Source: Rhodanobacter sp.
GTDB taxonomy: Bacteria; Pseudomonadota; Gammaproteobacteria; Xanthomonadales; Rhodanobacteraceae
Reading direction: 5' to 3'
DNA: 38,924 bases
NCBI GenBank assembly: GCA_004322005.1
Contig: SCRF01000051.1
Coordinates: 1-38,924 of the forward strand
In this document: positions 1 through 38,924 of the stretch, in pieces
Numbering within the stretch: the first letter of the stretch is position 1
Layout of the letters: each line of letters opens with the position of its first letter
The notes under the pieces: model-generated
Told to the model about the DNA's origin: nothing
Databases searched by the model: none
The model's input: the letters and a program-made list of their open reading frames with translations, nothing else
Program-made: the position numbers and the translations under genes

Positions 1-42
1 TTCAAAAAAAGTCATCGTAAGGGAGTTCTACCCAGGGACGGA

Positions 43-68
43 AAACGGCGGGCATGTGCCCGCCGTTT
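43..68. terminator. Hairpin terminator, possibly bidirectional
   Basis: An 11-bp perfect stem (43-53 with 58-68, loop ATGT) is flanked by A-rich sequence on the left and TTT plus GCTTT on the right. It could end a plus-strand gene lying before the window (one frame has a stop at 18-20, too little to identify) and also the minus-strand hflD operon. Confidence 0.6.
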
Positions 69-76
69 GCTTTAGT

Positions 77-173
77 GCGCTCGAATAACCCCGATGTGTG
101 TGTAGGAGCGCGCTTGCGCGCGATGCTCTTGTGCAATCCCTGACAAGAGCATCGCGCGCAAGCGCACTCCTAC
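77..173. repeat. REP-type inverted pair with 19-nt conserved flank
   Basis: Two GTAG-headed units face each other: 102-131 and its reverse complement 144-173, matching at 29 of 30 positions around a 12-nt spacer. Each unit holds an inner palindrome of GCGCGC type followed by GATGCTCTT. The 19 nt just upstream (77-95) recur exactly at 33810-33828 before another copy. The form resembles GTAG-headed REP elements mobilised by REP-associated tyrosine transposases. No transposase gene lies in the window. Confidence 0.8.
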
Positions 174-189
174 GAACGCGTCTCGGGCG

Positions 190-813
190 TCAACGGTTGT
201 CCAGCGTCGCGCCGGTCAGCAGTCCGCGTGCCAGCATGCTGCACTGGCGTCGATACAGCAGCAATTGCCATTGCCGTCCACCGACCTGCCGCCACAGTAC
301 CGCCGAGCGGACTGCCGCAAGCAGGTTGGCGCGCACCTTTTCGACCACGCTGGGCTGCTGCAATTGCAGCGGGTTGCCGCTGACCATCACCCGCGGTTTC
401 AGGGTGGACAGGGTGGACGCATAGATTTCGGCCAGCCGACCGGCGACCTGCGTCGACCCTTGGCCGAAGTGTTCGACCTGCCGCTGCGCGGCGACGATGC
501 CTTGCTGAAGCTTGTCCAGCAGGTCCGGCCGGGCCGACAGGCTGCGTTCCAGCCGCATCACGGTCACCACCATGCGGGTCACCGACATGTCGCGGTCGCT
601 CTCGTCGAGTTGCGCGATCAAACTGCGCAGGCCCAGCCGCAGATTGGAGACGTTGCCATACACGGCGACGACCGATGGAGCGTCGATGCGGAACACGCTG
701 GCGACGCTGGTCTCCATCGCGTTTTCGTCGCAACGTCCCTCATTGGCCAACTGCTGCGCCAGTACACAGGCCTGGAACAGGCCCGCAAGGGCAAGCACGC
801 GCTCCTCATTCAT
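190..813 (-). CDS. hflD: HflD, high frequency lysogenization protein homolog
   Basis: A 207-residue protein of the HflD family, peripheral to the inner membrane; in E. coli it modulates phage lambda CII stability. Family-typical segments include VLALAGLFQACVLAQQLA near the N terminus, NLRLGLRSLIAQL, QVEHFG, and KVRANLLAAVRSAVLWRQVG in the C-terminal third. The frame is open to a GTG at 831, which would overlap mnmA by 8 nt. I chose the ATG at 813 because it puts the LALAG segment at the family's usual distance from the start. Neither start has a convincing ribosome site. It is the last gene of a nudix-mnmA-hflD operon, the same order as around E. coli mnmA. Family assignment is strong, the start uncertain. 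Confidence 0.9.
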   Translation of the reverse strand: MNEERVLALAGLFQACVLAQQLANEGRCDENAMETSVASVFRIDAPSVVAVYGNVSNLRLGLRSLIAQLDESDRDMSVTRMVVTVMRLERSLSARPDLLDKLQQGIVAAQRQVEHFGQGSTQVAGRLAEIYASTLSTLKPRVMVSGNPLQLQQPSVVEKVRANLLAAVRSAVLWRQVGGRQWQLLLYRRQCSMLARGLLTGATLDNR

Positions 814-823
814 GCCAAAGGTT

Positions 824-1981
824 TCAAACACGAGGTTGCCGATCTCCGCTAGTGGCTACCGATGAAGGGGAGGGGAGCGATGTCGGCAGCAAGCCACCGA
901 AGGGGGCGTCGGTCGCGGCGATCACCGCGCCGCCAAGGCAGACTTCGCCAGCATAGAGGACCACGGACTGTCCCGGGGTGACGGCGCGTTGCGGTTCGTC
1001 GAAGCGTACCTCAAGACGGTCGCCAAGGACGCTTACCGCACACCCCTGGTCATGCTGGCGGTAGCGGGTCCTGGCGGTGCAGCGGAAATCTGCGGCCGGC
1101 GCGGCACCGGCAACCCAGGTCGCTGATTCCGCCTGCAGCCGCCGCGAATACAGCCAGCGGTTTTCGCCACCCTGGGCCACCCACAGCACATTGGCGGCCA
1201 CATCCTTGCCGACCACGTACCAGGCCTCGCCGCTGGCGCCGTGGCGCCCACCGATACCCAGCCCGTTGCGCTGGCCCAGGGTGTAATACATCACGCCCTG
1301 ATGTTCGCCGATCCGCTCGCCGCCGGGCGTACGCATCTCACCCGGGCGGGCAGGAATGTACTGGGCCAGAAAGCTCCGGAAATCGCGCTCGCCGATGAAA
1401 CAGATGCCGGTGGAATCCTTCTTCGCTTGGGTGGGCAACATCGCCTCGCGTGCCAGCTCGCGCACGCGGCTTTTCTCGATGTCGCCGACCGGAAACAGCG
1501 TGGCAGCGAGTTGCTGCTGGCCCAACGCGTGCAGGAAATAGGTCTGATCCTTGCCCGGGTCCACGGCCCGCAGCAGGCGATAGCGGCCATCGTCGCCGCG
1601 ATCGATGCGCGCGTAGTGGCCGGTGGCGATTTTCTCGGCACCCAGTGCCCGTGCCTCGTTCAGGAATGTCTTGAACTTGATCTCGCGGTTGCACAGCACG
1701 TCCGGATTCGGTGTGCGACCGGCGCGGTATTCGGCCAGGAAATGCTCGAATACGCCGTCCCAGTATTCGACGGCGAAGTTGCGCGCATGGAACGGTATGC
1801 CGAGTCGCCCGCACACCGCCACGGCATCCTTGCGGTCGGCGTCGGTGCTGCATGGACCGCTGCGTTCATCTTCCTCCCAGTTCTGCATGAACAGGCCTTC
1901 GACCTGATGGCCGGCCTGTTGCAGCAGCAGCGCTGCCACCGAGGAATCGACGCCGCCGGAGATGCCCAGCATCACCTTCAT
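824..1981 (-). CDS. mnmA: tRNA-specific 2-thiouridylase MnmA
   Basis: A 385-residue enzyme that installs the 2-thio group on U34 of tRNA Lys, Glu and Gln, using ATP and sulfur relayed by the Tus proteins. It opens with the PP-loop [15 protein letters not shown]. The catalytic cysteines sit in [12 protein letters not shown] and [12 protein letters not shown]. The C-terminal beta-barrel region follows ([19 protein letters not shown]). The frame stays open upstream to 2227, but that extension is Arg/Ala-rich shadow sequence, so I use the ATG at 1981, which forms an ATGA overlap with the nudix stop. The C terminus is about 15-20 residues longer than E. coli MnmA. Cytoplasmic; translationally coupled to the gene upstream. 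Confidence 0.95.
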
Positions 1982-2463
1982 GTCGAGAGACTCCCGGGCA
2001 GGTAGTGCAAGGTATCCAGCGGCAACCGCTGGCCGGCCAGCCAGGCATCGATGCTGAGCAGCACCAGCGGGCTGCGCAGGCGCTCGCCGAGCGCGGCGAT
2101 CTCGCCACGGTTGAGCCACAGCGCCCGCCGGATGCCGGTATCCAGCGCGCGTGCCGCATCGTGGCTCACGGCGCGCGCGGCAAAGCTGAAACGAACGACT
2201 GCATCGCCATGTTCGGTACTGCGCCACTGGTGCACTCCGATCAGGTGCTGCAGTTCCACCGTCCAGCCGGTTTCCTCCAGGGTCTCGCGCAGGGCCGCCG
2301 CGATCAGGCTTTCGCCATCGTCCAGATGTCCGGCAGGCTGATTCCAGGCGATCCGGTCACCCACTTCTTCCTCGACCATCAGGTAACGGTCGCCATCGGC
2401 CACCACGCAGGCCACGGTGACGTGTGGTCGCCAGATTTCGTTTGTCGGGGATGGCTCGGTCAT
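1978..2463 (-). CDS. nudJ: Nudix hydrolase, NudJ-like
   Basis: A 161-residue cytoplasmic hydrolase. The Nudix box runs from about residue 45 to 67 ([16 protein letters not shown] followed by TLEETGW) and fits the consensus GX5EX7REUXEEXGU, so the Mg-binding glutamates are present. In E. coli the gene next to mnmA is nudJ (phosphatase for thiamine and HMP pyrophosphates and nucleotides), and context favours the same assignment here. Substrate specificity cannot be read from the sequence. The ATG at 2463 (MTEPSP) is preferred over the frame's 5' limit at 2493. Its stop overlaps the mnmA start (ATGA). It is the first gene of the minus-strand operon and is divergent from clpS. Confidence 0.85.
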
Positions 2464-2545
2464 GGTTGGTGACGGCACTGGAAAAGCCGCCATTGTGCCA
2501 TTACCTATGCCGGTGGTCGCGCATGGAGCTGCATCCAGTGCGGCG

Positions 2546-2551
2546 TATACT
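2546..2551 (+). promoter_or_regulatory. Possible -10 box upstream of clpS
   Basis: TATACT lies 30 nt before the clpS ATG in the short region between the divergent nudJ and clpS starts. No clear -35 box is visible at the standard distance. Confidence 0.35.
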
Positions 2552-2581
2552 TCCTGTCAGAGATCTGATACCCGGCAAGCC

Positions 2582-2908
2582 ATGGCTCACGAACCCGAAA
2601 ACGAACAAGACAGCGGCCGCGGACTGGCGGTGGAAACCGCGAAACCGGAGGCGGCGCGCCCCCCCCTGTTTCAGGTGCTGCTGCTGAATGACGACTTTAC
2701 TCCGATGGATTTCGTGGTAGAGGTACTGCGAGGTTTTTTCAACCTGGACCAGGAGCAGGCGGTACAAGTGATGTTGCACGTGCATACTCGCGGCAAGGGC
2801 GTCTGCGGGGTGTTTACCCGCGAGGTGGCCGAGACCAAGGTGACCCATGTGAACGAATATTCACGTTCCCATCAGCACCCGTTGTTGTGCACTATGGAAA
2901 AGCTTTGA
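2582..2908 (+). CDS. clpS: ClpS, N-end rule adaptor of ClpAP
   Basis: A 108-residue adaptor that binds the N domain of ClpA and delivers N-degron substrates, inhibiting other ClpAP substrates. After a flexible N-terminal stretch of about 33 residues comes the folded core: [18 protein letters not shown] with the conserved NDD and the M gatekeeper of the N-degron pocket, then [13 protein letters not shown] with the pocket histidine. The ATG at 2582 is chosen because the upstream part of the frame (from 2417) is antisense to nudJ. It lies 66 nt upstream of clpA, the usual pairing. Confidence 0.95.
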
Positions 2909-2974
2909 GCGCCCCCATTTCCTGCTCATCGCGGCGTTGAAAGCCGCCCAATTCTGCAAGCGGAGACGATCCGA

Positions 2975-5245
2975 ATGTTCAGCAAGGATCTGGAAGTCAC
3001 CATTGGCCACTGCTACAAGCAGGCCCGCGAACAACGCCACGAATTCATGACGGTGGAGCATCTGCTGCTGGCGCTGACCGAAAACCAGTCCGCCGTGGGG
3101 GCGTTGCGTGCCTGCGGGGTGGATCTGCCGCGGCTGTCCGCCGAACTGACGCGCATCATCGCCGAGACCGTGCCGGTGCTGCCGCACGGCGACGAACGCG
3201 ATACGCAACCCACGCTGGGTTTTCAGCGGGTGTTGCAGCGGGCCGTCTATCACGTGCAGTCTTCCGGCCGCAAGGAAGTCACCGGCGCGAACGTGCTGGT
3301 GGCAATTTTCGGCGAGAAGGATTCGCATGCGGTGTATTTCATGCACCAACAGGAAATCACCCGCCTCGACGTGGTCAACTACATTTCGCACGGCATCGCC
3401 AAGATCGGCGACGAACCGGCCGCCAGCATGCCGGGTGGCGCTGAACGCGAAGGCGAGGAGGGTGGCGAGAAGGGCAATCCGTTGCACGAATTCGCCAGCA
3501 ACCTCAACGAGCTGGCGCTGGAAGGCAAGATCGACCCGCTGATCGGTCGCGCCGACGAGATCGAGCGCACCATCCAGGTATTGTGCCGCCGGCGCAAGAA
3601 CAATCCGTTGTATGTCGGCGAGGCCGGCGTGGGCAAGACCGCGCTGGCCGAAGGCCTGGCCAAGCGTATCGTCGACGGCGAGGTGCCCGAGGTGCTGGAA
3701 AGCGCCACGATCTGGTCGCTGGATCTGGGTGCGCTGGTGGCCGGCACGAAGTACCGCGGCGATTTCGAGAAGCGGCTCAAGGGAGTGATCAATCAGCTCA
3801 AGAAGCAGCCCGGGGCGATCCTGTTCATCGACGAGATCCACACCATCATCGGTGCCGGTTCGGCGTCGGGCGGCACCATGGATGCGTCGAACCTGATCAA
3901 GCCGATGCTGGCGTCGGGCGAATTGCGCTGCATCGGGTCGACCACGTTCCAGGAGTATCGCGGCGTGTTCGAGAAGGATCGCGCGCTGGCCCGGCGTTTC
4001 CAGAAGGTCGATGTGGTCGAGCCCACCGTGGCGGACAGCATCGAGATCCTCAAGGGCCTGCGCTCGCGCTTCGAGGAGCATCACCATGTGGCCTATACCA
4101 ACGAGGCGTTGAAGGCGGCGGTGGACCTGTCGGTCAAGCACATCCCCGACCGCTTGCTGCCGGACAAGGCGATCGACGTGATCGACGAGGCCGGCGCGCG
4201 TCAGCGGCTGCTGCCCGAGGATCAGCGCACCGGCACGGTCGGCGTGACCGAGGTCGAATACATCATCGCCAAGATGGCGCGGATTCCGGCCAAGCAGGTG
4301 TCGGCGTCGGATCGCGATGTGCTGCGCAACCTCGAACGCAACTTGAAGATGGTCGTGTTCGGCCAGGATCCGGCGATCGAGGCGCTGGCCGCGTCGATCA
4401 AGATGGCCCGCTCGGGCCTGGCCGATCCGTCCAAGCCGATCGGCTGCTTCCTGCTCGCAGGTCCGACCGGCGTCGGCAAGACCGAGGTGACCAAGCAGCT
4501 GGCGATGCAACTGGGCATCGAGATGATCCGCTTCGACATGTCCGAATACATGGAGGGCCATTCGGTATCGCGATTGGTGGGTGCCCCCCCGGGCTACGTC
4601 GGTTTCGACCAGGGTGGCTTGCTGACCGAGGCGGTGACCAAGCACCCGCATGCGGTATTGCTGCTGGACGAGATCGAGAAGGCGCACCCGGATGTGTTCA
4701 ACATCCTGCTGCAGGTGATGGATCGCGGCGTGCTGACCGATACCAACGGTCGCGAGGCGAACTTCAAGAACGTGGTGGTGGTGATGACCACCAATGCGGG
4801 CGCGGCGCTGGCCTCACGCCGCAGCATCGGCTTTGTCGAGCAAAAGCACGATTCGGACGCGATGGAAGTGATCCGGCGTACCTTCACCCCGGAGTTCCGC
4901 AACCGGCTGGACGCGATCATCCAGTTCAGTGCGCTCGATTTCGAGCACATCCTGCGTGTGGTCGACAAGTTCCTGATCGAACTGGAGAGTCAGCTGACCG
5001 AGAAACGCGTGAGCCTGGATATCGGCGCCGATGCGCGTGGCTGGCTGGCCGAGCACGGTTTCGACCCGCAGATGGGTGCCCGGCCGATGGCGCGGGTGAT
5101 CCAGGAGAAGGTCAAGCGCGCGCTGGCCGACGAGCTGCTGTTCGGCAAGCTGTCCGGGGGCGGCCAGGTACGCCTGAGCGTGCGCGATGGCGAGTTGCAG
5201 GTGGATTGCGAGGCCGTCGAAACGCTGCCGGCCGTAGTCGAGTAG
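2975..5245 (+). CDS. clpA: ClpA, ATPase subunit of the ClpAP protease
   Basis: A 756-residue AAA+ unfoldase (E. coli ClpA: 758). The double Clp N domain occupies about residues 1-150. The D1 module has Walker A GEAGVGKTALAEGLA and Walker B LFIDEIHT. The D2 module has GPTGVGKTEVTKQLA and LLLDEIEKAHPDV. The SIGF loop near residue 618 is the ClpP docking tripeptide in the right place. A GGAG ribosome site precedes the ATG. No clpP is present in the window, so the peptidase partner is encoded elsewhere. The long minus-strand open frame beneath this gene is a high-GC shadow. Confidence 0.97.
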   Translation: MFSKDLEVTIGHCYKQAREQRHEFMTVEHLLLALTENQSAVGALRACGVDLPRLSAELTRIIAETVPVLPHGDERDTQPTLGFQRVLQRAVYHVQSSGRKEVTGANVLVAIFGEKDSHAVYFMHQQEITRLDVVNYISHGIAKIGDEPAASMPGGAEREGEEGGEKGNPLHEFASNLNELALEGKIDPLIGRADEIERTIQVLCRRRKNNPLYVGEAGVGKTALAEGLAKRIVDGEVPEVLESATIWSLDLGALVAGTKYRGDFEKRLKGVINQLKKQPGAILFIDEIHTIIGAGSASGGTMDASNLIKPMLASGELRCIGSTTFQEYRGVFEKDRALARRFQKVDVVEPTVADSIEILKGLRSRFEEHHHVAYTNEALKAAVDLSVKHIPDRLLPDKAIDVIDEAGARQRLLPEDQRTGTVGVTEVEYIIAKMARIPAKQVSASDRDVLRNLERNLKMVVFGQDPAIEALAASIKMARSGLADPSKPIGCFLLAGPTGVGKTEVTKQLAMQLGIEMIRFDMSEYMEGHSVSRLVGAPPGYVGFDQGGLLTEAVTKHPHAVLLLDEIEKAHPDVFNILLQVMDRGVLTDTNGREANFKNVVVVMTTNAGAALASRRSIGFVEQKHDSDAMEVIRRTFTPEFRNRLDAIIQFSALDFEHILRVVDKFLIELESQLTEKRVSLDIGADARGWLAEHGFDPQMGARPMARVIQEKVKRALADELLFGKLSGGGQVRLSVRDGELQVDCEAVETLPAVVE

Positions 5246-5329
5246 TGCGCTGCCGAGGTCGGCGCTGGCCGGCCCCGGTGTTGCCGATGGCTTTGGCAGC
5301 GAGGTTGTCGGCCCCGCTCCATGAAACGC

Positions 5330-5353
5330 AAAAAGGCCGCGCATGGCGCGGCC
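5330..5353 (-). terminator. Rho-independent terminator of infA
   Basis: Read on the minus strand, an 8-bp perfect stem GGCCGCGC/GCGCGGCC with a 3-nt loop is followed by five T residues, 28 nt beyond the infA stop. The convergent clpA ends 85 nt away. Confidence 0.85.
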
Positions 5354-5380
5354 CCTTCATGGTGAACGCGCCGACTGCAT

Positions 5381-5599
5381 TTACTTCATGCGGTAGGTGA
5401 TGCGCCCCTTGCTCAGGTCGTACGGGGTCATCTCGATCTTGACCTTGTCGCCCGTGAGTATGCGGATATAGTGCTTGCGCATGCGGCCTGAAATATGGGC
5501 GATGACGACGTGCCCGTTCTCCAGCTGTACGCGAAACATGGTGTTGGGCAAGGTCTCCTGGACCGTGCCTTCCATTTCGATGACGTCGTCTTTGGCCAT
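5381..5599 (-). CDS. infA: Translation initiation factor IF-1
   Basis: A 72-residue single OB-fold (S1-like) protein that binds the ribosomal A site during initiation. The sequence is essentially canonical: [20 protein letters not shown] at the start, then [14 protein letters not shown], and [16 protein letters not shown] near the end. Length equals the family standard. It is monocistronic, with a strong terminator just downstream, and converges on clpA, a common arrangement in gammaproteobacteria. Confidence 0.98.
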
Positions 5600-5692
5600 G
5601 TGTTCCGAGGGTCACGCACAGCCGTCATGGCTGCGTAAGCCGTCGATTATGCCATGAATAGGCGCCAGGTTGAAGAATCCCCGAATATTCGC

Positions 5693-5968
5693 TCAAGAGA
5701 AATGCTCATCCAGCTTGCGCCGGATTTCCTGCTCGATCATGCCTTTCAGCGGCGTCAGCATCATTCCCAGCCGCACATTGACCTGGATGGCGTCGCTGTG
5801 GACGGTGATCGTGCCGCTAGCGCCAGGGCGGGAAAAGTGCAAGGTGTCGCCATGCCACTGACCATCCATGCCGAATTTCTCCCGCATGCGCACGGCTACC
5901 CGGTCGACCACCGCGTGGGCGGCGGCGATCGAAAGTTGATGCGGGCGGCGAATGTCGATAGTCGGCAT
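5693..5968 (-). CDS. Polyhydroxyalkanoic acid system family protein
   Basis: A 91-residue protein of the family named for PHA granule regions (Pfam PHA_gran_rgn, from memory). It begins MPTIDIRRPHQLSIAAAHAV, continues VAVRMREKFGMDGQWHGDTL and ends in a charged helix EIRRKLDEHF. The fold is thought to resemble small lipid- or polyester-associated proteins; the biochemical role is unknown. No PHA synthase or phasin is nearby, so the family name should not be read as function here. The start is the ATG at 5968; the frame is open to 6010, but the added residues have no family character. Confidence 0.7.
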   Translation of the reverse strand: MPTIDIRRPHQLSIAAAHAVVDRVAVRMREKFGMDGQWHGDTLHFSRPGASGTITVHSDAIQVNVRLGMMLTPLKGMIEQEIRRKLDEHFS

Positions 5969-6022
5969 GGCGTGATTCCAGCGTAAACCGGCCATCATAA
6001 TGCCAGTCATGTGCCGGTGTGC

Positions 6023-6036
6023 GGCAGGCTGCTAGA
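6023..6036 (+). promoter_or_regulatory. Promoter-like motif upstream of the FHA gene
   Basis: CGGCAGGCTGCTAGAGT occurs about 30-45 nt before the ATG at 6065. Near-identical sequences precede the arsenosugar operon (28883-28899) and pip (37760-37776). TAGAGT is the likely -10 box. Confidence 0.45.
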
Positions 6037-6064
6037 GTTTCGCGGTCTACCGGCAGGGTCATCC

Positions 6065-6832
6065 ATGCGTATCGAATTTCTCAATGCAGCCCGTGAAGAT
6101 TTCCTTTGGGAGCAGGCGCAGCTGAGCATCGGCAGCGCGCCTGACAATGATCTCGTGCTGGCTGCCGACCAGGCCGCGGCCCGGCATTTGCGAATCCAGC
6201 AGGATCGTCGCGGCTGGGTGCTGCAGTTGCTGCCTTCCGCTGCCCGCATCTATGTCAATGCGCGGCCGGTGCGCGAGCGGGCATTGCTGCGTGCCGGCGA
6301 CGTAGTCAGCGTGGGCGATTGCCGCCTGCTGCTGCGCGACGATCAGGACCCGGCACTGAGACCGCCACTGGCGGTGCCGGAACAGGGGCGCTGCACCGTT
6401 GCCCTGCGTGTGGTGGCTGGCCCGCTGTCCGGTCGGGTGCTGCCGTTGCATGACATCCTTGAACTCGGTCCGCAGGGGCGCTGCCCGCTGGAATTGCCGC
6501 AGGGCGAGGTCGCTGCGTTGCGTGTCTGCTGGCAGGATGGCAGCTTGCTGCTTGAAGTCGTGCAGTCGGCCACGCGCCATCCGGTGCGGGTCAACGGGGT
6601 CGCCGTGGAACGGGTGGCGTTGCGGCCCGGCGATCAGATCGGGCTGGCCATGCACCGGTTCGTGGTGGATGCGCCGGGGCTGGAGCCGGAACCGGAAATC
6701 GTCAGGCCCGAGCCGTTGCACCAGCAACTTCCGGAAGCGGCGGCGGGCCCGCCAGGTGAAGTGTGGTGGTTGATCGCCACCGCTGCCGTGCTGGCATTCG
6801 GTATTGCGCTGGTACTGCTGATTCGATTCTGA
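6065..6832 (+). CDS. FHA-domain-like membrane-anchored protein
   Basis: A 255-residue protein with an N-terminal forkhead-associated fold (about residues 1-95) and a second FHA-like segment (about 110-215), then a Pro/Glu-rich linker and one C-terminal membrane helix (WWLIATAAVLAFGIALVLLI). FHA domains normally bind phosphothreonine through an Arg after the first glycine and a Ser before the His. Here the corresponding places read LSIGSAPDNDLVL and AARHL, so both contact residues appear replaced. A structural or protein-binding role is therefore more likely than phosphopeptide reading. The ATG at 6065 starts at the first beta strand. The tail anchor would leave the domains in the cytoplasm. 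The neighbours give no functional hint. Confidence 0.7.
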   Translation: MRIEFLNAAREDFLWEQAQLSIGSAPDNDLVLAADQAAARHLRIQQDRRGWVLQLLPSAARIYVNARPVRERALLRAGDVVSVGDCRLLLRDDQDPALRPPLAVPEQGRCTVALRVVAGPLSGRVLPLHDILELGPQGRCPLELPQGEVAALRVCWQDGSLLLEVVQSATRHPVRVNGVAVERVALRPGDQIGLAMHRFVVDAPGLEPEPEIVRPEPLHQQLPEAAAGPPGEVWWLIATAAVLAFGIALVLLIRF

Positions 6833-6841
6833 GCGATCATG

Positions 6842-6859
6842 CCCGGGCATATGCCCGGG
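6842..6859. repeat. 18-bp perfect palindrome between the FHA gene and serC
   Basis: CCCGGGCATATGCCCGGG is perfectly self-complementary. It starts 10 nt after the FHA stop and lies 67 nt before the serC start. It could be a weak terminator hairpin (no T tract follows) or an operator for serC. Confidence 0.5.
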
Positions 6860-6926
6860 GAGTTGACCGCGCCATGCTGCGCCGCGCCATAATGTGCGGA
6901 ATACTATCGACGGGGTGCAACAGCAG

Positions 6927-8012
6927 GTGAGCAGAGTCTGGAATTTCAGCGCTGGTCCGGCGGCGATGCCGCAGTCCGTACTCGAGCGCGCGCAACGCGA
7001 ATTGCTGGATTGGAACGGCAGCGGCGCTTCGGTGATGGAACAATCCCATCGCGGCAAGCGGTTCATCGAGATGGCGGCGCAGGCCGAGACCGACCTGCGC
7101 ACACTGCTGGCGGTCCCCGCCGATTACGCCGTGCTGTTCCTGCAAGGTGGCGCCACCCAGCAGTTCGCACAGATCCCCATGAACCTTGCCGGCGAAGGCG
7201 GCAGCGCCGATTACGTCGACAGCGGCCACTGGAGCGCCAAGGCCATCAGCGAGGCGGCCGCGTATGTACGGGTCAACGTGGCGGCCAGCGGCCAGGCCGA
7301 TGATTACCGGCGCTTGCCGTCGCGTGACAGCTGGCAGCTCGACCCGCAGGCAGCTTATGTGCACTACACGCCGAACGAGACGATACACGGGGTGGAGTTT
7401 CGTGAAATTCCCGACGTCGGCGCGGTGCCGCTGGTGGCGGACATGTCGTCGAACATCCTGTCCGAACCGCTGGACGTATCGCGCTTCGGCCTGATCTACG
7501 CCGGCGCGCAGAAAAACATCGGTCCATCCGGCCTGCTGGTGATGATCATCCGTCGCGACCTGTTGCAGCGGGCGACCCGGCCGATGGCGCGGATCTTCCG
7601 CTTTGCCGAACAAGCCGCGCACGATTCCATGCTCAACACACCCAACACCTGGGGCTGGTATCTGGCCGGGCTGACTTTCCAGTGGCTGCTGGCGCAGGGC
7701 GGACTCGCCGCGATGGGCGAGCGCAACCATGCCAAGGCCGCCCTGTTGTACCAGACCATCGACGGATCGGGCGGTTACTACCGCAATCCGGTCGATCCAT
7801 CTGCGCGATCGCGCATGAACGTCCCGTTCACCCTGCACGACGGCGCGCTGGACGCGGTGTTCGTGCGGGAGTCGGAGGCCGCCGGCCTGCTCGCGCTGAA
7901 GGGCCACAAGGCGTTGGGCGGCATGCGTGCCTCGCTCTACAACGCGGTGCCGCTGGAGGCGGTCCGGGCGCTGACGGAATTCATGCGGGATTTCGCCCGC
8001 CGGCATGGCTGA
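6927..8012 (+). CDS. serC: Phosphoserine aminotransferase SerC
   Basis: A 361-residue PLP enzyme converting 3-phosphohydroxypyruvate to phosphoserine, and also acting in pyridoxal phosphate synthesis in this lineage (E. coli SerC: 362). It starts VWNFSAGPAAMP, has the substrate loop GSGASVMEQSHRG, and carries the PLP lysine in IYAGAQKNIGPSG. I chose the GTG at 6927 because family members begin a few residues before NFSAGP. The frame extends to another GTG at 6894 with no family match. It heads serC-pheA-aroA-kdsB. The partner serA lies 27 kb away in this window. Confidence 0.95.
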   Translation: MSRVWNFSAGPAAMPQSVLERAQRELLDWNGSGASVMEQSHRGKRFIEMAAQAETDLRTLLAVPADYAVLFLQGGATQQFAQIPMNLAGEGGSADYVDSGHWSAKAISEAAAYVRVNVAASGQADDYRRLPSRDSWQLDPQAAYVHYTPNETIHGVEFREIPDVGAVPLVADMSSNILSEPLDVSRFGLIYAGAQKNIGPSGLLVMIIRRDLLQRATRPMARIFRFAEQAAHDSMLNTPNTWGWYLAGLTFQWLLAQGGLAAMGERNHAKAALLYQTIDGSGGYYRNPVDPSARSRMNVPFTLHDGALDAVFVRESEAAGLLALKGHKALGGMRASLYNAVPLEAVRALTEFMRDFARRHG

Positions 8013-8083
8013 TTCGTCATCCGACGTGTTTTCCGGCAAGATGCACATCCATCATTTGGACTTCTTTACTTCCAGGCCAAGGC

Positions 8084-9172
8084 ATGACTGACCCCAAGAA
8101 CCCGCTGAACGAAATGCGCGAACGCATCGACAGCATCGACCGGCAGATCCAGCAGCTGATTTCCGAGCGCGCCAACCGTGCGCAGGAAGTGGCGAAAGTG
8201 AAGGGCGAGGGGCTTTCGGCGATCGACTATTACCGTCCGGAACGCGAGGCCCATGTACTGCGCATGGTGGTCGACCGCAACGACGGTCCGCTGCCGGACA
8301 GCGAGATGGTGCGGCTGTTCCGCGAAATCATGTCCTCGTGTCTGGCGCAGGAGGACCCGCTGAAGATCGGCTTTCTCGGCCCGGAAGGCACGTTCTGCGA
8401 GCAGGCCGTGCACAAGCACTTCGGTCACGCCGCCTACGGCTTGCCACTGGGCAGCATCGAGGAGGTGTTCCAGGAAGTTGCCGCCGGGCATGCCGACTTC
8501 GGCGTAGTGCCGGTGGAAAACTCCGGGCAGGGCATGATCCAGGTCACGCTGGACATGTTCCTCACCTCCAATGCCACCATTTGCGGCGAGGTGGAATTGC
8601 GCGTGCATCAGTGCCTGCACTCGCAAACCGGCAAGCTGGAGGACATCAAGCACGTCTATGCGCATGCGCAGTCGCTGCAGCAGTGCAAGACCTGGCTGCG
8701 GCTGAACCTGCCCGACGTCGAATGCATTGCGGTCGGCAGCAATGCCGAGGCGGCCAGGTTGGCGCGACATGCCGACGACGCCGCGGCGATTGCCGGCGAG
8801 TCGGCCGGAAAAGTCTATCGCCTCAAGACCGTGGCCACCGGCATCGAGGATCGCGCGGACAACACCACGCGCTTCCTGGTGATCGGCCGTTCGCTGTTTC
8901 CGCCGTCCGGCAACGATCGCACCTCGCTGCTGATCACCGTGAACGACAAGCCGGGAGCCTTGTATGACGTGCTCAGCCCGTTCGCCAAGCATGGCATCAG
9001 CCTGAACCGGATCGAATCGCGACCGGCGCATACCGGCAAGTGGCAATACGCATTTTTCATCGATGTCTCCGGGCATATCGATCAGGCGCCGTTGCAGGCC
9101 GCCGTGCAGGCAATCGGCCAGTCGGCCGCGACGGTGCGCGTGCTGGGGTCCTATCCGGTGGCATTGCCTTGA
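8084..9172 (+). CDS. pheA: Bifunctional chorismate mutase/prephenate dehydratase (P-protein)
   Basis: A 362-residue enzyme of phenylalanine synthesis. The AroQ chorismate mutase domain covers about residues 1-90 (LNEMRERIDSIDRQIQQLIS). The prephenate dehydratase domain follows (KIGFLGPEGTFCEQAVHKHF; the TTRFLVIG motif near residue 265). The C-terminal ACT domain (LLITVNDKPGALYDVLSPF, then LNRIESRP) senses phenylalanine; the ESRP motif is typical of feedback inhibition. The ATG at 8084 is supported by alignment to AroQ starts. The upstream part of the open frame is out-of-frame serC. It sits 71 nt after serC and 63 nt before aroA. Confidence 0.97.
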   Translation: MTDPKNPLNEMRERIDSIDRQIQQLISERANRAQEVAKVKGEGLSAIDYYRPEREAHVLRMVVDRNDGPLPDSEMVRLFREIMSSCLAQEDPLKIGFLGPEGTFCEQAVHKHFGHAAYGLPLGSIEEVFQEVAAGHADFGVVPVENSGQGMIQVTLDMFLTSNATICGEVELRVHQCLHSQTGKLEDIKHVYAHAQSLQQCKTWLRLNLPDVECIAVGSNAEAARLARHADDAAAIAGESAGKVYRLKTVATGIEDRADNTTRFLVIGRSLFPPSGNDRTSLLITVNDKPGALYDVLSPFAKHGISLNRIESRPAHTGKWQYAFFIDVSGHIDQAPLQAAVQAIGQSAATVRVLGSYPVALP

Positions 9173-9235
9173 CGTGGCACGTGGCCGACGCGTCGCCCCA
9201 CCGCGCCTGAAGAAATTCTGCCTGGAGAAATCTGC

Positions 9236-10543
9236 TTGAATCGACTCGACTGGAGCAGCCAACCAGGCCGGTCCTTGCACGGCACGGTGCCGGTGCCGGG
9301 AGACAAATCCGTTTCGCACCGTGCGCTGATGCTGGCCGCGATCGCCGAGGGGGATTCGCGGATTCGCGGGTTCCTGGAGGGCGAGGACACCCGCGCCACG
9401 GCGGCCGTGCTGGCGCAGCTGGGCGTGCGCATCGAGACTCCGGCGGCCGGCGAGCGCGTGGTGCACGGTGTCGGCCTGCATGGCCTGCGCGGCGTGTCGC
9501 AGCCGCTGGATTGCGGCAACGCCGGTACCGGCATGCGCCTGCTGACCGGGTTGCTGGCCGGGCAGGCATTCGACAGCACGCTGGTCGGCGATGCCTCGCT
9601 GTCGAAACGGCCGATGCGCCGGGTGACCGATCCGCTGACCCAGATGGGCGCGCGGATCGATACCCGCCAGGGCCTGCCGCCGCTGCACGTGCATGGGGGA
9701 CAGCCGTTGCACGGCATTCGCTACGCCTTGCCGGTGGCCAGCGCCCAGGTGAAATCGGCGCTGCTGCTGGCTGGCCTGTATGCGGATGGCGAAACCGCGA
9801 TCATCGAGCCGCACCCGACCCGCGATTACACCGAACGCATGCTTGCCGCATTCGGCTGGCCGATTCGCTTCGAGCCAGGGCACGCCAGCCTCGAAGGCGG
9901 CCATACGCTGCATGCCACGGATGTGGACGTGCCGGCCGATTTTTCCTCGGCGGCGTTCTTCCTGGTCGCCGCCAGCATCGTGCCCGGTTCCGAACTGCGC
10001 CTGCCGGCGGTGGGCCTGAATCCGCGCCGCACCGGCCTGCTGCAGGCGCTGCGCCTGATGGGCGCGGACATCGCCATCGAGCGGCAACACGAAAGCGGCG
10101 GCGAGCCGGTGGGCGATCTGGTCGTGCGTCACGCACCGCTGCATGGCGTCGAACTGCCCGAAGCGCTGGTGCCGGACATGATCGACGAATTCCCCGCCCT
10201 GTTCGTCGCCGCCGCCGTGGCCAGTGGCCGCACGCTCATCCGCGGTGCCGCCGAGCTGCGGGTGAAGGAATCCGACCGCATCGCCACCATGGCCGCCGGT
10301 CTGCGCGCGCTCGGCGCCAGCATCGAGGAAACGCCGGACGGCGCGATCATCCACGGCGGCCGGCTCGGTGCCGGCAGCGTGGAAAGCCATCTCGACCATC
10401 GCATCGCGATGAGTTTCGCAGTGGCCGGGCTGGTCGCCGGCGGCCCGGTTCGAATCCAGGACTGTTCGCACGTCGCGACCTCGTTTCCGGGCTTTCTGGA
10501 GCTGGCCAACGGCTGCGGTTTCGCGTTGCGCGCGGTCGACTGA
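9236..10543 (+). CDS. aroA: 3-phosphoshikimate 1-carboxyvinyltransferase (EPSP synthase)
   Basis: A 435-residue enzyme of the shikimate pathway, joining shikimate 3-phosphate and PEP. Visible motifs are [35 protein letters not shown], the SKRPMRRV segment, [11 protein letters not shown] with the catalytic Asp, and [10 protein letters not shown]. The start is a TTG at 9236, supported by a GGAG 8 nt upstream and by a good family N terminus. TTG may keep translation modest. Neighbours pheA and kdsB are on the same strand; the cmk-rpsA pair that often follows aroA is absent. Confidence 0.96.
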
Positions 10544-10571
10544 ATCGATCGATCGCCTGACCACGCCGCGT

Positions 10572-10597
10572 GTAGGAGCGCGCTTGCGCGCTCCTAC
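10572..10597. repeat. Single REP-type palindrome
   Basis: A 12-bp perfect stem starting GTAGGAGCGCGC with a TT loop lies between aroA (ends 10543) and kdsB (starts 10632). It is the same family as 102-173 but a compact single unit lacking the GATGCTCTT part. It may act as an RNA hairpin in the aroA-kdsB transcript. Confidence 0.75.
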
Positions 10598-10631
10598 GGT
10601 ACTGTTTCACCGCTCCGCCACGAGATTGCCC

Positions 10632-11411
10632 ATGCCGAACGCCGCCCCCCCTTTCATCGTCGCCATTCCCGCACGCTACGGCTCGACCCGCCTGCCGGCC
10701 AAGCCGCTGCGCGAGATCGGCGGGATACCGCTGGTGGTGCGGGTGGCGCAGCGTGCGCTGCAGGCCGGCGCCAGCCAGGTGGTGGTGGCGGTGGACGATC
10801 CGCGCATCGCCGACGCGCTGGCCGGGCAGGATGGCGTGCAAATCTGCATGACCCGCGGCGACCACGCTTCGGGCAGCGACCGGCTGGCCGAATGCGCGGC
10901 GCATTGCGGCTGGACCGACGACGTCATCGTGGTGAACCTGCAGGGCGACGAGCCGTTTGCCCCGGCGGCAGGCATCCGCGCCGTGGTGCGAGCCCTGGCC
11001 GATGACGACGTGCCGGTGGCGACCCTGGCCACGCCGATCCTCGACGCCGCCGAGCTGTTCGATCCGAATGTGGTGAAGCTGGTGCGGTCGGTGCACGGGC
11101 GGGCGCTGTATTTCAGCCGCGCACCGCTGCCGTGGGCGCGCGATGCGTTCGCCGCCGATCGGCATGCGCTGCCAGCCGGCACGCCGTTCCTGCGGCATAT
11201 CGGCATCTATGCGTACCGCGCCGGGTTCCTGGCACGTTACACCGCGCTCAGCCGTACGCCGCTGGAGCAGGCCGAGTCGCTGGAACAGCTGCGGGTGCTG
11301 GAACACGGTCATGCGATTGCCGTGCAGCTCACGCCCGAACCGTTCCCACCCGGTATCGACACGCCAGCCGATCTCGAACGCGCCGAGCAGTGGTTGCGCA
11401 CGCACGCGTGA
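10632..11411 (+). CDS. kdsB: 3-deoxy-manno-octulosonate cytidylyltransferase (CMP-Kdo synthetase)
   Basis: A 259-residue enzyme activating Kdo with CTP for lipopolysaccharide core synthesis. It opens with the nucleotide-binding signature [19 protein letters not shown] and contains [21 protein letters not shown] and [14 protein letters not shown]. Length matches the family (about 250). The ATG at 10632 is used; the in-frame part from 10584 runs through the REP element. About 100 nt of non-coding sequence separate its stop from the convergent doxX remnant. Confidence 0.96.
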
Positions 11412-11510
11412 GCCACCCGCAAGCAGAGCGGTGGTTTGCACGGCTATACAAAAATTCACGACGATCAATCGGCATGGCGTTTCTCCGGTATCGACGGCAG
11501 GCAGTGTTGT

Positions 11511-11993
11511 TTACGAGGGACGACGCCGGCGGCCAAGTCGAGCATCCAATGACCATGGGCCAGCACCCATCATGAGCAGGTACAGGCAGCCAAGAAGCAT
11601 GCAGAAATCGTTGCGCGCTTCATGCGCCATGCTCTAGAAGCCATATCGCGGCATCGACGGCACGTGAAAGATCCAGAGGTCGTGTCCAAGCAGAATCGGC
11701 AGCTTCGTCGACACAATGGCCACGATCGTCACGATGAGCAACGGAATGGCCGCGAACCGTGTCGCAAGGCCAGGAACGATCAGGAGTCCGCAGACAATCT
11801 CGAACCCGCCGACAAACGGTCCCAGCACGTCAGGCCAAGGTATGCCGATCCTGGAAAAACGACCCGCACCCAGCAACGCCGGGAAGATCAGTTTTTGCAG
11901 TCCTTCGGGGAAAAACACCACCAGGCCGACAAGCAAGCGCACCAGCACCGTCCAACCCGTCGTGCGGCTATCGAACTCCCGTGACAAGATCAT
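11511..11993 (-). pseudogene. DoxX-family membrane protein interrupted by an in-frame amber codon
   Basis: The first 119 residues (MILSREFDSRTTGWTVLVRL onward, with FFPEGLQKLIFP and GPFVGGFEIVCGLLIVPGLA) form a DoxX-type four-helix membrane protein. A TAG at 11636-11634 stops it after MPRYGF. The same frame continues for 40 more family-like residues (MAHEARNDFCMLLG, YLLMMGAGPWSLDARL) to a TAA at 11513-11511. Read through, the product would be about 160 residues, the usual DoxX size. The residue at the stop is probably Trp (TGG to TAG), by my recall of a GFW-MAHEAR pattern. The start ATG at 11993 overlaps the padR stop (ATGA). It may be a recent pseudogene, a sequencing error or a suppressed codon. 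Confidence 0.75.
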
Positions 11994-12277
11994 CGGCGGG
12001 TCTCCTTGGCCTTCTCGTGGAACAGTTCTCCGAAAAGTTCTTGAACCTTGCGTTTGGCACTGGCGAGAGCACGGCGGCCTTGCGGCGTGATTCGATAGAA
12101 GCGGCGATTCAACTTGCCGGTGCGGATCTGGGTCGAGGTCAGGTGCCCCTTCTTCTCCAGTCCGTGCAGGACGGGGTATAGCGTACCGGGGCTGAGCTGA
12201 TAGCCGTGATAGGCCAGCTCGTCGATCATTGCCTGGCCGTAGATCGGTGCTTCCGCCGCGTGATGCAGCAAGTGCAA
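11990..12277 (-). CDS. PadR-family transcriptional regulator
   Basis: A winged-helix regulator, 95 residues from TTG 12277. Core: YGQAMIDELAYHGYQLSPGT, LYPVLHGLEKKGHLTS, LNRRFYRITPQGRRAL. These are the PadR recognition helix and wing. The C-terminal helix is short, as in small PadR proteins. Family-like residues (NDSHLIR) continue upstream of the TTG in frame to the stop codon of the preceding CDF gene, with no ATG or GTG between. The true start is thus CTG, TTG or a reinitiation site. Gene order implies it controls its own operon, the metal-transport genes or the linked doxX. Ligand unknown. Confidence 0.8.
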   Translation of the reverse strand: MHLLHHAAEAPIYGQAMIDELAYHGYQLSPGTLYPVLHGLEKKGHLTSTQIRTGKLNRRFYRITPQGRRALASAKRKVQELFGELFHEKAKETRR

Positions 12278-12298
12278 GCGGATCAGGTGGGAGTCGTT

Positions 12299-12913
12299 TC
12301 AGGGAGTGTCTACGGCATCGCTCGCGCTACGCAGAACGGCGAAACCGGAGCGTAGTAAGAGCGCGGCCAGTCCAAGGGCAATGAGCTGGTCAGGCCATGC
12401 AGCGTCGAAAACCCATACCCCTGCGGCGGCGAGTAGCACGGAGAGATTGGCGGCGATGTCATTGCGCGAGCAGATCCAGACCGATGCCATGTTGAGATCG
12501 TCGTTACGATGCCGGTACAGCAGCATCAGGCACAGGCCGTTGGTGGCGAGGCCCAGCAGGCTGAAAGCGCCCATCCACGTAAACAACGGTTCGGCGGGAT
12601 GCCACCAACGCCAGGCCAACTGGATCAGTACAAGCAGCCCGGCCGTCACAATCAGACCGCCCTTGATACGGGCCACCTGCGCCTTGGCCAACACGCTGCG
12701 ACCGACGGCCCATAGGCTAATCAGGTAAGTCAGCGCATCACCCAAATAGTCGAAACTGTCCGACAGCAGCGCTGAGGAATGCGCCTGTAATGCGGCAACG
12801 ACCATGATCACGAAAGCGATGGCGTTGATGACGAGTACGGTCTTCAACACGCCCCGCTGCCGGATCGCCAACTGCGTGGCCGCAACTCCGCAGCATTCGT
12901 CGCAGTTCGCCAT
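12299..12913 (-). CDS. Short CDF-type cation transporter
   Basis: A 204-residue cation diffusion facilitator-like protein: five or six membrane helices, beginning VLVINAIAFVIMVVAAL. The metal-site helix LLSDSFDYLGDALTYL carries paired aspartates, and a second site region NDIAANLSVLL follows. The N terminus MANCDECCG has three cysteines that could bind metal before the first helix. It lacks the cytoplasmic C-terminal domain of CzcD or YiiP. Likely exports a divalent cation; metal not readable. The ATG at 12913 overlaps the stop of the methyltransferase (TGATG); a GTG one codon upstream is also possible. Its stop directly abuts the padR frame. Confidence 0.8.
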   Translation of the reverse strand: MANCDECCGVAATQLAIRQRGVLKTVLVINAIAFVIMVVAALQAHSSALLSDSFDYLGDALTYLISLWAVGRSVLAKAQVARIKGGLIVTAGLLVLIQLAWRWWHPAEPLFTWMGAFSLLGLATNGLCLMLLYRHRNDDLNMASVWICSRNDIAANLSVLLAAAGVWVFDAAWPDQLIALGLAALLLRSGFAVLRSASDAVDTP

Positions 12914-13545
12914 CACCTTGCCTCTCTGATGGACGCCCGCTGGAACAAGGCATAAAGGAACTGCTGGGTGGTGTTGAACGGTGTCGCGTGAAGTTCCAGC
13001 GTGCTGTCGATCAGCGTGAAGCCATCGCCGAGTGCATGCGTCAGTCCCTCAGCGTCATAGCGCACCATATCCAGTCCACTGCACTTCATCGGGCCGTCCG
13101 GTCCGAACGCGGCCAGCACGGCATGGCCACCCGGCTTGAGCGCATGGGTCAGCTGCCGCACGTAGTTCGCGCGCTGTGCTGCCTCGGTCAGGAAGTGGAA
13201 GACAGCGCGGTCATGCCATACGTCGTAGCGAGCTTCCTGCAACGGCGTGTCAAGAATATCCACCGCGAGCCAAGTCACCGCATTGGCCGACTCGTCCAGG
13301 CGCTCGCGGGCGATGCTCAAGGCTTCCGCGGAAATATCCAGGACACTGAGGTCGCGATAGCCGCGCGCGAGCAGGTCATCGACCAGGGTCGACGCACCGC
13401 CGCCGACATCGAGCACCGCGGCGCCACGATCGGGGGCGACTCGCTCGATCAAGGCCAGCGACCTGTCCAGGTGCGGTCGGTACCAGCTCACCGCATCGGT
13501 GGCCTTGGTCGTGTAGACGGTCTCCCAGTGTTGTTGGCGATTCAT
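12913..13545 (-). CDS. Class I SAM-dependent methyltransferase
   Basis: A 210-residue cytoplasmic methyltransferase. N terminus: HWETVYTTKATDAVSWYRPH. SAM-binding motif I: AAVLDVGGGASTLVDDLL. The acidic residue of motif II is in LSVLDISAEAL, and the later motif reads YDVWHDRAVFHFLTE. Such proteins recur beside metal-resistance genes in Proteobacteria, but the substrate is unknown to me and cannot be inferred. It sits 12 nt after the DMT exporter and overlaps the CDF gene, so it is part of the same minus-strand transcript. Confidence 0.8.
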   Translation of the reverse strand: MNRQQHWETVYTTKATDAVSWYRPHLDRSLALIERVAPDRGAAVLDVGGGASTLVDDLLARGYRDLSVLDISAEALSIARERLDESANAVTWLAVDILDTPLQEARYDVWHDRAVFHFLTEAAQRANYVRQLTHALKPGGHAVLAAFGPDGPMKCSGLDMVRYDAEGLTHALGDGFTLIDSTLELHATPFNTTQQFLYALFQRASIREAR

Positions 13546-13557
13546 GCGGTGCTGTCC

Positions 13558-14625
13558 TCAGTGACCATGGCGGTGATGCATGTCCGGATAGTGCGGATGA
13601 CTGTGGATCAGCGGCTCATGTGCATGCGGATGGGTGTGGGGCTTCTCGACATCCCACGGAAAATCGTGCGTGTGCTGATGATGGGTGTCGTGGCGATGGT
13701 AGTGATCGTGTGCCAGCGTTTCATGCGTATGTTCATGCTCATGGCGCTCGCTCATGTGCAGCCAAACGCCGATGGCCATCAAGGCACCGGCCAGCCAGAA
13801 AGCAAAGCCAGTGCTTCCGGCAAACAGCACCAGCGAGAGCGCGGCACCCAGAAAAGGCGCCGTGGAAAAATAGGCGCCGGTCCGCGCCGTGCCCAGATTG
13901 CGCAACGCCAGCACGAACAGCACCAGACTCAAGCCGTAACCGAAAAAGCCGAGCACGCCGGTGGCCAGCAAGGGCCCGACGTGGGGAAAACGGTAGCCGA
14001 TGGCGAGCGCGATGGTGATGTTGATCGCCCCGGCCACGCCGCCCTTGATCGCTGCAATCTGTACTGGGTCGCCACCGGCCACCGGGCGGGTCAGATTGTT
14101 GTCGATCGCCCAGCACAAGCAGGCCCCCGCCACCGCCACCGCGCCCCACGGCACCGTGTCCGCGCTCTGGTGTTGCCACGACAGCAGCATGGCGCCGGCG
14201 ACAATCGCCAGCATGCCCAGGAACACGCGCCGGTCCACGTTCTCACGAAACACCACCCAGGCCAGCACGGCGGTGAGCACGCTTTCCAGATTCAGCAACA
14301 GGGTCGCTGTCGAGGCCGCGGTGTACACCAGGCCCAGCATCAGCAGGATCGGGCCAAGCACACCGCCGAACAGCACGGCACCGGCCAGCCACGGCGCATC
14401 CTGCCGCGTCAATGCCGCCTCGGTAATCGCCTGTCCGCGCAGGCGGCGCAGCAGCATCCACACCGACAGGCCGATGCCCGATCCGGCATAGAGCAAACCC
14501 GCCAGAAGCAGGGGCGGCATGCTACCCAGCAGCATCTTGGCTAGCGGGGTGCTGATGCCAAACAGCGCCGCGGCCGCCAGTGCCTGGAAAATGCCGTGAG
14601 TGTGGTCGGGATTCGCGAGCTTCAT
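13558..14625 (-). CDS. EamA/DMT-family exporter with histidine-rich tail
   Basis: A 355-residue inner-membrane protein with two EamA repeats (about ten helices; repeat 1 near ALAAAALFGISTPLAKMLLG, repeat 2 near AVAVAGACLCWAIDNNLTRP). The last 65 or so residues are a soluble tail very rich in His (HEHEHTHETLAHDHYHRHDT; then THPHAHEPLIHSHPH). Such tails bind Zn, Ni or Co in other transporters, so metal or metal-complex export is a reasonable inference, whereas the DMT family at large exports metabolites. The ATG at 14625 is chosen over a GTG two codons upstream. It is the first gene of the minus-strand operon, divergent from the czc genes. Confidence 0.8.
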   Translation of the reverse strand: MKLANPDHTHGIFQALAAAALFGISTPLAKMLLGSMPPLLLAGLLYAGSGIGLSVWMLLRRLRGQAITEAALTRQDAPWLAGAVLFGGVLGPILLMLGLVYTAASTATLLLNLESVLTAVLAWVVFRENVDRRVFLGMLAIVAGAMLLSWQHQSADTVPWGAVAVAGACLCWAIDNNLTRPVAGGDPVQIAAIKGGVAGAINITIALAIGYRFPHVGPLLATGVLGFFGYGLSLVLFVLALRNLGTARTGAYFSTAPFLGAALSLVLFAGSTGFAFWLAGALMAIGVWLHMSERHEHEHTHETLAHDHYHRHDTHHQHTHDFPWDVEKPHTHPHAHEPLIHSHPHYPDMHHRHGH

Positions 14626-14667
14626 GGGCACATCTTACGCGGCTGATGGGTAGCCCCGGCAGGCAAT

Positions 14668-14701
14668 GCAATTGTCTAACACAGCGAGAATTGCTTACGA
14701 T
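14668..14701 (+). promoter_or_regulatory. Divergent control region of the metal island, with inverted repeat
   Basis: GCAATT (14668-14673) and AATTGC (14689-14694) form a 6-bp inverted repeat. TTGTCT (14672-14677) and TACGAT (14696-14701) are 18 nt apart and could be -35 and -10 boxes. The predicted transcript would begin near the ATG at 14708, implying little or no leader. The operator could bind a metal sensor. No sensor other than PadR is encoded nearby. Confidence 0.4.
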
Positions 14702-14707
14702 ATTTGA

Positions 14708-15091
14708 ATGATTCGTGCGAAACCGCCCCTGCTGACCCGCTTACGCCGCCATCGCGGCCTGTGGATGCTGGCTGTCGCGGTGCTGCTGATCAAGCTCGTC
14801 ACCAGTTCGATCTGTCTTGGCGACGGCCTCAAAGCCCGACTGGTCGATGCGAAAGCGGCTACCAGTGCGCTCGTGGTCATGGACTCGGCGACCACCGATG
14901 CATCCGACGAAAGTGCGTGTCTGCTCGGTGAACCGGGTGGCTGCCATTGCGTCTGTGCCCACGCGCTAACCTTGACGACCAACATGACGCTCTTCGTCGC
15001 GCCCGTCGACGCGACGATGGAATCTTCCCGCCTTTCTCTAGGCCTCGTGCCGGATACGACCGGCTCGCTGTTGCGCCCTCCGATCTCCTGA
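14708..15091 (+). CDS. Small secreted or anchored protein, CzcI-like position
   Basis: A 127-residue protein with a basic N terminus and one hydrophobic segment (LWMLAVAVLLIKLVTSSICL), probably an uncleaved signal or anchor. A Cys/His cluster ACLLGEPGGCHCVCAHA lies in the middle and would be periplasmic. I do not recognise a named domain. It occupies the place of czcI (small periplasmic regulator) at the head of czcCBA operons and shares the Cys/His-rich character, so a metal-sensing or metal-binding role is inferred from position. No ribosome site precedes the ATG at 14708. It lies 71 nt upstream of czcC. Confidence 0.55.
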   Translation: MIRAKPPLLTRLRRHRGLWMLAVAVLLIKLVTSSICLGDGLKARLVDAKAATSALVVMDSATTDASDESACLLGEPGGCHCVCAHALTLTTNMTLFVAPVDATMESSRLSLGLVPDTTGSLLRPPIS

Positions 15092-15162
15092 AACCGCTCC
15101 GTTTCGCGATGAAACCGCCGGTGCGGTTCATCGCTTCGTGATCGTTTTCAGGAGATGGCTTC

Positions 15163-16467
15163 ATGTCTGTTTTACGTTCGGTGCCCATCGGCGCCGTGTG
15201 TCTGTTGTATGCGGCGATGCTCAGTGCCGCCCCTCTATCCCCTCCTTCCCCTCCGGTCGTTGCCCTATCGACATCGCCGGTATCGTCCCCACTTCAAGAG
15301 GCGGTACGCCGCATCTGGCAGGCGAGCCCCGAGGTGCAAGCCGCGCGTGCGGCTCTCGACGCCGCCCGTGCTCGTGCGCGCGCCGCCGCGCAGCCGCTGT
15401 ACAACCCGTCGCTTTCGCTCGATGCGGAGAACGCCGATGTCAATCGGCGCACCGCGGGCATCAGTCTGGCGCTGGATCTTTCCGGCAAGCGTCGCGCCCG
15501 GGCCAGTCAAGGTGAAGCCGAGCTGCTTGCCGCCGAGGCGGCCTATAACCTCTTGCGTCGTGACGTCGCTGCACGCTGGTTGAAAGCCTGGTCGACGGCT
15601 GCACTCGCCGCCCGACAGAGCGAACTGGGGCAACGCCGCCTGACGCTGATGCAGCGCTTCGATGATTTGGCCGCGCAACGGCTGAAGGTGGGCGACATCA
15701 GCAGTCCGGAACGCGATCTGGCCGGTCTGGCGCTCGGTGAGGCGCAGGTGCAACAAGCCACACTCGCGGGCAATGAAGCGGCGGCCCGCGCGGCGTTGCT
15801 GGCCATCAGCGGCGATCAACTCGCCGCGTTGCCAGTGTTGCCCAGCGGCCTGTCACCGACGGCGGGCAGTGTCACGCCGTTGCCCGTCGATGAGCTGCCC
15901 GAACTGCGGCAATCCCGTGCCCAGCAAGCGAGCGCCGAGGCCGGTGTACAGGTCGCCCGCCGGGCACGTATCCCCGATCCCACGCTGAGCCTGACCGGCG
16001 GACAAGTGCGCAGCGGGCCGCGCACCGATCAGGTGATCGGTCTGAGCGTGTCCATTCCTTTGCCCGTGCTCAACACCGGTCGTGCCGAAGTGGCTGCCGC
16101 CAGGGCGGAGGCCGATGCGGCAGCCGCCAGCGTGCGTTCGCGCCAGTTTGTGTTGCGTGCGGGCCTGCAGGAAGCGCAAGCCCGCTATGCCGCCTTGCGG
16201 CATGCCACCGAGGCGTTCCGCAGCGGTCGCGCTGCCGCCTTCGAGGATCGCACCGCCTTGCTGGAGAAACTCTGGCGCGCCGGCGAAATCAGCACCTCCG
16301 ACTACCTCGTACAACTCAAACAGAGCCTGGACACCGCATTGTCCGGCCAGCAACTGGAAAGCCAAACCTGGCAGGCGTGGTTCGACTACCTCACCGCTGC
16401 GGGCCGTCTGACCGACTGGCTCGATGGCCGCACTCCGGTTGGCCCTAATCAGGAAATCTCCCGATGA
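15163..16467 (+). CDS. czcC: CzcC-like outer membrane factor (TolC family)
   Basis: A 434-residue outer-membrane channel of a heavy-metal RND efflux system. A signal peptide covers about residues 1-23 (VCLLYAAMLSAAP). Two OEP repeats follow: the first with LQEAVRRIWQASPEVQAARA and NPSLSLDAE, the second with DPTLSLTGGQVRSGPRTDQV and LSVSIPLPVLNTGRAEVAAA. It would form the trimeric exit duct linked to CzcB. Its stop overlaps the czcB start by 4 nt (ATGA). The family is certain; the czcC name follows operon context. Confidence 0.9.
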   Translation: MSVLRSVPIGAVCLLYAAMLSAAPLSPPSPPVVALSTSPVSSPLQEAVRRIWQASPEVQAARAALDAARARARAAAQPLYNPSLSLDAENADVNRRTAGISLALDLSGKRRARASQGEAELLAAEAAYNLLRRDVAARWLKAWSTAALAARQSELGQRRLTLMQRFDDLAAQRLKVGDISSPERDLAGLALGEAQVQQATLAGNEAAARAALLAISGDQLAALPVLPSGLSPTAGSVTPLPVDELPELRQSRAQQASAEAGVQVARRARIPDPTLSLTGGQVRSGPRTDQVIGLSVSIPLPVLNTGRAEVAAARAEADAAAASVRSRQFVLRAGLQEAQARYAALRHATEAFRSGRAAAFEDRTALLEKLWRAGEISTSDYLVQLKQSLDTALSGQQLESQTWQAWFDYLTAAGRLTDWLDGRTPVGPNQEISR

Positions 16468-17561
16468 ATCTCTCTCTTTTGAAGCGCAGTCTGTTGGGCA
16501 TGGCGTTGTTGGCGGCGCTGGCCGGCTCCGTCATGGCGCAAGCGCCGGTAGCCGCTAATCCACTCGCCCTCGATGCCAAGGCGATCAAGGACGCCGGCAT
16601 CGTGCTCGACAAGGCCGCCCCACGCGCCTTGACCGACGAACTGAAAGCCCCCGGCGAAGTGAAAGCCGATGCCTATTCCACCGTACTGGTGTCGCCGCGC
16701 GTGGAATCGCAGGTACTCACCCGCAAAGCCAGGCTCGGCGATGTGGTGAAAGCGGGCGCGCCGATGGTGGTGCTCTCCAGCGTGGAGGTCGCCGAGGTCC
16801 AGGGCGCGCTGATCGTGGCCGAACAAGACTGGCAACGGATCGCGTCGCTGGGACCGCAGGCGGTATCGGCACGACGCTACAACGAAGCGAAGGTGCAGCG
16901 CGACCAGGCCCGTGCCAAGTTGCGCGCCTATGGCCTGTCCGACGGCCAGATCAGCGGTCTACTGCGCAAGGGGTCGGCCGGTGCCGACGGCAGCTTCGAG
17001 TTGCTCGCGCCGGCCGCCGGTCGCGTCACCACCGACGAGTTCCTGGTCGGTGAACGCGTGGAACCGGGCCGCATGCTGTTCACCCTGGTCAAGGAGGATT
17101 CGGTGTGGGTTGTCGCCCAGATGGCGCCGGCCGATGCCGAGCGGGTCAAGCCGGACGCCGACGCTCGCATCCTCGTGCACGACACGGTGATTCCCGGCAA
17201 GGTCGTCCAGCGCTCGCATCAGACCGATGAGCGCACGCGCACGGTGCCGGTGCGCATCGAAGTCGACAATCGAAAGGATCTGTTGCACCCGGGTGAGTTG
17301 GTCGAGGCACGCATCGCCGTCGGCGCTAGCGCACAGAAATTGGCCGTGCCCGCCGAAGCGATCGTGCTGCTGCAGAACCAGCCGACCGTGTTCCTCGCCA
17401 AAGGCAACGGCCAGTTCGAGCCGGCGTCCGTCATGGTCGCTGACACGCGAGATGGTTGGACGGTGGTCACCCAGGGCCTCAAGGCCGGCGACAGCTACGT
17501 GCGCAAGGGTGCGTTCGCGCTCAAGGCGCGTCTACTACGCTCGCAGCTGGGAGAAGAATGA
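16464..17561 (+). CDS. czcB: CzcB-like periplasmic adaptor (membrane fusion protein)
   Basis: A 365-residue HlyD/CusB-type adaptor linking the RND pump to the outer-membrane channel. A signal peptide (LLGMALLAALAGSVMAQA) ends at about residue 26. The lipoyl/barrel-sandwich halves are around VLVSPRVESQVLTRKARLGD and ELLAPAAGRVTTDEFLVGER, with a short alpha hairpin between. The beta-barrel region includes ARILVHDTVIPGKVVQ, and the membrane-proximal domain ends LKAGDSYVRKGAFALKARLL. No His-rich metal-binding N terminus is seen. Overlaps czcC upstream and czcA downstream. Confidence 0.92.
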   Translation: MNLSLLKRSLLGMALLAALAGSVMAQAPVAANPLALDAKAIKDAGIVLDKAAPRALTDELKAPGEVKADAYSTVLVSPRVESQVLTRKARLGDVVKAGAPMVVLSSVEVAEVQGALIVAEQDWQRIASLGPQAVSARRYNEAKVQRDQARAKLRAYGLSDGQISGLLRKGSAGADGSFELLAPAAGRVTTDEFLVGERVEPGRMLFTLVKEDSVWVVAQMAPADAERVKPDADARILVHDTVIPGKVVQRSHQTDERTRTVPVRIEVDNRKDLLHPGELVEARIAVGASAQKLAVPAEAIVLLQNQPTVFLAKGNGQFEPASVMVADTRDGWTVVTQGLKAGDSYVRKGAFALKARLLRSQLGEE

Positions 17562-20500
17562 TGTTGGAACGTCTGGTTGAATTTTCCCTGCGCTACAAGG
17601 TGCTGGTGCTGATCATTTTCGTGGTGATCGGGTTCCTCGGTTTCCAGGCCGTGCGTCAGCTGCCCATTGATGCCTTCCCGGACGTGACGCCGGTGCAGGT
17701 CAACGTCTACACCGAAGCCTCGGGACTCGCAGCGGAAGATGTGGAGCAACTCCTCACCACGCCGGTGGAATCGGCGCTCGCCGGTCTGCCCAAGGTCGAG
17801 CAGATCCGCTCGGTGAGCCTGTTCGGCTTGTCGTACGTGTCGGTGTATTTCGACGACAGCATGGACATCTACTTCGCCCGCCAGCTGGTCAACGAGCGGC
17901 TACAGCAGGTGGGGGATCGCCTGCCGGCGGGTTATGGCAAACCGGAAATGGGACCGAACACCTCCGGGCTCGGCCAGGTGTTCTGGTACACCGTCGAACG
18001 CGCTGACGACAAGCTCAAGGGTGCCACCGCCAGCACGGCACCGAGCGACATGGACCTGCGCACGCTGCAGGACTGGACCATCCGCCTGATCCTGCGCACC
18101 GCCCCCGGTGTCGATGACGTCACCTCGTGGGGCGGCCAGGAAAAGCAGTTCCAGGTACGCATCGACCCGATGAAGCTGATCGCGCACAAGCTTGGCTTCA
18201 AGGAGGTGATCGAGGCGCTGCAGACCAACAACGCGCAGGTCGGCGGCAACTTCGTCGATGTCGGACGCGAGCAGTATCTGGTGCGCGGACTGGGCCTGGT
18301 CCAGAACGCCAAGGATCTGGGCAATATCGTGCTGAAGACCGAGGACGGTACGCCGGTCTACGTGCGCGACGTGGCCACCATTACCGAAGCGGGCGCACCA
18401 CGCACCGGTGCGGTGACGCGCGATGGCAAGGAAGTGGTGATGGGCCAGGCGCTGGCCCGCATCGGCGAGAACGCCAAGAGCGTGGTCGATGCGGTCAAGG
18501 CCAAGCTCGACACGGTGAAGCAGGCGTTGCCGCCCGGCGTCGTGGTCAAGCCGGTGTACGAGCGTACCGAACTGGTCAACGCGGCGGTGGAAACGGCCGT
18601 GCGTGCCTTGATCGAAGGTTCGATCCTGGTGGCACTGGTGCTGTTCCTGTTCCTGGGCGAGTTCCGCAGCGCGATGGTGGTCGTGGTGGCGTTGCCCTTG
18701 GCGATGCTGATCGCCTTCATCTGCATGAATCAGGTCGGCTTGTCGGCCAACCTGATGTCGCTGGCGGGCTTGGCGATCGGTATCGGCATGATGGTGGATG
18801 GTGCCGTGGTGATGGTGGAAAACGCCTACCGCATCATGGCTGAGCGCAAGACACATGGCGACCCGGTGGATCGCACGTCGGCGGTGCTGGCGGCCGCGCG
18901 CGAGGTGGCCAATCCGATGGCGTTCGCGATCCTGATCATCATCGTGGTGTTTCTGCCGTTGTTCAGCCTGCAGGGGCTGGAAGGCAAGATGTTCAAGCCG
19001 ATGGCGTTCAACATCAGCTTCGCGATGGCGGGCTCGCTGATCCTCGCACTGACCCTGATACCGGTGCTCGCCGCGCTGGTGTTGAAGCCGAAGGAAGAGA
19101 AGGACACCTGGCTGGTCGCGTTCCTGAAGCGCCACTACGCCACGGTGCTCGCCTGGGCGCTTGCCCGCCGCAAGCTCGTCCTTGGCATCGCCGGCGGAGC
19201 CTTGATCGGCAGCCTGGCGCTGTTCCCGTTCCTGGGCAAGGAGTTCATGCCCAACCTGAAAGAAGGCGCCATCATGTGGCGCATCACCTCGATCCCCTCG
19301 GCCTCGCTGGATGAGTCGATCAACATCTCCAAACAGGTGTCGGCGCTGATCAAGCAGAAGTTTCCGGAGGTGGACACCACGCTGGCGATGATCGGCCGTG
19401 CCGAGAAGGGTGAGACCGCGGACGTGAACTACATGGAGGTCTACACGCCGCTGAAGCCCAAGAATCAATGGCGCAAGGGCGAGACGCTGGAAAGCATCGA
19501 GGAAGCGATGCAGAAGGAATTGTCGGCGGCATTGCCCACCGCGGTAGTGAGCTACACCCAGCCGATCCAGATGCGCATCGAGGAATTGATCTCCGGCGTG
19601 CGGGCCACGTTGGCGCTGAAGATCTACGGCGATGACCTGGGCGAGCTCGATCGTCTCAGTGGCCGCATCAAGAACGTGCTGGCCGGCGTGCCTGGTGTGG
19701 CGGATCTCGCGCTGGAGGCAAACATCGGCAAGCCGCAGATCCGCATCAAGGTGGATCGCGATGCGCTGGCCCGTTACGGCTTGAACGCCGACGACGTGCT
19801 GACGGTGGTGAAGAACGGCATCGGCGGCGAGCCGGTCACCACGCTGCTCGATGGCGTGAAGCGTTTCGATATCGCGGTGCGGCTGGACGATGCGGACAAG
19901 GCGTCCTTGCCGGCGATCCAGCGCATTCCGATCCGAACGGCCAGTGGCGCTTTGGTGCAGCTGTCGCAAGTGGCGGAGGTCAGCGATGCGGAAGGCTATT
20001 CGTTCATTCGCCGTGAGCAGTTGCAGCGCTATGCCGTGATCCAGATGGACGTGCGCGGGCGCGATATCGATGGTTTCGTCAAGGACGCCAACGCCGTCAT
20101 CGCCCAGCAGGTGAAGTTGCCGACCGGCTACTACAGCGAATGGGGCGGCGCGTTCGAGAACCAGCAGCGGGCGTTGAAGCGGTTGTCACTGATCGTGCCG
20201 GCGACGATCTTCTTCATCTTCGTGCTGCTCTACACCGCGTTCAACTCGGTGAAGTACGCCGCGCTGATCCTGGCCAACGTGCCGTTCGCCACCATCGGCG
20301 GCATCGTCGGACTGGCGATCACCGGGCAATATCTGTCGGTGCCGTCGGCGATCGGCTTCATCGCGGTGTTCGGCGTGGCGATGTTGAACGGCATCGTGCT
20401 GGTGAGCTTCTTGAACGAGCAACGCGAGAAGGGCTTGCCCGTGCGGGACGCGGTGATCCGCGGCACCGCGTTGCGCCTGCGCCCGGTGATGATGACGGCG

Positions 20501-20695
20501 AGCGTAGCGATCCTGGGCCTGGTGCCGATGCTGCTCTCCAGCGGCGTCGGTGCGGAGACCCAACGTCCGCTGGCCACCGTGGTGGTGGGCGGTCTGATTA
20601 CTTCGACCCTGCTGACGCTGGTGCTGTTGCCGGTGCTCTACGACTGGATCGAAGAACGCGCCGCCCGGCGCCTCGCCAAGGAGAACACCCCATGA
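17561..20695 (+). CDS. czcA: CzcA-like heavy-metal RND efflux pump
   Basis: A 1044-residue inner-membrane proton-driven pump with twelve helices and two large periplasmic loops. N terminus: MLERLVEFSLRYKVLVLIIF and RQLPIDAFPDVTPVQVNVYT, typical of HME-RND. In helix 4 the run IGMMVDGAVVMVEN keeps D413 and E420, but the position six before D413, an Asp (D402) in the zinc-type CzcA, is Gly. The substrate may therefore differ from Zn/Co/Cd, and the name is by similarity. Two ATGs occur in a row; the second (17561) has better spacing from GGGAG at 17549-17553. Overlaps czcB and the PII-like gene. Confidence 0.92.
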   Translation: MLERLVEFSLRYKVLVLIIFVVIGFLGFQAVRQLPIDAFPDVTPVQVNVYTEASGLAAEDVEQLLTTPVESALAGLPKVEQIRSVSLFGLSYVSVYFDDSMDIYFARQLVNERLQQVGDRLPAGYGKPEMGPNTSGLGQVFWYTVERADDKLKGATASTAPSDMDLRTLQDWTIRLILRTAPGVDDVTSWGGQEKQFQVRIDPMKLIAHKLGFKEVIEALQTNNAQVGGNFVDVGREQYLVRGLGLVQNAKDLGNIVLKTEDGTPVYVRDVATITEAGAPRTGAVTRDGKEVVMGQALARIGENAKSVVDAVKAKLDTVKQALPPGVVVKPVYERTELVNAAVETAVRALIEGSILVALVLFLFLGEFRSAMVVVVALPLAMLIAFICMNQVGLSANLMSLAGLAIGIGMMVDGAVVMVENAYRIMAERKTHGDPVDRTSAVLAAAREVANPMAFAILIIIVVFLPLFSLQGLEGKMFKPMAFNISFAMAGSLILALTLIPVLAALVLKPKEEKDTWLVAFLKRHYATVLAWALARRKLVLGIAGGALIGSLALFPFLGKEFMPNLKEGAIMWRITSIPSASLDESINISKQVSALIKQKFPEVDTTLAMIGRAEKGETADVNYMEVYTPLKPKNQWRKGETLESIEEAMQKELSAALPTAVVSYTQPIQMRIEELISGVRATLALKIYGDDLGELDRLSGRIKNVLAGVPGVADLALEANIGKPQIRIKVDRDALARYGLNADDVLTVVKNGIGGEPVTTLLDGVKRFDIAVRLDDADKASLPAIQRIPIRTASGALVQLSQVAEVSDAEGYSFIRREQLQRYAVIQMDVRGRDIDGFVKDANAVIAQQVKLPTGYYSEWGGAFENQQRALKRLSLIVPATIFFIFVLLYTAFNSVKYAALILANVPFATIGGIVGLAITGQYLSVPSAIGFIAVFGVAMLNGIVLVSFLNEQREKGLPVRDAVIRGTALRLRPVMMTASVAILGLVPMLLSSGVGAETQRPLATVVVGGLITSTLLTLVLLPVLYDWIEERAARRLAKENTP

Positions 20696-21015
20696 AAGAA
20701 GTGAAGGCATTCATCCATCGCGGCCGCGTGGTCGACGTCATCCACGCCCTAGAGGAAGGGGGGTTTCGCTATCTCTCGGTGAGCGACGTCAAAGGGTTGT
20801 TGACCGCACTCAGCGCGCAGGAGCAGATCTATTCGATGGAACTGGGTGAACGGGTGACCAAGCAGATCAAGCTCGAAGTGTTTTGCGAGGACGATCAGGC
20901 CGAACGGGCCGTGCAGTTGATCCGCCTGCACGGGCGCACCGGCCAGAGTGTGGCCGGTTGGGTCTACCAGAGCACAGTGGATCGGGCGTGGCCCATCGAC
21001 GGTCAAGTGGACTGA
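20692..21015 (+). CDS. PII-like protein linked to the RND pump
   Basis: A 107-residue protein with the PII ferredoxin-like fold pattern: MKEVKAFIHRGRVVDVIHAL, a variable T-loop region (KGLLTALSAQEQIYSMELGE), KQIKLEVFCEDDQAERAVQL, and a C-terminal segment GWVYQSTVDRAWPIDG. The uridylylation Tyr context of GlnB is not evident. PII-like proteins of a separate group are known beside metal RND pumps, where they may sense nucleotide or metal and regulate the pump; that role is inferred. The ATG overlaps the czcA stop (ATGA), so stoichiometric, coupled translation with the pump is likely. A hairpin follows directly. Confidence 0.8.
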   Translation: MKEVKAFIHRGRVVDVIHALEEGGFRYLSVSDVKGLLTALSAQEQIYSMELGERVTKQIKLEVFCEDDQAERAVQLIRLHGRTGQSVAGWVYQSTVDRAWPIDGQVD

Positions 21016-21019
21016 TGAA

Positions 21020-21043
21020 GACGGGCGGGTCAACCCGCCCGTC
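21020..21043 (+). terminator. Hairpin ending the czcCBA-PII transcript
   Basis: A perfect 10-bp GC-rich stem (21020-21029 with 21034-21043, loop TCAA) starts 5 nt after the PII-like stop. The following CTTCCC is a poor T tract, so termination may be partial. Confidence 0.55.
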
Positions 21044-21066
21044 CTTCCCGATGTCATGTCATAACA

Positions 21067-21094
21067 CGGCGGCGCTCACGTAGAGTGGCCGCCG
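21067..21094 (+). promoter_or_regulatory. Inverted repeat around a -10-like box before the CDF gene
   Basis: CGGCGGC (21067-21073) and GCCGCCG (21088-21094) flank TAGAGT (21081-21086). The repeat ends just before the AAAGGAGA ribosome site. It is a candidate operator/promoter giving the CDF gene separate control from czcCBA. Confidence 0.4.
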
Positions 21095-21108
21095 CAAAGG
21101 AGACCCAC

Positions 21109-22074
21109 ATGGCCACGGCCGAATCCCACGAACACGAACACGATCATCACCACGACCACAGTCACGGTGTGGCGCCGGATGCGGACAAGAAGTACCTGAC
21201 CATCGCGTTGCTGTTGCTGCTCGGCTTCATGCTGGTCGAGGTGGTGGTCGGCATCATGGCCAAGTCGCTGGCGTTGATTTCCGATGCCGGCCACATGCTC
21301 ACCGATGTCGGCTCCATCGGGCTGGCCTTGGTGGCCATGCGCCTGGCCAAACGACCGGCCAGCGGGAGCTACACATTCGGACTCAAGCGCGTGGAAATCC
21401 TGAGCGCGCAGGCGAACGGCGTGACGCTGTTGCTGCTGTCGGTCGGGTTCATTGTCGAGGCGATTCGCCGCTTGATCGATCCGCCGGTGGTGGAAGGCTT
21501 GCTCGTCACGGTGATTGCGGCGATCGGCATCGGCGTCAACCTGCTGGCCGTATGGGCGATGAACAAGGCGAACCGCCAAAGCCTCAACGTAAAAGGCAGC
21601 TTTCAGCACATCCTTACCGATCTCTACGCTTTCATCGCCACCGCGATTGCCGGCGCCATCATCTGGTGGACGGGCTGGAATCGCGTGGATTCGATCGCCG
21701 CGCTGGTCGTGGCAGGGTTGATGCTGAAAGCCGGCATCGGACTAGTGCGCGAATCCGGGCGCATTTTTCTGGAAGCGGCGCCACGTGGCCTCGATCCGGT
21801 GAAGATTGCCGAGGCGATCCGCGCCGTGCCAGCGGTGACCCGGCTGGATGACCTGCACGTGTGGGAGGTGACCTCGGGCATGCCGGCACTGTCGGGGCAC
21901 ATTTATGTGAACCACGACATCGACTGCCACGACGTGCGGAGCACCGTCGAGGCGATGCCGCACGATCGCTTCGACATCACACATACCACCTTGCAGACCG
22001 ATCACGCGGCGATCGGTCAGGCCGAATCAGCGAACTGCGCGTTTGAATTCCGTGAGGAACACCCTTCCACCTGA
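21109..22074 (+). CDS. czcD: Cation diffusion facilitator, CzcD-like
   Basis: A 321-residue inner-membrane antiporter exporting Zn or similar cations from the cytoplasm. The N terminus is His-rich (HEHEHDHHHDHSHG). Six helices follow. The metal site uses the HxxxD pairs in LISDAGHMLTD (helix 2) and FQHILTDLYAF (helix 5), the zinc-type pattern. The C-terminal cytoplasmic domain (LDDLHVWEVTSGMPALSGHI) is complete. A good AAAGGAGA ribosome site precedes the ATG at 21109. In Cupriavidus czcD also follows the czc pump genes, where it affects their induction. Confidence 0.92.
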   Translation: MATAESHEHEHDHHHDHSHGVAPDADKKYLTIALLLLLGFMLVEVVVGIMAKSLALISDAGHMLTDVGSIGLALVAMRLAKRPASGSYTFGLKRVEILSAQANGVTLLLLSVGFIVEAIRRLIDPPVVEGLLVTVIAAIGIGVNLLAVWAMNKANRQSLNVKGSFQHILTDLYAFIATAIAGAIIWWTGWNRVDSIAALVVAGLMLKAGIGLVRESGRIFLEAAPRGLDPVKIAEAIRAVPAVTRLDDLHVWEVTSGMPALSGHIYVNHDIDCHDVRSTVEAMPHDRFDITHTTLQTDHAAIGQAESANCAFEFREEHPST

Positions 22075-22337
22075 CGGGTCACCATTTCACCGCCCCAGTC
22101 ACCGTTCTGGATGAAAAATCGGCGATGCACCTTCGCGCTCCCGGCGATCTCTTGAGCTTGCGCTCCCAAACACATGTCGGTTGCCATCGGGTCCGTCCAC
22201 GTGCGCGCGGATGCGCGACACAGATGCGCGATTTCGCAGCCAGTGCGATCAACCGCCTGCGGCTCGGTCGATGGGCGGTCTCCCTGCAACAAGGCGCCGG
22301 CGGCGTCGCGCCATTCACATCGGGTGGTTGTGGCCAA
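22017..22337 (-). other. Unassigned minus-strand open frame, possible gene remnant
   Basis: Between czcD and the bufferin operon, 384 nt carry no certain gene. One minus-strand frame (about 106 residues from a TTG at 22337, open to 22415 without a better start) has protein-like composition and high GC at third positions: CEWRDAAGALLQGDRPSTEP, then FFIQNGDWGGEMVTRQV. It overlaps the 3' end of czcD by 58 nt and has no good start or ribosome site. It may be the tail of a decayed gene. I do not recognise it. Confidence 0.25.
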
Positions 22338-22386
22338 CCCCGAGACTGGCTGCCATGCCGACCACGTTCTGCCTGCAGCCTGCGCA

Positions 22387-22426
22387 TGAATCTTTTTCCG
22401 CCGGCACCTACTCTATGAGGTGCCGG
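22387..22426 (+). promoter_or_regulatory. ECF-type promoter candidate of the bufferin operon with overlapping inverted repeat
   Basis: TGAATCTTTTTCC (22387-22399) and CTATG (22413-22417) are 33-59 nt before the bufA start and recur together at 28941-28972. They resemble -35 and -10 elements of an ECF sigma factor. A perfect 9-bp inverted repeat (CCGGCACCT 22401-22409, AGGTGCCGG 22418-22426) brackets the -10 part and could be an operator or a hairpin at the 5' end of the RNA. Confidence 0.5.
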
Positions 22427-22458
22427 GACATTCCGGTCTACCCTGTACGGAGAGAGAC

Positions 22459-22752
22459 ATGATGAACAGCCACAAGCTGCTGAAGACTGCCCTGATTGGT
22501 GCGCTCACCCTGGGTACCGCTTCGATCGCCACCGCCGCGCCAGCGCCTGCCGGCGCCGGTGCCGACGCCAAGATGAGCATGGTCAAGTGCTACGGCATCA
22601 ATGCCGCGCACAAGAACGACTGCAAGTCGCCGGGTCATTCCTGTGCGGGCCAGGACACCAAGGCTCGCGACGCCAACGCGTTCGTGGCCGTGCCGGCCGG
22701 CCTGTGCGAGAAGATCGCCGGTGGTTCGACCACCCCGGCTTCCAAGGGCTGA
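22459..22752 (+). CDS. bufA1: Bufferin precursor peptide (DUF2282 family)
   Basis: A 97-residue secreted peptide. The signal peptide [20 protein letters not shown] is cut near residue 27. The mature part has four cysteines: C44 (VKCYG), C55 (NDCKS), C62 (HSCAGQ) and C83 (GLCEK), the conserved pattern of DUF2282 peptides. In described bufferins the MNIO enzyme converts cysteines to thiooxazole-type rings and the exported product sequesters copper. A GGAGAGAGA ribosome site fits the first ATG (22459); a second ATG follows at once. It heads the operon bufA-bufB-bufC-doxX. Which metal it binds here is inferred from the family, not shown. Confidence 0.88.
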
Positions 22753-22760
22753 TCGGCGCA

Positions 22761-23627
22761 ATGAGCGAACTGCTGCCCTTCGCGCAGCGACCGATCCCGG
22801 CTGCGGCCGGGATCGGCTTGCGCGCACCGCACATCGAGCGTGTCCTGACGGAGCGTCCGCCCGTGCCGTGGTTCGAAGTGCACAGTGAAAATTATTTCGG
22901 CGCCGGCGGCGCGATGCACGCCGCGCTGTCGCGGATCCGCGCCGATTATCCGCTGAGCCTGCATGGCGTCGGGCTGTCGCTGGGATCCGCCGATGGGCTT
23001 GATCTGCAGCACCTTGCCACGCTGCGGCGGCTGGTCGATCGGTATCAGCCGGCATTGGTTTCCGATCATATCTGCTGGGGCGAGATCGGCGGCGTGCACC
23101 TGAATGATTTGCTGCCGCTGCCATGCACGCAGGAGGCGCTGGATCTGATGGTGTCGCGCGTGCAGCAGGTGCAGGACGCGCTGGGTCGCGAGTTTCTGGT
23201 GGAGAACGTATCCAGCTACCTGAGCTTTCGCCATGCGCAGATGCCGGAGTCGGCGTTCGTGGCGGAACTGGTGCGGCGCAGCGGCTGCGGCCTGCTGCTG
23301 GATGTGAACAACGTCTATGTCAACAGCGTCAATCACGATTTCGATCCACTCGAGTACCTGCGCGCCATGCCGCATGCTTCGGTGCGGGAGATTCATCTGG
23401 CCGGATTCACCCGCAAGGATCAACTGCCGGTGCCATTGCTGATCGACAGCCACAGTCGGCCAGTGGCCGAGGAGGTCTGGTCGCTGTACGAAGAGGCGCT
23501 GGCCCTGTGCGGTCCCACACCCACGCTGATCGAGTGGGATCAGGATATTCCCGAACTGGAGGTGCTGCTGGCGGAAGCCGGCCGCGCCGAGGAGAAGCTG
23601 CATGCCTGCCGCGCCGCGATTGCATGA
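22761..23627 (+). CDS. bufB1: BufB, DUF692/MNIO multinuclear iron oxidase
   Basis: A 288-residue TIM-barrel enzyme of the MNIO family that modifies the precursor peptide in the cytoplasm with a di- or tri-iron centre. Conserved metal-site segments are visible: WFEVHSENYF, LSLHGVGLSLGS, LVSDHICW, LVENVSSYLSF, LLLDVNNVYVN, VREIHLAGF, DSHSRPV and LIEWDQDIPEL, so the ligand His, Asp, Asn and Glu residues appear intact. The start ATG is 8 nt after the bufA stop. The upstream part of the open frame is bufA out of frame. It overlaps bufC by 26 nt. Confidence 0.92.
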   Translation: MSELLPFAQRPIPAAAGIGLRAPHIERVLTERPPVPWFEVHSENYFGAGGAMHAALSRIRADYPLSLHGVGLSLGSADGLDLQHLATLRRLVDRYQPALVSDHICWGEIGGVHLNDLLPLPCTQEALDLMVSRVQQVQDALGREFLVENVSSYLSFRHAQMPESAFVAELVRRSGCGLLLDVNNVYVNSVNHDFDPLEYLRAMPHASVREIHLAGFTRKDQLPVPLLIDSHSRPVAEEVWSLYEEALALCGPTPTLIEWDQDIPELEVLLAEAGRAEEKLHACRAAIA

Positions 23628-24387
23628 ATTGCAGCAGGGCTTTGCCGATGCCGTGCTGGGTCGTGGCGATGCCGTGGCGGCATGGGTCGACGGCGCCGGG
23701 CTCGAGCCGGTGGCACGACTGCGGATTTATCGCAACACGGTCGCCAATACCCTGACGGCAGCCTTGCGTGAAAGCTATCCCGCTGTGCTCGCGCTGGTCG
23801 GGGATGATTTTTTCGATGTGATGGCGGAGCGTTACCGGCTGGCGCATCCCTCGACCTGCGGCAACCTGCAGCATTTCGGGAGCGCACTGGCCGGTTTCAT
23901 CGAGGGCATGCCGGAAGCGCAGACCCTGGGCTATCTGGCGGATGTGGCGAGGCTGGACTGGCTGCGTCAGCTGACCGCGCTGTCGGCCGATGCCGAACCG
24001 GTCGATGCCGCCCGCAGCGCGGCGGCCGCCGTGGTTGAACCTGAAAGCTTGCGGATCGGGCTTCACCCGAGTCTGCATCTGCTGCGCAGCGCGTACCCGG
24101 TGCTGACGCTCTGGCAATGGTGTCAGGCGCCGTCCGGCGCCGCTCCCGGCATGGATGGCGGCGGTGAGCAGGTCCTGCTCTGGCGCGATGGCGGCGATGT
24201 CGCGATGGCTTTGCTCGATCCGGCGACGTTCCGTTGCATCGAGATGCTGGCCGGTCGTCACAGTGTGGCATCGGCCTGGGCGGCGGCGACTGCAGTGGAC
24301 GACGAATTCGATCTTGAGCCCTGTCTGCGGGATCTGCTTGCGCAGGGCTTGATCGTGGCATTTATCGACGAGGAGAGCTCGACATGA
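23602..24387 (+). CDS. bufC1: BufC, DUF2063-type partner of the MNIO enzyme
   Basis: A 261-residue protein with an N-terminal putative DNA-binding-like DUF2063 domain (LHELQQGFADAVLG, RLRIYRNTVANTLTAALRES, YPAVLALVGDDFFDVMAERY) and a variable C-terminal domain with a RiPP-recognition-like winged fold in related proteins. It probably presents the precursor to BufB. The C-terminal third contains one odd hydrophilic insert (PSGAAPGMDGGG). Start ATG 23602 has GGAGAAG at a good distance. Its stop overlaps the doxX start (ATGA). Confidence 0.85.
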   Translation: MPAAPRLHELQQGFADAVLGRGDAVAAWVDGAGLEPVARLRIYRNTVANTLTAALRESYPAVLALVGDDFFDVMAERYRLAHPSTCGNLQHFGSALAGFIEGMPEAQTLGYLADVARLDWLRQLTALSADAEPVDAARSAAAAVVEPESLRIGLHPSLHLLRSAYPVLTLWQWCQAPSGAAPGMDGGGEQVLLWRDGGDVAMALLDPATFRCIEMLAGRHSVASAWAAATAVDDEFDLEPCLRDLLAQGLIVAFIDEESST

Positions 24388-24908
24388 GCAAGTGGATGAC
24401 CCGTGCTGAAGGGTATTGCAACCAACTGGTCCGGGCGTTGTCGGCGCTGGGGCCGGTAGTCCTGTTGCTGTTCCGGGTATGGGTGGCGCTGGCGTTCTGG
24501 CGGGCCGGCGTGGTGAAGTTGGACGATCCTACCGGCACGTCGTATCTGTTCAACTACGAGTATCACGTGCCGCTGATTTCGGGTGACTTTGCGGCATTTC
24601 TGGGCACATGGATCGAGCTGACCACGCCGTGGCTCCTGCTGCTGGGGCTGGGCGGACGACTGACGGCCGGGTTCCTGTTCATCTACAACATCATCGCGGT
24701 CATTTCGTATCCCGACTTGTGGCCGCACGGTTTCTGGGTCGGCTTGATCGGCAGCGACTTCAACGATCACAAGGTCTGGGCGATGATGCTGCTGGCGGTT
24801 GTCGCCTGGGGTCCGGGCGCATTGTCGATCGACCGCCTTCTCGGACGATTCTGGCCTCGTGCCGGTCGCCTGCACAAGGCAGAGCCGCTGCTTGCAAGCG
24901 TGAAGTGA
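24384..24908 (+). CDS. DoxX-family membrane protein of the bufferin operon
   Basis: A 174-residue inner-membrane protein with four helices (VVLLLFRVWVALAFWRAGVV, LTTPWLLLLGLGGRLTAGFL, FIYNIIAVISY, VWAMMLLAVVAWGPGALSID). DoxX proteins are common fourth members of DUF692/DUF2063 operons. They may pass electrons or help with redox balance or export; this is unproven. It is a different subgroup from the broken doxX at 11.5-12.0 kb. Start ATG overlaps the bufC stop. After it come 115 nt without a gene before the sigma factor. Confidence 0.85.
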   Translation: MSKWMTRAEGYCNQLVRALSALGPVVLLLFRVWVALAFWRAGVVKLDDPTGTSYLFNYEYHVPLISGDFAAFLGTWIELTTPWLLLLGLGGRLTAGFLFIYNIIAVISYPDLWPHGFWVGLIGSDFNDHKVWAMMLLAVVAWGPGALSIDRLLGRFWPRAGRLHKAEPLLASVK

Positions 24909-25023
24909 CGGGATGTCGGTGCGCGACGCAATTTGAATCCGGTCGCGTTGTCGGTCACGTGTTTGGGCAAGAGCTGCGCGACCGATGACGCCCCACTCCT
25001 GAACGAGTTGTACAAGGTGCCCC

Positions 25024-25533
25024 ATGCAACACGACCCCATGCTGGTGGAAGCCGCGCGCCAAGGCGACCTCGTGGCCGTTGAGCGGTTGCTGACCCTGTG
25101 CCGTCCCGACCTGCGCCGGATCGCCCAGTCGCAATGCGCCGCCGGTGTCGACGCCGACGATGCCGTGCAGGAGTCGCTGTTGCTGATCTACAAGCGTATC
25201 GGCGCACTGCGCACGATAGCTTCGTTTCCGGGCTGGATATTCTCGATCGTGCGCAGGGAGTGTTACCGGCTGCTGCGGATGGTGCGCGGGCAGGCGCCAT
25301 TGCCGGATTCCGATCACCCGGTGTTTACCTACAATGACCACACTGACCTGCAGTACGATCTGGCGGCAGCCATTCAATCGCTGCCGGACAAGTACCGTGA
25401 GGCGATCATTTTGCGCGACTTCGAGGAGTTTTCCATCAGCGAAATCGCCGACCAGTTGTTGCTGACGCGAGAGGCAGTGAAGAGCCGCATTCATCGTGGT
25501 CGGCAGATGGTGCAGGAGTATCTGAAGGACTGA
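25024..25533 (+). CDS. ECF-type RNA polymerase sigma factor
   Basis: A 169-residue sigma-70 family factor with only regions 2 and 4. Region 2: VDADDAVQESLLLIYKRIGA and SFPGWIFSIVRRECYRLL. Region 4: LPDKYREAIILRDFEEFSIS then EIADQLLLTREAVKSRIHRG. No anti-sigma gene of the usual kinds is adjacent; the following small gene is not one I can call an anti-sigma factor. Position right after the bufferin operon suggests it transcribes that operon, and perhaps the arsenosugar operon, through the shared TGAATCTTTTTCC/CTATG motif. In Caulobacter bufferin genes are also under an ECF factor (SigF), which supports the idea. Confidence 0.88.
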   Translation: MQHDPMLVEAARQGDLVAVERLLTLCRPDLRRIAQSQCAAGVDADDAVQESLLLIYKRIGALRTIASFPGWIFSIVRRECYRLLRMVRGQAPLPDSDHPVFTYNDHTDLQYDLAAAIQSLPDKYREAIILRDFEEFSISEIADQLLLTREAVKSRIHRGRQMVQEYLKD

Positions 25534-25597
25534 TTGTTTCTCCACGAATCCGGGCGCACGGGCGCGCCGGTCGATCTCTTCCAATGACGGAGACACC

Positions 25598-25744
25598 ATG
25601 AATACCTATCTGCGCGCCATGATCGCCGGCTTCATCGCCGCGGTCGTCCTGTCCATCCTGATGTTCGTGAAGCTGGTGCTGCATCTGATCTGGGGTGCCG
25701 TGCTTGGCACTACCTTCGGTGCGCTCGGCCGCTCGGCCGCCTAG
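25598..25744 (+). CDS. 48-residue membrane protein, apparently internally deleted
   Basis: ATG at 25598 with GGAG 6 nt upstream; 48 codons ending TAG. The product is almost all hydrophobic: MNTYLRAMIAGFIAAVVLSI, then LMFVKLVLHLIWGAVLG and TTFGALGRSAA. By recall, the first part resembles the N-terminal helix and the second the C-terminal helix of a 130-150 residue DUF6789-type membrane protein, so an in-frame loss of the middle is likely, near codon 25. It could still make a two-helix hairpin. It lies between the sigma factor and the flavoprotein, same strand. Confidence 0.55.
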   Translation: MNTYLRAMIAGFIAAVVLSILMFVKLVLHLIWGAVLGTTFGALGRSAA

Positions 25745-25833
25745 CGCTTCGCGTATCCCACTGCGGCGCCAGCGATGGCGGGGTGCCGCAGCCGCATGGC
25801 TGACGATTTCGTTTCCTCCGGGCTGTTCAACAC

Positions 25834-27975
25834 ATGAAAAACAAGACCACGCTGATCCGGTGGCTGATCGTCATTGGATTGCTTGGCGCGGTAGCCGCCT
25901 TCTTCGCGCTGGGCCTGCAGCACCAATTCACCCTTGAGGCGCTGAAGGCGCGGCAGCATGCGCTGGATGGTTTCCGGCAAGCCCATCCGTGGCTGCTGGC
26001 CGGCGCGTTTTTCCTGATCTATGTGGCCTTTGCGGCCTTGTCACTGCCGGCCGCGACGCTGCTGACCCTTGCCGCCGGTGCCGTGTTCGGTCTGCTGGAG
26101 GGCATGCTGCTGGTGTCGTTCGCCTCCAGCATCGGCGCGAGCCTGGCGTTTCTGGCCAGTCGGTTCGTGTTCCGCGATGCCGTGCAGCAGCGTTTCGGCA
26201 AGCGCCTGCAGGCGATCGACAAGGGCATGCAGCGCGAAGGTGCGCTGTACCTGTTCACCCTGCGGCTGGTGCCGGTGATCCCGTTCTTCGTGGTCAACCT
26301 GCTGATGGGACTGACGGCGCTGCCGGTACGCACGTTCTACTGGGTCAGCCAGGTCGGCATGCTGGCGGCGACGCTGGTCTTCGTCAACGCGGGGACCCAG
26401 CTGGCCAGCCTGCAATCGCTGTCCGGCATCCTGTCGCCCAGGATCATCGGCTCGTTCGTGCTGCTGGGCGTGTTTCCGCTGCTGGCGCGATGGATCGTGG
26501 ACCGGGTGAAGGCCCGTCGCGTGTATGCGCGCTGGCCGAAGCCGAAGCAGTTCGACCGCAACCTGGTGGTGATCGGTGCCGGCTCGGCCGGGCTGGTCAC
26601 CGCGTACATTGCTGCGGCGGTACGCGCCAAGGTCACCCTGATCGAGCAACACGCGATGGGGGGCGATTGCCTCAATACCGGTTGCGTACCGTCGAAAGCG
26701 CTGATCCATAGCGCCCGGCTGGCAACGCAGGCCCGCGATGCGGGCCGGGCCGGCGTGCATGTCGGTGAGGTGCGGGTCGATTTCCGGGCGGTGATGGAAC
26801 GTGTGCAGCAGGCGGTCGCGACGGTGGCGCCACACGATTCGGTCGAGCGCTACCGCGAACTGGGCGTCGACGTGCGACGCGGTCGCGCCCGCATCGTCTC
26901 GCCATGGGTGGTGGAGCTCGACGGCAGGCCGATCCGCACCCGGTCCATCGTGATCGCCTCGGGCGCCCGACCCCTGGTGCCGCCGATTCCCGGCATCGAG
27001 GAGGCCGGCTACCTGACCTCGGACACGCTGTGGCAACTGCGCGAACTGCCCAGGCGCCTGCTGGTGCTCGGTGGCGGTCCGATCGGCTGCGAGCTGGCGC
27101 AGGCGTTCGCCCGGCTGGGTTCGAGCGTGACCCAGGTCGAGGCGCTCGATCGCCTGCTGATTCGCGAGGACGACGAGGTTTCGGCGTTCGTGCGGGCGCG
27201 TCTGACCGCCGATGGCGTCGACGTGCGTACCGGCTGCAAGGCAGTGCGGGTGGAACCGGGCAGCGACGGCACGGTGCTGGTCTGCGAATCCGCAGGCCGG
27301 ACCCTGCGACTGCCCTACGACATCTTGCTGGTGGCGGTGGGGCGCAAGCCGCGCACCGCCGGCTTCGGCCTCGAGGAACTGGGCATCCCGGTCGCCACCA
27401 CGGTGGAGACCGATGCCTACCTGGCCACGTTGTACCCGAACATCTACGCCTGTGGCGATGTCGCCGGTCCGTATCAGTTCACGCATACCGCCGCGCATCA
27501 GGCGTGGTATGCCGCGGTCAATGCGTTGTTCGGCCAGTTTCGCCGCTTCCGTGCCGACTACTCGGTGATCCCGGCGGTGACTTTCGTCGACCCCGAGGTG
27601 GCGCGCGTCGGCCTCAACGAACGCGAAGCACGGGAACAGGGGATTGCCTGCGAAGTCACGCGCTATGATCTGGACGACCTGGACCGGGCGATCACCGAGG
27701 ATCATGCGCACGGATTCCTGAAAATCCTGACGCCGCCCGGCAAGGACCGCATCCTTGGCGCGACGATCGTGGGCCAGCATGCGGGCGAGTTGCTGGCCGA
27801 GTTCGTGCTGGCGATGCGCCACGGCCTGGGCCTGAACAAGATCCTCGGCACCATCCATGCCTATCCGACCTGGGCCGAGGCCAACAAGTACGCGGCCGGC
27901 AACTGGAAGAAGGCCCATGCGCCGGAGCGTGTCCTGGGCTGGTTGGCGCGGTATCACGCGTGGCGGTTAAAGTGA
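25834..27975 (+). CDS. TVP38/TMEM64 membrane domain fused to mercuric-reductase-like flavoprotein
   Basis: A 713-residue fusion. Residues 1-230 are a DedA/TVP38-type membrane domain (LPAATLLTLAAGAVFGLLEG, LFTLRLVPVIPFFVVNLLMG). Residues 245-713 are a pyridine nucleotide-disulfide oxidoreductase: FAD motif VIGAGSAGLVTA, redox pair in GGDCLNTGCVPSKAL (about C278/C283), NAD(P) motif VLGGGPIGCELAQAF, YACGDVAGPYQFTHTAAHQA, and the catalytic HAYPTWAE. It lacks the MerA N-terminal HMA domain and the C-terminal Cys pair, so Hg reduction is doubtful. The substrate is unknown; a membrane-bound disulfide or quinone reductase is possible. ATG 25834. Confidence 0.9.
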   Translation: MKNKTTLIRWLIVIGLLGAVAAFFALGLQHQFTLEALKARQHALDGFRQAHPWLLAGAFFLIYVAFAALSLPAATLLTLAAGAVFGLLEGMLLVSFASSIGASLAFLASRFVFRDAVQQRFGKRLQAIDKGMQREGALYLFTLRLVPVIPFFVVNLLMGLTALPVRTFYWVSQVGMLAATLVFVNAGTQLASLQSLSGILSPRIIGSFVLLGVFPLLARWIVDRVKARRVYARWPKPKQFDRNLVVIGAGSAGLVTAYIAAAVRAKVTLIEQHAMGGDCLNTGCVPSKALIHSARLATQARDAGRAGVHVGEVRVDFRAVMERVQQAVATVAPHDSVERYRELGVDVRRGRARIVSPWVVELDGRPIRTRSIVIASGARPLVPPIPGIEEAGYLTSDTLWQLRELPRRLLVLGGGPIGCELAQAFARLGSSVTQVEALDRLLIREDDEVSAFVRARLTADGVDVRTGCKAVRVEPGSDGTVLVCESAGRTLRLPYDILLVAVGRKPRTAGFGLEELGIPVATTVETDAYLATLYPNIYACGDVAGPYQFTHTAAHQAWYAAVNALFGQFRRFRADYSVIPAVTFVDPEVARVGLNEREAREQGIACEVTRYDLDDLDRAITEDHAHGFLKILTPPGKDRILGATIVGQHAGELLAEFVLAMRHGLGLNKILGTIHAYPTWAEANKYAAGNWKKAHAPERVLGWLARYHAWRLK

Positions 27976-27983
27976 AGCATGTA

Positions 27984-28775
27984 TCAATGAGTTGGCGGGT
28001 CCAGTGGCTGGCGAAGCAGTGCCAGCAACCGTTGCTCATCCTCCGCGCGATAGCGATCGAGCCCCAGTTTCATGGATGACTGCGGCGATGCGGGCATCTC
28101 CCGGTAGCTGCGGAACAGACGATCCCACCACGACACGTGGAAGCCGAAATTGCTGTCGTGCTCCGCCGGCAACACCGAATGGTGGATGCGGTGCATGTCG
28201 GGGGTCACGAAGATCCATCGCAACCGGCGGTCGAGACGCACCGGCAGGTCGAGGTTGGCATGGGTGAGCAGGGCGAAGCTGCTCAGCACGATCTCGAAGG
28301 CCAGTACGGCGAGCGGTGGGGCGCCCAGCAACAGGACAACCGCGATCTTGATCCCCATCGACAGCAGGATTTCGACCGGGTGAAAGCGCACGCCCGAGCT
28401 GACATCGAGCGCCATGTCGGTATGGTGCACGCGGTGCAGGCGCCACAACGCGCCGATCCGGTGCATCAGGCGATGCTGCGCATAGATCGCCAGGTCCAGG
28501 GTGACGAAGGCGATTACCACCGCCATCCACGCCGGCAGCTGCCACAGGTGCAATGCCCCGATGTTTTCGGCCTGCGCCCACAGTGCGGCATCCACCGCCA
28601 GCCAGGGCAGCAGCAGGCGCACGCACAACGCATTGATCAGGCCCAGGCCAAGGTTCACCGGCCAGCGTTGCCGGCGATGCGGGGCCGCGGAGTGCCGCGG
28701 CCGGAACCGCTCGGCGATGCCCAGCAGGGCGAGCAGGGAAAGGAACAGCCAGAGGCGAAGCGCAGGGTCATTCAT
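27984..28775 (-). CDS. Sterol desaturase/fatty acid hydroxylase family protein
   Basis: A 263-residue integral membrane di-iron oxygenase-like protein. The His clusters that hold the iron pair are complete: QHRLMH, HRVHH, HANL and HRIHH, separated by hydrophobic helices (LPAWMAVVIAFVTLDLAIYA). Substrate (lipid, carotenoid or sterol-like) cannot be told. The ATG at 28775 is near a possible divergent promoter region shared with the arsenosugar operon. It converges on the TVP38 flavoprotein gene, with only 8 nt between the two stops. Confidence 0.85.
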   Translation of the reverse strand: MNDPALRLWLFLSLLALLGIAERFRPRHSAAPHRRQRWPVNLGLGLINALCVRLLLPWLAVDAALWAQAENIGALHLWQLPAWMAVVIAFVTLDLAIYAQHRLMHRIGALWRLHRVHHTDMALDVSSGVRFHPVEILLSMGIKIAVVLLLGAPPLAVLAFEIVLSSFALLTHANLDLPVRLDRRLRWIFVTPDMHRIHHSVLPAEHDSNFGFHVSWWDRLFRSYREMPASPQSSMKLGLDRYRAEDEQRLLALLRQPLDPPTH

Positions 28776-28870
28776 GCGTGGGGTGGAATTGCTGAAAGGT
28801 CGGGGAGACGCGTCGATGATGCGGTTTTTTCATCATGCCCCATAGCCCGGTCCGGGTCGGTGAAGCATAG

Positions 28871-28899
28871 CTGACCGCCATCCGGCAGGCTGCTAGACT
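28871..28899 (+). promoter_or_regulatory. Promoter-like motif upstream of the arsenosugar operon
   Basis: CTGACC (28871-28876) and TAGACT (28894-28899) are 17 nt apart, inside CCGGCAGGCTGCTAGACT, which matches the upstream regions of the FHA gene and pip. It is a plausible housekeeping promoter in the 255-nt non-coding stretch between 28776 and the possible small ORF at 29031. Confidence 0.45.
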
Positions 28900-28940
28900 C
28901 GCGGGCGCAACTCGCCTTCGGAAACGCCGTCGCGACAACA

Positions 28941-28972
28941 TGAATCTTTTTCCCGATTCACTGCCTCCTATG
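28941..28972 (+). promoter_or_regulatory. Second copy of the ECF-type promoter candidate
   Basis: TGAATCTTTTTCC (28941-28953) and CTATG (28968-28972) repeat the elements found before bufA, with spacing one nucleotide longer. It lies 59 nt before the possible small ORF and 166 nt before arsS. Confidence 0.45.
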
Positions 28973-29030
28973 GACGCGCTGCCATCGAGTTTCTGCCTTG
29001 CGACCGGCTTGTGAACGCGATGACAGAGCG

Positions 29031-29141
29031 ATGACCGTCCGGACCTCGGCCTCACTTCGGTTTTGCCGGGTCCACCCCGATGACCCCACCTGCATGGCGC
29101 CGGTGATCCATGATTGCGGGCACCACCTGGATTCCTTGTGA
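29031..29141 (+). CDS. Possible 36-codon Cys/His-containing ORF coupled to arsS
   Basis: ATG 29031 to TGA 29141. The peptide reads MTVRTSASLRFCRVHPDDPT then CMAPVIHDCGHHLDSL: three Cys and four His in 36 residues. About 80 percent of codons end in G or C, as in true genes here. Its stop overlaps the arsS GTG by GTGA, the standard coupling seen through the rest of the operon. Against it: no clear ribosome site, no recognised family, and the frame is open further upstream to 28944. It could be a metal-binding peptide or a leader that controls arsS translation. Confidence 0.35.
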   Translation: MTVRTSASLRFCRVHPDDPTCMAPVIHDCGHHLDSL

Positions 29142-30118
29142 ACGCCGTCCTCTCTACCGCATCGCCATCGTTTGGTCGCACCCTGCGCGAGCACGGGCTG
29201 GCCTTGCCGCGCACGCCGCTGGAAATCCTGCAGGTCAATGTCGGCAAGCTGTGCGACCTGGCCTGCCAGCACTGCCACGTCGAGGCCGGCCCCAAGCGCA
29301 CCGAAATCATGCAGGCGGCCACCGTCGAGCGCATTCTCGAACTGCTGGCCGATGCTCCCGGCGTGCATACGCTGGACCTGACCGGCGGCGCACCCGAGCT
29401 CAACCCGCATTTCCGCACCCTGGTGCGCGAGGCGCGGGCGCTGGGCAAGACCGTCATCGACCGCTGCAACCTGACCGTGCTGTTTCGCCCGGGGCAGCAG
29501 GATACCGCCGAATTCCTGGCCGCGCAGGGCGTCAAGGTGGTCGCCTCGCTGCCGTGCTACAGCAAGGCCAACGTCGAACAGCAGCGCGGCCAGCACGTGT
29601 TCGATCCCAGCCTGCGCGCGCTGCACCAGCTCAACGCGCTCGGCTACGGCCAGGCGGACTCGGGGCTGGAACTGGACCTGGTCTACAACCCGCTGGGTGC
29701 GACGCTGCCGCCGGCACAGCTGGCGCTGGAGGCGACCTACCGGCGCGAGCTGGCCGAGCATTTCGGCATCGTGTTCAACCGCCTGTTCACCATTACCAAC
29801 ATGCCGATCAAGCGTTTCCTGCATCTGCTGGAACGCGAGGGGCGTTACGAAACCTACATGCACACCCTGCTCGATGCGTTCAACCCGCAGGCCGCGCTGG
29901 GCGTGATGTGCCGCAACCTGCTGTCGGTGAGCTGGGACGGTCTGCTCTACGACTGCGATTTCAACCAGGCGCTGGAGCTGCCGCTGGGCGGCCGCCAACG
30001 CAGCGTGTGGGATATCGCCAGGCTGGCCGACATCGAGAGCGGCCCGATCGTCTTTGCCAATCATTGTTATGGCTGCACCGCCGGCGCGGGCAGCTCCTGT
30101 GGAGGATCGTTGACATGA
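29138..30118 (+). CDS. arsS: ArsS, radical SAM arsenosugar biosynthesis protein
   Basis: A 326-residue radical SAM enzyme that acts on methylated arsenic to build the deoxyadenosyl arsenic precursor of arsenosugars. The cluster motif CX3CX2C is in VGKLCDLACQHCHVEAGPKR. Other family segments: LDLTGGAPELNPHFR, VVASLPCYSKANVEQQRG, NRLFTITNMPIKRFL, and the C-terminal Cys-rich CYGCTAGAGSSCGG, which may bind arsenic. I chose the GTG at 29138 because it overlaps the small ORF stop and fits family N termini; a TTG at 29114 is also in frame. Its stop overlaps arsM (ATGA). Confidence 0.9.
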   Translation: MNAVLSTASPSFGRTLREHGLALPRTPLEILQVNVGKLCDLACQHCHVEAGPKRTEIMQAATVERILELLADAPGVHTLDLTGGAPELNPHFRTLVREARALGKTVIDRCNLTVLFRPGQQDTAEFLAAQGVKVVASLPCYSKANVEQQRGQHVFDPSLRALHQLNALGYGQADSGLELDLVYNPLGATLPPAQLALEATYRRELAEHFGIVFNRLFTITNMPIKRFLHLLEREGRYETYMHTLLDAFNPQAALGVMCRNLLSVSWDGLLYDCDFNQALELPLGGRQRSVWDIARLADIESGPIVFANHCYGCTAGAGSSCGGSLT

Positions 30119-31182
30119 ACATGGACCTGGAACACGAAGTCGAGGGCACGGCCGAAGAACAGCAATCGGCGGTGCGCAGCTATTACGGCGAAACGCTGCA
30201 GTCGAGCAACGACCTGCGCACCACGGCGTGCTGCAGCATCGATGCGATGCCCGAGCACCTGCGCACGATCCTGGCCCGGTTGCACCCGGAAGTGCGCGAC
30301 CGTTTCTACGGCTGCGGTTCGCCGCTGCCGCCGGCACTGGACGGCATGACGGTGCTCGACCTGGGCTGCGGCAGCGGTCGCGATGCCTACCTGTTGTCGA
30401 AGCTGGTCGGCGAGCGGGGTCATGTCATCGGCGTCGACATGACGGCGCAGCAGCTGGCCGTCGCCGAGCGGCATCGCGACTTTCACGCGCAGGCCTTCGG
30501 ACATGCCCGCTCCAATGTCACGTTTCATCTGGGCGACCTGGCCGATCTCGCCGCACTCGGCATTGCCGACGGGTCGGTCGACGTGGTGGTATCCAATTGC
30601 GTGCTGAACCTGGTGCCGGACAAGCGCCGCGCGTTTGCCGAGATCCTGCGTGTACTCAAGCCCGGCGGCGAGCTGTATTTCTCCGACGTCTACAGCGACC
30701 GCCGGCTGCCGCGCGAGCTGCTGGCCGATCCGGTGTTGCTCGGCGAATGTCTGGCCGGCGCGCTGTACGTGGAGGATTTTCGCCGCCTGCTGGGCGAACT
30801 CGGGGTGGCCGACGCACGCGTGTGCGCGCGCAGTCCGATCGCACTGACCGACGCGGCGATCGAGCAGAAGATCGGTTTTGCCCGTTTCGAGTCGATCACC
30901 TGGCGCGCTTTCAAGCTGCCGCTGGAGGATCGTTGCGAGGACTACGGCCAGGCCGCGACCTACCTCGGCACGCTGCCGGCGTATCCGCACCGGTTTGCGC
31001 TGGACGATCATCACCTGTTCGAGAGCGGCAAGCCGTTGCGGGTCTGCGGCAACAGCGCCGACATGCTGGCTGGCAGCCGCTACGCGGCGCATTTCCGCAT
31101 CGACGGCGACAAGCGGCGGCACTTCGGCCTGTTCGATTGCGCCCCGGTCACGCCGGCGAGTACGTCGGCCAGCTGCTGCTGA
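30115..31182 (+). CDS. arsM: ArsM, arsenite methyltransferase
   Basis: A 355-residue SAM-dependent enzyme methylating As(III). SAM motif: MTVLDLGCGSGRDAYLLSKL, then GVDMTAQQLAVAERH. Conserved thiols sit in LRTTACCSIDAMPEHL (N-terminal Cys), VVVSNCVLNLVPDK (central Cys) and EDRCEDYG in the C-terminal part, with VCGNSADMLA and a terminal SASCC; these match the multi-Cys arsenic site of ArsM. The product feeds ArsS. ATG 30115 overlaps the arsS stop. In this operon no arsR regulator is seen. Confidence 0.92.
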   Translation: MNMDLEHEVEGTAEEQQSAVRSYYGETLQSSNDLRTTACCSIDAMPEHLRTILARLHPEVRDRFYGCGSPLPPALDGMTVLDLGCGSGRDAYLLSKLVGERGHVIGVDMTAQQLAVAERHRDFHAQAFGHARSNVTFHLGDLADLAALGIADGSVDVVVSNCVLNLVPDKRRAFAEILRVLKPGGELYFSDVYSDRRLPRELLADPVLLGECLAGALYVEDFRRLLGELGVADARVCARSPIALTDAAIEQKIGFARFESITWRAFKLPLEDRCEDYGQAATYLGTLPAYPHRFALDDHHLFESGKPLRVCGNSADMLAGSRYAAHFRIDGDKRRHFGLFDCAPVTPASTSASCC

Positions 31183-31183
31183 G

Positions 31184-31897
31184 ATGTCGATGAGCCATCG
31201 TCACCCGGCTGCCTCGCGTTCGCTGTCGGTGATCGTGCCGTTGGCGCCCGGCGAGACCGAGTGGCGGGGGTTGCTGCAGCAGCTGACCTCGCTGCCGGCC
31301 GGCAGCGAGGTGATCGTGGTGCGTGCCGACGATGAATCATGGCCGGCACCCGCCACCTGGCCGATACGGCTGCGCTATCGGGAGTGCCACAGCAAGCCCG
31401 GGCGCGCCCGGCAGCTCAACCTCGGGGCGCGGCAGGCCACCGGCCACTGGCTGTGGTTCCTGCATGCCGATTCGCGCCTGCGGCCGGACAGCCTGCACGA
31501 ATTGCGACGGTTTCTGGCCGAAGGCATCGATGCGCTGGGCTGGTTCCAGCTCGCCTTCCGCAAGGACGGGCCGCGCTGGACGGTCCTGAACGCGGCAGGT
31601 GCCAACCTGCGTTCACGCTGGCTCGGGCTGCCGTTCGGCGATCAGGGACTGGTGTTGCCGCGACACTGTTTCGAGGCCCTGCACGGATTCGACGAGCAGG
31701 CTCGTTATGGCGAGGATCATCTGCTGGTGTGGGCCGCGCGTCATGCCGCCCTGCCGCTGCGCCGCATTCCCGCGTGGCTGGAAACCAGCGCGCGCAAATA
31801 CGCCCAGCAGGGCTGGCTGACCACCACGCTCAGGCACTGGCGGCGAACCACCGCGCAGGCTTGGCCCGCATGGCGCGCGCGGCGCAGAGCCACATGA
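31184..31897 (+). CDS. Arsenosugar-type family 2 glycosyltransferase (TIGR04283-like)
   Basis: A 237-residue GT-A glycosyltransferase: LSVIVPLAPGETEWRGLLQQ at the start, RQLNLGARQATGHWLWFLHA with the acidic HADS motif, GWFQLAFRKDGPRW, and FGDQGLVLPRHCFEALHGFD. It belongs to the group found beside arsS/arsM and thought to transfer the sugar or headgroup in arsenosugar synthesis. The assignment comes from recall of that family plus context. Start is ATG 31184 or 31190, two nt after the arsM stop. Its stop overlaps the next gene (ATGA). Confidence 0.85.
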   Translation: MSMSHRHPAASRSLSVIVPLAPGETEWRGLLQQLTSLPAGSEVIVVRADDESWPAPATWPIRLRYRECHSKPGRARQLNLGARQATGHWLWFLHADSRLRPDSLHELRRFLAEGIDALGWFQLAFRKDGPRWTVLNAAGANLRSRWLGLPFGDQGLVLPRHCFEALHGFDEQARYGEDHLLVWAARHAALPLRRIPAWLETSARKYAQQGWLTTTLRHWRRTTAQAWPAWRARRRAT

Positions 31898-32586
31898 CCG
31901 CGGCGCTGGCGATCTTCGTCAAGACCCCCGGGTTGTCGCCCGTGAAGACGCGGCTGGCGGCTGCGCTGGGCGCGGTCGAAGCCACCGGGTTCTACCGGCT
32001 GGCCGCGGCGGCCACGGCCGAAGTCGTGCGCAGCTGCCAGCCGGCACTCACGCCATACTGGGCGGTTGCCGAGGCCGGCCCGGTGGCCGCCGCCGCATGG
32101 CCTGGCTTTGCGCAACTGGAGCAGGGCGAAGGCGATCTGGGTGAACGGCTCGATCACGTCTATGCCACGCTGCAGGCGCGGCATGGACGGGCGGTGCTGA
32201 TCGGCGCCGACGCCCCGCAGCTGACGCCGGCCATGCTCCAGGCGGCACGGGCCGCGCTGGACGATCCAGGCACGCCATTCGTGCTCGGCGGAGCCAGCGA
32301 TGGCGGCTTCTGGCTGTTCGGCGGCCGGGTGCCGATTCCGAAAACCGTCTGGTGCACGGTGCGCTATTCGCAGGCCTGCACCGCATCCGAATTGCGCACC
32401 ATGCTGGCAGCTCATGGCGAGGTCGCCAACCTGCCCATGCTGACCGACGTCGACAGCGCTGCGAGCCTGCCTGCCCTGGCCCACGCCCTGGCGACACTGG
32501 CCGATCCGCTGCCGGCGCAACGCGCCCTGCAGGACTGGCTGCACACCACCCTGGATCGCACCTTGCTGACGGGAACCCACGCATGA
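31894..32586 (+). CDS. Arsenosugar-type nucleotidyltransferase/glycosyltransferase (TIGR04282-like)
   Basis: A 230-residue GT-A/CofC-like protein (DUF2064). The N terminus LAIFVKTPGLSPVKTRLAAA is the nucleotide-binding signature; GDLGERLDHVY, AVLIGADAPQLTPAM and LGGASDGGFWLFGG follow. In arsS/arsM clusters it pairs with the TIGR04283 protein. It may activate a sugar or glycerol headgroup; the true reaction is not established as far as I know. It overlaps both neighbours by 4 nt. Confidence 0.85.
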   Translation: MTAALAIFVKTPGLSPVKTRLAAALGAVEATGFYRLAAAATAEVVRSCQPALTPYWAVAEAGPVAAAAWPGFAQLEQGEGDLGERLDHVYATLQARHGRAVLIGADAPQLTPAMLQAARAALDDPGTPFVLGGASDGGFWLFGGRVPIPKTVWCTVRYSQACTASELRTMLAAHGEVANLPMLTDVDSAASLPALAHALATLADPLPAQRALQDWLHTTLDRTLLTGTHA

Positions 32587-33674
32587 CCATGGCACTTTTC
32601 ATCACCGTGTTGCTGCTGGCCGCGACCAACGGCTCGAACGACAACTTCAAGGGGGTGGCCACGCTGTACGGCAGCCGCACCGTGGGCTACTGGACCAGCC
32701 TTGGCTGGGCCAGTGTCACCACCCTGGCCGGATCGCTGGGTTCGGTCTATCTCGCCCAGGCGCTGCTCAAGGCCTTCACCGGCGCCGGCCTGGTATCCGC
32801 CGACATCGCCGCGCAGACCGGTTTCGCGATGGCCGTGGCGGGCGGTGCCGGCCTGACCGTCGCTCTGGCATCCTGGCGTGGCCTGCCGATCTCGACCACG
32901 CATGCGCTGGTCGGCGCGATGAGCGGCGCCGGCCTGGTCGCGGCCGGCATGGACGTGCATTTCGGATCGCTGGGCAAGACCTTCCTGCTGCCGCTGCTGG
33001 CCAGCCCGCTGATCGCGATGGTCCCCGCCTTCATCGTGGCGCCGCTGTTGCGCCGATTGGTCGCGCGCGCGGAACGGAAACAGATCGACTGCCTGTGCGT
33101 CGAGCAAGCCGCGATGGTGACGCCGGAAGGCGTGATGATGCGCGACACCGCGATGCTGCGTACCGGCAGCGTGGCCGAGTGCAGCGCCAGCGGCGCGCGT
33201 CCGCTGGCGCGCCTCAGCCATCCGCGCGTGGTCGATACGCTGCACTTCCTGTTCGCCGGTGCGGTGGGGTTTGCCCGCGGGCTCAACGACACCCCGAAGA
33301 TCGCCGCCCTGCTGCTGCCGGTCGCCATGCTCGACAGCCATACGGCGGTGCTCGCGGTGGCGATCGCGATGTTGCTGGGCGGTCTGCTGGGTGCCCGCCG
33401 GGTCGCCCGCACCATGAGCGACAAGATCACCGATCTGGATCTCGGTGCCGGCCTGGCGGCCAGCCTGACCACCGCGCTGCTGGTCAGCACGGCCAGTTTC
33501 AACGGGCTTCCGGTATCGACCACGCACGTCTCGGTCGGCGCGCTGGCCGGTGCCGGCGCCAGCGGGAAGAGTGGCGTGAATCGCAAGATGCTCGGCACCA
33601 TCGCGATGTCGTGGGTGGTTACCTTGCCGATCGGCGCACTGTTCGGCGCCATGCTCTACGGGTGGTTGCGCTGA
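32583..33674 (+). CDS. pit: PiT-family inorganic phosphate transporter
   Basis: A 363-residue low-affinity phosphate permease with ten to twelve helices. The two PiT repeats are clear: TNGSNDNFKGVATLYGSRTV at the start and ARGLNDTPKIAALLLPVAML in the second half, each with the GxND core, plus PISTTHALVGAM and PVSTTHVSVGAL. The ATG overlaps the stop of the previous gene, so it is the fifth member of the arsenosugar operon. It may supply phosphate selectively or carry arsenate/arsenical; this is inference. Followed at once by gene remnants. Confidence 0.9.
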   Translation: MTMALFITVLLLAATNGSNDNFKGVATLYGSRTVGYWTSLGWASVTTLAGSLGSVYLAQALLKAFTGAGLVSADIAAQTGFAMAVAGGAGLTVALASWRGLPISTTHALVGAMSGAGLVAAGMDVHFGSLGKTFLLPLLASPLIAMVPAFIVAPLLRRLVARAERKQIDCLCVEQAAMVTPEGVMMRDTAMLRTGSVAECSASGARPLARLSHPRVVDTLHFLFAGAVGFARGLNDTPKIAALLLPVAMLDSHTAVLAVAIAMLLGGLLGARRVARTMSDKITDLDLGAGLAASLTTALLVSTASFNGLPVSTTHVSVGALAGAGASGKSGVNRKMLGTIAMSWVVTLPIGALFGAMLYGWLR

Positions 33675-33676
33675 GC

Positions 33677-33809
33677 ATGTTCACAGGGGAAACCGTACTG
33701 ATTACCGGGTCGACCAGTGGCATCGGTCTGGGCATTGCCGAACAATCATCATCGCGATCAACCTGACGGCGGCGTTCCACACCATTCGCCATGCCCTGCT
33801 GGCGATGAA
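33677..33809 (+). pseudogene. 3-hydroxybutyrate dehydrogenase-like SDR remnant
   Basis: MFTGETVLITGSTSGIGLGI is a good SDR N terminus with the TGxxxGIG cofactor motif. After about 23 codons the frame breaks. In another frame IIIAINLTAAFHTIRHALLA follows, which matches the NxxxAF helix of the same family about 85 residues further on. So roughly 250 nt were lost near 33740, and the rest of the gene is gone: the inverted repeat begins right after the AAG codon at 33808-33810. Confidence 0.75.
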
Positions 33810-33905
33810 GCGCTCGAATAACCCCGATTTTGGAGCGCACCCTGTGCGCGAATGCTCTTGCCACGGTTGATACAAAGAGCATTCGCGCACAGGGTGCGCT
33901 CCTAC
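33810..33905. repeat. Long REP-type inverted repeat with conserved flank
   Basis: 28-nt arms 33832-33859 and 33875-33902 are perfect reverse complements around 15 nt. The inner palindrome is GCGCACCCTGTGCGC instead of GCGCGCTTGCGCGC, keeping the pairing. The right arm ends CTAC as in the other copies; the left arm has lost GTA. The 19 nt at 33810-33828 match 77-95 exactly. Confidence 0.8.
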
Positions 33906-34143
33906 AAGTGCCAAGAACCAGGTTGTTCGAGATTCCCTTGTGCAGAGACCGGTTTCGAGAGAACACGCTCAACAGGCCAGAGGCCGCATTCGGTCACGGC
34001 GGTGAATCCTTTTGCGGATTTGCGCACTCTGATTTTTGAAAGACGCCGCAACTGCGTTCGCTTATGCGGAGTCCGCTGCGGAAATCCGCACCCAACAATC
34101 CGGCATCGATGATGCGGACTCAAGTCTGCTCTGGAGACTGCTC
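33906..34143. other. Gene-free stretch in the decayed region
   Basis: These 238 nt contain no frame with recognisable protein character. A sequence TGAATCCTTTTGCGG at about 34003 weakly resembles the TGAATCTTTTTCC motif but lacks a matching -10 part. Confidence 0.4.
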
Positions 34144-34343
34144 ATGGCATTCAAACCGCTTCCGATCACGAAAGCCCCGCCCCAAGCGCCTTTGCTCACG
34201 CGCATTGCCGGTGAAAGCGGTGTTCCGATTGCGTGCATGAATCCTGCCTGCACAAGGACATCACGGTGGCCGACATCATGACCCCGCTGGAGCAACTGCC
34301 GGTCCTTGATCTTCACGACGTGTCGGCGGCCCGGGTGGGCGAT
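34144..34343 (+). pseudogene. CBS-domain protein remnant
   Basis: MAFKPLPITKAPPQAPLL then TRIAGESGVPIAC is the start of a CBS-domain protein by recall. The frame then stops. From 34245, one base out of register, LHKDITVADIMTPLEQLPVL then DLHDVSAARVGD continues as the second CBS motif. The part between, about one CBS domain, is missing, and the end is cut at 34343 where the HPP remnant begins. Confidence 0.65.
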
Positions 34344-34943
34344 TGGAGTTCTGCAGCGCCCTTTACATGGGACTGATTGCGCTGATCGGTCGGGTGACCG
34401 GGGTTGAGCTGGTGCTTTTCCCCGGGCTGGCAGCATTGTCGCACGACATCATGAAACGGCCCCGTGGCACTTGGGCGCGGCCCCCGTGGATGCTCGTCGC
34501 CACACCGGTCTTCACGGCAGTGATGGGCACCTTGATAACGAGACATCTGGGCTATGATGCCGTTCCCGTGATGCTCGACAGCGGTGATGGTGCGGCGATG
34601 GGGTGGGGCGCTGCCGGCGTCCGATCCGGTGCGGGATCGGGTCGATGACGCGATGGAGGCGGTGCCATTTCACCTGGGGTGGCTGCCGCCGTTCATGGCA
34701 TTGATGGCGCGGCTGGCAATCCTTGCGCAATGGACCGGTGTGCGTTTCCTGCTGTTTCCACCATTGGTGGTGATCGCATTCGAAATGTCTGCCCATGCCG
34801 GGGTTTGCCCGAGGGCCATCCGGGCATGGCGACTTCCGCTGGTATGCACCGCGGGTGCGGTGCTGGGAGTGCTGGTTGCTGCATTTGCAAGTTGGCGCAT
34901 GGCTGCAGATCGATTGCGTCGTGTCCCGCATGAAGTGCTATAG
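34343..34943 (+). pseudogene. HPP-like membrane protein remnant, frameshifted
   Basis: Frame 1 (34343 to about 34570): LIALIGRVTGVELVLFPGLA, then ALSHDIMKRPRGTWARPPWM and ATPVFTAVMGTLITRHLGY. Frame 2 (about 34580 to 34943): VPFHLGWLPPFMALMARLAI, RFLLFPPLVVIAFEMSAHAG. Both halves are membrane segments with an FP(P/G)L pattern typical of HPP-type proteins, by recall. They lie in different frames, so a deletion or frameshift falls near 34570-34600. There is no start codon or ribosome site of quality. It ends 17 nt before the convergent serA stop. Confidence 0.55.
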
Positions 34944-34960
34944 CCAGGTGGCCTACCGGG

Positions 34961-36193
<1,233 letters not shown>

Positions 36194-36319
36194 GCAAGCG
36201 TCCGGGAATAGAGGGGGGGAGAGCCTACTATGCCAGAGCCGGCGATGATTTGCGGCACCGCAGCACTGGACGCAGCCCGGCGAGACTGGCAGGCTGCGCG
36301 GAGACCGAAGGAACCCGAC

Positions 36320-37711
36320 ATGTCCGATGCCCCCCTGGCCGAATTGACCCGATGCCTGCCCGACCTGCGCCTGCTCACCGAACCGGGCGATCTGGAGCAT
36401 TACGGCCGCGACTGGACGCGGCGCTGGACGCCAGCGCCGCTGGCGATCGCCTTGCCGGCCAGCGTCGATGACGTGCTCGCGATCGTACGCTGGGCCAATC
36501 GACGGCAGCTGGCGATCGTGCCGTCGGGTGGCCGCACCGGCCTGTCGGGAGGCGCCGTGGCGGCCCATGGCGAGTTGGTGCTCAGTCTGGAGCGGATGAA
36601 CCGCGTGCTGGATTTCGATGCGGTCGACCGCACCCTGACCGTGCAGGCCGGCATCACGCTGCAGGCGGTACACGAGGCGGCACGCGGACACGGGCTGGCC
36701 TATCCGGTCGATTTCGCCGCACGCGGCTCCTGTTCGATCGGCGGCAATATCGCCACCAACGCCGGCGGCATCCGGGTGATCCGCTACGGCAACACGCGGG
36801 AATGGGTGGCGGCGCTGAAGGTGGTTGCCGGCAATGGCGAGCTGCTCGAACTCAATCGCGCGCTGATCAAGAACTCCAGCGGCTACGATTTGCGCCAGCT
36901 GATGATCGGCTCGGAGGGCACGCTCGGCATCGTGGTCGAGGCGACCCTGAAACTCGCCGATCCGCCGCCGCCGTCGCAGGTCATGTTGCTGGCGCTGCCG
37001 GACATGGATGCGCTGATGCGGGTGTTTGCGCTGTTCCGTGCCCGCCTTGCGCTGCAGGCCTTCGAGTTCTTCACCGACCGGGCGCTGCAAAACGTGCTGG
37101 CGCACGGCGCGCAGCGGGCCATCGACGGCGATTACCCGTATTACGTCGTCACCGAGTTCGATGCCGTCGACGAACGTGCCCGGGAAGCCGCCCTGACCGC
37201 CTTCGAGCATGCGCTGGAACAGGGCTGGGTCAGCGACGGGGTGATTGCTCAGAGCGAAGCACAGGCTGCCGCGTTGTGGCGGCTGCGCGAAGGCATCACC
37301 GAGAGCCTGGCGCCGCGCCGGCCGTACAAGAACGACGTGTCGGTGAGGGTCAGCCTGGTGCCGGCGTTCCTGCACGAAATGCAGGCACTGCTGGCGCGCG
37401 AATACCCGCAGACGGAAGTGGTGTGGTTCGGCCACATCGGCGACGGCAATCTGCACATCAACGTGCTGCGGCCCGAGGAACTGGTCGAGGAAGCCTTTAT
37501 CGCCCAGTGCGAACACGTCACCCGGCTGCTGGCGGAAACCCTGCAACGGCATGGCGGCAGCATTTCGGCCGAACACGGCATCGGGCTGGTCAAGCGGGCG
37601 TACCTGGGGAGCACGCGCAGTGCGGCGGAAATCCAGTTGATGCAGGGGGTGCGATGCGTATTCGATCCCAACGGCATCCTCAATCCGGGCAAGCTGTTCG
37701 TGCGCGACTGA
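36320..37711 (+). CDS. FAD-linked oxidase, probable D-2-hydroxyglutarate dehydrogenase
   Basis: A 463-residue flavoprotein of the GlcD/D2HGDH/DLD group. FAD_binding_4 domain: VPSGGRTGLSGGAVAAHGEL, GSCSIGGNIATNAGG, MIGSEGTLGIV. C-terminal FAD-oxidase domain: metal-site VWFGHIGDGNLHINV and SAEHGIGLVK. SerA enzymes reduce 2-oxoglutarate to D-2-hydroxyglutarate, and in Pseudomonas a D2HGDH next to serA removes it; the divergent serA here supports that function. D-lactate or glycolate remain alternatives. The ATG at 36320 follows AAGGA; the frame is open to 36230 without similarity. Confidence 0.88.
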   Translation: MSDAPLAELTRCLPDLRLLTEPGDLEHYGRDWTRRWTPAPLAIALPASVDDVLAIVRWANRRQLAIVPSGGRTGLSGGAVAAHGELVLSLERMNRVLDFDAVDRTLTVQAGITLQAVHEAARGHGLAYPVDFAARGSCSIGGNIATNAGGIRVIRYGNTREWVAALKVVAGNGELLELNRALIKNSSGYDLRQLMIGSEGTLGIVVEATLKLADPPPPSQVMLLALPDMDALMRVFALFRARLALQAFEFFTDRALQNVLAHGAQRAIDGDYPYYVVTEFDAVDERAREAALTAFEHALEQGWVSDGVIAQSEAQAAALWRLREGITESLAPRRPYKNDVSVRVSLVPAFLHEMQALLAREYPQTEVVWFGHIGDGNLHINVLRPEELVEEAFIAQCEHVTRLLAETLQRHGGSISAEHGIGLVKRAYLGSTRSAAEIQLMQGVRCVFDPNGILNPGKLFVRD

Positions 37712-37744
37712 GTGCGGGCCGCGGGGTGCGCACATGCCGTCAGC

Positions 37745-38766
<1,022 letters not shown>

Positions 38767-38783
38767 GGCGGACCATTTCCCGC

Positions 38784-38924
38784 GTAGGAGCCCGCTTGCG
38801 GGCGATGCTTTGCTTTCGGGAAAGAGCATCGCGTAGGAGCCCGCTTGCGGGCGATGCTTTGCTTCCGGGAAAGAGCATCGCGTAGGAGCCCGCTTGCGGG
38901 CGATGCTTTGCTTCCGGGAAAGAG
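38784..38924. repeat. Tandem REP array, 49-bp period, cut by the window edge
   Basis: Units begin at GTAG 38784, 38833 and 38882, each 49 nt, the last incomplete. Each has the inner palindrome GCCCGCTTGCGGGC and a GATGCT/AGCATC pair. Units 2 and 3 agree; unit 1 differs at one base in the spacer (TGCTTTCGG against TGCTTCCGG). It begins 18 nt after the pip stop and continues beyond the window. Confidence 0.85.

Follow-up and report, generated by a model that had tools for sequence, protein, structure and literature searches.

Control of bufferin operons by ECF sigma factors is already known; a link to arsenosugar genes was not found in print. We take the gigPABT operon of Cupriavidus metallidurans to be of the bufferin type. 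As gigPABT-rpoQ-rsqA, it adjoins an ECF sigma factor gene and is induced by copper and gold (PMC10304878). In Caulobacter crescentus, the ECF sigma factor of the SigF-NrsF system controls DUF2282-DUF692-DUF2063-DoxX operons in the context of heavy-metal stress (PMC3511200). A survey of Buf1 gene clusters describes clusters that unite DUF2282, MNIO, DUF2063 and DoxX genes with sigma factor genes (PMC12452194), a combination also present at the locus studied here.

The window is the whole analysed stretch of 38,924 nucleotides of Rhodanobacter sp. (contig SCRF01000051.1, assembly GCA_004322005.1). It contains the following features.

22387-22417, + strand: predicted ECF-type promoter of the bufferin operon, TGAATCTTTT-N14-CTCTATG, from sequence; one of the two exact 13-mers of the genome; in 12 sigma-carrying genomes, bufA is preceded by this motif
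22462-22752, + strand: bufA, DUF2282 bufferin precursor of 96 aa, alternative start 22459 (Pfam PF10048, 7e-20, 71 bits)
22761-23627, + strand: bufB, MNIO (DUF692) bufferin maturase (Pfam PF05114; NCBIfam NF050167, 394 bits, cut-off 310)
23602-24387, + strand: bufC, DUF2063 partner protein (Pfam PF09836)
24384-24908, + strand: DoxX membrane protein (Pfam PF07681)
25024-25533, + strand: ECF sigma factor, 169 aa (Pfam Sigma70_r2, PF04542, and r4_2, PF08281; co-occurrence with the motif)
25598-25744, + strand: 48-aa ORF, a DUF6789 membrane protein copy that has lost internal sequence (relatives: about 150 aa; the G037 copy matches Pfam PF20587)
25834-27975, + strand: TVP38/VTT domain fused to a MerA-like FAD disulfide oxidoreductase (Pfam; recurrent arsS neighbour)
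27984-28775, - strand: member of the sterol desaturase / fatty acid hydroxylase family, separating TVP38/FAD from arsS (Pfam PF04116)
28941-28972, + strand: predicted ECF-type promoter of the arsenosugar operon, TGAATCTTTT-N14-CTCCTATG; orthologous site in G043 and G037
29138-30118, + strand: arsS, arsenosugar radical SAM enzyme (TIGR04167, 442 bits, cut-off 300)
30115-31182, + strand: arsM-like arsenite methyltransferase (methyltransferase by Pfam; best NCBIfam models under their cut-offs)
31184-31897, + strand: TIGR04283 arsenosugar glycosyltransferase (190 bits, cut-off 182)
31894-32586, + strand: TIGR04282-type arsenosugar glycosyltransferase, DUF2064 (132.6 bits, cut-off 134; Pfam PF09837 on a longer ORF)
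32583-33674, + strand: PiT-type phosphate transporter (partial NCBIfam PitA match under cut-off; recurrent in the cluster)
33677-33813, + strand: short-chain dehydrogenase (SDR) gene remnant, aligning to residues 1-23 and 110-131 of the G043 protein only
34003-34033, + strand: third copy of the promoter motif, TGAATCCTTT-N14-CTCTGAT, zero mismatches
34144-34346, + strand: CBS-domain gene remnant (aligns partially, in two frames; G043 has the gene intact and preceded by a motif of its own)

The DUF2282 precursor, the BufB-type MNIO, the DUF2063 partner and DoxX that define a Buf1 gene cluster are all present, with bufA scoring below the cut-off of the BufA2 model. The arsM-like protein reached 109 bits against NF038099 (arsenosugar-type ArsM, cut-off 400) and 176 against the best other arsenite methyltransferase model (cut-off 263). 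In L180, G108 and Thiodictyon, too, arsS has a sterol desaturase family gene next to it or nearby.

The proposed regulon resembles SigF-NrsF in combining an ECF sigma factor with bufferin-type operons and in placing related promoter sequences ahead of both the sigma gene and those operons (PMC3511200). However, the SigF-NrsF promoter is GTAACC-N16-CGAA and its sigma factor is paired with the DUF1109 negative regulator NrsF, whereas the element shared in the window is TGAATCTTTT-N14-CTC, more generally YGAATCYTTT-N14-CTC, and no NrsF gene adjoins the sigma gene. The window further includes arsenosugar genes, while 'arsen' is absent from the accessible text of the SigF-NrsF paper (PMC3511200). 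The gigPABT operon differs in being divergent from its sigma gene and in having a predicted anti-sigma factor; according to the accessible text, direct control by RpoQ was not demonstrated, and 'arsen' is absent there as well (PMC10304878). Neither 'arsen' nor 'promoter' occurs in the main text of the Buf1 survey, as far as it was accessible (PMC12452194). On the arsenosugar side, the window shares the radical SAM enzyme ArsS with the pathway named in PMC12159101, and also contains an ArsM-like methyltransferase and TIGR04282/04283-type glycosyltransferases. The original prediction knew of no description of a bufferin-arsenosugar ECF link, and the literature we searched, mostly outside subscription journals, likewise yielded neither such a description nor any published report of ECF control of arsenosugar genes.

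No recognised anti-sigma gene lies beside the sigma gene, and a tblastn search of the window with one NrsF protein (E<=1) gave no match; the NrsF anti-sigma gene of this genome is on another contig, C132. An anti-sigma factor between the sigma gene and TVP38 was considered and rejected, as the gene found there in some relatives encodes DUF6789. This protein was not taken for an anti-sigma factor because the gap in G030, G012, G040 and G002 (29-98 nt) is too small.

The 13-nt element TGAATCTTTTTCC is located at 22387-22399 and 28941-28953; after gaps of 13 and 14 nt, CTATG follows at 22413-22417 and 28968-28972. This agrees with the original prediction of an identical first element and gaps one nucleotide apart. 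The placement 33-59 nt before bufA had to be corrected: relative to the bufA start (22459 or 22462), the element begins 72-75 nt upstream and the end of CTATG lies about 41-44 nt upstream. The GTG start of arsS at 29138 lies about 165 nt past CTATG. Taking CTC as the anchor instead of CTATG, the distance from TGAATC is 18 nt at both sites. A third site at 34003, missing from the original prediction, fits the pattern exactly. Three matches with at most two mismatches were counted in the window versus 0.26 expected, a number reached in 0 of 100 shuffles. Scans for sigma-70 promoters and terminators (22300-34400) remained at chance level, and Rfam returned nothing at gathering scores (22000-34500).

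The refined motif is YGAATCYTTT-N14-CTC with a constant spacer. Of the 23 distinct YGAATCYTTT sites from arsS, sigma and MNIO loci (L009-L083), which had been chosen without requiring CTC, every one has CTC at an identical spacing. A constant CTATG behind a variable spacer was rejected, since CTC at a constant distance fits better. The exact 13-mer was also rejected as the motif: none of 44 same-genus relatives carries it, because the motif is looser and follows the relaxed YGAATCYTTT form. The exact 13-mer is present in five order-level genomes. The genome-wide search that had been proposed as a check returned three zero-mismatch sites of the refined motif, all inside the window. Exact TGAATCTTTTTCC is confined to 22387 and 28941 in the 3.6-Mb genome, with one single-mismatch site elsewhere; neither this 13-mer variant nor the three one-mismatch sites of the refined motif in the genome are followed by a recognisable regulon gene.

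Judged from sequence comparison, the shared element probably serves as promoter for a small regulon of an ECF sigma factor, one that covers the bufferin and the arsenosugar operons. The sigma factor encoded at 25024-25533 would most likely bring RNA polymerase to YGAATCYTTT as the -35 and CTC[TC]AT as the -10 element, with CTC placed 18 nt past GAATC. We infer that it binds the motif and that transcription starts there, the signal presumably being a thiophilic metal, a metalloid or a related stress. In this genus it would drive the bufferin operon bufA-bufB-bufC-doxX. It may also drive its own gene in 11 of 16 sigma-carrying genomes, where the motif precedes the sigma gene with zero (8 genomes) or one mismatch (3 genomes). 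In these 11, TVP38/FAD-arsS-arsM-glycosyltransferase-PiT would be reached from the sigma-gene promoter, probably by read-through. Where arsS is cut off from the sigma gene, as in the window, the arsenosugar operon would instead be driven from its own promoter copy. In relatives, the regulon may further include a secreted peptide with Cys/Lys repeats together with DUF6969, a CBS-domain protein, a short-chain dehydrogenase and DUF427.

Across 120 genomes, 40 motif matches were found in 16 sigma-carrying genomes versus 6 in 104 genomes lacking the sigma gene, and none with the reversed control motif. At least one match was present in 13 of the 16 and 5 of the 104, respectively. Within the genus alone, the motif occurred in 12/13 genomes with and 1/32 without the sigma gene (Fisher 6e-9, kinship ignored). 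The order-wide strict form gave a weaker result than the genus test (9/38 genomes with versus 8/360 without the sigma gene); among the 38, 24 were checked, and their sigma homologues are 44-51% identical, many with variant upstream sequences. By best downstream match, the 40 sites precede bufA (12), the sigma gene (8), the Cys/Lys peptide (6), arsS (3), CBS (3), SDR (2) and DUF427 (2), so that 36 stand before one of seven recurrent gene families and 4, in relatives, have no recurrent gene behind them. G026 has a one-mismatch site only. G043 carries a second close sigma paralogue.

The original prediction that one ECF factor drives both operons is well supported by genome comparison, in which the motif goes with the sigma gene and stands at several points of entry into arsenosugar genes, but the window's own sigma gene has no motif copy with up to two mismatches. 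The sigma genes of G043, G019, G067 and G108 lack it as well in the loci scanned at up to one mismatch. Transcription from the bufA promoter may read through the 115-nt gap after doxX and so supply the sigma gene of the window. The motif-less gene would also suit a motif that is real and common to both operons and yet is read by another ECF sigma factor, or by an activator in front of a sigma-70 promoter, with the sigma gene merely a linked member of the regulon. The NrsF gene on another contig, which suggests that another such ECF system may exist, and the second paralogue in G043 point the same way. We nevertheless regard a different reader as unlikely: the motif tracks this sigma gene over the 120 genomes and precedes it in eight relatives, two boxes at a fixed distance suit a sigma factor, and the described SigF/NrsF promoter is unlike this motif (PMC3511200).

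With respect to the arsenosugar genes, arsS has its own site in 3/3 genomes in which it is split from sigma-TVP38; it lacks one in 8/8 genomes in which it lies on the same strand as TVP38 and no more than 0.9 kb behind it. Being orthologous to one another, the three arsS sites represent one origin. PiT has a one-mismatch site in G040, G002 and L170. In the distant relative L180 (sigma factor 38% identical), sites precede TVP38/FAD and arsM, and in G108 (43-44% identical) a site precedes TVP38/FAD. G001 and G008 have kept arsS with neither this sigma gene nor the motif, and the motif was found in 0/29 arsS loci from other families; thus the arsenosugar link via this promoter is lineage-limited. 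The broken SDR, CBS and DUF6789 genes suggest that this end of the regulon is decaying and, together with the long leader before arsS, could mean that only the bufferin operon is a true target, the arsS site being a now irrelevant promoter copy left from former membership in the sigma operon. This is rather improbable, as three genomes have both boxes complete at the arsS site (their arsS being 94 and 85% identical to that of the window) despite an altered spacer in G043, and the arsS, arsM and glycosyltransferase frames are open in the window. That the two 13-mers are a chance match or a spread repeat of no regulatory meaning, which the shortness of the motif, its six matches in genomes lacking the sigma gene and the exact 13-mer in order-level genomes might suggest, was rejected as very improbable, being contradicted by the placement of all three own-genome sites within the window, where each precedes a cluster gene or a remnant, by the 40 versus 6 matches with an empty reversed control, and by the recurrent genes and equidistant CTC at the sites in relatives.

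Joint control of bufferin and arsenosugar genes by the proposed regulon suggests one stress that is answered by both. A simple promoter signature offers a route to the full regulon and to what bufferin and ArsS clusters protect against, and a way to test whether copper-like stress, and not arsenic alone, elicits a response of bacterial arsenosugar genes. More tentatively, the bufferin and arsenosugar genes could form one old metal(loid)-defence module beyond being two targets of one regulator, in which the ArsS-side enzymes may handle a peptide-captured thiophilic metalloid or ArsS may act on the peptide system. This possibility is raised because the genes are joined repeatedly, by the shared ECF promoter here and by two further arrangements. 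In the co-localisation sample of 274 genomes, with MNIO genes counted among the matches listed, an operon-like bufA-bufB-bufC-doxX-arsS run with a doxX-arsS gap of 9 nt was found in at least two genomes of another family, and a Cupriavidus megaplasmid carries a contiguous bufferin-PiT-arsM-arsS-FAD-TVP38 run beside a SigF/NrsF-like pair.

The 13-nt element TGAATCTTTTTCC was located at positions 22387 and 28941 of the window, in agreement with the original prediction, and has no further exact copy in the 3,598,108 bases of the own genome. The copy at bufA starts 72-75 nt before the start codon, and not 33-59 nt as originally proposed. The proposed one-nucleotide difference in spacing is seen when the second element is anchored on CTATG (13 versus 14 nt), but vanishes when it is anchored on CTC, which lies 18 nt after TGAATC at both sites. 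The exact 13-mer was absent from all 44 same-genus relatives, and five order-level genomes contain it. Scanning of orthologous-gene loci revealed a relaxed form, TGAATC[CT]TTT-N14-CTC, before bufA, the ECF sigma factor gene and arsS. A search at zero mismatches located this form three times in the own genome, each time inside the window (22387, 28941 and 34003). Allowing up to two mismatches gave 29 matches versus 18 for the reversed control, a poor separation that leaves only the zero-mismatch class informative.

The genome-wide search foreseen in the original prediction was performed with the relaxed motif in 120 genomes, 45 of them from the genus (own genome included) and the remainder from the family and order. 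A sigma homologue was present in 16 genomes (E <= 1e-20). These sigma-positive genomes contained 40 zero-mismatch matches, with at least one match in 13 of the 16, versus 6 matches spread over 5 of the 104 sigma-negative genomes; the reversed-control motif matched in none of the 120. Within the genus, the motif was found in 12/13 sigma-positive versus 1/32 sigma-negative genomes (Fisher 6e-9, kinship ignored), and arsS likewise accompanies the sigma gene (11/13 versus 2/32). The single sigma-positive genus member lacking a zero-mismatch motif, G026, carries a one-mismatch site before its sigma gene. In an order-wide sample of 398 genomes, a strict variant occurred in 9/38 sigma-positive versus 8/360 sigma-negative genomes. 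Inspection of 24 of these 38 loci, with sigma factors 44-51% identical, showed an MNIO gene downstream of sigma in 23, the remaining locus having a short flank; CGAATC or CGAACC variants lie upstream in many, not all, of the 24.

To avoid circularity, distinct YGAATCYTTT sites were collected from arsS, sigma and MNIO loci (L009-L083) with no requirement for CTC. All 23 had CTC at the identical distance. In 45 sites aligned by hand, GAATC, two Ts and CTC were invariant and the spacer variable; this set was chosen at up to one mismatch and omits some sites, including the PiT site of L170, a Rhodanobacter MAG locus (ATC for CTC). The genes following the 40 sites, bufA foremost, are listed below.

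Genes behind the 40 zero-mismatch sites of sigma-positive genomes. The next 1.5 kb after each site was compared with known genes and the first match counted.
bufA: 12/40
sigma gene: 8/40
secreted Cys/Lys-repeat peptide, then DUF6969: 6/40
arsS: 3/40
CBS-domain protein: 3/40 (broken in the window)
short-chain dehydrogenase: 2/40
DUF427: 2/40
no known gene matched: 4/40

Behind one of the four unmatched sites, in G043, lies a gene for a C92 papain-like protein; this family also has a member following the Mesorhizobium tianshanense sigma gene (59% identical). The Cys/Lys-repeat peptide sites are L141 6803, L144 15275, L145 6005, L147 15097, L158 5173 and L163 4712, and a CGAATC form precedes the peptide in a seventh relative (L161 3791). 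The peptide resembles the Lys-Cys repeat precursor class mentioned in the available text of PMC12668002 and may be another metallophore. The window retains only remnants of DUF6789 (25598-25744), the short-chain dehydrogenase (33677-33813) and the CBS-domain gene (34144-34346); all three are intact in relatives, the latter two in G043 with their own motif. In G030, MNIO is present in three additional copies (C1 2014376, 2227577 and 2255395), which score identically, share 77% identity with the window MNIO and perhaps lie on a repeated element.

In eight genomes (G030, G040, G002, G011, G012, G023, G005 and G026), sigma, TVP38/FAD (a TVP38 domain fused to an FAD oxidoreductase), arsS, arsM, glycosyltransferase, DUF2064 and PiT follow in this order on a single strand, with DUF2064 in 6/8 and a partial PiT in G026. 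TVP38 and arsS are separated by about 50-210 nt in six of these genomes and by about 0.8 kb in the other two, G011 and G026, and arsS had no motif of its own in any of the eight (500 nt, up to one mismatch). In the window, G043 and G037, arsS is separated from sigma-TVP38, and all three carry the motif 197-204 nt before arsS. Since these sites are orthologous, they count as one event, not three. A one-mismatch site was found at PiT in G040, G002 and L170. Separate support came from two distant genomes, G108, which belongs to another family and has a sigma of 43-44% identity, and L180 (a gammaproteobacterial MAG, 38%). In these, TVP38/FAD and the genes behind it are transcribed divergently from the sigma gene; CGAATCCTTT-N14-CTC precedes TVP38/FAD in both, and in L180 arsM as well. 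The motif was absent from 29/29 arsS loci of other families (600 nt upstream, up to one mismatch; the best-scoring of 138 positive genomes), and from G001 and G008, which have arsS and lack this sigma.

These findings are most simply explained by an ECF regulon in which the sigma factor would drive the bufferin operon, the arsenosugar operon and, as positive feedback in most relatives, its own gene. A site stands before the sigma gene itself in 8/16 genomes at zero mismatches, and in G023, G026 and G100 at one; none precedes it in the window, G043, G019, G067 or G108. Because only a degenerate -35-like stretch lies upstream of the window sigma gene (25024..25533, plus strand), this gene may rely on transcription reading through from the bufA promoter. 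No recognised anti-sigma gene adjoins it, and the single NrsF gene found in the own genome lies on contig C132. Thiophilic metal stress is a candidate signal, suggested by the RND-type efflux genes that closely precede the bufferin operon and by the response of the gig operon to copper and gold (available text of PMC10304878). Window positions 15163-20695 encode an outer-membrane factor, a CusB/HlyD-type adaptor and an AcrB-type pump, and 12299-12916 a short cation-efflux protein. G043 (C94, L160) has a second sigma paralogue, 75% identical, with a one-mismatch motif just downstream. Among named records, the sigma locus nearest to that of the window belongs to a Rhodanobacter MAG, which makes the host a probable member of the Rhodanobacteraceae. 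YGAATCCTTT-N14-CTCTTG also lies upstream of distant sigma homologues (39-46%) in Nocardia mexicana (L181 3208), Ensifer adhaerens (L296 7691) and Mesorhizobium (L179 9697), so promoters of this type may be a feature of a wider ECF family.

ECF control of bufferin-type operons is already known (PMC3511200), and sigma genes inside bufferin clusters have been described (PMC12452194), both according to the available text. In the incompletely covered open-access literature, we found no description of arsenosugar genes under ECF control, nor of any link between bufferins and ArsS; the original prediction likewise knew of no described link between the two operons through one ECF factor.

Bufferin-arsS neighbourhoods also occur outside this sigma. 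In Cupriavidus sp. KK10, about 11 kb on one strand comprise bufA-MNIO-DUF2063-DoxX, an unknown gene, PiT, arsM, a CMD (AhpD-like) protein, arsS, FAD oxidoreductase, TVP38 and glycosyltransferase-like matches. The ECF sigma gene from which this run diverges is a different one (28% identity to the window sigma) and is accompanied by an NrsF anti-sigma gene. A sigma gene of closer homology (44%) is located about 6 kb upstream, but a scan of the 37-kb stretch, allowing one mismatch, detected no site of the motif. A class-wide sample of 274 genomes contained arsS in 138 and MNIO in 170; both occurred together in 94/273 other genomes, a weak association (Fisher 0.025). They lie within 5 kb in at least five genomes of three families (G649, G533, G491, G536 and G652; listed coordinates read by eye), with about 0.5 genomes expected on a rough estimate (3-Mb genomes, 1.3 MNIO copies). 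The motif does not precede arsS at any of the five loci. G649 and G533, of one family, encode bufA-MNIO-DUF2063-DoxX-arsS on one strand with a doxX-arsS gap of 9 nt, and ArsS and MNIO of G649 score above their NCBIfam cut-offs. In G491, MNIO and arsS are separated by other genes; G536 and G652 have an MNIO cluster divergent from TVP38-PiT-arsS-arsM. Locus L330 (6963-7268 and 11041-12003) is another bufferin-arsenosugar neighbourhood, with a BufA2-type peptide (above the NCBIfam cut-off), MNIO and FAD oxidoreductase divergent from TVP38-PiT-arsS-arsM.
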